51,885 bases of DNA from positions 1 to 51,885 of the forward strand of contig NZ_ARQE01000016.1 in assembly GCF_000382705.1 (NCBI RefSeq), given 5' to 3'. Of the stretch, positions 1-51,885 are shown in pieces (position 1 is the first letter of the stretch; every line of letters begins with the position of its first letter). This DNA comes from Aureimonas ureilytica DSM 18598 = NBRC 106430 (lineage in GTDB: Bacteria; Pseudomonadota; Alphaproteobacteria; Rhizobiales; Rhizobiaceae). The notes under the pieces are model-generated. The model ran no database searches. It saw nothing but the letters and a program-made list of their open reading frames with translations, and was not told where the DNA came from. A program made the translations under genes and the position numbers.

Positions 1-2
1 TA

Positions 3-840
3 GGGCGTGTCCCCATAACGGGGTTCCCGGTTTTGGTGTGATCTGATTCAATCTCCTGCGAAGGAGGTTGGCATGCGTCGCCATGAACTGACGGATCACG
101 AGTGGGCGGTGATCGAGCCGCTTTTGCCCAGGAACAGCCGCGGCGTGCCTCGGGTGGACGACCGGCGGGTGATCAACGGCATCCTCTGGCGGTTCCGGAC
201 CGGTTCGTCCTGGCGGGACGTACCCGAGCGCTACGGCCCGCGCACCACGCTCTACAACCGCTTCACGCGCTGGCGTGCCGCCGGTGTCTGGGATCGGCTG
301 CTGGAGGCCGTGAGCCGAGCTTATGACGGCGACATCGTCATGATCGACTCCTCTTGCGTGCGCGTCCATCAGCATGGGGCGGTGGGTAAAAAAGGGGGCC
401 TGCCGATCCTTGCATGGGACGTTCAAGAGGCGGCCTGACGACCAAGATCCATGCTCTGGTGGATGCCGAAGGTCGGCCCGTGCGTCTGGAACTCACCGCC
501 GGGCAAGCTGGCGACGCACCCATGGCAGCCAAACTGCTCGATACCGTCGCGCCCGGTGCGACCGTGATCGCGGACAAGGCCTACGACACCGACGGCATCC
601 GCTCCTTCGTGGCTGCGAAAGGTGCCTGGGCCAACATCCCACCGCGCTCGATGCGCAAGGCCACCTTCGCCTTCAGCCGCTGGGTCTACCGCCAGCGCAA
701 CCTCGTCGAGCGCTTCTTCAACCGCCTCAAACAAATGCGCGGCCTTGCCACTCGCTACGACCGACGGCCCGACAACTTCCTCGCTGCCATCAAGCTCGCC
801 GCCGTCCGCATCTGGATCAATGCGTAACGAGTCCGCTCCC
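3..840 (+). mobile_element. IS5-family insertion sequence (IS427-like), apparently complete
   Basis: An 838-bp element bounded by imperfect inverted ends. The left end begins GGGCGTGTCCCC and the right end closes with GAGTCCGCTCCC, so both ends share GGG and several inner positions. The dinucleotide TA lies immediately outside each end (1-2 and 841-842), which fits a TA target duplication typical of part of this family. The two overlapping transposase frames inside match IS427-type organisation. The left flank is cut by the window edge, so the outer boundary is inferred from the inverted ends alone. Confidence 0.85.
73..827 (+). CDS. IS5-family transposase, two frames joined by -1 frameshift
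   Basis: DDE transposase of the IS5/IS427 type that would cut and paste the surrounding element. The first frame (73-438) carries the N-terminal helix-turn-helix region (LTDHEWAVIEPLLP) and the first catalytic Asp in MIDSS. The second frame (readable from about 390 to 827) carries IADKAYD with the second Asp and the RNLVERFFNRLKQMR box with the catalytic Glu. The frames meet at A6G5 (388-398). A -1 slip there continues the protein as GKKRGPADPCMGRSRGGLTTK-like sequence, as in relatives that use programmed frameshifting. The start has a strong AAGGAGG upstream (61-67). Likely functional if the slip occurs. Confidence 0.88.
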
Positions 841-842
841 TA

Positions 843-1769
843 GGCAGCTGTCCGCGCCTCCGGTTTGGGTGACCGCTCTTCCGCCTCTGCAGGGAATCTC
901 GAAACGACGTCCAAGCCGGCGCACCGACTTCCACGGCACTGCGTCCGATAGACCAGACAAACCGACCGGGCCCAAATATTGCAGGCGACGTGCGCAGGCG
1001 GTTTCCATTGCGGGTTCGGCGCATCAAGCCCACGATCGTTCGGCAACAGAGAACGTTTCATGAAGACGCCGAGTGCTTTCGAACTGGCGCGAATGCTGGC
1101 CGACCGCGTGGGGTCGAGTTCCTGCTCGTCCCGCGAGGCATCGGGTCCGGTGTGATCTAGCACGCGTGACAGGCCGAGGCTTCCGTCGGACCGGAAAACT
1201 TTTCCGACGGCTTGCAGAACCGAGAGACCGCTGCGAAGGGCGAGCGGCACCAGCGCCTCAGGCTTTCGCTGTGTTCGAGTCACACGACACCTCCGCAAGA
1301 AAGAATCAGCCGTCAAGACCCAAAGTGGGTCTCGCGCGTTGCTTACGCGCGCGCCTCTCGGGCATGATCGAGGCGGCCGTCCGAAAAAGGGATGCGGCTG
1401 AATTCGGATGGCGACCATGCCGCCTTCCGATCGGAAACGGCGGATGCCGCCCCAAAGCTTGGGCAACGATCGCGTCGGCGTTCAGGGGGCAGTGACGGCC
1501 GAGGTCGGCGGCCTTCGCTCCGGGCGCAAGGTGGACAGCGGTTTTGCGATCCAGCCCATCAGGCCGTCTCGAGTCTCCCGCTCGACCGACAGCGGGTTCT
1601 TGGCGACCGCGAGGTGCTCCGCCGCCTTCCTACGGGCGGTCATCTCCCGGCGCGCGGCAAGGATACGCCACGCTATTCCAGTCTTCGACCGCGATCCGCA
1701 TGCTCAGCTCTCCTCTGAACCCGACACCTCGCTGAGTGCGCGGGGACTTTGCCGGTCGCTCCGGAAAAA
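843..1769. other. No recognisable gene
   Basis: About 0.9 kb between the IS5 element and the IS481 remnant. Several frames stay open because the DNA is GC-rich, but none has a recognisable domain together with a convincing start. A minus-strand stretch around 1480-1690 reads like protein (MTARRKAAEHLAVAKNPL) but has no start and no family I can name. It may be gene debris left by insertions. Confidence 0.5.
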
Positions 1770-2192
1770 CGACCCCCCTGGACCAATGGGCAGGTCGAGC
1801 GGGTGAACCGCACGATCAAAGACCCGACCGTCGAATGCTTCCACTACGAGAGCCACGATCAGATTCGGGCTCACCTCGCCGACTTCATGGCGGCTTACAA
1901 CTTGGGTCGTCCGCTTAAGGCGTTCGGCAGCCTCACGCCCTACGAATACACCGCCAAAATCCGGGTCTCAGAGACTGTTTCAAAAGTCTGCCGGGTCGGC
2001 TCGGCGGTGATTTTCCGCCGTCACTTCGTTGCGAATGCTCGCCGATGCCGCCGGCATCCGCTGCGCTTCGCGCCTCGTGGACGACGAAAAATCCCTCGCC
2101 GATCCTCCGCTGGGGACTTTCGAAACAGTCTCTCAGAGCCAGACCGTTTCATCGTGAGTCCGATTCACCAGATGTTGGGACTGAACACCTAG
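1770..2192 (+). pseudogene. IS481-family transposase, C-terminal remnant interrupted by a MITE
   Basis: The reading frame shows the end of an IS481-type rve integrase domain: PWTNGQVERVNRTIKD contains the catalytic Glu of the DDE triad, followed by HLADFMAAYN and LTPYEY, and it finishes with SEPDRF then PIHQMLGLNT, the usual C-terminus of this family. The first two catalytic Asp residues and the whole N-terminal part are missing, so it cannot be active. Between RVSE and PDRF lies the inserted element at 1971-2132. Because insert plus duplication is 165 bp, the frame stays open through it. Confidence 0.85.
1971..2132. repeat. 162-bp MITE-like element with terminal inverted repeats
   Basis: The ends are GAGACTGTTTCAAAAGTC (left, 1971-1988) and its inverted copy with one mismatch (right, 2115-2132). 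The flanks carry a 3-bp TCA repeat (1968-1970 and 2133-2135). Removing the element and one TCA restores the transposase reading RVSEPDRF exactly. It has no coding capacity of its own. A TNA-type 3-bp duplication suggests it is moved in trans by an IS5-family (IS1031-type) transposase. The IS5 copy at 3-840 has different ends, so it is probably not the source. Confidence 0.85.
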
Positions 2193-2229
2193 GGGGCCTG
2201 GGGGCCGGGGTGCCGTTGCGCCGAAGGCA

Positions 2230-3219
2230 TCATCGCTTGGGGATTATATTTACAAAGCCCTCATTCTCGTCCCGTCCGGCGAAGGCCTTCGGTCCGTATA
2301 TCTGGATGAGGTAAGTACGCAATTTGCCCTTTCTCATGTATTTCATGATACGGTATTTCTGAATGAGTAGCGGAAAGTCCTTGGCAAAGTCCGCCAATCC
2401 GTTCAGTGCCGCCAGCTGAACTTCGTAATTCGTCATCTGGGCGCGCAGCATGTTGCCGTAACGCTGCTTTTCGGCGGGGCGCAGGAGTCGGTCGCTGTCG
2501 ACCTTCTCCAAGATCGTGTACATAACCCGAAAGTAGGAGCCGAGCCGACTTTCATATCGCGAGTGAACCTTCGAGACGTAGAGCTTCGCAAGGGCTGCTC
2601 GAAGCGTGTCGGGGTCGTGCTGTATGAGGTCGAGCTGGTTGATGCGATTTCGCATCCAGAAACTATACTCTCTCGCGGCTGCACGTATAGCGTTGCGGCC
2701 GCGATACGACTTCTGATCCGGCTTGTCATCCATCTCCTGGGTCGAAGGGACGGATGTCACATAGCGTTTGCTGTAGGCGAACCTGATGCCCTCCCGTTCT
2801 TCACGTAGCATGTTCAGCATCTCGAAGAACGTCGCGTCGAAGCGTTGCCGGTGCTGGTCACGCTGTTGCTGTATCAAGGTCAGGACGACGGCCATGAAGC
2901 CGAATGCGGAAAGCAGGGCGTTCAATGCACCAAAGCTGTCGCCCCAAAGCCCCAGTCGCGTCGCGGTCCCTTCGGGGTCCGTCGATAAGAACGCCTTGGG
3001 TGTCCAGGCTGGGCAATCAAACGTGCCACAGATGGTTCCCACCAAATCAACGTAGAAGGGGTCGCGCAACCAATGTAGCCATATCGTTGCTACTGCGCCG
3101 CAGAACGCGAAGAACAGGATGTTGGTGGCGGTCTGCGATGACAGGAGGCGCTTCACTTTTCGAAGCGGAGAAAAGAGGCGAATCAAGTGGTGTTCTCCGA
3201 TTTGGCCGGCGAGGGTCAT
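2230..3219 (-). CDS. AbiC-like putative phage abortive-infection protein
   Basis: A 329-residue protein resembling the putative abortive infection family (putAbiC). It has a hydrophobic segment near residues 33-50 (NILFFAFCGAVATIWL) and a second near 95-115 (ALLSAFGFMAVVLTLI), followed directly by a charged QQQRDQHRQRFDATFFEML helix, which is the hallmark of this family. The rest is a long, helical, Arg/Lys-rich cytoplasmic domain. Family members are thought to act in phage exclusion, but the mechanism is not visible here. It is followed within about 450 bp by the toxin-antitoxin pair on the same strand, which supports a defence context. The assignment rests on recalled family pattern only. 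Confidence 0.72.
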   Translation of the reverse strand: MTLAGQIGEHHLIRLFSPLRKVKRLLSSQTATNILFFAFCGAVATIWLHWLRDPFYVDLVGTICGTFDCPAWTPKAFLSTDPEGTATRLGLWGDSFGALNALLSAFGFMAVVLTLIQQQRDQHRQRFDATFFEMLNMLREEREGIRFAYSKRYVTSVPSTQEMDDKPDQKSYRGRNAIRAAAREYSFWMRNRINQLDLIQHDPDTLRAALAKLYVSKVHSRYESRLGSYFRVMYTILEKVDSDRLLRPAEKQRYGNMLRAQMTNYEVQLAALNGLADFAKDFPLLIQKYRIMKYMRKGKLRTYLIQIYGPKAFAGRDENEGFVNIIPKR

Positions 3220-3672
3220 TCCTCACGGCGCAAATTCCTCCAGACCGAAGCGAGATTTTTGCCGCATGGCGTGCGGCCAATGCCTCACGACCATCGGGCC
3301 AGTTCACAGGGGCCGCGCTGCGGCGGTCCAGGCCAAGCGCCGGGACCCGGCGGCGCGAACCAAGAGACGGTGCGGTATCAAGCCAGTTTTTCGGCCTCCT
3401 CGCGCAGATGGACCGCCGCTTGACCAACGACGAAACACGGCAGGCATACGATGGACATGCCTAGGTGCAACCGCTTCCACCACGTACGGTCAAGCTCCCG
3501 AACTTGGCCATACGTGGCGGAGCAACGGGCTTTTCAGACAGCTGCTCCTGAGACTCAGTGGGCTGGGACGCCGCCCGCGGGGACAATCGCTCGTGTCAGT
3601 GGTCTGAACGAAGCGTTCGCGACGCAGCCGATCCCTTCCGCGCAGACGTTCGGGAGCGCCGTCACGATGAGG
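3220..3672. other. No recognisable gene between defence genes
   Basis: About 450 bp between the AbiC-like gene and the antitoxin gene. Open frames exist on both strands, but none shows a domain, a good ribosome binding site or protein-like composition. It may carry the promoter of the AbiC-like gene on the minus strand; I see no clear -35/-10 pair. Confidence 0.5.
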
Positions 3673-4770
3673 TCAGCTCTGTCTCGGCCGTACTCTGGTG
3701 AGGCCTAGTGCGAAAAGGCGCCACCCCATGCTCTCCGGAGAGACCTTGAACCGTCTTGCCAGTTCCGCGACGTCGCCAGTGTCAGCGAAGGCTTCTCGTA
3801 GCGATGTCTCGGGCATGAGCAGTTCGGCAGCCATGGCATTGGCCTCTCGTTCGATCGGATCCTGGCCTTCGAAGGATCGATTGAGAACTGGTTCGGTGAT
3901 CCCGTCGCCGATCCGGTCGCGGTGCAGTACATAATGTGCGACCTCGTGCGCGATCGTGAACCGTTGACGGTGAACGTGTTCACGACCATTCACGGAAATA
4001 AGGAAGCCCGCGACGCCGGTAGGGCGCCTCTGCCGGGTGATGCTTCCCGACGAATTCATGGTCATTCGCGTGTCGCGGGCGATTGAGATCCCAAGGTCCC
4101 TTGCGAGTCCCTCAACGTCCACCGGGACCCTTGCCACATGACGATCGATAGTCGCTTGGACGTTGACGGAAGTCTGGCTGACATTGAACAGACTCTTGCG
4201 AACCTCCGAACTCCTCACGAGTACCGAGGACACAATGGCCTCCACTGGCGCCGTCGTGGGAACATGGGATTCGCGCACCGCATCGCTAAGTGAACGAACT
4301 TCCCGTTCGCAAGCCTCTTCGATCACTTCGAGGGCTGTCTCGTTGCGTACGCCCTTTTCTTGCATCAGCTGTCGCAAGTATCGGGGGTCGTCGGCGATGC
4401 GTCGGATGACCTTGTCGTATTGGGGCGAGGGTACAACACGACCGCGCTCCCACCGGACCCAGGTCTTTGGTCCACTGTCGATGAGAGCTTCCATTTCCTC
4501 TTGCTGGAAGCCGTAACGAGCCCTGATCTCCTTCAACTCTTCGAGAGAAAGTAGGCCGTCGACTTGTCGAATGCGCTCGCCGACCGCCTGCATGTGCATG
4601 CTGGCCATCTCGCCCGGATGACTTATTGACCCGCAGGCAGCACAACGCATGTGGCGATCAGCGGGGATCATCATTTTCCTCCCCCGGACGGTCGTCACAA
4701 ATTCCGAAACCTCCTCGGACACATTTCCGCTGCCGCACTCAAGGCAAAAGATGGCTCGAACGTCAGTCAT
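3673..4770 (-). CDS. MqsA-like antitoxin fused to ImmA/IrrE metallopeptidase
   Basis: A 365-residue regulator. The N-terminus has a zinc-binding pair CLEC (residues 9-12) and CAAC (43-46) as in MqsA. Next comes the MqsA-type helix-turn-helix (about 75-130) with SLEELKEIRARYGFQ and WVRWERGRVVPSP. The C-terminal half is an ImmA/IrrE-type metallopeptidase: TIAHEVAHYVLH supplies the HEXXH zinc site and EREANAMAAELLMP the downstream conserved helix. It would bind the MqsR-like toxin encoded just upstream and repress the operon. The start at 4770 is chosen because AAGGAA precedes it and it overlaps the toxin stop by 8 bp. The peptidase domain is absent from classical MqsA and could degrade a regulator or the antitoxin itself. 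Confidence 0.8.
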   Translation of the reverse strand: MTDVRAIFCLECGSGNVSEEVSEFVTTVRGRKMMIPADRHMRCAACGSISHPGEMASMHMQAVGERIRQVDGLLSLEELKEIRARYGFQQEEMEALIDSGPKTWVRWERGRVVPSPQYDKVIRRIADDPRYLRQLMQEKGVRNETALEVIEEACEREVRSLSDAVRESHVPTTAPVEAIVSSVLVRSSEVRKSLFNVSQTSVNVQATIDRHVARVPVDVEGLARDLGISIARDTRMTMNSSGSITRQRRPTGVAGFLISVNGREHVHRQRFTIAHEVAHYVLHRDRIGDGITEPVLNRSFEGQDPIEREANAMAAELLMPETSLREAFADTGDVAELARRFKVSPESMGWRLFALGLTRVRPRQS

Positions 4771-5107
4771 CGTTATATTCCTTGAATGAGGTAATGACGA
4801 GGATATCGCGGTAAATGGCAAATTTTATGAATATCGTCGCTCTGCACGGAGCAACATAAGCTTGGTAATAATATGATGTCGTGCCTGGAGGGTACTTCTC
4901 AGTCGGCCTCGACTTGATGAAGGCGCAATCTTTACGTGAGATATGATCATTGAACTCTGATAGCCATTCGCAGATGTCCTCGTAATCCACGTCGAAACCG
5001 TAGATGTCCTGCAAAGGGTTCGGCATGATGTCGACATGCCGCCCTCGCGCTAGACGCTCCACCTCCAAAGGATCAAAGGTTGCCGTCTGTTGACTGCTGT
5101 AACTCAT
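4763..5107 (-). CDS. MqsR-like toxin (predicted mRNA interferase)
   Basis: A protein of about 114 residues placed before an MqsA-like antitoxin gene, the normal MqsR-MqsA order. The C-terminal half follows the MqsR pattern: a Tyr-rich strand (SYYYQAYVAPCRATIFIK) followed by RDILVITSFKE, comparable to the VYLKI and VLIVSFKE ending of E. coli MqsR. The middle (GFDVDYEDICEWLSEFN) matches the region before it. MqsR is a ribonuclease that cuts mRNA at GCU. That activity is inferred, because overall similarity is modest. A GTG start at 5122 is also possible. The 8-bp overlap with the antitoxin gene implies translational coupling. Confidence 0.72.
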   Translation of the reverse strand: MSYSSQQTATFDPLEVERLARGRHVDIMPNPLQDIYGFDVDYEDICEWLSEFNDHISRKDCAFIKSRPTEKYPPGTTSYYYQAYVAPCRATIFIKFAIYRDILVITSFKEYNDD

Positions 5108-5122
5108 GTAGCACCGTGACAC

Positions 5123-5486
5123 TCAAATGGCAATGGGTGGTTCAGATTTTTGCGCGCATGCTTAGGCTCGGTCCTGCTGTTCGTTACGTCGGCCGACAGA
5201 CGTGAGGCAGCATTTGAAGTCCGGGTGCCAACTTCCTGTTGGAATGGACGCTGCCCCACTCCGGGTGCCAGCTCAGCGAGCGGATCGCCTCGACCGTTGT
5301 GGACGTCGATAGCGGCCTCGAATCCTCGAGGTGCTCTATCGCGCGTCCGGCGTCACAGAGGCGTCAAACCGTGATGTGCAGCGAAGGGCGCATCTGATAA
5401 GCGGAGAAAATTGGAAGGGGTCCTGATCGTCGCGGTCCGCCGTCAGGCATCGAACTGCACGCTCGTGAAACGTCTGGAAAGTGTCG
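5123..5486. other. Intergenic region between divergent toxin and SARP genes
   Basis: About 360 bp that must hold the promoters of the toxin-antitoxin operon (minus) and of the SARP-type regulator (plus). A stretch around 5225-5275 repeats the words CCGGGTGCCA and CTGCCCCACTCCGGGTGCCA, with CCGGGTGCCA at about 5221 and 5258. I see no gene. Confidence 0.45.
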
Positions 5487-7436
5487 ATGCTCGAGATTGT
5501 CCAGGGTCCCACACCTGCGCGCGGCAGCCTTGACCTGCTCGGCCGACCGCAAGCGAGGACGCCTTCGGCCAGTCTGGCGGTTCCCGAAAAGGGCTACTGC
5601 CTTCTGGCACTGATTTCCTTGGCGCCGGCAGGCACGGTCGAGCGCCGGGACATCAAGTCGATGCTGTGGGGGGATGTGTCCCCAAGCCGACAATCCGCCA
5701 ACCTGCGGCAGTTACTGTCGAGGATGTCCAAGCTGACCGAGCCATCTCGCTGCCTGATTTCTGGCGGGGAGACCTTACGTCTCCCTCGGAATTCCTGGTG
5801 TGTCGACGTTGAGGACCTGTTGGGAGCCAGGGCGCTGGAACTCGCGGCCGGCTTGCCCGCCTGGCTCGCGTCGGGCGAGCTGCTGGAGGGCCTGAATGCG
5901 CAAGACCCGGCCTTCGAGGAGTGGCTTCACGAGGCTCGGAGAACGGTTGCACGAAAACGTGCCGCGCTCCTGACGGAAATCCTTTCCGACGAGGAACGTA
6001 TCACCGACCTGGCCACACGGGTTCGGCTTGCGGAGCTGCTCACGGCGATAGAGCCCACGGAAGGTCTCGGGCACCGGGCTCTCATGGCCGCACACGTCGC
6101 CGCGGGATCGGCCTACTTGGCAAGACGTGCATGGGACGAATGCCGTGTCGTCATGAGGGAGGAGGCCAACGCGTCGCCGGATGCCGAGACGCATGCCTTG
6201 GCCATTCGCCTAGGTCTCGAGGAGCCAGCTTTGATCCCCGTGAAGGCTGTGCCGGCCTCCACACACGGACGGTTGGGAGCGCCACGTGTCATCATGATGC
6301 CGCCAACCGGGCTGTCCGACGAGCCCCTGTACGAGAGGCTCGGGAGGGTCCTGATCGAGGACGTGACGGTCGGGCTCAGTCAGTACAGGTCCTTTCGGAT
6401 CATCGCGGCCCATACGAGTTTCGAGCTTGCCCGGATCGGGCGTGAGGCCGCGACCGGATCCCCGGATACGCAGTTCGACTACGAGGTAACGATCTCGGTT
6501 CGCGGCGGATCGGGGGAACTCGGCGCGTCCTGTCGCTTGACGCGCGTGGCGGACAAGGAGGTGATCTGGGCAATTCAGACGCCCATCGACACCACCGACT
6601 TGAAGAAGTCGCTCGACGTCGTCGTCAGCAAGACGGTTGCGACGCTGGCGGATGCGGTGGACAGGGCTGAAGCCTTGACGCCAATCGACGACAACGATTC
6701 GACGGGGTACCGGCTCTACCTGGAGGGGCGCCGGGCGATCGGGGGTACCCGCCTCGAATCCTTGCGGCAAGCCCGTCGCTGGTTCAAGGCGGCGGTCCGC
6801 AGGTGTGACGGCTTCTCGTCGGCATTCGCCGGACTGTCGCGGACTTATTCGATGGAATGGCTTGTCCGGGGTATGACGGAAAGCCAGCTGCTCGACGAGT
6901 CGTTGGCGATGGCCAACCGCGCTCGACATTACGATCCGAACAGCGGGCGGGCGTTGAGGGAACTCGGCTTCGTGTCGCTGTACCGCAAGCGTCATGCCGA
7001 AAGCCTCGACCACTTCGCGGAAGCCAGGTCTTTAATGCCGAACGACGGTGACCTTCTCGCGGACTACGCCGACGCGCTTCTGCACGACGGGCAGACCGAA
7101 GAGGCTCTCGTCGCGATGATCGAGGCGAGGCGGGTCAACCCGTTGCCGCCCGACTACTACCACTGGATCGAGGCAAGCATCCATTACCAGTTGGAGGACT
7201 ATGCCGAGGCGATCCGCGCGCTCGAGCCAGTTTCCGGGGTCGCCGCGACGTCCCGGCTCATGGCCGCCAGTTGCGCCATGGCGGGACGTGTCCCTGAGGC
7301 CCGACGCTTCGCGGCCGTCGTCCGGGAGAACTATCCAAGCTTTCGGGTGGAGCAGGTCTGGCAGATCGTTCCCGACCGGAGGCCGGAGGATACGCGCAAG
7401 CTTATGGAGGGCCTGTTCTTGGCAGGCCTCAACTAA
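5487..7436 (+). CDS. SARP-type transcriptional regulator with BTAD and TPR domains
   Basis: A regulator of 649 residues. Residues about 20-110 look like an OmpR/SARP winged helix (PEKGYCLLALISLAP, DIKSMLWGD, SANLRQLLSRM). Residues about 130-245 are a helical BTAD-type region (AFEEWLHEARRTVARKRAALL). A middle domain (about 265-400) resembles the TolB/FlgO-like domain seen in adenylate-cyclase-associated regulators. The last 200 residues are TPR helices (ALRELGFVSLYRKRHAESL and following). SARP proteins commonly switch on secondary-metabolite genes, and this one lies directly upstream of the YcaO-TfuA locus on the same strand. ATG at 5487 is preferred over GTG at 5481 because GGAAA at 5477-5481 is correctly spaced only for the ATG. 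Confidence 0.8.
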   Translation: MLEIVQGPTPARGSLDLLGRPQARTPSASLAVPEKGYCLLALISLAPAGTVERRDIKSMLWGDVSPSRQSANLRQLLSRMSKLTEPSRCLISGGETLRLPRNSWCVDVEDLLGARALELAAGLPAWLASGELLEGLNAQDPAFEEWLHEARRTVARKRAALLTEILSDEERITDLATRVRLAELLTAIEPTEGLGHRALMAAHVAAGSAYLARRAWDECRVVMREEANASPDAETHALAIRLGLEEPALIPVKAVPASTHGRLGAPRVIMMPPTGLSDEPLYERLGRVLIEDVTVGLSQYRSFRIIAAHTSFELARIGREAATGSPDTQFDYEVTISVRGGSGELGASCRLTRVADKEVIWAIQTPIDTTDLKKSLDVVVSKTVATLADAVDRAEALTPIDDNDSTGYRLYLEGRRAIGGTRLESLRQARRWFKAAVRRCDGFSSAFAGLSRTYSMEWLVRGMTESQLLDESLAMANRARHYDPNSGRALRELGFVSLYRKRHAESLDHFAEARSLMPNDGDLLADYADALLHDGQTEEALVAMIEARRVNPLPPDYYHWIEASIHYQLEDYAEAIRALEPVSGVAATSRLMAASCAMAGRVPEARRFAAVVRENYPSFRVEQVWQIVPDRRPEDTRKLMEGLFLAGLN

Positions 7437-7451
7437 GGACAACGCCTCGTA

Positions 7452-7494
7452 GCCGTCACGGGCTGCTCTTGGCCGTTGACGCCCGTGTGACGGC
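7452..7494 (+). terminator. Long stem-loop after the SARP gene
   Basis: GCCGTCAC-GGGC (7452-7463) pairs with GCCCGTGTGACGGC (7481-7494) with a two-base bulge and a 17-base loop. It lies 15 bp past the SARP stop and 48 bp before the small ORF. It could terminate the SARP transcript or form part of the small ORF leader. There is no U-tract, so a classical intrinsic terminator is not certain. Confidence 0.5.
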
Positions 7495-7508
7495 CTTCGA
7501 TCGAAGCA

Positions 7509-7537
7509 TTCCCCTTCTCGCTGTCGTGAAAGGGGAA
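7509..7537 (+). promoter_or_regulatory. Hairpin masking the ribosome binding site of the 48-aa ORF
   Basis: A perfect 8-bp inverted repeat, TTCCCCTT (7509-7516) and AAGGGGAA (7530-7537), with a 13-base loop. The 3' arm contains the AGGGGAA Shine-Dalgarno for the ATG at 7543, so folding would hide the start signal of the predicted precursor peptide. No ligand or protein binding site is evident. Confidence 0.6.
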
Positions 7538-7542
7538 AGCAC

Positions 7543-7689
7543 ATGAAGGCGAATGCGACGATCAAGGCGGCACCTGCCGCTTGCCCAATCCACCTTTCAG
7601 CCGAAGCCCGGGAAGCCATCGGCTCCTGTCCGGTCATTCCGCGCGACAACGGAATGGGCTCTGTCGTCCACGCAATGAAGTTTCGGTAG
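7543..7689 (+). CDS. Small ORF, candidate RiPP precursor peptide (48 aa)
   Basis: A 48-codon ORF with a strong Shine-Dalgarno (AGGGGAA, 5-6 bases before ATG), ending TAG at 7687-7689 only 10 bp before the YcaO start. The N-terminal half is Ala/Lys-rich and leader-like (begins MKANATIKAAPAACP). It continues through IHLSAEAREAIGSCPVIP and ends GSVVHAMKFR. It contains two CP dipeptides (residues 14-15 and 29-30), several Ser, and Gly residues in the last third. Position, size and tight spacing to YcaO and TfuA genes suggest the substrate of these enzymes. I recognise no named precursor family, and the modified residue cannot be told from sequence. Confidence 0.6.
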   Translation: MKANATIKAAPAACPIHLSAEAREAIGSCPVIPRDNGMGSVVHAMKFR

Positions 7690-7699
7690 GACCAGCGTC

Positions 7700-8974
7700 G
7701 TGGCATTGGGTTCCGGATGCTCTCCCACCGATCACATCAGGCTGCTCGAGGCCGACCTAGTCGGGACCGATCGCTTGGGGGGCGGCTACGACGATCGCGT
7801 CCGAAGGCCCTCCGAAACCCTCGCGAAACTCCGTCCGCTGTTTCCTGATTTGGGCATTACCAGGTTGGGGTTGCTGACCGGACTGGACGTCATCGGCATA
7901 CCGGTGGCGTTTGCGACCAGACCCAACAGCTTCACGCTGTCCGTTTTCCAAGGGAAGGGATTGGACATCGACGCTTCCATGGCGTCCGCGGCCATGGAAG
8001 CATTCGAGACGCGCATAGCCGAACTTCCTCCCGCGGGATTGCGCTTCGGCTCGGTCGCGGGAATGAGGGCTCTGGGCAGGCGGACGATACGTTTGGACAG
8101 GACCGCACGATGTGTCCCCTGGACGTTCGGAGAGGACGCGCCGATCCCTTGGTGCTTCGGTCTGGATCTCATGGGTGGGGTCGAGGTAGCGGTCCCGTGG
8201 TGGCTGGTGGGCGTCGACCATCGCGACCCCCGCCCTCGTGGCTTCGAGCAGTCCAGTGACGGGCTTTCCTCGGGGAACAGCCACGCCGAGGCTGTCTTGC
8301 ACGGCTTGTGCGAACTGATCGAAAGGGACGCCTGGACGCTGATGCGGCTCTGGTCGGCCTCGCGGGTGGCCCGAGCTCGCATTGATCCGGCACAATTCGG
8401 CGATCCGGTCATGCAGACGCTTGCCGCACGCATCGAACGTGCCGGGTTGGAACTGATCCTCTTGGACATGACCTCCGACATCGACGTTCCCGCATACAGT
8501 GCGGTCATCGTTCCCCAGCTGCGGGAAGGTGGTGCCGAGCACTCGCTGTCCGAGGTGTGTGGCGGTTCCGGCTGCCATCCCATCGCGTCCCGGGCGGCAA
8601 TCCGCGCCGTCGTCGAAGCTGCCCAGTCGCGTTTGACCGTCATCGCGGGAAGTCGAGACGACTTCTCCGCGATCCTTTACGAGCGCGGCAGCCTCGACGA
8701 TGATACCTTCGTCACGAACCTGCGTCACGCGCCGATGAGTGGCAGTCCTCGGTTGACGGTTGACCCGGACGCAACATTGCAGGGTCAGATCGCCGGCGTG
8801 CTCGAACGTCTCTCAAGGGCCGGAATCGACGAGGCGATAGCGGTCCCGATGGGAGATCCCAGTCTGGGACTTTCCGTTGTCAGGGTCGTGGTCCCGGGAC
8901 TTGAGGTCGACATCGGGGGCGAAAACGTCCAGCTCGGCATGCGGGCTGCCAGAGCGATGAGAGCCGCGGCATGA
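7700..8974 (+). CDS. YcaO-family ATP-dependent peptide-modifying enzyme
   Basis: A 424-residue YcaO domain protein. The family uses ATP to activate backbone amides of a ribosomal peptide, giving azolines or, with TfuA, thioamides. Visible family motifs are the ATP-binding segment SGNSHAEAVLHGLCELIERDA (about 192-212), with the conserved Glu residues, and GSGCHPIASRAAIRAVVEAAQSR (about 292-311). A GTG start at 7700 is chosen: AGGA lies 9 bases upstream and it directly follows the small ORF. There is no PxPxP tail, so it is not an obvious classical azoline former. The stop overlaps the TfuA start by 4 bp (ATGA), so the pair is translationally coupled. Confidence 0.9.
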   Translation: MALGSGCSPTDHIRLLEADLVGTDRLGGGYDDRVRRPSETLAKLRPLFPDLGITRLGLLTGLDVIGIPVAFATRPNSFTLSVFQGKGLDIDASMASAAMEAFETRIAELPPAGLRFGSVAGMRALGRRTIRLDRTARCVPWTFGEDAPIPWCFGLDLMGGVEVAVPWWLVGVDHRDPRPRGFEQSSDGLSSGNSHAEAVLHGLCELIERDAWTLMRLWSASRVARARIDPAQFGDPVMQTLAARIERAGLELILLDMTSDIDVPAYSAVIVPQLREGGAEHSLSEVCGGSGCHPIASRAAIRAVVEAAQSRLTVIAGSRDDFSAILYERGSLDDDTFVTNLRHAPMSGSPRLTVDPDATLQGQIAGVLERLSRAGIDEAIAVPMGDPSLGLSVVRVVVPGLEVDIGGENVQLGMRAARAMRAAA

Positions 8975-9849
8975 AGGTGTTATTCGTCGGTCCGAGCCTT
9001 CATGGCCAGCGCGAGCATCTCGCCTCACTTCATCCCGACTTCGAGCTGAGGCCTCCGGCGATACGCGGAGACGTGGCGATGGCGGTCGTCGACGGGGCGA
9101 CGGCGATAGGGCTCGTCGACGGATGCTTCGGAGCCTCTCAGTCGGTGTGGCACAAGGAGATCCTGTTCGCCCTCGAAAGGGGCGTTCCTGTCGGCGGTGG
9201 GGCGAGCATGGGCGCTCTCAGGGCTGCCGAGTGCGACGCTTTCGGAATGCAAGGGGTCGGAGGGATCTACGATGACTACAAAAGCGGGCGACTGAGCGAC
9301 GACGAGGAGGTCTGCCTGTCGCACGGGCCGGCCGAGATCGACTGGCTTCCCCTCAGCGTTCCGTGGGTGAACTTTTCTGCGACCATCGTGGAGGCAGCCG
9401 TCAGGGGTGACGTGACTCCCGATGAGCGCGACCTCCTGATGATCGCGGGTCACCGTTTGCATTACACGGAGCGGACGTTTCGCCGAGCGCTCCAAATGGC
9501 TGAGGCCATCAGCGAACGGCGCCGCTGCGATGTGCTGGAGCGGCTGCAAGCGACCGTCCGGGACCGGAAGCGGGAAGACGCCTGGAGAGTCGCAAGGTGG
9601 CTGTCCTCAACCAGCGGTCCGTTACACGTGCCTTGGACCTTGTCGAGAACGTCGCATTGGCAGTCGCTGGAACAGGATCTCGAGCGGATCCATGGCTTTC
9701 GAGCCGGCAGGTTCGCCGATCGGGGACAGCAGAACATGGCGGTCAAAGCTTGTGTCCGGGGAGGCACTGCTCGCCGATCGCCGGCGTCGCCTCGTCCAGA
9801 AGAGGTTTCTCGGACCTGGGTGACAACCGACACACCCCGGACTGGCTGA
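8971..9849 (+). CDS. TfuA-like protein, YcaO partner
   Basis: A 292-residue TfuA family protein. The core is clear: MKVLFVGPSLHG at the start, IGLVDGCFGASQSVWHKEIL around residues 46-65, then ALERGVPVGGGASMGALRA and GIYDDYKSGRLSDDEEV. TfuA was named from the trifolitoxin locus and is known to assist YcaO enzymes in peptide thioamidation, probably by delivering sulfur or a thiolated carrier. The 4-bp overlap with the YcaO gene supports one functional unit. The C-terminal 60 residues are Arg/Pro-rich and look unconserved. No transporter or protease follows, so export and leader removal would need genes elsewhere. Confidence 0.88.
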   Translation: MKVLFVGPSLHGQREHLASLHPDFELRPPAIRGDVAMAVVDGATAIGLVDGCFGASQSVWHKEILFALERGVPVGGGASMGALRAAECDAFGMQGVGGIYDDYKSGRLSDDEEVCLSHGPAEIDWLPLSVPWVNFSATIVEAAVRGDVTPDERDLLMIAGHRLHYTERTFRRALQMAEAISERRRCDVLERLQATVRDRKREDAWRVARWLSSTSGPLHVPWTLSRTSHWQSLEQDLERIHGFRAGRFADRGQQNMAVKACVRGGTARRSPASPRPEEVSRTWVTTDTPRTG

Positions 9850-10106
9850 CCGATCCAGCCCGTTCAGTGCTTTTCCCAATCGAGCCAGGATGGAGGCTCC
9901 GGCAAACTGTGGCAGGCCATTCGTGCCGACCAGCTATGGCCGGGTGCATCAAGCCGTCCGCAAGCGGATGATGACCGTTTGGCTGCAGGGAAAGAACGGA
10001 AGGGGAACTCCGCAACGCGCATCGGAAGATTTTTCCGATCGCGATCTACCGAAAAACAGCCTGTCCATTCGCTTATGGATCAGGCGCCCAATTCAAGGGG
10101 CCTTCA

Positions 10107-10766
10107 TTGAGCAAACGTAACGACGTCGGGCAGCCTTGGTGGCACGAATGGAAGGATCTGAGCGATGGGGGGAAACTTGGTTCCAGACGACCGGAGGAGC
10201 TCGTGCGGGCGTGCCGTGCGCTCGATACACCTCTTCCGGAGCGGTTGAAGGGAGAGCTTCTCTCCCATTTGGCCGACCATGCTCGTTCCTATCTTCAAAA
10301 GAGGGTGCGCGAGGACTTGGTCGACGGTGGCCGCGAGGTCATCGAAGAGGTCATCGAGATCCTGACTGTTGCCGTTCTAACTCCCGGGACTGCAGACGGT
10401 ACGGGTTTCGAGACGGCTTTTCATAAAAAGCTCCGGCAACGGCTGGTTGATCGCATTCGAGCGTCCCAGCGTGTTGCCGCCGTCGTCGAGCAGGAAGCCG
10501 TCGATCCAGAAACGGGCGCGACGATCGAAGCTCCCGACCTTCGCCAACTGAGTCCCGAGGACATCGTCGTCATTCGGGATCTCATCGAGAAGTTGCCTGC
10601 GTTACATCGGAAGGCTTTCCAGCTTCACCGCCTCGGCTTCCACTACACGTCTTCCAATCCCGACGAGAGCATTGCCGTCATGTTGGGCAAATCCCCGAAG
10701 ACGGTGCAGAATTGGGTCGAGAGGGCGGAACGACAAATTCTCGAACTCCTGGAGTCAAAAAGATGA
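10107..10766 (+). CDS. Sigma-factor-like DNA-binding protein
   Basis: A 219-residue protein whose C-terminal 60 residues look like sigma-70 region 4 / ECF type: LIEKLPALHRKAFQLHRLG, then a spaced helix pair in DESIAVMLGKSPKTVQNWVERAERQIL with the recognition helix. The N-terminal two thirds are helical but have no clear region 2, so it may be a sigma-like regulator rather than a working sigma factor. A TTG start at 10107 is supported by AAGGGG at 10095-10100. The next gene overlaps by 4 bp (ATGA), so it heads an operon with the HTH protein and the helicase fusion. About 250 bp separate it from TfuA; I see no gene there and assume a promoter. Confidence 0.68.
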   Translation: MSKRNDVGQPWWHEWKDLSDGGKLGSRRPEELVRACRALDTPLPERLKGELLSHLADHARSYLQKRVREDLVDGGREVIEEVIEILTVAVLTPGTADGTGFETAFHKKLRQRLVDRIRASQRVAAVVEQEAVDPETGATIEAPDLRQLSPEDIVVIRDLIEKLPALHRKAFQLHRLGFHYTSSNPDESIAVMLGKSPKTVQNWVERAERQILELLESKR

Positions 10767-11308
10767 ATGATCGAACGCAAACGCTCGACGACGTCCTGTT
10801 CGGCTTCCACCAGGCTGCGGACACCGTCACTCCGCAGCTGTTGTCCGAATGGACCGCGAGATATCCCGAATTTGCGGATGAGATCCGTGCCCATGCCGTG
10901 GAGATCATCGACATGGAGCTGCTGGCCGAAATTCGCTCCCCAGCGCCGGTAGCGGCTCCCGCTATGTCCGCTGTCACTCTGCGCTCTGCCCTTCAGGAGG
11001 CTGGAACGTCGTTGCGGGACTTCGCCGACGGTCTGGACATCTCCCGCTCGATCGTTGCGGACGTGAACACCGGCCGGATCGACGAAGCAACGATCCCTCG
11101 ACGCTTTTCGCGTCTTGCGGCATCGCGTCTCCAGCGATCGCCCGACTGGTTCCACTCGGTTGTGGTCTCATCCAATGAGGCCGCCTTCGCTCCCTCGTTC
11201 AAGGCCAGCGAGCTTCCGAGCGCGGGACGCCAGCGGACTTGGGAAGAGGCGGTCCGCGGATCGGACATGAGCGAGGAACGCAAGGCGTTCTGGCTTGCCG
11301 AGGACTGA
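10763..11308 (+). CDS. HTH-containing small regulator upstream of ImmA-helicase
   Basis: A protein of about 181 residues. The central part reads as an Xre-like helix-turn-helix: TLRSALQEAGTSLRDFADGL followed by SRSIVADVNTGRI and RRFSRLAASRLQ. The N-terminal 60 residues are acidic and helical, and the C-terminus ends SEERKAFWLAED. The start at 10763 overlaps the sigma-like stop (ATGA) and has GGAG upstream. An Xre-type protein next to an ImmA/IrrE peptidase is a common regulator-protease pair: the peptidase cleaves the repressor on stress. That role is inferred. The following gene starts 3 bp after its stop. Confidence 0.65.
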   Translation: MNDRTQTLDDVLFGFHQAADTVTPQLLSEWTARYPEFADEIRAHAVEIIDMELLAEIRSPAPVAAPAMSAVTLRSALQEAGTSLRDFADGLDISRSIVADVNTGRIDEATIPRRFSRLAASRLQRSPDWFHSVVVSSNEAAFAPSFKASELPSAGRQRTWEEAVRGSDMSEERKAFWLAED

Positions 11309-11311
11309 GAG

Positions 11312-14300
11312 ATGGACATCTGGCGCGACATCCGGCTGAAGGCGCGCCAGCGCCACGAGTTGGCTGCTGGAAAGACCGCTTCGAACTTGGCGCGGGATTT
11401 GGTCCGGGCCGGATTGAAGGACGCCGGGCTGCAGGTGGACGAGTTCGATCCGGGGAGTGTCTTCGGACCGGGCGTTCTTGGAGCGTTGGAGCGCGAGGAC
11501 GGCTTTGTTCGCCTGGCTTCCGACCTCGCTGACGAGCAGAGACCCGTCGTCATCGCCCACGAACTGGGTCACTATTGGCTGCACGACGAGTCGGCGTACA
11601 TGATCCGCTCGACGGAGGCAGGCTTCGGCGGACAGCCGATGGAAACCGGGGCCAATCACGTCGTCGCCTACTCACCCCGCCAACGCCAGGAAGTCCAAGC
11701 GGACATATTCGCCCAAGAGTTTCTGCTACCCGCCGATCGGCTGCGGGAGAAATTCGTGGCGCACCAGAAAAAGCCATCCGAGATCGCGGCCGAAGCGGGT
11801 TTGCCGATCGGCTTCGTGAGGATGCAGGCAATACGAGCCTTGCTCCTTCCGCCGCTGGAAACCCCGGTTCCGTCCGAGAGCGGCGGGTCCCGTCAGCCTT
11901 TGGATCCCGAACAAGTGGAAGCCGCCGAATGGGACGAGCGGCCGCTGATCCTCGATGCCGGACCGGGAACGGGCAAGACAAGGACCCTGATCGCAAGGAT
12001 CGAGCACCTCCTTAAGAATGGAGTCCCGCCGTCGACGATCCTGGCTCTCACCTACTCCAACAAGGCTGCGGGAGAGATGATCGAGCGGGTGGAGACGGTG
12101 GACGCCGCTGCCTCCCCGCTCATCTGGGTCGGGACCTTCCACGCTTTCGGGCTCGAACTGTTGCGCCTGCACAGCGAGGCCGCCGCCCTGCCTCCCGGTT
12201 TCCAGTTGCTGGACGAGACAGACGGCCTCGCGCTTCTCGAAAGCATCTTGGCCGAACTGCCCCTGGTTCACTTCCAGAATCTCTGGGATCCGTCACTGGA
12301 ACTCAGGCCGATCCTGCGAGCCATCTCCCGGGCGAAGGACGAGATGGTTTCCGACGTCGAGTATATGGATGCTGCCGAAGCGGGCCTGCGCGTGGCGTCG
12401 ACCATCGAAGAGATCGAACGAGCCGAGAGGGCCGTCGAGGTGGGGCGGGTGTACCGTATTTATACCCAGGCCCTGAGAGACCGGGGTTGCGTCGATTTCG
12501 GCGATCTCGTTTACCTCGCGGCGAAGCTGCTCGGGTCGAGCCCGGAAATACGGGCTGCCGTACGGGAGAAGCACCGCCACATCCTGGTCGACGAGTATCA
12601 GGACGTGAACTTCGCCAGCACCTCGCTGCTGAAGCATCTTACTGAGGAAGGGAAGCGACTTTGGGTCGTCGCGGACCCTCGCCAGTCGATTTACCGCTTT
12701 CGCGGGGCGGCGCCGGGAAATGCGGCCGAATTCACGAGCCGCTATGCGGGAGCAGAGAGACGCCGGCTGAAGACGAACTACCGATCCTGCGAGTCCGTGG
12801 TGAGGGTGTTCGAGAAATACGGCGCCGATATCGTGGCCGCGCCCAAGCCCGCGGCGACCTGGAAGGCGCACCGTGGAAGGGTAGGCCACGCCGATCTCGT
12901 TCGGGCTCCCGACCTCCGATCGGAAGCCGTGGCGATGAGGGACAAAATCGAGCGACTGCGCAACGAGGGGATTCAGTATGGCGACCAAGCCATCCTCGCG
13001 AGCACCCACCTTTGCCTAGCTCGCTTCGGGAAGATGCTCGAGGATCTCGGCGTCCCCGTCCTCTACCTCGGCGACCTGTTCGAGCGGTCGGAGATCCGTG
13101 ACCTGTTGGCTCTCTGTTCCCTTGGAGCCGATCGATCGGGCGTCGGTCTCGTCCGCGTTGCACAGTTCCTTGAATACGGCGCAACCCGTGAGGACGCCGT
13201 CCGGATCGTCGCGTTCGCAAGGGAAACGGAACAAGATGTCCTGACGGTCTGCGCGAATGCCGCCGCTGTTCCCGGACTTTCGGCGCAGGGGATCGTCGGG
13301 CTCGGGCTTCTCGCCCGGCATCTGGCGGGCGTCGCCTGGAAGACAAGCTGCTGGCATCTCCTGACCACGTACCTGCTCGAAATCAGCGAGTATCTCCGCC
13401 CGCTCCTGAATGCAGGCGACGTTCGATCACAGCAGTCGCTTGTCGCCATATACCTGCTGCTGAAATTCTGCCGGGAACATGTCGACGGCAACAAAGGCGA
13501 GGGGGGACGGCTCAAGCTCCTCGATGACATCCGGCGGCTCGAGCGACTCGACGACGATCGCCAATTCCGAATTGTCCCGCCCGAAGCCGCAGGCATCGCG
13601 GCTGTCCGGATGATGACGGTCCATGCGTCGAAGGGGCTTGAGTTCCGGGCGGTTCATCTGCCCCAGGTCGCCACTCGATATGTGCCCGGGCGCACGCGCC
13701 CTTCCTCGTGTCCGCCGCCGCTTGGGTTGGAAAGGCTCGAGGTATCGGCTGCCGACCAAAAGGCCGAGGCAGAATGTCTTTTCTTCGTGGCCCTGTCGCG
13801 GGCGAGAGACGTGTTGGTGATCAGCAGCGCGGACAGGTACACGGAGAAGCAGACCGTCAATCCTTCGAAATTCCTGGATGGCCTTCTCGGTGTGCTGCCC
13901 CCGGCGCGCGCGGTGTCGAAGGCGAGCGCTCCGGGCAGACCGCCCGAGATCGTGCGTGTGGCGACCAAGGCTGAGCACGAGGAGCGGCACCTCGACATCT
14001 ACGCGAAGTGCCCAGCCAGATACCGATACGAAGTGATCGACGGCCTTCGCGGCCATGGCGACGACAGCGCGTTCCTGAAGTTCCATTCCTGCGTAAGGGC
14101 TACCGTCCGCTGGATATACGAGGAGCTCGGCGAGGGGCGCGAAGTCGACGTCCCGCGGGCCAAGGCACGGTTTGGGGAAGTCTGGGCCGCACGAGGTCCA
14201 GTGCATGCGTTCGAACCCGTCTATTTCGCCGAGGCCGTCAGAATGGTCGAGGGGGCGGTTGTAACGCGTGTGGAAGGAATCGAGGGTGACCGCGTCTGGA

Positions 14301-14668
14301 CCGCGCAGCTCGCGGGCAAGCGCATCGTGACCTCGCCGGACCGTGTCGTGGTGCAACCTTCCGGCGGCATCCTCGCCCAAAAGGTCAAGACTGGACGGCA
14401 GTCCAAAAGCGAGTCCTCGAAACCCGTCTGGGGGCTCATGCAACTGGCCGCGTCCCAGATGTATCCCGGAAGGCCAGTCCAGCTGGAGGCGTTCTATCCG
14501 GGCAGAGGCGCCCGGGTGGTGATGGCTGCTGCGGGCGACGCAAAGGCGGTCGCGAGCTATGTCGACAGCGTGGCTGGCATCGAGCGCGGTTTGTTCGAAC
14601 CCAAGGCCGGTCGGGACTGCCCGACGTGTCCATTTTATTTTGTCTGCACTTCGGAAGATTCTTTTTGA
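11312..14668 (+). CDS. ImmA/IrrE peptidase - UvrD-like helicase - RecB-like nuclease fusion
   Basis: An 1118-residue multidomain protein. Residues about 1-170 form an ImmA/IrrE-like metallopeptidase with VIAHELGHYWLHDE (HEXXH near 83) and QADIFAQEFLLP. Residues about 195-830 form a superfamily 1A helicase of the UvrD/Rep/PcrA type: Walker A GPGTGKTRTLIARI (near 217), DEYQD motif (near 426), DPRQSIYRFRGA, and MTVHASKGLEF (near 770). The last 250 residues resemble the RecB/Cas4-like PD-(D/E)XK region: KCPARYRYEV opening and CPTCPFYFVC (near 1103) as an iron-sulfur cysteine cluster. It probably unwinds and cuts DNA under control of the peptidase domain. It sits between the HTH gene and the ubiquitin-like genes. 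The nuclease domain is less certain than the other two. Confidence 0.85.
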   Translation: MDIWRDIRLKARQRHELAAGKTASNLARDLVRAGLKDAGLQVDEFDPGSVFGPGVLGALEREDGFVRLASDLADEQRPVVIAHELGHYWLHDESAYMIRSTEAGFGGQPMETGANHVVAYSPRQRQEVQADIFAQEFLLPADRLREKFVAHQKKPSEIAAEAGLPIGFVRMQAIRALLLPPLETPVPSESGGSRQPLDPEQVEAAEWDERPLILDAGPGTGKTRTLIARIEHLLKNGVPPSTILALTYSNKAAGEMIERVETVDAAASPLIWVGTFHAFGLELLRLHSEAAALPPGFQLLDETDGLALLESILAELPLVHFQNLWDPSLELRPILRAISRAKDEMVSDVEYMDAAEAGLRVASTIEEIERAERAVEVGRVYRIYTQALRDRGCVDFGDLVYLAAKLLGSSPEIRAAVREKHRHILVDEYQDVNFASTSLLKHLTEEGKRLWVVADPRQSIYRFRGAAPGNAAEFTSRYAGAERRRLKTNYRSCESVVRVFEKYGADIVAAPKPAATWKAHRGRVGHADLVRAPDLRSEAVAMRDKIERLRNEGIQYGDQAILASTHLCLARFGKMLEDLGVPVLYLGDLFERSEIRDLLALCSLGADRSGVGLVRVAQFLEYGATREDAVRIVAFARETEQDVLTVCANAAAVPGLSAQGIVGLGLLARHLAGVAWKTSCWHLLTTYLLEISEYLRPLLNAGDVRSQQSLVAIYLLLKFCREHVDGNKGEGGRLKLLDDIRRLERLDDDRQFRIVPPEAAGIAAVRMMTVHASKGLEFRAVHLPQVATRYVPGRTRPSSCPPPLGLERLEVSAADQKAEAECLFFVALSRARDVLVISSADRYTEKQTVNPSKFLDGLLGVLPPARAVSKASAPGRPPEIVRVATKAEHEERHLDIYAKCPARYRYEVIDGLRGHGDDSAFLKFHSCVRATVRWIYEELGEGREVDVPRAKARFGEVWAARGPVHAFEPVYFAEAVRMVEGAVVTRVEGIEGDRVWTAQLAGKRIVTSPDRVVVQPSGGILAQKVKTGRQSKSESSKPVWGLMQLAASQMYPGRPVQLEAFYPGRGARVVMAAAGDAKAVASYVDSVAGIERGLFEPKAGRDCPTCPFYFVCTSEDSF

Positions 14669-14685
14669 GCGGACTTCCGGATGTG

Positions 14686-14733
14686 GCCGTCCCGCTTCGC
14701 TGAATGGGTAGAAGGGACGGCATGGGCCGTCCC
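14686..14733 (+). promoter_or_regulatory. Mutually exclusive stem-loops between helicase and ubiquitin-like genes
   Basis: Three related segments: GCCGTCCC (14686-14693), GGGACGGC (14714-14721) and GCCGTCCC (14726-14733). The middle one can pair perfectly with either outer one, giving a long-loop hairpin or a tight 4-base-loop hairpin. The layout resembles an attenuator or RNA switch. It begins 18 bp after the helicase stop and ends 23 bp before the next ATG. Simple termination or read-through control is equally possible. Confidence 0.5.
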
Positions 14734-14756
14734 ACCGCTTCAAGAGCGAGACTGCC

Positions 14757-15623
14757 ATGACCCACTCTTCCAGTTCCCGCGTTCCCCGCTTCCAGGTTCT
14801 CGTCGGCGACGGTGACCTGAACTTTCGGGAAGTCGTCATTCCGGATCCCATCGTGACCGGGCGCCAGCTTCTCGACGCCGCAGGCGCACGGCCCGTCGAC
14901 GAGCATCTCGTTATCGCCGTCCTGCCGGACGGCGCGCTCGAGACGCTTCGTCAAGACGAACTGTTCGACCTCACCGGTCGCGGTGCCGAAAAGGTTCTGA
15001 TCTTCCGGACCGACCGCTCGTTCCGCTTCAAGGTCGACGACCGCGACCGCGAATGGGGCCCTTCCGTCATCAGCGGGCTGGCGCTCAAGGCGCTTGCGGG
15101 CATCGATGCAGCGACCCACGACGTCTACCAGGAGATCCGCGGCAAGGACGACCTTCTGATCCGCAACACCGATCTGGTCGACCTTTCCAAGCCGGGTGTC
15201 GAGAAGTTCTTCACCGCGATCGCCCAGACGACCGAAGGGCGCACGCTGTTCCTGCCGCCTCGCGACGCCGAGTATCTGGCGGCGCGCGGCATCGCTTACG
15301 AGGACGGCTCGGACGCGGGGCAAGCCGGGGTCATTCTGAAGGATTTCCCGCTTCCGCCGGAAAAGTTCTCGTCGGATAAGGGGGACATCCTGATCATCCT
15401 GCCGCCGGGCTATCCGGACAGCCCGCCTGACATGTTCTACTGCTCGCCTTGGCTGACGCTGAGGTCGTCCGGCGCGGAACCCCGTGCCGCTTCGGTGCAG
15501 CATTCGTTTCGTGGCGAGGTCTGGCAGCGCTGGTCCCGGCACAACACCGCCTGGCGGCCGGGCGTGGACGGCATCCAGACCATGGTGAAGCGCATCGAGC
15601 GCGCGCTCTCGGAAGCCGCTTAA
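14757..15623 (+). CDS. Two ubiquitin-like domains fused to a prokaryotic E2-like domain
   Basis: A 288-residue protein. Residues about 11-86 and 87-165 are two beta-grasp repeats of the multi-ubiquitin type, each containing a D(E)HxV..x..G..D.L pair and a DLTGRG- or DLSKPG-like turn before the last strand (AEKVLIF; VEKFFTAI). Residues about 175-285 match the prokaryotic E2 family E pattern: DILIILPPGYPDSPPDMFYC, then HSFRGEVWQRWSRHNTAWRPG. Together with the next genes it forms a ubiquitin-like conjugation system: modifier, E2, E1, isopeptidase. The modifier is fused in front of the E2, so it has no free C-terminal glycine; the protein ends SEAA. There is only one cysteine in the whole protein (FYC). 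The next gene starts 2 bp after the stop. Confidence 0.85.
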   Translation: MTHSSSSRVPRFQVLVGDGDLNFREVVIPDPIVTGRQLLDAAGARPVDEHLVIAVLPDGALETLRQDELFDLTGRGAEKVLIFRTDRSFRFKVDDRDREWGPSVISGLALKALAGIDAATHDVYQEIRGKDDLLIRNTDLVDLSKPGVEKFFTAIAQTTEGRTLFLPPRDAEYLAARGIAYEDGSDAGQAGVILKDFPLPPEKFSSDKGDILIILPPGYPDSPPDMFYCSPWLTLRSSGAEPRAASVQHSFRGEVWQRWSRHNTAWRPGVDGIQTMVKRIERALSEAA

Positions 15624-15624
15624 G

Positions 15625-17022
15625 ATGCTCGACATGATCCTGCTCGAGGCGCACGAGGAAGAACTCCGGTCCGTTCTGCGCGCGGAAGACGGCGTAGAGG
15701 CATCTGCTTACGTCATGTTCGGAACCGTGGACATTGCCGCCGATCCGTGGACGGGAGAGGCGCGAAAGCGCCTCGTCTCCCACCAAGTGATCCCCGTTCC
15801 GGACGAAGACCGCATCTCGGCGTCCGGCGTCCACGTCACGTGGTCCACCAGGTCGTTCGTGAAGCTTCTGAAAAAGGCCGAGGCTGGCGGAATGACCCTT
15901 GGCATCGTCCATACCCATCCGGGCAGCCATGCGTTCTTTTCGGATCAGGACGACCGCAACGAGGCGAACCTCCTGCAGATCGTGAGCAACCGGTCCGGGC
16001 CCGGGTACCGCTTCGCGAGCATGGTTTTGGGCGGTGACGGCACGATCTGCGCCAGAGTGTGGACGAGTCCCGGGGCTGTTGCCTCATGCCAGCGCGTGCT
16101 GGTGGCCGGGCGCAAACTGGTCCTTCACGGTGTTGCCCGAGGTGCGGTCGACGAGATGCTCGACAGGCAAGCGAGGCTGTTCGGTCCCGATTTCAATCCA
16201 GTGATGCGAACGTTTAAGATCGGCGTCGTCGGCTGTGGCGGAACAGGAAGCCCGGTCGCGATGCTGCTGGCTCGCCTTGGGGTCGGCCACCTGTTGCTGG
16301 TCGACGACGACACCATCGAACTGACGAACCTCAACCGTGTGCACGGCTCCAAGCGGAGCGACGTCGAGAACGGAGCGGCGAAAGTCGACGTCATCGCAAG
16401 GGAGATTAGAGACGCCGAACTCGGCGTCCATGTCGCTACCTTCAAGGGGTGGGTCGGCGACCGTGGGGTCCGAGACGCGCTCCGTTCGTGCGACGTCGTC
16501 TTCGGTTGCACCGACGACCATGACGGCCGACTGTTTCTCAACAGGTTGGCCTACTTCTACGGCATCTTCCTCATCGACATGGGGGTTCGCATCATCCCGG
16601 CGAGCAATGACAGGCCTTACGAAATGGCGGCACGGGTGAGTGTCGTCGGTCCTGCCGCTCCATGCCTTCTTTGCCGCGGGCTGGTGGATCCCATCGTTGC
16701 CCGCGACGAGGCGCTGAAGCGCGTCGATCCGGGTGAGTACGAACGCCGCAAGGAGGAGGCCTACGTGTCCGGCGGAGGGGATCCGGCGCCCGTCGTCGTC
16801 ACGTTCACGACCGAGACCGCGTCCATGGCGGTGAACGAGTTCCTGCAGGGACTGACCGCCTTCCGGGGGGCCGGGGGAATGAAGTTCGAACGTCGGCGCA
16901 GGTTCGACACCGTCGAGGACCGTTCGAGCACCTGTCTCCCAAGGGATGGATGCGAGATGTGTGCAAGCGCGGGGGTCTGGGGTCGCGGTGACGTCGAGCC
17001 CTTCCTCTATCGGATCGGGTGA
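15625..17022 (+). CDS. JAB isopeptidase - E1 (ThiF-like) fusion
   Basis: A 465-residue protein with two domains. The N-terminal 150 residues are a JAB/JAMM metallopeptidase: HTHPGSHAFFSDQD near residue 97 is a perfect HxHx7Sx2D zinc motif. Residues about 190-460 are a ThiF/E1-type adenylating domain: GVVGCGGTGSPVAMLLARLG (nucleotide site, near 200), LVDDDTIELTNLNR, and zinc cysteines CLLC and CEMC. It would adenylate the C-terminus of the ubiquitin-like protein and hand it to the E2, while the JAB domain trims precursors or removes the modifier. No cysteine lies between CLLC and the STC segment near the end, where the E1 crossover-loop nucleophile is expected; YVSGGGDPAP offers a serine. Confidence 0.88.
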   Translation: MLDMILLEAHEEELRSVLRAEDGVEASAYVMFGTVDIAADPWTGEARKRLVSHQVIPVPDEDRISASGVHVTWSTRSFVKLLKKAEAGGMTLGIVHTHPGSHAFFSDQDDRNEANLLQIVSNRSGPGYRFASMVLGGDGTICARVWTSPGAVASCQRVLVAGRKLVLHGVARGAVDEMLDRQARLFGPDFNPVMRTFKIGVVGCGGTGSPVAMLLARLGVGHLLLVDDDTIELTNLNRVHGSKRSDVENGAAKVDVIAREIRDAELGVHVATFKGWVGDRGVRDALRSCDVVFGCTDDHDGRLFLNRLAYFYGIFLIDMGVRIIPASNDRPYEMAARVSVVGPAAPCLLCRGLVDPIVARDEALKRVDPGEYERRKEEAYVSGGGDPAPVVVTFTTETASMAVNEFLQGLTAFRGAGGMKFERRRRFDTVEDRSSTCLPRDGCEMCASAGVWGRGDVEPFLYRIG

Positions 17023-17028
17023 ACGGTC

Positions 17029-17421
17029 ATGCGACGGATCATCGCCAAGACGCTGAAGCGGTTCGGGCTGTTGGATTTCGACCTGCTCTCGAAAGCGGTG
17101 GACTCGTTCCCGGGTGCAGGGCAGGTCGCGAGCGGGGATCTCGTTCACGTCGTCGATGGCGGGATCGAGAAATGGGCGTGCCTTCTTTGCCCCGGCGGTT
17201 GCGGGGCTGCCATACCCCTGTCTCTGAACAAGCAGCGGCGGCCGAGGTGGACGGTTCGGTTCGACTGGTTCCAGCGACCTTCAATCGAGCCATCGGTCCA
17301 CCAGCTGAACGCTTGCGGCTGTCACTTCTGGGTAAGGGGCGGCCGCATCGAGTGGTGCAAGGACGGCATGCCACCCGGAATGGTGGACGGTTTGCCGACC
17401 CGGCCGGGGAGTCCTCGATGA
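17029..17421 (+). CDS. DUF6527 protein of ubiquitin-like operon
   Basis: A 130-residue protein with a zinc-ribbon-like arrangement: WACLLCPGGCG (near 50), then WTVRFDWFQRPSIEPSVHQ and CGCHFWVRGGRIEWC. These match the DUF6527 pattern, a small protein regularly found after multi-ubiquitin, E2 and E1-JAB genes. The biochemical role is unknown to me; a substrate adaptor or ligase-like function is a guess. ATG at 17029 lies 6 bp after the E1 stop. This completes the conserved gene order of the conjugation module. Confidence 0.82.
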   Translation: MRRIIAKTLKRFGLLDFDLLSKAVDSFPGAGQVASGDLVHVVDGGIEKWACLLCPGGCGAAIPLSLNKQRRPRWTVRFDWFQRPSIEPSVHQLNACGCHFWVRGGRIEWCKDGMPPGMVDGLPTRPGSPR

Positions 17422-17560
17422 GGTTTGTCGGTCGGGAACAGCCCGAGCGCAGAGCGGGCACAGGATGCGTAGGGTCTGAAGTAGAGCTGACATGGAACAG
17501 AGGGCTCTCCTCCGTCGTGGGACGGGCCCACGCGACGTAAGACGCACAAGGAGCGGATGG

Positions 17561-18625
17561 GTGCCTGAGAAGGAACTTTACTTCGATGAGAGCGGCTTCA
17601 CGGGATACAACCTGTTGGACACGACCGCGCCGATTTTCGTCGAGGCCAGCACCGATATCGGGAACGAGGAAGCGGAGCACATCCTCCGGTCGGCCTATCC
17701 GACCTACAAGGGTGACGAGTTTCATTTCTCGAACTTCTGGCGCCAGCGGCGCAAGCGACCCCTGACAGCATTCGCGCGCGAGATCGGCCCCTACGCTCGG
17801 CGTATCAAGGGCTTCACGATTGACAAGCGCTTCTGTGTCTTGACCAAAGCCTTGGACTTCCTCGTCGAGCCAATCTACCGCGCGGCTGGTCATGACTGGT
17901 ATGCCAACGGGTACTGTTCGCGGTACGTCAACTTCGCATTCTGGGGCGTCTGCCAAGAGGGGTCGCCCGAGCTGTACGATGCCATCGTGACGGCTTGGCA
18001 GCGTTTCTCCCGCGCACCGAGCGAAGCGACGCTTCAGGACATCCAGGTCCTCTTCCGCATCATGGCCAACTCCTTGCCGGAAGGCCCTGACCTCATCGCG
18101 AAGCAGCTTGCCATCGGTGCAGAGCTGTTCACCCATTTCAGTGAACTGGAGGCCTTCGAAGGAAGCGACGAGCTGCAGGTGACCACAGTGACTTCGATCG
18201 TCGCCGCTTGGAGGCGGCAGCACGATCAGGACTTCGTCGTCCATCACGACGCGAGCGCAAACCTCTTCAGGCGAAAGCATCTGTTGATGAAGATCATCGG
18301 ACCTGATGCGCCGAGGGACTTCCAACACCTTGGCGACGGTACGTCCGTAGAGTTCCCGTTGCGGGTGTCGGACGTTCGACCCTTGAACAGCAGGGAGCAT
18401 CCTGCGATCCAGCTTTGCGACATGATCGCCGGCATCGCTGGCAAGCTCAAGGCTGCTCCGGAATCGGATGACGACGAACAGGTCCTGCGTGACGTCGTCG
18501 AAGCGGGGTTTGGCGAGCTCGGTTTCAATGGGGTCTACTTTCGCCCTGAGTTTCCTCCAGCTCAGCCTGAAAGGCAGTCAGGTCCGGACGCGGTCGACAA
18601 AATGATGGCCGCGATCTTTCGTTGA
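17561..18625 (+). CDS. DUF3800 domain protein
   Basis: A protein of about 354 residues starting VPEKELYFDESGFTGYNLL. The YFDESGFTG motif at the very N-terminus and the late acidic stretch HPAIQLCDMIAGI (near 285-300) are the paired signatures of DUF3800, which is thought to adopt an RNase H-like fold with metal-binding acidic residues. GTG at 17561 is chosen because AAGGAG at 17548-17553 has ideal spacing; an upstream ATG at 17492 lacks one. It follows the ubiquitin-like module by 140 bp on the same strand. DUF3800 genes often occur in defence and mobile regions, so it may be a nuclease effector here, but nothing proves this. Confidence 0.8.
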   Translation: MPEKELYFDESGFTGYNLLDTTAPIFVEASTDIGNEEAEHILRSAYPTYKGDEFHFSNFWRQRRKRPLTAFAREIGPYARRIKGFTIDKRFCVLTKALDFLVEPIYRAAGHDWYANGYCSRYVNFAFWGVCQEGSPELYDAIVTAWQRFSRAPSEATLQDIQVLFRIMANSLPEGPDLIAKQLAIGAELFTHFSELEAFEGSDELQVTTVTSIVAAWRRQHDQDFVVHHDASANLFRRKHLLMKIIGPDAPRDFQHLGDGTSVEFPLRVSDVRPLNSREHPAIQLCDMIAGIAGKLKAAPESDDDEQVLRDVVEAGFGELGFNGVYFRPEFPPAQPERQSGPDAVDKMMAAIFR

Positions 18626-19036
18626 TGATCAACGCAGGCGTTCATCCGGACTTTACTAGAACCGTGGAGAACGACGCCTCGAGATGGCATGCTCCGGCGC
18701 TGGAAGCGGTATTCGGTGGCACGAAGAAAAAGGGCAGACCGCTGTGCCTCACCCGACCGAACGGTTTAAGTCCGCTGTGCTTCGGATTGCCGTGATCTCC
18801 ACGACGTGGGAGCGTTCGTCGGCAGCCAAGTCGACGACGTGGGCGAGGCCTTGCGGATGGGGCTAGGGGCCTTCCGGGCAAAAACCGCGGCTCAGTCGAT
18901 GGAGATCGCCGTTGGTTCGATGTGGCCGCATCCCATGGATGCTCACAAATCCGCAGAGCTTGTGATACGGCTGCTTCGGTCGCTCATGCCCGCCGGCTGT
19001 TCTCTTCGTTCCGAACCTCACCCGTGATGCCGACCG
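18626..19036. other. Convergent intergenic region, no gene recognised
   Basis: About 410 bp between the ends of the plus-strand DUF3800 gene and the minus-strand chimeric ATPase gene. Short open frames on both strands lack any recognisable feature. This may be a recombination boundary, since the adjacent ATPase is itself a rearrangement product. Confidence 0.45.
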
Positions 19037-20704
19037 TCACGGGGTTAACACGGCAGCGCGCCCATCCACGTTCGACCCGCCGCCCGCCGCAATCCGGTGC
19101 AGCCGGAAGCCATCGCTTCCAACCGCCCTGGTCGCCACGTCGACCAAGTGGTCGTGATGGCTGAAGACGATCACCTGGTTCCGCTTGGCGGCGGTCCCAA
19201 GCACGCGGAGGAGGGAGGCGGCACGCGCATCGTCGGCGGTAATCAGCAGGTCGTCGCAGACGATGGGCAGCGCAGCGGCTCCCGCCGCTCCGTCGATCGA
19301 GCCAAGCCGGAGCGCCAGGAAGAGTTGATCACGCGTTCCCTCGCTAAGCGCGTCCACCTGAACTTCCGTCCCGTCGCGTCTGCGCGACAGGATCACCGGA
19401 CGGTCATCCCGGTCGTAACCCACTGATAGACCGGAGAAGGCTCCGTCGGTGATGCGGGGATGCGCCTTCTCGATCTCGTCGAACAGCACGACGCTGAAAG
19501 GGCGCTCCCGGACCGCGTTCGTGAGTTCGCCACCAACGTCGTAACCGACATACCCCGGCGGCGCGCCGATGAGCCGTTGGTCGGCGTGCTCGGCGCTGAA
19601 CTCCGACATGTCGAAGCGGATGTAGGCGCTCTCGTCGCCGTACAGGAGTTCGGTGACCGTCTTCGCTAGCTCGGTCTTTCCCACGCCCGTCGGACCGGCG
19701 AGGAACGCGATGCCCCGGGGACGGCCACCTCTGCTCCCGAGGCCCGTCGCCGCGCGCTTCACGATGTCGAGCATATGCACGACGGCATGGTCCTGTCCGA
19801 TCGCTCGGCGGGAGACGAAGTCCGCCCCGTTACGGATGCGTCCGCGCTCCAGCTTTCGCCAAGCGTCCTCGGTCACGCCCACCTTGTAGCGCCGTACCGC
19901 CTCGCCGACGTCGGCGATCCCGACCCCTTCGGCGCGTGCAAGCTGCGCGATCGAATTCAGGTCGACCAGCAGCATGCCCTCGGTCGCGTCCACCAACGCG
20001 TCTTCGGCGTCGCGAACGGCGACGGGATCAGCTTCCCTCGCGCCTGGCAGGCCACGGACGAGAGACGGCGCGACCGCGCTACGAGCCGCCCGGTCCGGTG
20101 GCGCGATCGGAATGTGCCGGAGTCTGGGGTTGTCTATGATCAGCCAGTCGGGGAGGTCTCCCTCCCTGTCGGCGATCCAGATCACCGTGTTGAACCGCGG
20201 CGCGCGGTTGGGGCCGACGGGGCGCGCCTTTGCCGACTGTCCGGCGACCAAGGCCCGGGTGAAGAGCTGCTGCTCCTGAGGGGACAGCGTGTCCGCGCGA
20301 TTGACCAAGCGGGAAGCGAAGTCGGCGACAAGCGCGATCGGCGGACCGTCAAGACGGACCAGCCGTTCGAGCGTCGCACCGAGCAGCTCGATCCCGGCAG
20401 GCGCAATCCCGGCAGGGGCGGTCAACCCAAGCCGTCCAAGGACCCCAGCCGCGTCAGGCTCCGTTCCGTCGGGGCGGGCGAGAACCGAGAACCCGGAGAC
20501 AGGGTCGAAGCGAACGACAGCCTCGTAGCCGGCATCCGCCAGCGCCAGTACGATGACGTCGGTCAACGAGGCGGCGGTCGCGGCGGTCGCCGAAGTGCGG
20601 ATCTGAAGGTCTCGAACGTTGCCGGTGAGGACGAACTGGCTTTTAAGAGGCAGGAAGCGGGCGAGGTCCCTTACCCACCTTGGCCTGGTATCGACGTTCG
20701 ACAA
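19037..20704 (-). CDS. Chimeric ATPase: ClpB-like AAA+ front joined to YhaN-like ATPase tail
   Basis: About 555 residues. The first 60% is an AAA+ protein of unknown subgroup: [20 protein letters not shown] at the start, Walker [35 protein letters not shown] and Walker [13 protein letters not shown], all as in Clp/Hsp100 ATPases. Directly after EKAHPRI the sequence switches to the end of a YhaN/SMC-like ATPase: [20 protein letters not shown] (signature motif), PIVCDDLLI (Walker B) and [14 protein letters not shown]. The AAA+ sensor and lid regions and the YhaN Walker A and coiled coil are missing. It therefore looks like a deletion fusion of two genes and is probably not functional. TTG at 20704 follows GGGAGG; ATG at 20737 is an alternative. 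Confidence 0.75.
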
Positions 20705-21034
20705 ATGCGGTCCCTCCCTGCAAGACCTCCCATGCATTGAAAGTCCTCGCCGGCAGATTATGCAACTGTCGGTTACCGTCAACCGCTTTGCTGGCGCAGC
20801 GGATAACCTTCGCTCACCCTTCCACAACAGCGAGTGGCGACACGGGGAAAGGATGCTGAAGGGATACCTTCGTCAGACCGTCAATGGCGGCCCTCGGACA
20901 ACTCCCCCGTGTCCACCGTCGTATATCCAGACCGCTTTTGAGGGTCTTGGCGTTCGATCGCGCCGTCAACACAGCCCTGTTGTGCCTTGCCCCTTTTGGA
21001 CCAGCACTTGGTGATCTGCCAGGGAGGTGACGGC

Positions 21035-21370
21035 ATGGCAATCTACGAGTTCATGGACGTATCAACGGGGCATCTGACGATGGAGGATGTACCTCTACTG
21101 AACGGAGCCGATCTGCCGTTCGATGTGATGACCTACGAATATGGTTGGGTTGTCTCGACGGCCAAGCTGATGCCCGGACCGTACCGCGACAGCAGCATCG
21201 AAGACCTACGTAGATCGGGCCTCTCGTCCGAGTTCATGGCGGCCGCCGAACTCGCTGGGCAGCGCAACTGCTGGCTGCTGCGCTTTGACGCGGACGCCGA
21301 CTTCGACCCCGACTTGCCGGTGGGCGGGTACGGTGTTGGTCCCGATCATATTGCGCTTCCCGGTCTTTGA
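21035..21370 (+). CDS. DUF5983-like small protein
   Basis: A 111-residue acidic protein with an excellent ribosome binding site (AGGGAGGTGA). It begins MAIYEFMDVSTGHLTMED and contains MTYEYGWVVS and CWLLRFDADADFDPDLPVGG. The STGH start, the YEYGWxV strand and the late RFDxDA-DLP segment fit the DUF5983 pattern, a small protein of plasmids and integrated elements with no known function. It stands alone on the plus strand between scarred genes. Confidence 0.6.
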   Translation: MAIYEFMDVSTGHLTMEDVPLLNGADLPFDVMTYEYGWVVSTAKLMPGPYRDSSIEDLRRSGLSSEFMAAAELAGQRNCWLLRFDADADFDPDLPVGGYGVGPDHIALPGL

Positions 21371-21881
21371 AGGCGATCTGCCAACCTCGATTCCGAAGCC
21401 TAAGGTCTGACGACGGCGTAAGAAATACTTCAGTCCGCGGCATATGCTGCCGAATTGAGTGGTAGTCTGCCCACGTTGGGCGGCGTGGTTCGAACCCACT
21501 CAAGCTGGGTTCTCGCCGATGCTCAAGGTCTCCGTACAACCGCGCTGAAGCGGCGCATCTTGCTTCGGTCGAATGGTCGAACATGCACCACCGCGACCGC
21601 TGATCGGTCAGGGCATCGGCCGATCGTCAGTGCTCCGGCGCCACCTGCTCCCGGCATCGCCGCGAATCGACAGCGCGATGCCGGGCGGCAGTACGGGGGC
21701 AGACCACGCTCCAAGATGATGATGAGGCGGAGCGAATCCAGAGAAGAACAAGAATTCCGGAAGACCACCCAAACGCTCGGCTAGTGGATAGCAGGACTGG
21801 AACGTTCCGCCATGAGGTAACAACTGCTACCAACCGTTCCGTTTCGGTTAGGTGGATGGGTTGGCTGGCGAGCTCCAGATC
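21371..21881. other. Intergenic region with no recognised gene
   Basis: About 510 bp between the DUF5983 gene and the AbiEii-like gene. A stretch near 21455-21515 contains GGTTCGAACCC, which looks like a tRNA T-arm, but the rest of a cloverleaf cannot be drawn. No gene is supported on either strand. Confidence 0.45.
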
Positions 21882-22646
21882 TCAAGGGCAACGCCTGGTG
21901 TCGGCATCTACTTCCAAGCGCAGTCCCAGCCTAGCCTCGAGATGTCCGAAGTTCAGGATTGGGTCGTGCTCGACGAAATCGACGGCCGGGGTTGCCGATG
22001 CAAGCTCCAGCACGCTGCGGCGCAGATCGTGCGGGTCGGGATCAAACGTGCGCCGCGTGAGATTGCGGATCTCTTCCATGATCCGGTCGGTATCGTAATC
22101 CAAGGCTTCGAGAACGGCATCGAACCGCTCGGTGCCGACGACCCCCGCCAGGTTGGAAGGCCGGATGAGACCCGCACCGAGACAAGCGTGGATGTCGTAG
22201 AGGTCCCGGCCTTTCACGGCACCGGGACTGGTTGCCCGGTAGACGAGCTTCTTTGTTACGACCTCCTCGGGATGCTCCAAGCATAGGTCGACGCCTTGGA
22301 CGCGTACCGGAATGCCGGAATGAGGGGTCAGCGGCGCGGCGGCGAGCAGGTCGATCTCGCCAATGCCGTCCCACACCAACTTCACGAAGTTGCCGGGATG
22401 CCGAACGTCGCGGGTGAGGCTGCGCGGCAGCCCGCTCGCCATCAACCTTTGCAGGTGGCCGGCGCGCGGAGCTGGGTCGCCGACGAAGAGATCGAGGTCG
22501 AAGGACAGGCGGTGGTCGATGAAGAACGTCAACGACGTTCCGCCCCCGACGCGGAGCGTCGAACCCTCCTTAAATCGGTAATGGTCGAGGATGGCCTCGG
22601 CATCACGGAGCAGTGCCGGCCATCTCTCTGACGTTTCGGTTTCCAT
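21882..22646 (-). CDS. AbiEii-like nucleotidyltransferase (putative toxin)
   Basis: A protein of about 254 residues resembling the AbiEii/AbiGii toxin family and related type IV toxin-antitoxin nucleotidyltransferases. It has LRVGGGTSLTFFIDHRLSFD (GGTSL.. R-S-D-D type pocket; FDLDLFVGD follows) and EIDLLAAAPL, then the conserved HPEEVVTKKLVYR and VKGRDLYDIHA pieces. Such proteins add nucleotides to tRNA or other acceptors and arrest growth. Start 22646 is inside the end of the preceding ORF (44-bp overlap). No AbiEi-type antitoxin is recognisable; the overlapping 115-residue ORF upstream occupies that place. Confidence 0.75.
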   Translation of the reverse strand: METETSERWPALLRDAEAILDHYRFKEGSTLRVGGGTSLTFFIDHRLSFDLDLFVGDPAPRAGHLQRLMASGLPRSLTRDVRHPGNFVKLVWDGIGEIDLLAAAPLTPHSGIPVRVQGVDLCLEHPEEVVTKKLVYRATSPGAVKGRDLYDIHACLGAGLIRPSNLAGVVGTERFDAVLEALDYDTDRIMEEIRNLTRRTFDPDPHDLRRSVLELASATPAVDFVEHDPILNFGHLEARLGLRLEVDADTRRCP

Positions 22647-22950
22647 GTCGGCTGGCCCTGTCCCGAATCGTGGCGACGTTGTCGCCGCTTCGTGCGCCCA
22701 CGTTGTCCGCGAGTTCGGCAAGGAACCGATAGCCCAGTGCCGATCGCCTGATGGCCGAAAAAAGGAGGGATGGATCGCTCCCCTCGAGGAGCGTTCGAAC
22801 GATGAAGCGGTCGTGGTCGCTGCCGCGCTCTCCGGCGATCACGCCGTAGACGGTGGCAAGCGTGGAGCCACCGCGTCCATAGGGGGTCCAAGCGTTCACG
22901 ATCAGGGAACGCCAAGCCTCGGGAACGTCGACTTCTTCGATACGGCTCAT
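22603..22950 (-). CDS. Unrecognised 115-aa protein, possible antitoxin partner
   Basis: A 115-residue ORF directly before and overlapping the AbiEii-like gene, in the position an antitoxin would occupy. Readable parts include EAWRSLIVNAWTPYGRGGST and FSAIRRSALGYRFLAELADN. I do not recognise a family. The overlaps at both ends (4 bp with the upstream small ORF, 44 bp with the toxin) suggest coupled translation. The coding nature is likely from the protein-like composition and the overlaps. Confidence 0.6.
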   Translation of the reverse strand: MSRIEEVDVPEAWRSLIVNAWTPYGRGGSTLATVYGVIAGERGSDHDRFIVRTLLEGSDPSLLFSAIRRSALGYRFLAELADNVGARSGDNVATIRDRASRHGNRNVREMAGTAP

Positions 22951-23111
22951 CGGGACGGTCTCTGCTGCTTTCCCACTTTAGCACGGGTCGGCAAGCGATC
23001 GGAAGGCACCTGCTTCCCTGCCGTCCATTCCGTGTCGTAGAGCAGCAAGACACGGTCAGGGCTGGAGCCGTCGCCCGCGTCTGCGCGATCTGCGTCTCGA
23101 TTCTTGCTCAT
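22947..23111 (-). CDS. Small 54-aa ORF upstream of AbiEii-like operon
   Basis: A possible short gene reading MSKNRDADRADAGDGSSPD and then VLLLYDTEWTAGKQVPSDRL. Its stop overlaps the next start by 4 bp (ATGA), which argues for translation. It also overlaps the tail of the decayed RES gene on the same strand (56 bp), so it could instead be noise. No family is recognised. Confidence 0.35.
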   Translation of the reverse strand: MSKNRDADRADAGDGSSPDRVLLLYDTEWTAGKQVPSDRLPTRAKVGKQQRPSR

Positions 23112-23820
23112 TTCCGCTTGGGATCCCATGCAACGTCCATTCCGGTCCATCCTGGAAACCAGGGTTCGGGATGCCGGGGCGGCCGTTGCGACGTTGGTGG
23201 CGGTTGCTACCTAATGGCGGAACGTTCGCTCTCACTCTTTCCCAGCGCAGGAGGCGAACGTCATGCTCTTTGGTGTCCACCGTAACCGGACGCACGTGAT
23301 GAACCATGATCGTTCCCCGAACGACCCGGATGCTAGCAATGGGCTTAGGTGTCGTTTCACGAAATGGAGTTGCTTCCCATCCTTCGGGGATCCAATCGTC
23401 GTCCGCTTTGGCGCTCGAGGGGGGGCGCGGGGGGCGGGAACCCTCTCATGGACGACGTATTCCCATTCCCAATCTTCCTCGTACAGTATGCCGCTCCTCG
23501 ATTCGAGTTGGCTTCTCTCCGCCAACTCCAGCGGCTCGACGCGTGACGATTTGTGGAAGAGGACGACGTTGTCGTCTCCTTCCGCGGTTTGGTCAAAGGG
23601 AACAGGATGCCGTCCAACGGCGGGTCGTGCTCCGTCGGAAGGAAGTCCGCTATGGCTTGGGTAGCTAAGTATTCCAGGTCTTGATCGTCCGGCTCACAGG
23701 TTCAGTGATGCGATGGCCGAGCGACCGCAGGAACATTGCCCGATCCATCCGTTCTGACAGCGTCGGATCGAAAACGCTGCCGTCATCCACACTTCCCTGA
23801 GGGCTACCAGATCCAGAAGC
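23056..23820 (-). pseudogene. RES-domain protein gene, frameshifted and N-terminally truncated
   Basis: RES-domain proteins include toxins that degrade NAD+. Reading the minus strand from 23820 gives [20 protein letters not shown] and MDRAMFLRSLGHRITEP in one frame. It continues in another frame as DDQDLEYLATQAIADFL with DGILFP, then in a third as FDQTAEGDDNVVLFHKSSRV and YEEDWEWEYVVHERVP, and lastly as DDDWIPEGWEATPFRETTP and VHHVRPVTVDTKEHDVR. The frame changes lie near 23685, 23600 and a C6/C7 tract at 23419-23434. The N-terminal domain is missing at the junction with dnaE2. The gene is dead as written. Confidence 0.75.
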
Positions 23821-24448
23821 CGACCAGCTTAGGCGCGCAATGGCGACGTTCAAGTTTACTGGCGGCGTCTCCGACTTCCGCGACAAGCTTGTTGAGGGAA
23901 TGGTCGCCAACGGCTACGAGCGCGAGTTCGCCGAGCGCACCTTCCGCCAGCTCGAGGGCTTCGGATCCTACGGTTTCCCGGAAAGCCATGCGGCGAGCTT
24001 CGCTTTGATCGCCTACGCTTCGTCTTGGCTGAAGTGCTGGCATCCGGACGCCTTCTGCGCGGGGCTCCTGAACGCCCAGCCCACAACCTTCTACGCCCCG
24101 GCGCAGATCGTGCGCGACGCGCAGGAGCATAGGGTCAAGGTGCGCCCCGTCTGCGTCAATGCCAGCCGCTGGGACTGCACGCTGGAGTCGCGGGAAGCGG
24201 AAAAGTTTTCCGACGTCGACGGCGGACGGTTCGCCGTTCGGCTCGGGCTGCGCATGGTGCGGGGCCTAAGCAACGCGAACGCGGCTCGCCCTGTCGCGGC
24301 AAGGGGAGACACGCCGTTCGTCTCCGTCGACGACCTGTGGCGTCGAGCGCGGGTCCCGCACGCCGCGCTGTCGCCCGCTGAGGTCATGGCGGATCCGTAT
24401 GGGCACGTCGTCGACGAGATTCGCGTCAAGACACGGGACTTCCGTTGA
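23806..24448 (+). pseudogene. dnaE2: dnaE2 (error-prone DNA polymerase alpha subunit) fragment
   Basis: About 210 codons of a DnaE2-type polymerase. [16 protein letters not shown] followed by [18 protein letters not shown] and [20 protein letters not shown] are the strongly conserved DnaE2 thumb/finger region, and CAGLLNAQP follows. The first two thirds of the gene (PHP and palm domains) are missing. The C-terminus jumps from [13 protein letters not shown] to a short IRVKTRDFR ending, so about a hundred or more internal residues are also lost. It cannot be active. Its 5' edge abuts the opposing RES remnant, which marks a rearrangement point. Confidence 0.82.
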
Positions 24449-24610
24449 GGCTAGAAGATCGAACTCGCGTCCGCTGGAAGGACAGTCGCGTTCTCGTTTC
24501 CGGCTTGGCCTTCCCGTCCATTCCGCCTCAAGACTCCCCGGCCGGAACGGGCGGTCGATGGGTTCGTAGGTCGACCGCCCTTGCCGCTAGTTGCACGTCT
24601 ATGGCCGTGG

Positions 24611-25645
24611 CTACGGCATCGCCTCGTCCGGTACAGGGATCGCCAAAGCGACCTGTACACCTCCGTCCTGCCAGTCGACCCGCAGTTCCGCGCCGAGCTG
24701 CGTCGCCAGCGCATCGAGCATGCGGAGACCGACGCCGGAGCGCATGGGAGCTTCGATGGCGCGGAAACACCGCTCGTGCCACTCCAGGACGACGCACCCG
24801 CCATCATTACGCCAAGTCACGTCCAGTCCGCCCGTCGGTTCCGACAAGGCGCCGTGACGAAGGGCATTGGACGTAAGCTCGTGGAGCGCGAGGGCCAGCG
24901 GCTGCACGAGTTGGGACTGGATCCGGATCGGGTCGCCATAGGTCCAGATCTGTCGCTTTGCGGCCGCTGGAAGACTTCCCGCAACGAGGGCCGATAAATC
25001 CACGTGCTGCCACCGCGACTCCGCAAGTAGACGGTGTGCCGAGGCGAGGGCCTGAACGCGTCCGCGGATTGCGGCAGCGAAACTCTCGGGATTCTTAGCG
25101 TCGCCGAGGCTGACGAAGCTTTGCACCAGAGCGAGCGCGTTCATGGCTCGATGGTCGACCTCCTTCAGAAGTAGGTGCTCGGCCTGCTCGAGGCGCTCGG
25201 CCCGGTGCAGGGCGGTGACATCCTTCTGGGAAGCGAAGTAGTAGATCAGCTCGCCGGCCTCGTTCGTCACGCGGCTAACGGCAAGCTGGTTCCGGAACGT
25301 GCTGCCGTCCCGGCGGTAGTTAAGCACCTCTAGCTCGAAATGCTCTGCCTCCGATCCGAGTGCCGCGCGTATTGCGTCGACCTCTGCCGGGTCGGTCTTT
25401 GGGCCTTGAAGGAAGCGGCAGTTTTTTCCGATGACCTCGGCGGCGGTGTAGCCGGTCAGATCGAGGAACGCGGTGTTGGCCATGACGATGGGATTGTCGG
25501 GCTGCTGCGGGTCGGTGATGATCATCGGCATGCAGGTGCGCTCAACTGCGACGAGGGCTAGTTCCCTTCGATTAGCGAGCACGCCACTGTCGACTGCCAC
25601 TCGATCGTCACCGACGAACGAGCGTCCGTTCTCTGTCTCGTCCAT
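24611..25645 (-). CDS. LOV-domain blue-light histidine kinase (HWE/HisKA_2 type)
   Basis: A 344-residue soluble sensor kinase. Residues about 25-145 are a LOV/PAS domain with the flavin-adduct motif GKNCRFLQG; the cysteine is residue 76. Next is the phosphoacceptor box LLKEVDHRAMNALALVQSF with His165, then an ATPase domain with ALHELTSNALRHGALS (N box) and GVGLRMLDALATQLGAE. The HRxxN-type box and short ATPase place it in the HWE/HisKA_2 group that controls the general stress response in alphaproteobacteria. ATG at 25645 has GGAG just upstream. Blue light would form a Cys-FMN adduct and change kinase activity; the output regulator is not adjacent. Confidence 0.9.
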   Translation of the reverse strand: MDETENGRSFVGDDRVAVDSGVLANRRELALVAVERTCMPMIITDPQQPDNPIVMANTAFLDLTGYTAAEVIGKNCRFLQGPKTDPAEVDAIRAALGSEAEHFELEVLNYRRDGSTFRNQLAVSRVTNEAGELIYYFASQKDVTALHRAERLEQAEHLLLKEVDHRAMNALALVQSFVSLGDAKNPESFAAAIRGRVQALASAHRLLAESRWQHVDLSALVAGSLPAAAKRQIWTYGDPIRIQSQLVQPLALALHELTSNALRHGALSEPTGGLDVTWRNDGGCVVLEWHERCFRAIEAPMRSGVGLRMLDALATQLGAELRVDWQDGGVQVALAIPVPDEAMP

Positions 25646-25741
25646 CGCCACTCCAGCTGGCTACGCATAAAAACAGTACGGCCGCTGAGCGACCAACTCC
25701 GAAACCGTAGATCCGGTTCATACCGAGCCGCCGGACGGTTG

Positions 25742-26524
25742 TCAGTTTACGGGGTAGACCCCGTGCATTACCGTGTCGAAGTGCTCCTCGATTGCGGTCG
25801 TGCATCCGCAGGCGGTGTCACGAAGCACCTGCTCGTTCCTCACGATGAACAGGCCGCGGCGCGTCTCGATCGTCCCGTCGTGCCGCAAGCGGCTGATGAC
25901 CCGCGTGACAAAGGTGCGACCGACCCCGAGCACGTCGGCCAACTGCTCGTGCGTCATGGTGAGCTCGTGAGACTGGGTTCGGCTCATCGCCGCCAGCAGC
26001 CACTTAGCGGTGCGCTGCGCGATCGTGTGCGTGGCATTGCAGGCCGACGTTTGGAACACCTGCGCGAGAAGGCAATCGGAGTAGCGCGAGAACCAGTGCC
26101 GCAGGGCAAGCGAATCGAGCTTGGCCTGCTCAAGCGCCGTGGTCTTGATGCGGATGAAGCGCCCACCGTGCCGCACCCGCGCCGTCGCGTAGGCCGGCAC
26201 ATGTCCGTTCGACACGATCCCGCCTACGGCACCCTCGGATCCTACGAGGGCGACCTCCACGGTTGTGTGCCCCCCGTTCATCTCGATGCAGAATGCCGCC
26301 ATCGCCGCGCCGCACGGGAACCAGGTGTTCACGACGTTCTCGCCCGCTTGCTGGAGGATGTCATGGCCCTTCAGCTCCATCACCTTCATGTTCGGGGACA
26401 GGCGCTTGCGGTCCTCGTCGTTGAGGGTTCCGAGCAGGATGTTGCTGGCAAAATCGTCGGCGGTCGGAAGCACGCTCGTCTCCACTCTCCTAGGTGCGGC
26501 AGCCGGGTCCTGGCTAATGTGCAC
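25742..26524 (-). CDS. Crp/Fnr-family transcriptional regulator
   Basis: A 260-residue protein with a cyclic-nucleotide-binding-like N-terminal domain (about 30-150: LKGHDILQQAGENVVNTWF, TTVEVALVGSEGAVGG) and a C-terminal winged helix with THEQLADVLGVGRTFVTRVI and IETRRGLFIV. The N-domain lacks the FNR cysteine cluster and the PRS-type cAMP contacts, so the ligand is unknown; proteins of this style are common in alphaproteobacteria. It lies between the LOV kinase and the phytochrome kinase and is divergent from the latter, sharing a 115-bp intergenic region. Confidence 0.88.
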   Translation of the reverse strand: MHISQDPAAAPRRVETSVLPTADDFASNILLGTLNDEDRKRLSPNMKVMELKGHDILQQAGENVVNTWFPCGAAMAAFCIEMNGGHTTVEVALVGSEGAVGGIVSNGHVPAYATARVRHGGRFIRIKTTALEQAKLDSLALRHWFSRYSDCLLAQVFQTSACNATHTIAQRTAKWLLAAMSRTQSHELTMTHEQLADVLGVGRTFVTRVISRLRHDGTIETRRGLFIVRNEQVLRDTACGCTTAIEEHFDTVMHGVYPVN

Positions 26525-26639
26525 AAGTGGTCAGACGTTCCATCGGCGATATGTTACTCGCGAACACAAGGCGGCTTGGCGCGGACGCTCCCTTGGCATG
26601 GCACGGTGAACCGGGAGAGGCTACGCCGCTGACATTGCC

Positions 26640-29288
26640 GTGAACAGACGACCACCCCGCAACGGGCACCACGGCTTGGGCCGCAGTGTCAGCAAGAACG
26701 AAAGCCCGCCCGCCTTGTCCGAACTGTCCGAGACCGTTGACCTTAGTAACTGCGATCGCGAGCCGATCCACGTGCCGGGTTCCATCCAGCCCGTCGGCTT
26801 CCTGGTGGCCCTGACGGCCGACTGGATGGTCGCGAGGGCGTCGGCGAACGTCGAACGGTTCCTGGGACTGACACCGCAGGACATGCTCGGCCGGCCGCTG
26901 GCGGATTTCGTCGCGGGACAGACGGTCCACGACCTCCGAAACCGCATGGCTGTGTTGCGCGGGTCGAACGCGGTCGAGCGGATGTCGCGTTGCGTGTTCG
27001 TCGAGGGCGGCGAGCCGTTCGACGTCGCCCTGCATGTCAGCGGCGGGCAACTGGTGCTGGAGGCGGAGCCCGCCGCGGGCGCCACCGGCGACATCGGCGG
27101 GACCGTCCGCTCGATGATCTCGCGCCTCGACCAGAGCGAGGACATGAACGGATTCCTTCGCGAGGGGGCCCGGCAGGTCAGGGCGATGCTCGGCTACGAC
27201 CGCGTGATGGTCTACCGCTTCTCTGGGGACGGCTCGGGCGAGGTCGTGGCGGAAACGTGCCGTGCCGGCATCGGCAAATTCATGGGGCTCCGCTATCCGG
27301 CGACCGACATTCCCGCCCAGGCGCGCGAGCTCTACAAGCGCAACCTCCTGCGCATCATCTCGGACGTCAGCGGCGAGAGCGTGCCGATCGTACCCCGGCT
27401 CGACGAGTGCGGCCAGCCGCTTGACCTCTCCTTGGCGGTCCTGCGCTCGGTCTCGCCGATCCATCTCGAATACCTGCGCAACATGGGCGTCGGGGCCTCG
27501 CTGTCGATCTCGATCGTCGTCAGCGGCAGACTCTGGGGTCTGTTCGCCTGTCACCACTACGCCCCGAAGTGGCCCGATGTCCCGAGTCGGTCCGTGGCCG
27601 AACTCTTCGCGCAGATGTTCTCGATGCGGCTCGAGAGCCGCGAGGGGATCGCGCTCGTCGAGTACGAGCGCCGGGCAAGGGACGTCTCGGACCAGCTCCT
27701 GAGCGCGGTCGCGACGGACGAGACGCTCCTGCGCGATCCCGACTGGCTCGGCGACATCCTGACGAGCGTGATCGAGGCCGACGGTGTCGGTGTCTGGATC
27801 AACGGCAAGCAGGCCGCCTCGGGGACGACGCCGGACACTGACGACTTCCGCCGGATCGTGCGCGCCCTCAACGGCACCGCGTCCGGCCGCGTGTTCGCGA
27901 CCGACCGCATCGGCTCGATCGTCGAGGGGGCCGACGCCTTCGTCTCCCGGGCTGCGGGCATGCTCGCCATCCCGATCTCCCGTGCGCCGCGCGACTACGT
28001 GATCCTGTTTCGAAGCGAGCTGGTCCGGTCCGTGCGCTGGGGGGGCGACCCGCACAAGCCCGTCGAGTATGGACCGAACGGTCCGCGCCTGTCGCCGCGC
28101 GAGAGCTTCGCTGAGTGGAAGGAACTCGTCCAAGGGCGATCGAAGCCATTCACCGAGCCGGAACTGCGCGTCGCCGAGACCCTGCGCGCGACGCTGATCG
28201 AGGTGGTGCTGCGCCTTGCCGATGAGGCCTCGATCGAGCGCCAGCGGGCGAGCGCGCGACAGGAGCTCCTGATCGCGGAACTCAACCACCGTGTCCGCAA
28301 CATCCTCGGCGTGATCCGCGGCCTGATCCGGCAGTCGCAGCCGGACGATCCGGCGGCGGCCGAGTTCGTGCGCGTCGTGGACGGCCGCGTCCATGCGCTC
28401 GCCCGAGCCCACAACCAGATCACCGACGACCATTGGGGACCTGCGCCCCTTCAGGCGCTGGTGGACGCCGAGGCGCGTGCCTTCGTCGACGAGCACGACC
28501 GGGTCGTCTCGGAAGGGGAGCCGATCCTCCTCAACCCGCAGGCCTACTCGACCATGGCCCTGGTGCTGCACGAGCTCGTGACCAACTCGACGAAGTACGG
28601 CAGCCTGTCCACGACCGGGCACGTCCGCTTCACCTGGGAGCGCGAGACAGGCGGCGACCTTCTCCTGCGTTGGGTCGAGAGCGGCGGTCCGACCGTTCGA
28701 AAGCCCACCCGGCGCGGCTTCGGATCCACCATCATCGACCGTTCCGTCCCCTACGACCTCGGTGGGCAGTCCAGCGTCGAGTACAAGGCGGAGGGCGTCG
28801 AGGCGACCTTCCGCATCCCCGCTCGCCACGTCTCCGAAGCCCGGTCGTTCGCCGGACCGGCGATCAAGTTCCCGCGGCCCGTCAAGGGGCACCCATCGAC
28901 GCCGCCGCCGAGGATGCTGGCCGGGCATCACGTGTTGCTCGTGGAAGACAGCCTCATCATCGCTCTCGACGCCGAGGACATCCTTTCTCGCCTGGGTGCG
29001 GCCTTCGTCACCCCGACCGCGACCGTCGAGGCGGCACTCGACAGCATGGACGCCCATCGGCCGACGGTCGCCATGCTCGACGTCAATCTCGGCGACCGCA
29101 CCAGCTTTCCGGTTGCCGACCGCCTGCGCGAACTCGGGATCCCCTACCTCTTCGCGACCGGATATGGCGAGCAGGTTCGCCTGCCGCCCGAGCACGCCGG
29201 GCAGCAGGTCGTCCAGAAGCCGTACACCCTCGAGAACGTCGCCCGGGCCTTCGATCAGTTGATGGGGACTGCGGACGCACCGCCGTAG
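26640..29288 (+). CDS. Bacteriophytochrome HWE histidine kinase with receiver domain
   Basis: An 882-residue red/far-red sensor. PAS: NCDREPIHVPGSIQPVGF, with biliverdin-attachment Cys38. GAF: YPATDIPAQARELYKRN, the tongue-facing IP motif. A PHY domain follows (about 335-510). The HWE kinase has AELNHRVRNILGVIRGLIRQ with His550 and LHELVTNSTKYGSLS. The C-terminus is a receiver domain (about 760-880) with VEDSLI and MLDVNLGD (Asp814). Light absorbed by biliverdin would regulate phosphorylation of its own receiver and perhaps other regulators. A GTG start is used because no ATG fits the N-terminus. No heme oxygenase gene is nearby, so biliverdin must be supplied elsewhere. Confidence 0.93.
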   Translation: MNRRPPRNGHHGLGRSVSKNESPPALSELSETVDLSNCDREPIHVPGSIQPVGFLVALTADWMVARASANVERFLGLTPQDMLGRPLADFVAGQTVHDLRNRMAVLRGSNAVERMSRCVFVEGGEPFDVALHVSGGQLVLEAEPAAGATGDIGGTVRSMISRLDQSEDMNGFLREGARQVRAMLGYDRVMVYRFSGDGSGEVVAETCRAGIGKFMGLRYPATDIPAQARELYKRNLLRIISDVSGESVPIVPRLDECGQPLDLSLAVLRSVSPIHLEYLRNMGVGASLSISIVVSGRLWGLFACHHYAPKWPDVPSRSVAELFAQMFSMRLESREGIALVEYERRARDVSDQLLSAVATDETLLRDPDWLGDILTSVIEADGVGVWINGKQAASGTTPDTDDFRRIVRALNGTASGRVFATDRIGSIVEGADAFVSRAAGMLAIPISRAPRDYVILFRSELVRSVRWGGDPHKPVEYGPNGPRLSPRESFAEWKELVQGRSKPFTEPELRVAETLRATLIEVVLRLADEASIERQRASARQELLIAELNHRVRNILGVIRGLIRQSQPDDPAAAEFVRVVDGRVHALARAHNQITDDHWGPAPLQALVDAEARAFVDEHDRVVSEGEPILLNPQAYSTMALVLHELVTNSTKYGSLSTTGHVRFTWERETGGDLLLRWVESGGPTVRKPTRRGFGSTIIDRSVPYDLGGQSSVEYKAEGVEATFRIPARHVSEARSFAGPAIKFPRPVKGHPSTPPPRMLAGHHVLLVEDSLIIALDAEDILSRLGAAFVTPTATVEAALDSMDAHRPTVAMLDVNLGDRTSFPVADRLRELGIPYLFATGYGEQVRLPPEHAGQQVVQKPYTLENVARAFDQLMGTADAPP

Positions 29289-29428
29289 GCTGCAATCTCG
29301 GTTCCCGCGCAATCGACGCAGTTGGGTGGTCAGCGGATGGTCCGCTTCGCGGCCATGTAATCTACATAGAGGACGTTCAGCCGGGGATCTGAGGACCTAT
29401 TGATCAATCGAACGTACGGTGGCGCGCA

Positions 29429-30343
29429 TCACGTCTGCACGCCGTATCGGTCCAGATTTCGTTCCAGAAGGCTCAACAGAAGGTCCCGGTTTGTGTCGCG
29501 TACATGCGCCTGCCAAGCGACAGCCAATGGCAACCTGTCCACCCCCGTCACCGAGTGTCCTTCCAAGGGGCGGAAGACGACGCCGGGCACCGCGAGTCGC
29601 GCCGACCACAGAGGCACGATCGCGGCGCCGATGTCGGCCGAGACCATGTTGAGGATCGTCTGCTTCTCCTCGGCGATTTGCGCGATCCGCGGCGTCAAAC
29701 CCTCCTCCTCGAAAAGCTTCATCGTCAGGTCATGGCTATGGGGTCGCGAGCGCCGCTCCGGGATGATCATCGCAACGTCGACGAGCGAGGCGATCGACAC
29801 CTCCGTGCGGATGCCGAGAGGATGGCTCGCGGGAAGCGCCACGACCGCCTTTTCGTAAAGCAGGAAGCGCGTGTGCAGGCGCGGGTCGAGACGGGCGCCG
29901 GGGCGAATGATCGCGAGATCGAGCCGTCCCGACAGAAGCTTCGGCACGAGCCGTATCGACTTCTCCTCCAGGAGCTCGATCGTCAGGCCGGGGTCGAGTT
30001 CGTGAAGGTCGTGGATCAACGATGGGACGAGGCCGGCCGCCGCGCTGTCGATGGCACCGAGCCGGATCGTCCGGCTCACCGTACGACCGCGGTCGCGGAA
30101 GCGTTCGACGACGCCGTCGGCCGCTTCGATCAGGGGGCGGACCTCACGCACGAACTCACGCCCGGCATCGGTCAAAACGACCGAGCGCGTGGTGCGCTGG
30201 AAGAGGGCGATACCCAGCTCCTCCTCGAGCAGCCTGATGTGCCGGCCGAAGCCGGCAGGCAGCATGTCGAGGGCGCGGGCCGCGCGCCCGAAGTGCATCT
30301 CGTCGGCCGCCGCAAGCACGCAGCGAATCTGCTTCAGGTCCAT
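29429..30343 (-). CDS. LysR-family regulator of tartrate genes (TtuA-like)
   Basis: A 304-residue LysR regulator: N-terminal winged helix (MDLKQIRCVLAAADEMHFGR, LEEELGIALFQRTTRSV) and a C-terminal effector domain of the periplasmic-binding type. It is divergent from the MFS transporter gene of the tartrate cluster, as ttuA is in Agrobacterium vitis, and the shared 118 bp holds a palindrome. It probably activates the cluster when tartrate or a metabolite is present. The effector identity is inferred from context. Confidence 0.88.
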   Translation of the reverse strand: MDLKQIRCVLAAADEMHFGRAARALDMLPAGFGRHIRLLEEELGIALFQRTTRSVVLTDAGREFVREVRPLIEAADGVVERFRDRGRTVSRTIRLGAIDSAAAGLVPSLIHDLHELDPGLTIELLEEKSIRLVPKLLSGRLDLAIIRPGARLDPRLHTRFLLYEKAVVALPASHPLGIRTEVSIASLVDVAMIIPERRSRPHSHDLTMKLFEEEGLTPRIAQIAEEKQTILNMVSADIGAAIVPLWSARLAVPGVVFRPLEGHSVTGVDRLPLAVAWQAHVRDTNRDLLLSLLERNLDRYGVQT

Positions 30344-30347
30344 GCGT

Positions 30348-30367
30348 TATTGTATGACAGAACAATA
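30348..30367. promoter_or_regulatory. Palindromic LysR-type operator
   Basis: TATTGT (30348-30353) and ACAATA (30362-30367) are perfect inverted half-sites 8 bases apart, with the T-N11-A layout expected of LysR sites. It starts 5 bp from the LysR start codon, in the divergent promoter region, so it probably serves autoregulation and activation of the transport and catabolic genes. Confidence 0.6.
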
Positions 30368-30461
30368 TAATTCGGAAACCCTAGGGTCCGGGTTACCAAA
30401 AGCTTAAGGCTACCGGAACGCGGCCGTGGGAGCGGCATTCGCGAATATCCGGGAGGTAGGC

Positions 30462-31769
30462 ATGGGCGACGCGCTCGAGGCGCGCGTCATGAGCAAGGTC
30501 TCGTGGCGCATCATTCCCTTCATCATGATCCTCTACTTCGTGGCGTTCCTCGACCGGGTGAACGTCGGCTTCGCAGCCATCCACATGAACGAGGACCTCG
30601 GGCTCACCCCGTCCATCTTCGGGCTGGGCGCGGGCCTGTTCTTCATCGGCTACTTTTTCTTCGAGGTTCCCTCGAACATCGCCCTCGAGAAGGTCGGCGC
30701 ACGGATCTGGATCGCCCGGGTGATGATCACCTGGGGCCTGATCTCCGGCGCCATGGCCTTCGTCCAGGGTCCCAGCAGCTTCTACGCCCTTCGCCTCCTC
30801 CTCGGTGCGGCCGAGGCCGGATTTTTTCCGGGCATCATCCTCTACCTCAGCTACTGGTTCCCGGCACGCCGCCGCGCCGCCGTCACGGCGCTCTTCATGG
30901 CCGCGTCGCCGATCTCGGTCGCGCTTGGCTCGCCGATCTCTGGCCTACTCCTCGAGATGGACGGCTTGCTCGGCTGGCACGGCTGGCAGTGGATGTTCAT
31001 GCTCGAGGCCGTCCCCGCGCTCGTCCTCGGCATCGTCGTGCTGTTCTACATGACCGACCGTCCGGAGAAGGCCGCCTGGCTCGACGCCGACGAGCGCCGC
31101 TGGCTCAGCGAGACGATGAACGCCGAGCGCCATGCCAAGGAGCGCGCCGGCGCCAGCCACAGCATCTGGAAGGGCCTCGCCGATATCCGGGTCCTCGCCC
31201 TGTCGCTGGTCTACTTCGGCACCTCTGCGGGTCTCTACACCCTTGGCATCTGGGCACCGCAGATCATCCACAGCATGGGCTTCTCGTCGCTCCAGACGGG
31301 TCTCGTGAACGCCATCCCCGCGGTCGTCGCCGTGCTGGCCATGTTCCTCTGGGCCAGGAATTCCGATCGGACCGGTGAGCGCACCTGGCACGTCGTGATC
31401 GCCTGCGGCGTGGCGGCGGCCGGCCTCCTTCTCGCCGGCTTCGCCACCACAGCGCTCGCCGTCGTCGGCGCCCTGGTCATCGTCAACGTCGGCGTTAGCG
31501 CCTCCAAGCCGCCGCTCTGGAGCATGCCCACCATGTTCCTGTCGGGCTCGGCCGCGGCCACCGGCATCGCCACCATCAACTCGATCGGCAACCTTGGAGG
31601 CTTCGCTGGCCCATACGTCATCGGCGCCATCAAGGAACGCACCGGAAGCTATGAGGGCGGCCTCTTCTTCGTAGCGGCTCTGCTCCTCATGTCTGCGATC
31701 GTCACCCTCGTCATCTCGCGAACGAGCCCGCGCCGTCCCACCGGCACGACTGTCGAAGCGGGGCGCTGA
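30462..31769 (+). CDS. MFS transporter, anion:cation symporter type (TtuB-like)
   Basis: A 435-residue protein of the major facilitator superfamily with about twelve hydrophobic segments. RIIPFIMILYFVAFLDRVNV in the first helix is the hallmark of the ACS family that moves tartrate, glucarate and other organic anions, and DRTGERTW supplies the loop motif. ATG at 30462 is chosen because GGAGGTAGGC precedes it. First gene of the plus-strand operon, it probably imports tartrate or a related dicarboxylate with protons. Substrate is inferred from the neighbouring dehydrogenase and kinase. Confidence 0.88.
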   Translation: MGDALEARVMSKVSWRIIPFIMILYFVAFLDRVNVGFAAIHMNEDLGLTPSIFGLGAGLFFIGYFFFEVPSNIALEKVGARIWIARVMITWGLISGAMAFVQGPSSFYALRLLLGAAEAGFFPGIILYLSYWFPARRRAAVTALFMAASPISVALGSPISGLLLEMDGLLGWHGWQWMFMLEAVPALVLGIVVLFYMTDRPEKAAWLDADERRWLSETMNAERHAKERAGASHSIWKGLADIRVLALSLVYFGTSAGLYTLGIWAPQIIHSMGFSSLQTGLVNAIPAVVAVLAMFLWARNSDRTGERTWHVVIACGVAAAGLLLAGFATTALAVVGALVIVNVGVSASKPPLWSMPTMFLSGSAAATGIATINSIGNLGGFAGPYVIGAIKERTGSYEGGLFFVAALLLMSAIVTLVISRTSPRRPTGTTVEAGR

Positions 31770-31857
31770 GGAAGCCAACCCGGAAGAACCCTAACAGCGA
31801 CGGGCCCGAGGGAAAGGGAGTTCCCGGCTCGCCGTCCACACCACCAGGGAGAAAGAC

Positions 31858-32829
31858 ATGAAGACGTTGCTGACCGTGGCCCTCGCCACCGCTGCCATGG
31901 CGCTGACCGCGCCGACCTTCGCCCAGGACGCCTATCCTTCGAAACCTGTGACGATCGTCGTTCCCGCCGCCGCTGGCGGCCCGAGCGACACCGTGGCCCG
32001 GCTCGTCGCGGAGGCCATGACGCGTGACCTAGGCCAGCAGGTGCTGATTGAGAACGTGGGCGGGGCGGGTGGCTCGCTGGGGGCCGGACAGGTGGCCCAG
32101 GCGGAGCCCGATGGCTACAAGCTGCTTCTTTACCATGTCGCCGTCTCGACCTTCGGCGCGCTCTATCCGGACCTCGCCTACAAGCCGGGTGAGGACTTTT
32201 CCTCCGTCGGCCTCGTCACCGACGTTCCCATGACCCTTGTAGGGCGCAAGGACCTCGAGCCCGCGAACGTCGGCGCCCTCCTGACCTGGCTGAAGGGCGA
32301 CGGGGCAGGTGCGACCTTCGGGACCGCCGGCGTCGGTGCCGTGTCCGACCTTTGCGGCCGGCTCCTCACCGAGGCGACGGGTGCCGAGCTGACGGTCGTT
32401 CCGTACAAGGGCACGGGCCCGGCCATGACCGACCTTGTCGGCGGCCAGATCGACCTCATGTGCGACCAGACCACCAACACCGCGAACCAGATCAAGGCCG
32501 GCGAGATCAAGCCCTACGCCGTCACGACGGCGGCGCCGATCGCCATCCTGCCGGACGTGCCGACGCTCGCTTCCAGCGGTCTCGACGGCTTCGAGATCAC
32601 CGCATGGCACGCGATCTGGGCGCCGAAGGGCACGCCCGAACCGATCCGCCAGCGCCTGTCCGCCTCGCTCCAGAAGGCGCTGACGGACCCGGTCCTGATC
32701 GAGCGCATGGCTGGCCTCGGGACCGCCCCCGTCGCCGCGGACCTCGCGACGCCCGCTGCTCTCGATCAGCGCTTCCAGTCCGAGATTGGGCGCTGGAGCA
32801 AGCTTCTCTCCGACGCCGGGCAGCAGTAA
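31858..32829 (+). CDS. TctC/Bug-family periplasmic substrate-binding protein
   Basis: A 323-residue periplasmic binding protein of the tripartite tricarboxylate transporter family. Residues 1-22 are a cleavable signal peptide ending APTFAQ|DAYP. The mature start YPSKPVTIVVPAAAGGPSDT is the Bug-family fold signature, and VVPYKGTGPAMTDLVGGQID is the second ligand loop. It would capture a carboxylate in the periplasm for the TctA/TctB membrane pair at 35316-37322. The genes are unusually split by the catabolic enzymes, but all lie in one transcription unit. Confidence 0.9.
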   Translation: MKTLLTVALATAAMALTAPTFAQDAYPSKPVTIVVPAAAGGPSDTVARLVAEAMTRDLGQQVLIENVGGAGGSLGAGQVAQAEPDGYKLLLYHVAVSTFGALYPDLAYKPGEDFSSVGLVTDVPMTLVGRKDLEPANVGALLTWLKGDGAGATFGTAGVGAVSDLCGRLLTEATGAELTVVPYKGTGPAMTDLVGGQIDLMCDQTTNTANQIKAGEIKPYAVTTAAPIAILPDVPTLASSGLDGFEITAWHAIWAPKGTPEPIRQRLSASLQKALTDPVLIERMAGLGTAPVAADLATPAALDQRFQSEIGRWSKLLSDAGQQ

Positions 32830-32903
32830 CCCGATCGCCGATCGCGCTAGACGAACGAGCTTCGGCCAGCGCACCCCCACCAAACCTTCGAAAGAACTCC
32901 ACG

Positions 32904-33983
32904 ATGCAGACCTACAAGATCGCCGCCATCCCCGCCGACGGTATCGGCCCCGAGGTGATCGCCGCCGGCCTCCAGGCGCTGGAGGCCCTGGAACGGCGCG
33001 AGGGCACGTTCAAGCTCGACGTCACGCAGTTCGACTGGGGCTCGGACTACTACAAGAAGCACGGTGTCATGATGCCGGCCGACGGCACGCAGCAGCTCAA
33101 GCCCTTCGACGCCATCTTCTTCGGCGCGGTCGGCGCGCCGGACGTGCCCGACCACGTCACGCTCTGGGGGCTGCGACTGCCCATCTGCCAGGGCTTCGAC
33201 CAGTACGCCAACGTGCGCCCGACCAAGATCCTGCCTGGCATCGTCTCGCCGCTCGCGGGCGTGAAGCCGGGCGATCTCGACTGGGTGATCGTGCGCGAGA
33301 ACTCGGAAGGCGAGTATTCCGGCCATGGCGGCCGGGCCCATCGTGGGTTGCCCGAAGAGGTCGGCACCGAGGTCGCGATCTTCACCCGCGTCGGCGTGAC
33401 GCGCATCATGCGCTACGCCTTCAAGCTCGCCCAGTCGCGCCCCCGCAAGCTCCTGACCGTCGTCACGAAGTCCAACGCGCAACGCCACGGCATGGTGATG
33501 TGGGACGAGATCGCGGCGGAGGTGGCCGCCGAGTTCCCGGACGTGACCTGGGACAAGATGCTCGTCGACGCGATGACCGTGCGCATGACGCTGAAGCCCC
33601 GGAGCCTCGACACGATCGTGGCGACCAACCTCCATGCCGACATCCTGTCGGACCTCGCGGGCGCGCTGGCGGGAAGCCTCGGCGTCGCGCCGACCGCCAA
33701 CATCGACCCGGAGCGCCGCTTCCCCTCGATGTTCGAGCCGATCCACGGCTCGGCCTTCGACATCACCGGCAAGGGCATCGCCAACCCGGTCGCGACCTTC
33801 TGGACGGCGGCGCAGATGCTGGAGCACCTCGGTCAGCCGAAGGCCGCAGAGCGCCTGATGCACGCGGTCGAAGCCGTCACGGGAAGCGGGGTGACCACAC
33901 CCGACGTCGGCGGCACCGCCAACACGAAGCAAGTGACCGACGCCGTCTGCGAAGCCATTCGCGGCTCCAACATCGTCCTCTGA
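32904..33983 (+). CDS. ttuC: Tartrate dehydrogenase / D-malate dehydrogenase (TtuC-like)
   Basis: A 359-residue NAD-dependent decarboxylating dehydrogenase of the isopropylmalate/isocitrate family. AAIPADGIGPEVIAAGLQAL opens the fold, VIVRENSEGEYSGHGGR is the substrate loop, KSNAQRHGMVMWDE carries the catalytic Lys region, and SMFEPIHGSAFDITGKGIAN is the NAD/substrate motif. Members act on tartrate and D-malate; the split between them cannot be made from sequence alone. Adjacent glycerate kinase and pyruvate kinase genes favour tartrate, with oxaloglycolate and D-glycerate as products. Start 32904 has weak upstream AAAGAA. Confidence 0.9.
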   Translation: MQTYKIAAIPADGIGPEVIAAGLQALEALERREGTFKLDVTQFDWGSDYYKKHGVMMPADGTQQLKPFDAIFFGAVGAPDVPDHVTLWGLRLPICQGFDQYANVRPTKILPGIVSPLAGVKPGDLDWVIVRENSEGEYSGHGGRAHRGLPEEVGTEVAIFTRVGVTRIMRYAFKLAQSRPRKLLTVVTKSNAQRHGMVMWDEIAAEVAAEFPDVTWDKMLVDAMTVRMTLKPRSLDTIVATNLHADILSDLAGALAGSLGVAPTANIDPERRFPSMFEPIHGSAFDITGKGIANPVATFWTAAQMLEHLGQPKAAERLMHAVEAVTGSGVTTPDVGGTANTKQVTDAVCEAIRGSNIVL

Positions 33984-33996
33984 GCGGAGCGGCCCC

Positions 33997-35283
33997 ATGA
34001 CTAACTCCGAGACTGGAAACGGCGCGGGCAATGCCCGGGCCCGGCAGATCCTTGCCGACCTGTTCTCGGCGGCGGTCGGGGCGGCGGACCCCATGCGGGT
34101 CCTGGCGCCGGCCCTGCCGGAGAAGCCGTCCGGCCGCTGCGTGGTCGTCGGGGCGGGCAAGTCCGCCGCAGTGATGGCGCGGGCGGTCGAGGAGGCTTGG
34201 CCCGACGTCGACCTGTCGGGCGTCGTCGTCACCCGCTACGGGCACGGCGCGCCGACACGGCGGATCGAGGTTCTCGAAGCCAGCCATCCGGTGCCGGACG
34301 AGGCGAGCGAGCGGGCGGCCCGTCGGATCCTGGAGGCCGTCTCCGGCCTCGACGAAGGCGACCTCGTTCTCGCCCTCATCTCGGGCGGCGGTTCCTCCCT
34401 GATGGCGCTGCCGGCGGAGGGGCTGTCCCTGGAGGACAAGCGGCGGGTCAATCGGCTGCTCCTCGCCTCCGGCCTCGGCATCAACGAGATGAACCAGGTC
34501 CGCCGACGTCTTTCCGGGATCAAGGGCGGCCGCCTTGCCGAGGCGGCGAGGCCTGCGCGGCTCGTTACCCTTGCGATCTCCGACGTCCCGGGAGACGACC
34601 CACGGGCGATTGCCTCGGGACCGACGGTCCACGACCCTGATGCTGACGAGGATCTAGCAAGTGTCGTCGAACGGCTCGGCGCCGAACTGCCGGAGGCCGC
34701 CCGACGTCTCCTGCTGCGTCCCGCCGAAGCGATGCACCCCTTCGAGGCGGACTACAGGATGATCGCGACCCCGCAGATGGCCCTGGAAGCCGCTGCTGAG
34801 GTTGCGCGTCGCAGTGGGATCACGCCACTGCTCCTCGGCGACGCCCTGGAAGGGGAGGCGAGGGAAGCCGGGATCCTGATGGCCGGCATCGCCCGCTCGA
34901 TGCGCCGGCACGGTCATCCGCTCGCCGGACCGGCCGTCGTCCTGTCGGGAGGCGAGACCACGGTCTCCGTCGGGTCGGCAAAACCGGGACGGGGCGGGCG
35001 GAACACGGAGTTCCTGCTCTCGCTGGCGATCTCCCTGCGGGGCGAACCCGGCGTCTTCGCCCTCTCGGCCGACACCGACGGCATCGACGGGACCGAGGAC
35101 GCCGCTGGCGCGCTGGTGACACCCGACACCATCGAGCGGGTAAGGGCGGCGAAGCTCGACCCCGCCGCCATGCTGAGCGGCCACGACAGTTACAGCCTGT
35201 TCTCCCGCATCGACGACCTCGTTGTTACGGGACCGACGCTCACTAACGTCAACGACTTCCGGGCCCTGCTCGTCATGCCCTGA
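33997..35283 (+). CDS. ttuD: Glycerate 2-kinase / hydroxypyruvate reductase family (TtuD-like)
   Basis: A 428-residue protein of the MOFRL/glycerate kinase type II family. CVVVGAGKSAAVMARAVEEA is the N-terminal glycine-rich segment, LALISGGGSSLMALPAEGLS is the family signature, and LSADTDGIDGTEDAAGALVT is the C-terminal MOFRL core. Early work on A. vitis called this gene hydroxypyruvate reductase, while related enzymes phosphorylate D-glycerate at C2. It links tartrate carbon to 2-phosphoglycerate and hence to pyruvate kinase. It begins 13 bp after the dehydrogenase stop. Confidence 0.9.
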   Translation: MTNSETGNGAGNARARQILADLFSAAVGAADPMRVLAPALPEKPSGRCVVVGAGKSAAVMARAVEEAWPDVDLSGVVVTRYGHGAPTRRIEVLEASHPVPDEASERAARRILEAVSGLDEGDLVLALISGGGSSLMALPAEGLSLEDKRRVNRLLLASGLGINEMNQVRRRLSGIKGGRLAEAARPARLVTLAISDVPGDDPRAIASGPTVHDPDADEDLASVVERLGAELPEAARRLLLRPAEAMHPFEADYRMIATPQMALEAAAEVARRSGITPLLLGDALEGEAREAGILMAGIARSMRRHGHPLAGPAVVLSGGETTVSVGSAKPGRGGRNTEFLLSLAISLRGEPGVFALSADTDGIDGTEDAAGALVTPDTIERVRAAKLDPAAMLSGHDSYSLFSRIDDLVVTGPTLTNVNDFRALLVMP

Positions 35284-35315
35284 CGAGCCGGCCTCGTTCC
35301 TTGGGAGGGGAAACG

Positions 35316-35804
35316 ATGGACGGCAATCCGCACGCGCATGCTCACCAATCCCGCCTCACGCGCGACGTCGTCGCGGGTTCGATTTTCCTTGTCATCGCCG
35401 CCGGCTTCGCGTGGGAGGCGTCGAACTACGACATGGGCCGGGCGATCCGCATGGGACCCGGCTTCATTCCGATGACGCTGGCCATCCTGCTCGCGATCTT
35501 CGGCCTGACGATCGCCGTCTCGGGATTGAAGAAGGACGAGCGGGTCGAAAAGACGCCGATCCCGTGGAAGGGCATCGTCCTGATCCTCGCCGCCCTCGTG
35601 ATCTTCGGCGAATTCGGCACCCTACTCGGCCTCGTGCCGGTGGTCTTCATCGGCACCGCCGTCGTAGCGCTCGCCTCGGCCAGGAACTCGATCGGCTCGG
35701 CGCTTCTCATCGCCGCCTGCATGGCGGCGCTGTGCTGGCTCGTCTTCAAGGTGGGCCTGGGCATCACCCTGCCGACTTTCGGCTCCCTTCTCACCTTCTC
35801 CTGA
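35316..35804 (+). CDS. TctB-family small transporter subunit
   Basis: A 162-residue membrane protein with about four hydrophobic segments (DVVAGSIFLVIAAGFAWEAS, GFIPMTLAILLAIFG, WKGIVLILAALVIFG, and the final ALLIAACMAALCWLVF). This is the shape of TctB, the small permease of tripartite tricarboxylate transporters. ATG at 35316 is chosen for the ideal GGGAGGGGAAACG upstream. It is followed 12 bp later by TctA. Confidence 0.88.
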   Translation: MDGNPHAHAHQSRLTRDVVAGSIFLVIAAGFAWEASNYDMGRAIRMGPGFIPMTLAILLAIFGLTIAVSGLKKDERVEKTPIPWKGIVLILAALVIFGEFGTLLGLVPVVFIGTAVVALASARNSIGSALLIAACMAALCWLVFKVGLGITLPTFGSLLTFS

Positions 35805-35816
35805 GGCGCGGACACG

Positions 35817-37322
35817 ATGGATCTCCTCGCAAACCTCGCCCTCGGCTTCGAGACGGCGCTCACCCCGATCAACGTCTTCTGGTGCTTCGTCGGCGTGCTG
35901 CTCGGCACGCTGGTCGGCGTCCTGCCCGGCATCGGGCCGACGGCGACGATCGCCATGCTTCTGCCGATCACCTTCACCTTCTCGCCTGTGACGGCCTTGA
36001 TCATGCTGTCGGGCATCTACTACGGCGCCCAGTACGGCGGCTCGACCACGGCGATCCTGATCAACCTGCCGGGCGAGAGTTCCTCGGCGGTCACCGCCAT
36101 CGACGGCTACCAGATGGCGCGAAAAGGGCGGGCGGGCACCGCGCTCGCCACCGCAGCCCTCGGCTCCTTCTTCGCCGGATCGGTGGCGACGCTGCTTTTG
36201 GCCATGGCCGCGCCGCCGCTGGCGCGCGTCGCGCTCCAGTTCGGCGCACCCGAATATTTCGCGCTGATCGTGCTCGGCCTCCTGGTCTCGATCTCGCTCG
36301 CCCACGGCTCCATCGTCAAGGCGCTCGCGATGATCGTCCTGGGGCTTCTTCTGGGCACGGTCGGACAGGACATCTACACCGGCACGCCGCGCTTCACCTT
36401 CGGCCAGCTCGAGCTCTACCAGGGCATCAACTTCGTCTCGATCGCCGTCGGCGTCTTCGGCGTGGCGGAAATCTTCCGCAACCTCGAGAACGAGACGACG
36501 CGCAAGGTGGGCGTCAAGAAGGTGTCGGGCCTCTGGCTCACGAAGGAAGATTTCAAGCGCATCGTCGGCCCGGTGATCCGCGGCACCGCGCTCGGCTCCA
36601 TCCTCGGCGTCCTGCCGGGCGGCGGCCACGTCCTGTCCTCCTTCGCCTCCTATTCGATGGAAAAGAACCTGGCGCGGGACAAGTCCGAGTTCGGACATGG
36701 CGCGATCCAGGGCGTCGCGGGCCCCGAGAGCGCCAACAACGCGGCGGCGCAGACCTCGTTCATCCCGCTCCTGACGCTCGGCATCCCCGCACACCCGGTC
36801 ATGGCGCTGATCGTGGGCGCCTTCATCCTCCAGGGCATCACCCCCGGCCCGAACGTCATCAACACGCAGCCTGCCCTCTTCTGGGGCATCATCGCCTCCA
36901 TGTGGATCGGCAACGTGCTCCTTGTCATCCTCAACCTGCCGCTCATCGGCATCTGGGTGAAGATGCTGACGATCCCCTACCGCATCCTCTTCCCGGCGAT
37001 CGTCCTGTTCGCCGCCATCGGCTGCTACTCGATCAACAACAACCCGTTCGACGTCTACGCCATCGGCGTCTTCGGCATCCTGGGATACGTCCTGATCCGC
37101 CTCGGCTGCGAGCCGGCGCCGCTCCTCCTCGGCTTCGTGCTCGGACCGCTTCTCGAGGAGCACCTGCGCCGCGCCATGATCATCTCGCGCGGCGATCCGA
37201 TGGTGTTCCTGGAGCGGCCGATCTCGGCCTCGCTCCTGGCGCTGGGGCTGGCCTGCGTGATCTTCGCGCTCCTTCCCTCCATCCGCAGCAAGCGCAAGGA
37301 GGTCTTCGTCGAGGACGATTGA
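35817..37322 (+). CDS. TctA-family large transporter subunit
   Basis: A 501-residue integral membrane protein of the TctA family with about 11-12 hydrophobic segments. It starts MDLLANLALGFETALTPINV and contains GTLVGVLPGIGPTATIAMLL and YYGAQYGGSTTAILINLPGE, which are family signature loops; GPESANNAAAQTSFIPLLTL is a second. It forms the channel of the tripartite carboxylate carrier with TctB and the TctC protein at 31858. Together they give the cluster a second uptake route beside the MFS carrier. Confidence 0.92.
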   Translation: MDLLANLALGFETALTPINVFWCFVGVLLGTLVGVLPGIGPTATIAMLLPITFTFSPVTALIMLSGIYYGAQYGGSTTAILINLPGESSSAVTAIDGYQMARKGRAGTALATAALGSFFAGSVATLLLAMAAPPLARVALQFGAPEYFALIVLGLLVSISLAHGSIVKALAMIVLGLLLGTVGQDIYTGTPRFTFGQLELYQGINFVSIAVGVFGVAEIFRNLENETTRKVGVKKVSGLWLTKEDFKRIVGPVIRGTALGSILGVLPGGGHVLSSFASYSMEKNLARDKSEFGHGAIQGVAGPESANNAAAQTSFIPLLTLGIPAHPVMALIVGAFILQGITPGPNVINTQPALFWGIIASMWIGNVLLVILNLPLIGIWVKMLTIPYRILFPAIVLFAAIGCYSINNNPFDVYAIGVFGILGYVLIRLGCEPAPLLLGFVLGPLLEEHLRRAMIISRGDPMVFLERPISASLLALGLACVIFALLPSIRSKRKEVFVEDD

Positions 37323-37428
37323 TCGACGCAGAACCCCACACATACCCCAGACCAAGCATCTTAAATGCCGCTTCACTGGGAAGGTTCGACCTTCCGAAAG
37401 AGAGCTGAAGGGCGAGGCAGGAAACAGC

Positions 37429-38865
37429 ATGAAACGCAATCGCCGCGTGAAGATTCTCGCAACGCTCGGGCCGGCCTCGTCCGACGAGGCGATGATCCGC
37501 AAGCTGCACGAGGCGGGCGCCGACGTGTTCCGCATCAACATGAGCCATACGGACCACGACACGATGCGCGAGCTTGTGGCGCGCATTCGCCGCGTGGAGG
37601 CGGAGGTGGATCGGCCGATCGGCATCCTCGCCGACCTCCAGGGACCCAAGCTTCGGGTCGGCAAGTTCGCGGAAGGAAAGGTCGATCTCCAGCCGGGCGA
37701 CATCATCACGCTGGACAACAACCCCGAGCCGGGCGACGCCACCCGCGTCTACCTGCCCCATCCCGAGATTCTGCAGACCGTGCAGCCGGGCCATCGCCTG
37801 CTGATCGACGACGGCAAGCTGCAGCTTCGCGCGCTGGAGACGACCGGCACCGCGATCCGCTGCGAGGTCGTCGCCGGCACGCGCATCTCCGACAAGAAGG
37901 GCGTCAGCCTCCCCGATACGCTTCTGACCAGCGGCGCGCTGACCGACAAGGACCGCCGCGACCTCGACGCGGTGCTGGAGGCCGAGATCGACTGGCTGGC
38001 GCTCTCGTTCATCCAGCGCCCGGAGGACCTGGCCGAGGCGCGCAAGCTGTCGCGCGGGCGCGCCGGGCTCCTGTCCAAGATCGAGAAGCCGCAGGCGGTG
38101 GAGCGGCTCGACGAGATCATCGAGCTGTCGGACGCGATCATGGTGGCGCGCGGCGATCTGGGCGTCGAGATGCCGCTGGAACAGGTGCCGGGCATCCAGA
38201 AGCGCATCACGCGTGCCGCGCGCCGCGCGGGCAAGCCGGTCGTGGTCGCGACCCAGATGCTGGAGTCGATGATCACCGCCCCGGTGCCGACGCGTGCCGA
38301 GGTGTCGGACGTGTCGATCGCGGTGTTCGAGGGGGCGGACGCGATCATGCTGTCGGCGGAGTCGGCGGCGGGCGCCTATCCGATCGAGGCGGTCCAGACC
38401 ATGGATCGCATCGCGGTCGAGGTGGAGAAGGACCCGCTCTATCCCGGCATCATCTTCGCCCAGCGCCCCGCCGCCGAAGCCACGGGCGCGGACGCAGTGT
38501 CGCTCGCCGCGCGCCAGATCGCCGAGACACTCAGCGTCGCCGCGATCGTGAGCTATACGGCCACGGGAACCACGGGGCTCCGCGCGGCGCGGGAGCGCCC
38601 GCGGGTGCCGATCCTCGCCCTGTCGCCCGTCATCGCGACCGCACGTCGGTTGAGCCTCGTCTGGGGTCTCGACTGCGTGGTGACTGAGGACGCCCTGGAT
38701 CTCGACGACATGGTCGACAAGGCTTGCCGTGTCGCCGTGAAGCAGCATTACACGTCGGTCGGCGAACGACTGATCGTCACCGCCGGGGTGCCACTTCGCA
38801 CGCCGGGCGCCACGAACATGCTCCGCATTGCCCATGTCGGCTCCGGCGGACTACCACCCGTTTAG
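37429..38865 (+). CDS. ttuE: Pyruvate kinase (TtuE-like)
   Basis: A 478-residue pyruvate kinase converting phosphoenolpyruvate and ADP to pyruvate and ATP. Visible motifs are RVKILATLGPASSDE at the start, FRINMSHTDH, KIEKPQAVERLDEIIE (the catalytic Lys region), MVARGDLGVEMPLEQVPGIQ, ATQMLESMI and the regulatory C-domain ALSPVIATARRLSLVWGL. Its place at the end of the tartrate cluster matches ttuE of A. vitis, where it finishes the tartrate-to-pyruvate route. It is probably a cluster-specific isozyme rather than the housekeeping copy. Confidence 0.95.
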   Translation: MKRNRRVKILATLGPASSDEAMIRKLHEAGADVFRINMSHTDHDTMRELVARIRRVEAEVDRPIGILADLQGPKLRVGKFAEGKVDLQPGDIITLDNNPEPGDATRVYLPHPEILQTVQPGHRLLIDDGKLQLRALETTGTAIRCEVVAGTRISDKKGVSLPDTLLTSGALTDKDRRDLDAVLEAEIDWLALSFIQRPEDLAEARKLSRGRAGLLSKIEKPQAVERLDEIIELSDAIMVARGDLGVEMPLEQVPGIQKRITRAARRAGKPVVVATQMLESMITAPVPTRAEVSDVSIAVFEGADAIMLSAESAAGAYPIEAVQTMDRIAVEVEKDPLYPGIIFAQRPAAEATGADAVSLAARQIAETLSVAAIVSYTATGTTGLRAARERPRVPILALSPVIATARRLSLVWGLDCVVTEDALDLDDMVDKACRVAVKQHYTSVGERLIVTAGVPLRTPGATNMLRIAHVGSGGLPPV

Positions 38866-39148
38866 TTTCCAACAGGCGGGTAGCTCGTCAAGCCGCGATA
38901 CTCGATTCAGAGGCGGTTTTGCCGGGCGCAACGTTCACACTGAGCCTATCGACGATCTGCGAGGGCAAGCTGCGGGCGGTCTACCGCTGGCACCTGCCGG
39001 TGATGATGGGGGGCAAGCTGGCAGGCATCTTGGTTCATGAGCCTGGGCACGCGAACCTAAGCCATACGGCACGGCGGATGCTACCGCTTCCTACTAATGC
39101 GCCCGAGCGGGCCGTGATCGGCCCCCACTGAGTGGTCCGATTGGAAAG

Positions 39149-40057
39149 TTAGTTCAGGGTTGGTCTTTGCACCAGCGTTAGCTTGGCCGGCGGAGCAGGT
39201 CGGGTAAGCGCAGTCGGCCAAGCGGCGAAGGCCGGTACGAACACTTCTGGTGCCGGCGGTTTGTAGCCGATCGATCCGTGCGGCCGGATCGTGTTGTAGT
39301 GACGCCGCCAGCTTTCGATGACGATCTGCGCCTCGCGCAAGCTGTAGAAGATCTCGCCGTCGAGAAGTTCGTCGCGAAGGCGAGCGTTGAAGCTCTCGAC
39401 ATAGCCGTTCTCCCACGGACTACCGGGTGCGATGTACGCGGTCTTTGCTCCAACGGCCGTGATCCAATCCTGCACGGCCTTGGCGATGAACTCGGGGCCA
39501 TTGTCGGACCGAACGTGGCCGGGCACACCGCGCAGGACGAAGAGGTCCGACAGAACGTCGATGACATCCGTCGAGTTGAGCCTGCGAGCGACGCGGATGC
39601 TGAGGCATTCGTGCGTGAACTCGTCGATGACATTGAGCATCCGGATTTTGCGGCCATCATGCGTGCGGTCCTCGACGAAGTCGTAGGACCAAACATGGTT
39701 GGGATGTTCGGGACGAAGCCGAACACAGGAGCCCTCGTTCAGCCAGAGCCGCCCGCGCTTGGGTTGCTTGGCCGGCACCTTCAGACCCTCTCGGCGCCAG
39801 ATGCGCTCGACACGCTTGTCGTTGACGACCCAACCCGCATCCCGCAGCAAGGCCGCGATCTTGCGATACCCATACCGGCCATACTGACGGGCCAACTCGA
39901 TGAGGTCGGCCGTGAGCTGCTCTTCGTCGTCCCGGCCCCGCGGCACCTGACGCTGTGTCGAACGGTGCTGCCCGAGGACGCGGCATACCATCCGCTCGGA
40001 CAGCTTCGTCACCGCCATGACGTGTTCGACACAGGCGCGCCGGCGTGCGGGGCTCAG
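39149..40057 (-). CDS. IS3-family transposase OrfB (copy A)
   Basis: About 302 residues carrying the HTH-like N-terminus and the rve integrase core with a full DDE set: WSYDFVEDRTHDGRKIRMLN (first Asp), VRSDNGPEF (second Asp) and GSPWENGYVESFNARLRDEL (Glu). It probably starts at CTG 40057, which overlaps the OrfA stop as CTGA, or is made by frameshift; the first ATG inside the homologous region is at 40018. Copy B begins identically with GTGA. Confidence 0.88.
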   Translation of the reverse strand: MSPARRRACVEHVMAVTKLSERMVCRVLGQHRSTQRQVPRGRDDEEQLTADLIELARQYGRYGYRKIAALLRDAGWVVNDKRVERIWRREGLKVPAKQPKRGRLWLNEGSCVRLRPEHPNHVWSYDFVEDRTHDGRKIRMLNVIDEFTHECLSIRVARRLNSTDVIDVLSDLFVLRGVPGHVRSDNGPEFIAKAVQDWITAVGAKTAYIAPGSPWENGYVESFNARLRDELLDGEIFYSLREAQIVIESWRRHYNTIRPHGSIGYKPPAPEVFVPAFAAWPTALTRPAPPAKLTLVQRPTLN

Positions 40058-40329
40058 TAGTTTCCCCGTACAGCTTCCGCCAGGATCAGCTTGTCCAGCG
40101 TGAGATCGGCGACCGCCTTGCGAAGCCGCTGGTTCTCGGTCTCCAGATCCTTCAGCCGCTTCACCTGGTCGACCTTGAGACCACCGAACTCCTTGCGCCA
40201 CCGATAGTAGGTCACCTCCGTGACGCCAATTGAGCGCACCGCATCCGCTACCGTGCGTCCCTGCGACACCAGAACGTCAACCTGCCGCAGCTTCGCGACA
40301 ATCTCTTCGGGCTTGGGTCGTCTTGCCAT
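40054..40329 (-). CDS. IS3-family transposase OrfA (copy A)
   Basis: A 91-residue Tnp_1 type protein: EEIVAKLRQVDVLVSQGRTV, GVTEVTYYRWRKEFGGL (helix-turn-helix) and a leucine-zipper tail LKDLETENQRLRKAVADLTL. It binds the element ends and is fused to OrfB by coupled translation. It is about three quarters identical by eye to the OrfA of copy B. Confidence 0.9.
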   Translation of the reverse strand: MARRPKPEEIVAKLRQVDVLVSQGRTVADAVRSIGVTEVTYYRWRKEFGGLKVDQVKRLKDLETENQRLRKAVADLTLDKLILAEAVRGNY

Positions 40330-40536
40330 ATCCGTCCTCCTTCAGGCTCTCAAAGCCATACTTCAGGGCGGACCATTTCAATGGGGGTGGATCACCTTCT
40401 ACTGTGCCGAGAGATGCAGGAAAAATTCTTATTTCTCGACAAACTGATGAGGTTTTCTCATTGGTTTCGGACATGGGACGCTGTACGAAATCCTTCCCCG
40501 AAACGAAGAGGTCGGGAGGACACATCAGGAGATGCG

Positions 40537-41412
40537 GTGTCACTTCGAGCCTTCAGGACACTTGTCGCCATCGCAAACCACGGTTCCTTCGCCCGTGCCG
40601 GCGAGGTCGTGGGACTTACGCAGTCGGCTGTCAGCCTTCAGGTGAAGGCACTGGAAGAGGAGTTCGGGACCAAGCTGTTCGACCGCTCCCGCAGGCGTCC
40701 GGTTCTCACCGAGGCTGGGCAAATCGTGCTCGCTCGAGCGGAGGAAGTCCTGGCTCTGTACGACGGCATTGCCCGCGAACTCGACGCAGAGCATGGCTTG
40801 ACCGGCCGACTGAAGCTTGGGGCAATCCAGACAGCGCTGTCGGGCAGCCTGCCGGACGCGCTGATCACGATGAGCCGTGCCCATCCACGGGTGCGTGTCC
40901 ACGTCGCTGCGGGGATGTCCGCAGAACTCGCGGTGGCGGTTGCCGCTGGCGATCTCGATGCTGCGGTGACAACGGAGCCGGTTCGCCCTTACCCTCCGGG
41001 TTTGATCTGGTCGACACTTTACGAGGACAACTTCTGGCTTGTGGCACCACCTGGCTGCTCCGCTGCCACGGTGCGGGATGTCCTCGGCGATCGACCTTTC
41101 ATTCGGTTCGACAGTCGTGCTTGGGCGGGGCGTACCATCGACAGGGAACTCCGGCGCCTACGCCTCGTGGTTCGCGAGGAAATGGTTCTCGACAGCCAAG
41201 AGGTGATCCTCAGGATGGTCGCGAAGGGACTGGGAGTGGCGGTGCTGCCGCTCAGACACAGACCCGCCGATCTCGCTTGCCTACCGTTTGGCGAGCCTCA
41301 GTTGTGTCGGCGCGTCGTGCTGTTGGAGCGACAGGACCGCAAGGGAGGTGCGCTGGCGGCCGCTTTCGGCCGGGCCATGGCAGCTTCGGACGCCGCAGTC
41401 CAGGCAACGTGA
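40537..41412 (+). CDS. LysR-family transcriptional regulator
   Basis: A 291-residue LysR regulator. The helix-turn-helix is at the start (SLRAFRTLVAIANHGSFARA, LTQSAVSLQVKALEEEFG, KLFDRSRRRPVLTEAG) and is followed by the effector domain. GTG at 40537 is preferred: AGGAGA is 5-6 bases upstream and the HTH then begins at residue 2. Farther upstream in-frame codons run out of IS copy A and are not part of the gene. It is convergent with the pheC-like gene; its target is unknown. Confidence 0.85.
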   Translation: MSLRAFRTLVAIANHGSFARAGEVVGLTQSAVSLQVKALEEEFGTKLFDRSRRRPVLTEAGQIVLARAEEVLALYDGIARELDAEHGLTGRLKLGAIQTALSGSLPDALITMSRAHPRVRVHVAAGMSAELAVAVAAGDLDAAVTTEPVRPYPPGLIWSTLYEDNFWLVAPPGCSAATVRDVLGDRPFIRFDSRAWAGRTIDRELRRLRLVVREEMVLDSQEVILRMVAKGLGVAVLPLRHRPADLACLPFGEPQLCRRVVLLERQDRKGGALAAAFGRAMAASDAAVQAT

Positions 41413-41477
41413 CGGCTCCGTACATCGGGCGGACCGAAACATTCCGTCCGATGTCTTGTTGCCGCAGCGGCGCCGTC

Positions 41478-42266
41478 TCATTTCATGTTTGCGTCGAAGA
41501 TCCGGTCGAACTCGCCCGTTGCCTTAGCGAGGTGCAGCCATTGGTCGACGTACGCCTTGAACGCGACATCACCGCGCGGCAGCAGTATACCCATCTCACC
41601 GTACTGAAGCGGCTGGTCGGGGTTCACCGCGCACAGACCGGGGTGCAGTTTTTCCTGAAGCTTCACCTCGACGGACTCCGCCACCATGACGTCGGCGCGC
41701 TTGTCCGCGATCTCTTGCCAGATGACCCTGTTGTCCGGAAAAAGCTGGATCTGCGCGTTCGCAAGGTTTGCTCGGGCGAACTTCTCGTTCGTACCGCCAG
41801 GGTTCACGACGACACGGGTTGACGGCTGGTTGATCGCCTCGGTCGTCTGGTACTTGGAGACGTCCTCGCACCTGACGATGGGGGCCTTGCCGTTCACGAG
41901 GTAGCCCTCGCTGAAGGACGCCTCGCGTTGGCGCGGCAGGGTCACCGAGATGCCGCTCATGGCCACGTCGCACTTCGTCTTGAAGTCGGCGAGCAAGTCG
42001 GACCATTTGGTATGGATGAAAACCGCCTCGCTATCGAGCGACTTGGCCAGCGAACGGGCGAGATCGATGTCGATGCCAACGAAGTCGTTCGCCCCATCGG
42101 GACGATACGAAAAGGGTCGGTAGTCGCCGGTGGTGCACACGTTCAGCGTCTTCCGTTCGAGAATTTGGTCCAGACGGGATGCTGACTCCTGCGCGAACGC
42201 TGGCGTGGACGCGAGTGCCGCCGCCGTAGAGACCGCCAACATCCATGCTTGCGGAGCCATAACCAT
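41478..42266 (-). CDS. PheC-like periplasmic cyclohexadienyl dehydratase / solute-binding protein
   Basis: A 262-residue protein with a signal peptide (residues 1-25, ending TPAFAQ|ESAS) and a type II periplasmic-binding fold. RLDQILERKTLNVCTTGDYR, FVGIDIDLARSLAKSLDSEA, CDVAMSGISVTLPRQREASF, VVVNPGGTNEKFARANLANA and GEMGILLPRGD closely track Pseudomonas PheC, which turns prephenate or arogenate into phenylpyruvate or phenylalanine in the periplasm. Ordinary amino-acid binding proteins share the fold, so dehydratase activity is probable but not certain. Start ATG 42266 follows AGGCGAA. Confidence 0.78.
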   Translation of the reverse strand: MVMAPQAWMLAVSTAAALASTPAFAQESASRLDQILERKTLNVCTTGDYRPFSYRPDGANDFVGIDIDLARSLAKSLDSEAVFIHTKWSDLLADFKTKCDVAMSGISVTLPRQREASFSEGYLVNGKAPIVRCEDVSKYQTTEAINQPSTRVVVNPGGTNEKFARANLANAQIQLFPDNRVIWQEIADKRADVMVAESVEVKLQEKLHPGLCAVNPDQPLQYGEMGILLPRGDVAFKAYVDQWLHLAKATGEFDRIFDANMK

Positions 42267-42377
42267 TTCGCCTGTCCCTGCCGATGCGATTCCGATGGCC
42301 GCAGCTTATGGTGCGCTGCATGCACCGTCCAGTTCGCGGACATAGCCGTGCCAAGTCCGAGCGTTCCGAGTTTGCAA

Positions 42378-42641
42378 TCATGGCGCCGTGGTACCTGGTT
42401 TGCGCCGCCTGTACGCACCGGGCGATCCGGACCTAGGTCGATGCGTTAGGCGGTGCCAACGCTCCTTCTCGGGCCTCGCGAAATGAGAGGGGGTGGCTTT
42501 GCGGACCTGCCGCGACCGTTCTCGAACCGTAGGCCGTCGTGCTCCTGCTAGGGTGACGCGGTCGATGTCGATGTCCGCGACCACCATCCCACGACCATTG
42601 CCTGCATCAACTAAGGAGAGGTCGCCTTCGTCGGGGATGAC
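42378..42641 (-). pseudogene. 3' fragment cut by IS copy B, possibly a nitrilase-family gene
   Basis: From the left end of IS copy B a minus-strand frame reads DEGDLSLVDAGNGRGMVVAD and DIDRVTLAGARRPTVRERS, ending at 42378. The GRGMVVADIDIDRV turn resembles the C-terminus of carbon-nitrogen hydrolases. The upstream part should lie beyond the IS, but I do not see it after 43909, so the gene seems to have been cut with loss of the rest. The assignment is tentative. Confidence 0.3.
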
Positions 42642-42707
42642 CTGGTCTGCCCCCTGAAAAGTGGCCCTCCGTGAAGTAGGTTTTTGAGCCTTTGGAGGAG
42701 GCCGAGA

Positions 42708-42986
42708 ATGCCGCAGAAGAAGCACAAGCCCGAAGAGATCGTCGCGAAGCTCCGGCAGGTCGACGTGCTGCTGTCGCAAGGTCGTCCGGTTGCCGAAGCG
42801 ATCCGCGCGATCGGCGTGACACCGTTTACCTACTACCGATGGCGCAAGGAGTTCGGCGGGCTGAAGTCGGACCAGGTGAAGCGTCTGAAGGATCTTGAGA
42901 AGGAGAACGAGCGGCTGCGGAAGGCCGTGTCGGACCTGACGCTTGAGAAGTTGATCCTCAAGGAAGCCGCCTCGGGAAACTGGTGA
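42708..42986 (+). CDS. IS3-family transposase OrfA (copy B)
   Basis: A 92-residue Tnp_1 protein: PEEIVAKLRQVDVLLSQGRP, GVTPFTYYRWRKEFGGLKSD and the zipper LEKENERLRKAVSDLTLEKL. ATG at 42708 is preceded by GGAGGAGG. The stop overlaps the OrfB start as GTGA. Confidence 0.92.
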   Translation: MPQKKHKPEEIVAKLRQVDVLLSQGRPVAEAIRAIGVTPFTYYRWRKEFGGLKSDQVKRLKDLEKENERLRKAVSDLTLEKLILKEAASGNW

Positions 42987-43876
42987 GCCCCGCCCGGCGC
43001 CGTCGCTGCATCGACCATACCGTTTTGAGGTTCGGTGTGTCGGAGCGGCTGGCGTGCCGGGTTCTGGGGCAGCACCGATCGACGCAGCGCAAGGCACCGA
43101 AGGGTCGAGCCGACGATGCCGCGCTAACCGCCGACATCATTGAATTGGCGATGCGGTATGGGCGTTACGGGTATCGCCGGATCGCGGCCCTGCTGCGAGA
43201 TGCCGGGTGGGTGGTCAACGTGAAGCGGGTCGAGCGCATCTGGCGACAGGAAGGTCTGAAAGTGCCAGCCAAGCAGCCCAAGCGAGGGCGGCTCTGGCTG
43301 AACGACGGCTCGTGTGTTCGGCTTCGGCCAGAGCGGCCGAACCACGTCTGGTCCTACGACTTCGTAGAGGGCCGAACCCATGATGGCCGTAAGTTCCGTA
43401 TGCTCAATGTGATCGACGAGTTCACCCGCGAGTGCCTGTGCATCCGGATCGACCGGAAGCTGAAGTCCTCGGACGTCATCGACGTTTTGTCGGACCTCTT
43501 CATCCTACGCGCCGTGCCGGGGCACGTTCGCTCCGACAACGGTCCCGAGTTCATCGCCAAGGCGGTGCGCGAGTGGATCGCCGCGGTCGGAGCCAGGACT
43601 GCGTTCATCGAACCAGGCAGTCCCTGGGAGAACGGGTACTGCGAGAGCTTCAACTCCAAGCTCAGGGACGAACTCTTGAACGGGGAGATCTTCTACAGCC
43701 TCGCCGAAGCCCGGATCGTCATCGAGAGTTGGCGCCAGCACTACAACACCAAACGTCCACACTCGAGCCTGGGCTACCGTCCACCCGCTCCCACCGCCGT
43801 GCCGTGGCCGGCTGCGCTACCCCAGCCCGCTTCGCCGGCCACCTCAAACGTCGCCGACAAGCCCACCATGCATTAG
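42983..43876 (+). CDS. IS3-family transposase OrfB (copy B)
   Basis: A 297-residue rve transposase. YDFVEGRTHDGRKFRMLNVI (first Asp), VRSDNGPEFIAKAV (second Asp) and PWENGYCESFNSKLRDELLN (Glu) form the DDE set. It begins at GTG 42983 in the OrfA stop (GTGA). Both frames are open and all catalytic residues are present, so this copy may be active. Confidence 0.92.
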   Translation: MSPARRRRCIDHTVLRFGVSERLACRVLGQHRSTQRKAPKGRADDAALTADIIELAMRYGRYGYRRIAALLRDAGWVVNVKRVERIWRQEGLKVPAKQPKRGRLWLNDGSCVRLRPERPNHVWSYDFVEGRTHDGRKFRMLNVIDEFTRECLCIRIDRKLKSSDVIDVLSDLFILRAVPGHVRSDNGPEFIAKAVREWIAAVGARTAFIEPGSPWENGYCESFNSKLRDELLNGEIFYSLAEARIVIESWRQHYNTKRPHSSLGYRPPAPTAVPWPAALPQPASPATSNVADKPTMH

Positions 43877-43909
43877 ATTTGAACCGGGCCACCTAACGGG
43901 GGCAGGCCA

Positions 43910-44485
43910 GTCCCGCCGCCTCGCGGCTTCGTATCAATAATGCGCCATCGCATCCTGCCGCTCATCGAGGACGCCAACTCGCGGTGGAAGACCGACAGAC
44001 CGCCAAGGGCCTCTCATACAGGACGGGATGCATCGACTAAGCTTCGAGCGACAGAAGTTTCATGCAAGTCGCCAGTCCTCAGAATGCGCGCCCGGCGCTG
44101 ACCCGTATCGGCACCGCGTCCGATCTGACCACGTACGTCCGTCAGGCGACACGCTCGAGCACAATGCTGTCTTGTCTTGCGGCAGGTCGGTGTGATGCAG
44201 GCCGAACATCTCGACAATGCGAGGGAGGGGCAGGGCGCGCGTCACGTGCTGGCGAACGCGCCCCCCAGTGGCGGTCCAAGCGAGCCTAGCTCGGCAAGGA
44301 ATAGGCCAATGTGGACGCGGTGGAACTGATTTGTTTGGGCAAGCGACCCAACGACGACGGGTAGGGTACGGGGCCGTACTCCCGCCCGATCGCAGGTGCC
44401 GCGTCAACTGCCAGCTGACTGGAGAGGCGGGAGGACGACCGTTGATGCCGTCCTCGCCGAAGACTACACCGCTCCAAGCCTTCAA
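43910..44485. other. Intergenic region after IS copy B, no gene recognised
   Basis: About 580 bp between IS copy B and the end of the DNA methyltransferase gene. Open frames on both strands have no domain, start signal or credible length. Part may be remains of the gene cut by the IS, but I cannot match it. Confidence 0.45.
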
Positions 44486-46678
44486 TCAGTTGGGCGACCG
44501 ATTGGACGGTCTACGTCCAAGGCGTCCGAACTTCCTCTGATGTGCCCAGAGGTGCTTGGGCCACGGGCCGAACCGGAGGCCGAGGAGTTCGTAGTCGATG
44601 TCGTGGTCCTCCCCGTCGATGTGGCTGTCGTCGTCGATGTCGTGGTCCTCCTCGTCGACGTTGTGGTCGTCCACGTCTTCGTCCGAGTACCTTGCGTAGC
44701 GGCTGACGCCTTCCGGTTCTGCCATCGACGAGGCCTCACGAAGCTTCGCGAGTGGTATTCTTGAGGGCTCGCCCGCCGACGAGGCGGCTGGAGGCGGAGC
44801 TTCCAGCGCGGCCGCTGGAGGTCCGGATCTTGAAAGGGGAACATGGTTCCAGCGCATCGCCTCATGGACAACCTGGTCCATCGGATCGAAGCACTCGCCC
44901 GTCAGCGCCTCGGCGACGGCGAGGCCGAGCCGGAACGCCACGGGCGTCGGGAAGGCGTTGGCGATCTGGCGGTTCACGTCGCGCGTCTCGCCCTGGAAGG
45001 GCCATCCGGCAGGGAAAGACTGCAAGAGCGCCATCATCTCGTTCGTCGGCAGGATCTCGCCGACATGTTCGTGGCCGGGCGCGGCGACACTCCATCGCTT
45101 CCCGTAGAAGCCCATCTTCTCCCATTCAGCTCGGGCTTTCTCCTGCCCGAGGTCGGAGCTCTGCTTCTGGAGGCTGCCGCCGATGACGGTCGGCGCAACG
45201 CGCCGCATCCGCTCGAGGAGTTCCGGCGTCGGATCGAAGCCTCGCGAGCGGAGGTAGGACTGAAGCGCCTCGGCTACCGTGACGGGGTCCTCGGCGAAGT
45301 CCCCGATGGACTTGAGGCGCTTGAAGCGGGCCCAGGCCGCAGGCTCCCTGAAGGCGACGAGGATCGCACGGCGACGCCTCTGAGGCACGCCGAAGTCCGC
45401 GCAGTTCAGCTCCCACCAGTCCCACTGGTAGCCCATGCGCGACAGCTTGGAGAGGATCCGGGCACGGTAGCTGTCGTTCACCGCGTACAGGATGCCCTTC
45501 ACGTTCTCGAGCATGACGGCGCGGGGGCGAAGCCGCTTCACCAGCCGGAGCGCCTCGGGGAAGAGGTCGCGGTCGTCGTGTTCTCCGTTCTGCTCGCCGG
45601 CCGGCGAGAACGGTTGGCAGGGCACCCCTCCCGCTAGGAGGTCGACCGGCCCGACGTCGCCCGGCTCGTATCCGACCAGGCTGGCTTCGATGACGTGCTC
45701 TGGGCCGAAGGCCGCGCGCAGCGTCTTGCAGGGCGCCATCTCGCGCTCGAGGAGGCCCACGTGGCGGAAGCCGGCCTTAGCGAGCCCGGCAGCCTGGCCT
45801 CCGCCGCCGGCGCAGAGTTCGAACGCGGTCAGGCCGTGCTTGAAGGTCGAGGACACCAAGCTGGTTCGCGACCGCGGCGAGCCGGCAGGCACGCGATCTG
45901 CATCGACGATGAAGGGCGCCGCTTCGACAGATGCCGGGTCCGGCTCAGCAAGCTCGTATACCCGCACTAACGCCGCCGCCGCGGCGCGAACGTCGTCCGG
46001 TCGCTCTGCGGCAGCCAGGGTGGCCAACGCCGAGTTGAAACCTTGTACCTCGGTCTGACCGCTTCCCGCGGTGTCGCGGTCGAGGACGGCTGCGAGGGGG
46101 TGGAGGCTGCGCGCCGCCGCGGCGAGGTCCGCGAGCGCGGCTTCGTCCGCGTCGTCCGCTCGGGATGCCGCTTCGACGATCCGGCCGGCCTCCGTAAGCA
46201 CGTGCGTGCAGAACGCTCGGGCCGAACGCTCCAGCGCCTTCGGGCCGGCAGCGCGCTTCCCAGGACGCTCGGCGGAAACGACCCGGACAAGTAGCTTCGC
46301 GTCGGCCGCGGTGAGCTTGCGTCCCGCGGCGATCTCCTCGAGCGCACGCTCGCGACCCTCGGGCGGGGCGGCCGCTAGGGTGATGGCGACGCTGGGCGCG
46401 ACACCCATCTCGAGCAGCCACTCCTTCCGGGGGCCGAGGACGCGAAATGTTTTCCGAAAGTTCAGGGCCGTTCGCGGATCGATGCCGCACTCCTCGCGCA
46501 CCCATCCCGTGAAGCCGCCGCGGAGCAGGACCGCCGCTTCCTCCAAGGCTTCGCCGGCTGCGAACGTGTCCTCGAGGCCGCGCTTGCCCAACGAGCCGAC
46601 CTTGTTCTTCAGCTTGTCCAGGCGCCGCGCGATCCTGCGGTCCTCCGCACGCTTCTCGTCGACCGACTTTCTCGCCAT
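44486..46678 (-). CDS. C5-cytosine DNA methyltransferase with N-terminal helical domain and acidic tail
   Basis: A 730-residue protein. Residues about 1-270 are a helical region (GALEEAAVLLRGGFTGWVRE-like start, DUF3102-like) that may be a DNA-binding module. The methyltransferase core runs from about 285: TAFELCAGGGGQAAGLAKAG (motif I), GGVPCQPFSPAGEQNGEHDD (motif IV with catalytic Cys near 353), PRAVMLENVKG (motif VI) and GVPQRRRRAILVAFREP (motif VIII). The ending RQIANAFPTPVAF is motif X. The last 60 residues are highly acidic and repetitive. It would methylate cytosine in an unknown site. No restriction enzyme is next to it, so it is a solitary or phage-type enzyme. Confidence 0.9.
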   Translation of the reverse strand: MARKSVDEKRAEDRRIARRLDKLKNKVGSLGKRGLEDTFAAGEALEEAAVLLRGGFTGWVREECGIDPRTALNFRKTFRVLGPRKEWLLEMGVAPSVAITLAAAPPEGRERALEEIAAGRKLTAADAKLLVRVVSAERPGKRAAGPKALERSARAFCTHVLTEAGRIVEAASRADDADEAALADLAAAARSLHPLAAVLDRDTAGSGQTEVQGFNSALATLAAAERPDDVRAAAAALVRVYELAEPDPASVEAAPFIVDADRVPAGSPRSRTSLVSSTFKHGLTAFELCAGGGGQAAGLAKAGFRHVGLLEREMAPCKTLRAAFGPEHVIEASLVGYEPGDVGPVDLLAGGVPCQPFSPAGEQNGEHDDRDLFPEALRLVKRLRPRAVMLENVKGILYAVNDSYRARILSKLSRMGYQWDWWELNCADFGVPQRRRRAILVAFREPAAWARFKRLKSIGDFAEDPVTVAEALQSYLRSRGFDPTPELLERMRRVAPTVIGGSLQKQSSDLGQEKARAEWEKMGFYGKRWSVAAPGHEHVGEILPTNEMMALLQSFPAGWPFQGETRDVNRQIANAFPTPVAFRLGLAVAEALTGECFDPMDQVVHEAMRWNHVPLSRSGPPAAALEAPPPAASSAGEPSRIPLAKLREASSMAEPEGVSRYARYSDEDVDDHNVDEEDHDIDDDSHIDGEDHDIDYELLGLRFGPWPKHLWAHQRKFGRLGRRPSNRSPN
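44594..44651 (+). repeat. Tandem repeat inside the acidic C-terminus of the methyltransferase
   Basis: The 19-mer GTCGATGTCGTGGTCCTCC occurs at 44594-44612 and again at 44633-44651, 39 bp apart, with related sequence between and beyond. On the minus strand this encodes Asp/Glu/His-rich repeats (EEDHDID, GEDHDID). The 39-bp period equals 13 codons, so the number of copies can change without a frameshift. Confidence 0.75.
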
Positions 46679-46966
46679 GCTGATTCGCTCCGTTTCCCGA
46701 AATGAAACGCTAGCTGCTGGTCCCTAAGGGCCCGGGAAGGAGGATCGTAAAGGTTTAGGGATGGCGGTGATGGCTCGGAGGTGGCGACTGCCGCGGACAA
46801 CGGCGATGCCATGGTTACGAACCGCCCGAATTGGTGGCTCGTGCATGCTGATGGCAGCAAGCGACCCAACATTGCCGCTGGGGCTGCCGCCAAAACGTCC
46901 GCGAAGCAGACATCCATTCCGCATGATACCAGGGTGCTGCGAGACTACCCAGAGGCACCCTAGCGC

Positions 46967-47851
46967 TCATGCCTCACCGCTAACGCCGAAGGCGACGATC
47001 GCCGAAGCGAGCTCGTGATAGGAATGCAGCGGGCGGCCGAGCATCCTGGTCAGACGCTCGCCGTCGCCGTCCGCCGGGATCATGCCGTCGCTGACATAGC
47101 GCTCGGCCATCAGGCGCATCTCGTAGGCCTGCCACTTGGGCATGAAGCTCGCCATGTTCGCCTGGAACCCGCTCGGGTCATCGCCGCCGTAGACGACGGG
47201 TCGACCGAGCGCCTCGGACCAGATGCCGGCGACATCGTCGCCTGTTAGCGTGTCGGGGCCGACGAGATTGATGGTCTCGATCGGCAGTTTCTCCGTCGCC
47301 GAGTCTCGGCGGATCAGCTCCAGCGCCGCGACCTCCGCGATGTCACGTGCGTCCACCATCGCGACGCCCTTCGAGCCGATCGGCATCGGGTAAACGCCGT
47401 GCTGGACGATCACGTCCTTCACCATCACCTCGCTGTCGATGAAGTAGGTCGGCCGCAGGATCGTGGCGCCGAAGCCCATCGCCTCCAGCATCCGCTCGGC
47501 GCCGTACTTCACCGCGAAGTGCGGGACGTTGACGGCGCGATCGGCCTCGAACACCGACAGGTAGACGATGCGATCGATACCGGCCTCGCGGGCGATGTTG
47601 AGGGCGATGAGGGCCTGGGTGAATTCGTCGCCCGCCACCGCGTTCAGGAGGAAGAGCGTGCGGACCCCGGAGAAGGCGGCGCGCAGAGCATCGAGGTCGA
47701 GTAGGTCGCCCTTCGCCACCTCGACGCCGTCGGGGAAGGCGGTCCTGGCGGGGTCGCGGGTCAGGACGCGGACGCTCGCGCCGCGCTGGACAAGCTGGTC
47801 GACGACGTTGCGGCCGACGCGGCCGGTGGCACCGGTGACGAGGATGGTCAT
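46967..47851 (-). CDS. NmrA-like NAD(P)-binding reductase
   Basis: A 294-residue atypical short-chain dehydrogenase. MTILVTGATGRVGRNVVDQL is the Rossmann nucleotide motif, and the chain continues VRVLTRDPARTAFPDGVEVA, LLNAVAGDEFTQALIALNIA and YGAERMLEAMGFGATILRPTYF in NmrA/NAD(P)H-quinone-reductase-like order. The active-site Tyr-Lys pair is replaced by YLSVFEA and FAVKYGAE segments, as in NmrA types. ATG at 47851 has AAAGGA upstream. It is divergent from a LysR gene, which probably regulates it. Confidence 0.85.
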   Translation of the reverse strand: MTILVTGATGRVGRNVVDQLVQRGASVRVLTRDPARTAFPDGVEVAKGDLLDLDALRAAFSGVRTLFLLNAVAGDEFTQALIALNIAREAGIDRIVYLSVFEADRAVNVPHFAVKYGAERMLEAMGFGATILRPTYFIDSEVMVKDVIVQHGVYPMPIGSKGVAMVDARDIAEVAALELIRRDSATEKLPIETINLVGPDTLTGDDVAGIWSEALGRPVVYGGDDPSGFQANMASFMPKWQAYEMRLMAERYVSDGMIPADGDGERLTRMLGRPLHSYHELASAIVAFGVSGEA

Positions 47852-47961
47852 GGGAGGGGGTCCTTTCGGTTCGAGCCGGTTTGGCTGACCCAAAGATCGT
47901 CGATCCACATCCGTACCAATAGCCGGCATATTGGGACGCGCCGTCTCGCTGGTGGAACAGT

Positions 47962-48855
47962 ATGGATCTCCTCGCCCTCGTCGACTTCACGCTCGTCGCC
48001 AAGCATGGCGGGTTCGGAAAGGCCGCCCGAGCGGCCGCACGACCCAAGGCAACGCTGTCACGTCGCGTAGCCGAACTCGAAGCCGCTCTGTCCCTGCGCC
48101 TGTTCGAGCGGGGGCGACGCGACCTCAAGCTGACGGAGGAAGGGCGGGCCCTGTTCGAGCGGGCGGGCAGCCTCCTGACCGAACTCGAGGAGACCACCGC
48201 GGCGATCGCGTCGGGCGGCGAAGCAGTCCGCGGCCGGCTCCGGATCAGCGCGCCGCTCCTGTTCTCGCAGACCGCGATGGGACGCCTGGCGGTGGCGTTC
48301 GCCCTTCGGCATCCGGCGGTCCGACTGGAGGTGACGACCGACGATCGCCCGGTCGACATGATCGAAGAAAGGTATGACCTCGCGATCCGGGTGAACCCGG
48401 CGCCGGACGACGCTCTGGTGGGGCGCGCCTTCCTGCACGATCGGCTGGTGACCGTGGCGAGCCCCGCCCTCGCGCGTCCCTCGCACGACGACACCCTCCC
48501 GGTGGTACTTCGCGGATCGGGCGATCCGAACGCGATCTGGGAGCTTGAGATCGCTGAAGGCCAGATGCACGTGGCCGTCGACCCGGTCATGCGCCTGTCG
48601 TCGCTGGTGATGGTTCGCGATGCGGTGCGCGCGGGCGTCGGGGCGGCGCGCCTGCCCGTCTCGCTCGTCAGTGGCGATCTCGCCGGTGGACGATTGGTCG
48701 GCTGGGGTGAGGTACCGGGATCCGAGATCACGTTGTGGGCGCTCTACCCCTCGCGACGCCTACTTAGCGCTCGCGTGTCCGCCTTCCTCGATCTGTTGAG
48801 AGAGGCATTCCCCCGGGGCACCCCGGAGGAGCTGGCGACCTATGTCGACGGTTGA
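47962..48855 (+). CDS. LysR-family transcriptional regulator
   Basis: A 297-residue LysR regulator with MDLLALVDFTLVAKHGGFGK, KATLSRRVAELEAALSLRLF and a full effector domain (RGRLRISAPLLFSQTAMGRL). The DLALVDF start and LSLRLFERGRRDLKLTEEG place it near the CrgA/DsdC-like group. It is divergent from the NmrA-like gene with 110 bp between, so control of that gene is likely. Confidence 0.9.
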   Translation: MDLLALVDFTLVAKHGGFGKAARAAARPKATLSRRVAELEAALSLRLFERGRRDLKLTEEGRALFERAGSLLTELEETTAAIASGGEAVRGRLRISAPLLFSQTAMGRLAVAFALRHPAVRLEVTTDDRPVDMIEERYDLAIRVNPAPDDALVGRAFLHDRLVTVASPALARPSHDDTLPVVLRGSGDPNAIWELEIAEGQMHVAVDPVMRLSSLVMVRDAVRAGVGAARLPVSLVSGDLAGGRLVGWGEVPGSEITLWALYPSRRLLSARVSAFLDLLREAFPRGTPEELATYVDG

Positions 48856-49022
48856 GCCAACCGATGCGACGAGGCAAGTGCCGTCTCGGACCCCATATCA
48901 CGACATCTGAAGGGGTCGACAAACGGGCATGCAAAACCAGTGCGCGTCCCCCGAAGCTACTTTGCGGGAATAGACACCTTCCGTGAATCGAACGCCGTAC
49001 GCCCTGCATTTACCCGCGACGG

Positions 49023-49448
49023 CTAGGAGCGAACCTGCGGTGCCTGCACGTCCAACACCCAGGTGACGCCGAAGCGGTCGCGCACCATGCCGTAGAGCGG
49101 CGAGAAGCCAGCCGGACCCAGCGGCTGGATGATCGTGCCGCCTTCCCCGAGCCCGTTCCAGTAGCGAGTGATTTGATCGGCGTCGGTGCCGCGCACCGAC
49201 ACAAAGACGGGTATCGTTCCGGGGTTCCAGTCCCGCGCGGCCGGCACGTCCATCGCCATAACGTGGAAGCCGTCCTCGGAGGAGACCTCGCCCCAGATCA
49301 CCTGGTCGGCCTCGGCCACATCGGTGACGGCCCCCGCGTCGGCGAAGGTGACGAGCGTCAGCCGCCCGCCGAACACGGACTGGTAGGAGGCGAGCGCCGC
49401 GCCAGCTTGCCCGCGGAAGTTCAGGTGGGTGACGGTCTGGATGGTCAT
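49023..49448 (-). CDS. VOC-family (PhnB-like) protein
   Basis: A protein of about 141 residues with the vicinal-oxygen-chelate fold: TVTHLNFRGQAGAALASYQS, VFGGRLTLVTFADAG, EDGFHVMAMDVPAARDW and PLYGMVRDRFGVTWVLDV. This is the PhnB-like/3-demethylubiquinone-methyltransferase-like type, an uncharacterised group without a clear metal triad. ATG at 49448 has GAGG upstream. It is divergent from the YafY regulator. Confidence 0.86.
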   Translation of the reverse strand: MTIQTVTHLNFRGQAGAALASYQSVFGGRLTLVTFADAGAVTDVAEADQVIWGEVSSEDGFHVMAMDVPAARDWNPGTIPVFVSVRGTDADQITRYWNGLGEGGTIIQPLGPAGFSPLYGMVRDRFGVTWVLDVQAPQVRS

Positions 49449-49532
49449 GGCAGTTGCCTCTTCGTGTCTGACAGAAAACACGTTAGACCGACCCAACTGA
49501 CAGTTTGCGGCAGTTGGCGAGGGGGCGATGGC

Positions 49533-50240
49533 ATGGCGCGGTCGGATCGGTTGTTCCGTCTTCTCCAGGCCATGCGCACCGTGGCCGCCCCGATCACCGC
49601 GGCGCGGCTGGCGGAAGCGACCGAGGTCTCGCAGCGCTCGCTCTACCGCGACATCGACGCCCTACGCGCGGCAGGGGCTCGGATCGAGGGCGAGCGAGGC
49701 TACGGCTACCGCCTGATCGAAGACTACGCGCTTCCGCCCCAGACGTTCGAGCGTGCCGAGATCGAGGCGATCGCGCTCGGGATGGCGGAGGTCGCCAGCA
49801 TGGGCGACCCCGTGTTGGCCAAGGCGGCGGCATCGGTCCTCGCCAAGGTCGCCGCTACGCTGCCCGACGACCGCGAGCAGTATCTCCTGCACGCCATCTC
49901 ACAGGTTTTCCGGCCGACACCGCGCTATGAGATGACGCCTCACATGGAGATCGTGCGCGGGGCGTGCTGGCGGGAGGAAGCGCTACGGATCGGCTATGCC
50001 GACAAGAACGACGCGGTCAGCGAACGGATGGTCCTGCCTCTCGCCGTCGTCTACACCGACCGGACGCAGACCATGCTCGCGTGGTGCTGCCTGCGAGAGG
50101 ACTTCCGCATGTTCCGTACCGACCGCATTCAGAGCGTCTCCCTGGCCGGGTCAAGCTTTCGGCCGCGCCGGGCTGCGCTCCTGCGAGACTACATAGCGGA
50201 ACTGAAGCGGCAGCATCCAACGCCGGATGCGCGCATATGA
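49533..50240 (+). CDS. YafY/DeoR-type regulator with WYL domain
   Basis: A 235-residue regulator. The N-terminal HTH is MARSDRLFRLLQAMRTVAAP with ITAARLAEATEVSQRSLYRD, then IEGERGYGYRL closes the wing. The WYL-like region is in the C-terminal half: EALRIGYADKNDAVSERMVL, PLAVVYTDRTQTMLAWCCLR and EDFRMFRTDRIQSVSLAG. It is divergent from the VOC gene, its probable target. ATG at 49533 has GAGGGGGCG upstream. The ligand is unknown. Confidence 0.9.
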   Translation: MARSDRLFRLLQAMRTVAAPITAARLAEATEVSQRSLYRDIDALRAAGARIEGERGYGYRLIEDYALPPQTFERAEIEAIALGMAEVASMGDPVLAKAAASVLAKVAATLPDDREQYLLHAISQVFRPTPRYEMTPHMEIVRGACWREEALRIGYADKNDAVSERMVLPLAVVYTDRTQTMLAWCCLREDFRMFRTDRIQSVSLAGSSFRPRRAALLRDYIAELKRQHPTPDARI

Positions 50241-50257
50241 GGCTGTCGCCAAGTGCA

Positions 50258-50293
50258 GGTCCGCTATCATACTTTTATCTTTGATAGCGGACC
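50258..50293 (+). terminator. Perfect 12-bp stem-loop after the YafY gene
   Basis: GGTCCGCTATCA (50258-50269) and TGATAGCGGACC (50282-50293) form an uninterrupted stem with a 12-base A/T-rich loop, 17 bp after the stop. There is no long U-run, so it may be a repeat or protein site as well as a terminator. Confidence 0.6.
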
Positions 50294-50426
50294 GTCTCAA
50301 AACCACCCGATCGCGCCGATCGGCGCCTTGGAAGCGGACACCTGAAAGCGGTCCATCCGCAACCGACCCTTCGCAGACATCCACTTCGTTACACACGGCG
50401 ATCAAAAGCGGTCGTTCGAACCGAGC

Positions 50427-51020
50427 CTACTCCATCAGCGCGGACCGGATCGCCGAACTCGCTAGGCGTGCCGTCGTGCGAAGCTGGTCGAGACGGTGGC
50501 CGCTGCGTGCCTTGGCCGACAGGCCGAACAGGGTCGTCGCCACAAAGTCCGTCAGGACCGCCGCTTCCGCTGCATGGCGCTTCGCAATGTGGTCCCGGAT
50601 CTGTGTTTCCACGGCAAGGTTGTAGGCCAGAGCCGCCTCGCGGGCCTGCGCATCGTTGCAGCGGGTGCCTTCCACCACAAGACAACCGGCTGTCTCCGGA
50701 TCGGCGGCATAGTGGTGGGCTGCTGCATCCAACAGCGCCGTCAGGTTGTCTGCCACGGGACGGTCCTGTCTCAGGATATCGTCGAGCGGGATTGCTCCCA
50801 TCGCTGCGTAGCGTTCCAGCACCCGTGCGTAGAGCCCCTGCTTGCTGCCGAAGGCCGAGTAGAAGCTCGGCGGCTTGATGCCCAGAACATCGATGACATC
50901 GGCAACACTTACGGCATCGAAGCCGCGGGCGCGAAAGAGATCGGCGGCGACCGCGACCGCCTGCTCCGTGTCGAAGCCGCGGGGCCGTCCGCGGGACCGG
51001 GGTATTTTTGTATTAGACAT
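50427..51020 (-). CDS. bdcR: TetR-family repressor, BdcR-like
   Basis: A 197-residue TetR regulator: RGRPRGFDTEQAVAVAADLF, FDAVSVADVIDVLGIKPPSF and YSAFGSKQGLYARVLERY make the N-terminal DNA-binding domain; the rest is an effector domain. It is divergent from a close BdcA homologue with 73 bp between, as BdcR is in enterobacteria. It should repress itself and the reductase gene. Confidence 0.86.
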   Translation of the reverse strand: MSNTKIPRSRGRPRGFDTEQAVAVAADLFRARGFDAVSVADVIDVLGIKPPSFYSAFGSKQGLYARVLERYAAMGAIPLDDILRQDRPVADNLTALLDAAAHHYAADPETAGCLVVEGTRCNDAQAREAALAYNLAVETQIRDHIAKRHAAEAAVLTDFVATTLFGLSAKARSGHRLDQLRTTARLASSAIRSALME

Positions 51021-51093
51021 TACAGAACTCGTTGACGGCCTAAAGGCCCATATTTATGTAGCGACTCCTAAGTTATTCCTCAAGGAGGCGGAC

Positions 51094-51807
51094 GTGACGA
51101 CGTTTCAAGGCAAGACGGTTCTGGTTCTGGGTGGAAGCCGCGGGATCGGCGCCGCGATCGTGCGGCGCTTTGCAGCCGACGGCGCGGCCGTGACCTTTAC
51201 CTATAGCGGCTCACAGGCCGCGGCCGAGGTGCTGGCTGCCGAGACCGGAAGCCGTACCCTTCGAACCGACAGCGCCGACCGGGACGCGGTGATTGCGACC
51301 GTGCGCGAAAGCGGTCCGCTCGACGTCCTGATCGTCAATTCCGGCTTCGCGATCTTCGGCGATGCGCTGGACCAAGACCCGGACGAGATCGACCGCCTGT
51401 TCCGTGTCAACGTCCATGCGCCTTACCATGCTTCGGTCGAGGCGGCGCGACACATGCCGTCGGACGGGCGGATCGTCGTGATCGGCTCGGTGAACGGCGA
51501 CCGCATGCCCGTGCCCGGCATGGCCTCCTATGCGCTGAGCAAGTCGGCCCTTCAGGGGCTGGCCCGGGGTCTAGCCCGCGATTTCGGGCCACGCGGCATC
51601 ACGATCAACATCGTGCAGCCCGGCCCCATCGACACCGATGCCAACCCGGCGGACGGACCGATGCGGGACCTCATGCACGGCTTCATGGCGATCAAACGCC
51701 ACGGCCGGCCCGAAGAGGTCGCCGCCATGGTCGCCTGGCTCGCCGGTCCAGAGGCTGGCTTCGTGACAGGGGCCATGCATACGATAGACGGGGCCTTCGG
51801 CGCTTAG
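51094..51807 (+). CDS. bdcA: Short-chain dehydrogenase, BdcA-like
   Basis: A 237-residue SDR. TVLVLGGSRGIGAAIVRRFA is the NAD(P) motif and SYALSKSALQGLARGLARDF contains the Tyr-x3-Lys catalytic pair, with GSVNGDRMPVPGM before it and VQPGPIDTDANPADGPMRD after. The ending VTGAMHTIDGAFGA is nearly the same as in E. coli BdcA, reported to bind cyclic-di-GMP and promote biofilm dispersal. GTG at 51094 follows AAGGAGG at ideal spacing. The BdcR-like gene is divergent. Confidence 0.9.
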   Translation: MTTFQGKTVLVLGGSRGIGAAIVRRFAADGAAVTFTYSGSQAAAEVLAAETGSRTLRTDSADRDAVIATVRESGPLDVLIVNSGFAIFGDALDQDPDEIDRLFRVNVHAPYHASVEAARHMPSDGRIVVIGSVNGDRMPVPGMASYALSKSALQGLARGLARDFGPRGITINIVQPGPIDTDANPADGPMRDLMHGFMAIKRHGRPEEVAAMVAWLAGPEAGFVTGAMHTIDGAFGA

Positions 51808-51835
51808 CAGTTCTCCCTCAACCAGTGAGGAAATG

Positions 51836-51869
51836 GTCCGCTTTCTGCCTCGGTCGGCGGAAAGCGGAC
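51836..51869. repeat. Palindromic intergenic element downstream of bdcA
   Basis: GTCCGCTTTC (51836-51845) and GAAAGCGGAC (51860-51869) are exact inverted copies with a 14-base spacer. Related words (AGCGGACACCTGAAAGCGGTCC near 50332-50353) occur in the intergenic DNA before bdcR, so this may be a dispersed repeat family as well as a bdcA terminator. Confidence 0.55.
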
Positions 51870-51885
51870 AGTCGCCTTTCCACCC

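Follow-up and report, generated by a model that had tools for sequence, protein, structure and literature searches.

A putative self-regulated YcaO-TfuA cassette with a short conserved peptide gene in Aureimonas ureilytica

We analysed a 51,885-nucleotide stretch of Aureimonas ureilytica DNA (hereafter the window), in which a short peptide gene precedes a YcaO-TfuA gene pair and follows a regulator gene (Table 1). The 48-aa open reading frame (ORF), its strong ribosome-binding site, the 10-bp gap before YcaO and the 4-bp overlap between YcaO and TfuA, all reported in an initial annotation, were found at 7530-9849, and Pfam profiles bear out the identity of both enzymes, PF02624 and PF07812 each having one match in the genome. 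The regulator, the candidate operators before its gene and before the peptide, and a second peptide family in relatives had been missed in that annotation. No RiPP-type exporter or leader peptidase occurs among the genes Pfam-scanned between 2230 and 17022, in keeping with the earlier remark that no transporter or protease lies nearby; the M78 and JAB domains in this interval belong to other genes. Neither Pfam matches nor annotation tables place a dehydrogenase or E1-like gene next to the operon, and the E1-JAB gene at 15625 is part of a ubiquitin-like operon.

Table 1. Features of the locus, in window coordinates.
Feature	Position	Strand	Basis and remarks
Regulator-gene operator (candidate), TGACGCCTCTGTGACG	5351..5366	-	11-bp-spaced direct repeat, ~115 bp before regulator start
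BTAD/TPR regulator (SARP-like), 651 aa	5481..7436	+	Start codon from mechanical listing
Peptide-operon operator (candidate), TGACGCCCGTGTGACG	7477..7492	+	11-bp-spaced direct repeat, 51-66 bp before ATG
Ribosome-binding site, AAGGGGAAAG	7530..7539	+	Sequence; three bases between its end and ATG
Candidate precursor peptide (type A family), 48 aa	7543..7689	+	Start ATG; sequence, alignments, selection
Leader-like segment, conserved, HLSAEAREAIGS	7591..7626	+	Alignments A1, A3; counterpart in relatives R[FL]SAAAxAxLKQ
C-terminal segment, conserved, presumed core, NGMGSVVHAMKFR	7648..7686	+	Last 13 residues of the peptide
YcaO, 424 aa	7700..8974	+	PF02624 E 3.1e-65, full profile; start GTG
TfuA, 292 aa	8971..9849	+	PF07812 E 9.9e-39

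YcaO residues 33-404 align with MJ1094 (6pe3; E 3.6e-26) and TfuA aligns with the TfuA-domain chain 6xp8 (E 9.9e-27), which we take to be the McrA thioamidation pair, a methanogen YcaO-TfuA. Among the NCBIfam matches to the window enzymes the McrA models score highest, at values that miss their equivalog cut-offs (TIGR03266, 178 versus 365 bits; NF033432, 167.7 versus 235.2 bits). The uL16-type (E. coli YcaO) model NF040716 gave 12.2 bits against a cut-off of 700, and the SagD-family model TIGR03604, which covers azoline-forming LAP/TOMM YcaO enzymes, 107.1 bits against 219.25. The genome holds two ThiS-family matches.

Comparison with the Aureimonas phyllosphaerae locus (L002) gave a dN/dS of ~0.08 for the peptide ORF (dS 0.351, dN 0.028), with 10/13 differences at third codon positions, while both other frames had dN above dS: the 48-aa ORF is a gene, and purifying selection acts on the annotated frame alone. 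The initial annotation recognised no known precursor family in the peptide; Pfam and NCBIfam hold no match to it, and a single-sequence protein search with the 48-mer returned only itself. Because such a search relies on exact shared words, a profile search was needed to reach the relatives; it found 57 proteins, 56 besides the query, with homologues reaching down to E 5.7e-20. Type A relatives precede YcaO in Aureimonas and Rhizobium, and the orthologues from Rhizobium and A. endophytica stand in public records as 'hypothetical protein', so that the earlier label 'unannotated' is only partly right. Searched with alignment A1, Pfam gave no convincing match; Pfam and NCBIfam gave nothing convincing for alignment A2 (single weak matches at E 0.02-0.08). 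Across 397 genomes of the order, the 13 profile matches comprised five strong ones (E<=5e-19), 5/5 of them beside YcaO, and eight at E 0.001-0.01, with reading frames ranging from 56 to 1658 aa, that we judged to be chance; no convincing orphan copy away from YcaO was found in these genomes.

Type A peptides share the C-terminus N-[AG]-x5-H-A-x2-[FY]-[RQ]. Among 30 distinct tails, the Asn, Ala/Gly, Phe/Tyr and Arg/Gln positions are kept in 30/30 and the His and Ala in 29/30 each. The homologue search beside YcaO-TfuA pairs and the alignment that the initial annotation had proposed thus brought out a conserved C-terminal segment, and the small ORF is conserved next to other such pairs. No column of the last 17 residues holds a conserved Cys, Ser or Thr (best 18/30 tails), and the peptides themselves are free of tandem repeats. 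The window peptide carries Cys at positions 14 and 29 and Ser at 19, 28 and 40; both Cys are kept in L002, whereas all 29 remaining rows of alignment A3 lack them. A predicted model of the 48-mer was of low confidence (mean pLDDT 62) and was set aside as evidence, and leader and core are therefore delimited by conservation alone; we recognised no leader/core cleavage site or motif in the peptide. The 88-aa second gene seen in Rhizobium is absent from the window (best E 9.3).

To place these genes in a wider context, we surveyed 129 YcaO places in Rhizobiaceae genomes, the window's own included, and examined all 128 others (29 + 80 + 19). Type A peptides occur at 8 of them and an unrelated-looking small protein, family B, at 76; homology of the two families is unsupported (hhalign P 0.73). 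The first type A model recovered the very loci from which it had been built, which fixes that count by construction, and the later A and B counts come from models of alignments A2 and A3, some of whose members are again among the loci detected. Three B genes (L032, L037, L041) were missed at first and recovered by stop-to-stop reading. Plasmid loci were drawn from 14/300 records, hand-picked for spread. Together, 8 genome places, 2 named genomes and 7 plasmids make up 17 other type A loci, and with the window the peptide lies before YcaO at 18/18. The cassette is present in R. etli CFN 42 p42e and R. johnstonii 3841 pRL11. The spacing varies, the peptide of L026 ending well over 200 bp before YcaO. 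In a YcaO tree of 125 tips including the window, type A forms one clade (17 tips, support 1.0); the last 19 loci were added later and stand outside this tree, as does L014, because its open frame from the match start was below 300 residues. L076, which falls in the B clade, lacks both the regulator and a B gene.

The regulator gene co-occurs with the peptide genes. By tblastn it lies upstream at 91/128 places (8 type A, 76 family B and 7 with neither), and hence at 84/84 places with A or B, whereas the 37 places without it hold no A and no B; a reversed-sequence control gave 0 matches. Of the seven regulator-positive places with neither peptide, four (L129 and L131-L133) have a gene of a third type, to which L158 and L160 seem to belong as well, and at L156 the regulator frame appears to contain a broken B gene. 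Three of the 48 loci that carry no A or B peptide (L094, L125, L159) have less than 2,500 bases upstream. Downstream, tblastn missed TfuA at 6/76 family B places in the genomes; searching with a B-type query added L078, leaving five without a match (L062, L063, L072, L080, L086). C-terminal tandem repeats (7, 13 or 19 aa) were scored in 11/87 B peptides versus 0/261 shuffled controls, at an arbitrary threshold, and by analogy these resemble multi-core RiPP precursors; GGYMD and SDRAFSFDGR are among the repeated motifs in family B.

In Pfam the regulator matches PF03704 BTAD under cut-off (E 0.0011, 19.8 versus 22.1 bits) and TPR_2 and TPR_19 over it; its orthologues are annotated 'BTAD domain-containing putative transcriptional regulator'. 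A T-N-ACG-N6-T-R-AC-R box lies upstream of the peptide at 18/18 type A loci, window included, starting at -63 to -81 at the 17 measured (window plus 16, L022 left out), against an expectation of <=0.006 per 150 bp in shuffled sequence. The strict form TGACGCCNNTGTGACG has two perfect matches in the 5.09-Mb genome, both within this cassette. In L002 the box before the regulator gene occupies the corresponding site, and L131, L132, L133 and L158 have a box on the minus strand at similar distance. Most family B loci have no box; it occurs at the tfuA end in 16/79 and close before the peptide in 0/79. No -10 element was recognised by eye at SARP distance (8 bp after the 3' repeat), and a sigma-70 consensus scan of 7300-10200 found no plus-strand promoter, including before the peptide. 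We infer that the BTAD/TPR regulator targets these 11-bp-spaced repeats, which we regard as candidate operators.

The 48-aa peptide is very probably the substrate of the YcaO-TfuA pair beside it, a role for which the initial annotation had proposed it and which its presence at all type A loci, the purifying selection and the co-variation with YcaO clade support. Judged from sequence, the four genes probably form a self-contained, self-regulated RiPP cassette making a thioamidated peptide, a reading to which we assign a probability of roughly 0.74. The regulator would bind the repeats that precede its own gene and those ahead of the peptide operon, and would turn on coupled synthesis of peptide, YcaO and TfuA. 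YcaO would recognise the leader-like stretch and activate a backbone amide with ATP, TfuA would bring sulfide from a thiocarboxylated ThiS-type carrier, and at least one amide of the C-terminal segment would, going by the enzyme families, become a thioamide. Since no protease or exporter lies beside the cassette, the product would be trimmed by housekeeping peptidases, as is thought plausible for thiovarsolin (PMC6511847), or the modified peptide would stay in the cell. In our judgement the strongly conserved C-terminus, atypical of an antibiotic RiPP, counts against the cassette reading. So do the lack of an evident cleavage site and of repeats in type A, the five B places where TfuA was not recovered, L076, the BTAD score under cut-off, the unrecognised -10 element and the many B loci that have no box.

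That same C-terminus would suit a partner of the enzymes (an adaptor, stabiliser or regulator), with YcaO-TfuA thioamidating another cellular protein as in McrA or uL16. YcaO enzymes that modify whole proteins are known (PMC13063428), and the McrA models are the top NCBIfam matches; both nevertheless fall far under their cut-offs, and two unrelated small proteins filling one slot, some B members with C-terminal repeats, are expected of substrates rather than adaptors, which makes this explanation unlikely. We think it rather improbable, too, that the modified peptide acts inside the cell, with its thioamidated C-terminal segment bound as a ligand by the TPR part of the cassette's regulator, although this would fit the near-invariant C-terminus, the fact that no exporter or protease gene lies nearby, and the regulator's strict pairing with peptide genes; if true, the cassette would be a RiPP-driven circuit for signalling within the cell, with a sulfur-donor-dependent switch. 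Highly improbable is a substrate whose modification is not a thioamide but, for instance, an azoline or amidine: Cys and Ser residues exist in the window peptide and other YcaOs make such rings (PMC13063428), but TfuA lies downstream at 17/17 other type A loci, the Cys pair extends only to L002, Pfam matches and annotation tables show no dehydrogenase or E1-like gene beside the operon, and a tail without conserved Cys, Ser or Thr is more in line with backbone thioamidation than with azoline rings. Short ORFs commonly precede genes, and 10 bp separate this one from YcaO, yet a chance frame, or a translational-coupling leader with a functionless product, is close to refuted by the selection, third-position bias, profile homologues and YcaO co-variation.

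If the thioamidating cassette is accepted, the proteobacterial substrate candidate becomes one concrete, short, testable gene, family B marks the likely core by its repeats, and the regulator with its candidate operators suggests a way to turn the cluster on. Its relatives sit in plant-associated bacteria, including well-known rhizobia.

Among known systems, the McrA thioamidation pair resembles the window enzymes in sequence across the catalytic domains; it differs in that its substrate is a protein, and the window enzymes stay under the curated equivalog cut-offs. Streptomyces SARPs such as AfsR likewise have BTAD and TPR regions and target direct repeats 11 or 22 bp apart (PMC10936776), whereas in the window regulator Pfam found no NB-ARC/NOD part, the BTAD match is under cut-off and binding to the repeats is putative. 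The thiovarsolin cluster of Streptomyces varsoviensis is similarly minimal, with precursor, YcaO and TfuA and no specific protease, varA, varY and varT sufficing for thiovarsolin B, and its precursors are repeated (PMC6511847), like some family B relatives here. Its APR repeat core, however, is absent from the window peptide and the aligned type A relatives, the scanned neighbours here lack a heme oxygenase, ATP-grasp ligase and amidinotransferase, and the present cassette is alphaproteobacterial with a built-in BTAD/TPR regulator. According to a 2021 survey, Actinobacteria were the source of all known thioamidated RiPPs made by a TfuA-YcaO pair, whereas 70% of its mined clusters were proteobacterial (PMC8120280). 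Its 'TfuA-related' mining yielded >500 clusters in Rhizobium, with dominant families in Rhizobium and Agrobacterium, and named CCRG-2, berninamycin-like and Nif11-like precursors among others (PMC8120280); these and our loci very probably belong to one broad set. In the survey text consulted we found neither a peptide ending like type A nor any mention that peptide type co-varies with YcaO or is linked to the regulator (PMC8120280). YcaO-TfuA clusters in Rhizobium were already mined in 2021, and the cassette described here is a new variant rather than a new kind.

The peptide gene and its two enzyme genes lie as the initial annotation had described them, with a 10-bp gap between the 48-aa ORF and YcaO (7689/7700) and a short overlap of YcaO with TfuA (8974/8971); neither Pfam nor NCBIfam matches the peptide. 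YcaO and TfuA are each matched once in the genome (5,087,183 bases, 44 contigs), and ThiS is matched twice, in frames of 87 and 474 aa, either of which could supply a sulfur carrier. Judged by YcaO, the closest named relatives are Aureimonas. Defence-like genes flank the cassette (2230-4821 and 21882-22721), and the fusion genes at 14757-17022 form a bacterial ubiquitin-like conjugation operon.

Coordinates of cassette and neighbouring genes in the window, and of a conserved gene in two Rhizobium loci
Feature	Positions	Strand	Remarks
Regulator	5481-7436	+	651 aa
48-aa ORF, candidate precursor	7543-7689	+	no Pfam or NCBIfam match
YcaO	7700-8974	+	Pfam E 3.1e-65
TfuA	8971-9849	+	Pfam E 9.9e-39
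putAbiC	2230-3219		defence-like
MqsA/M78 regulator	3673-4821		defence-like; capP-like score
Sigma-like gene	10107-10766		upstream of ubiquitin-like operon
M78-UvrD-PDDEXK protein	11312-14668		just upstream of ubiquitin-like operon
Multiubiquitin-E2 fusion	14757-15623		PF14452 (two stretches), PF14462
JAB-ThiF (E1) fusion	15625-17022		directly after multiubiquitin-E2 fusion
AbiEii	21882-22721		defence-like
PAS-HWE kinase	24611-25651		near phytochrome-type HWE kinase
Phytochrome-type HWE histidine kinase + receiver domain	26640-29288		
88-aa gene, locus L004	8071-8337		no Pfam match; also in other Rhizobium type A loci
88-aa gene, locus L005	7073-7339		no Pfam match

Compared with its counterpart in A. 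phyllosphaerae, whose YcaO is 87% identical to that of the window, the 48-mer gene shows 13 base differences, of which 10 fall in third positions; dS is 0.351 and dN 0.028 in the annotated frame, and dN exceeds dS in the other two frames of the same ORF. A. endophytica (YcaO 55% identical) carries a 51-aa ORF at the equivalent spot, resembling the 48-mer mainly at the C-terminus, and in R. etli CFN 42, R. johnstonii 3841 and Rhizobium sp. NXC14 a 47-aa 'hypothetical protein' sits between a BTAD regulator and YcaO. A profile built from 17 peptides of this family found 57 proteins including the window's own (E down to 5.7e-20), with organism labels, where given, of Rhizobium, Neorhizobium and Aureimonas; the Neorhizobium match is nearly identical to the peptide preceding YcaO at a genome locus (L026), and one member (P0177) lacks the C-terminus. 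The proposed search for homologues beside YcaO in other bacteria has thus turned up relatives in Aureimonas and Rhizobium, whose conserved C-terminus could be aligned.

With the window YcaO as query (E<=1e-30), 110 of 394 Rhizobiaceae genomes were matched, own included, and we examined all 128 genome places outside the own locus, 14 of 300 plasmid records and two named genomes. Upstream of YcaO, the 128 places carry a relative of the 48-mer (type A) in 8 cases, a second small protein (type B) in 76 and neither in 44. Type B proteins are mostly 65-90 aa long (maximum ~140), follow the pattern [AS]KVVVIGxxGExGLWxADLxAGTV...KGVDxAVAxSSA..SGx[FYMH]xDG and, in 30 members scanned, gave no convincing Pfam or NCBIfam match; some loci hold two consecutive B genes. 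Homology between the types was considered but is not supported by profile comparison. Of 87 B peptides, 11 end in tandem repeats with units of 7, 13 or 19 residues (loci L027, L028, L030, L031, L036, L047, L077, L082, L091, L126 and L157), for example GGYMD-AG-GGYMD-AD-GGYMD, four copies of FSGKLE, or several of RAFSFDGRSDPSD; none of 261 shuffled peptides does so. These peptides look like multi-core precursors, so the C-terminus is the likely site of modification in type B; we infer the same for type A from the shared position and enzymes.

The presence of an A or B peptide goes with the regulator, and its type with YcaO lineage. By tblastn, the regulator lies upstream at 91 of the 128 genome places, comprising all 84 A or B places and seven others, and none of the 37 places lacking it has an A or B peptide; searches with reversed sequences as a control hit nothing. 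Of the seven others, six hold a real or apparent third small gene in the same slot (~140-160 aa, FxxIGKKxxGVLFxRTxPLR-like; L129, L131-L133, L158 and L160, the last with two copies), and one an apparent broken B gene. In a FastTree phylogeny covering 125 YcaO sequences, all 17 tips of type A fall into a single clade (support 1.0). The 70 tips of type B fall into another (0.995), which also held four tips then unassigned; three of these later proved to be B, and the fourth (L076) has neither B gene nor regulator. Peptide type therefore switches with YcaO lineage, as would be expected of an enzyme and its substrate. TfuA went undetected at six B places out of 76, five of which remained after a second query. 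Rhizobium beringeri has a different YcaO-TfuA locus (L017, 1172-3244), which contains a second YcaO and a precursor annotated as Nif11-like.

In the alignment of type A peptides, the N-terminus varies and is followed by a conserved R[FL]SAAAxAxLKQ-like segment; the linker after it varies again, and the C-terminus is conserved. Among 30 distinct 17-residue C-termini, Asn at -13, Ala/Gly at -12, Phe/Tyr at -2 and Arg/Gln at -1 are present in all, and His at -6 and Ala at -5 in 29 each, and no position conserves Cys, Ser or Thr (maximum 18/30, at -7). An AlphaFold model of the 48-mer (mean pLDDT 62, short helices at 20-26 and 39-46) was given no weight. The best solved-chain match of the window YcaO is MJ1094, the thioamidating M. 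jannaschii YcaO, and the SagD-type score of the window YcaO is under half of the cut-off. Together with a tail devoid of conserved side-chain nucleophiles, these comparisons favour backbone thioamidation, our best guess for the modification. YcaO proteins are described as activating backbone amides with ATP, and TfuA proteins as delivering sulfide together with a thiocarboxylated carrier (PMC6511847, PMC13063428); by family, the cassette's YcaO would activate the peptide backbone with ATP, and its TfuA and such a carrier would bring the sulfide. Product formation without a cluster protease has a described precedent (PMC6511847). In our judgement, the near-invariant tail favours a fixed partner, inside or outside the cell, over an arms-race antibiotic.

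A direct repeat, T-N-ACG-N6-T-R-AC-R, with 11 bp from repeat start to repeat start, precedes the peptide gene at all 18 type A loci including the window, beginning 63-81 bp before the start codon in the 17 measured (no more than 0.006 expected per 150 bp from shuffles). On the opposite strand, ~115 bp before the regulator start, both the window and A. phyllosphaerae carry a second box, and four loci of the third gene type (L131-L133, L158) have a minus-strand box at similar distance before the regulator. A stricter form, TGACGCCNNTGTGACG, is found mismatch-free twice genome-wide, at exactly the two cassette sites; one mismatch adds three sites, all elsewhere, and the pattern read backwards matches nowhere in the genome. 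A further box lies at the tfuA end in 14 of the 17 type A loci outside the window and, within a 350-bp slot after YcaO, in 16 of 79 B loci (6.5 would be expected over both strands of entire B loci). Where Rhizobium loci are annotated, this box overlaps the stop codon of tfuA and begins 78-80 bp before the conserved 88-aa gene, which was not found in the window, A. phyllosphaerae or A. endophytica; the partly coding position of the box weakens it as an operator. No convincing -10 element was seen at the box, and the regulator's BTAD score is slightly below cut-off. As SARPs are described as targeting direct repeats with a separation of 11 or 22 bp (PMC10936776), the regulator is probably SARP-like in its putative target as well as its domain.

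YcaO-TfuA clusters were mined in Proteobacteria with precursor prediction in 2021, more than 500 of them in Rhizobium (PMC8120280); the sections of that study compared here do not mention the type A family, and these peptides may already sit in its supplementary networks. By title and abstract opening, we found no published description of the family, and two genome papers (PMC7356062, PMC12993520), as far as their relevant passages go, do no more than name a 'TfuA-related' region or toxin cluster. Relative to the literature searched, what appears new is the definition of the A and B families, the co-variation of peptide and YcaO, the link to the regulator and the candidate operators.
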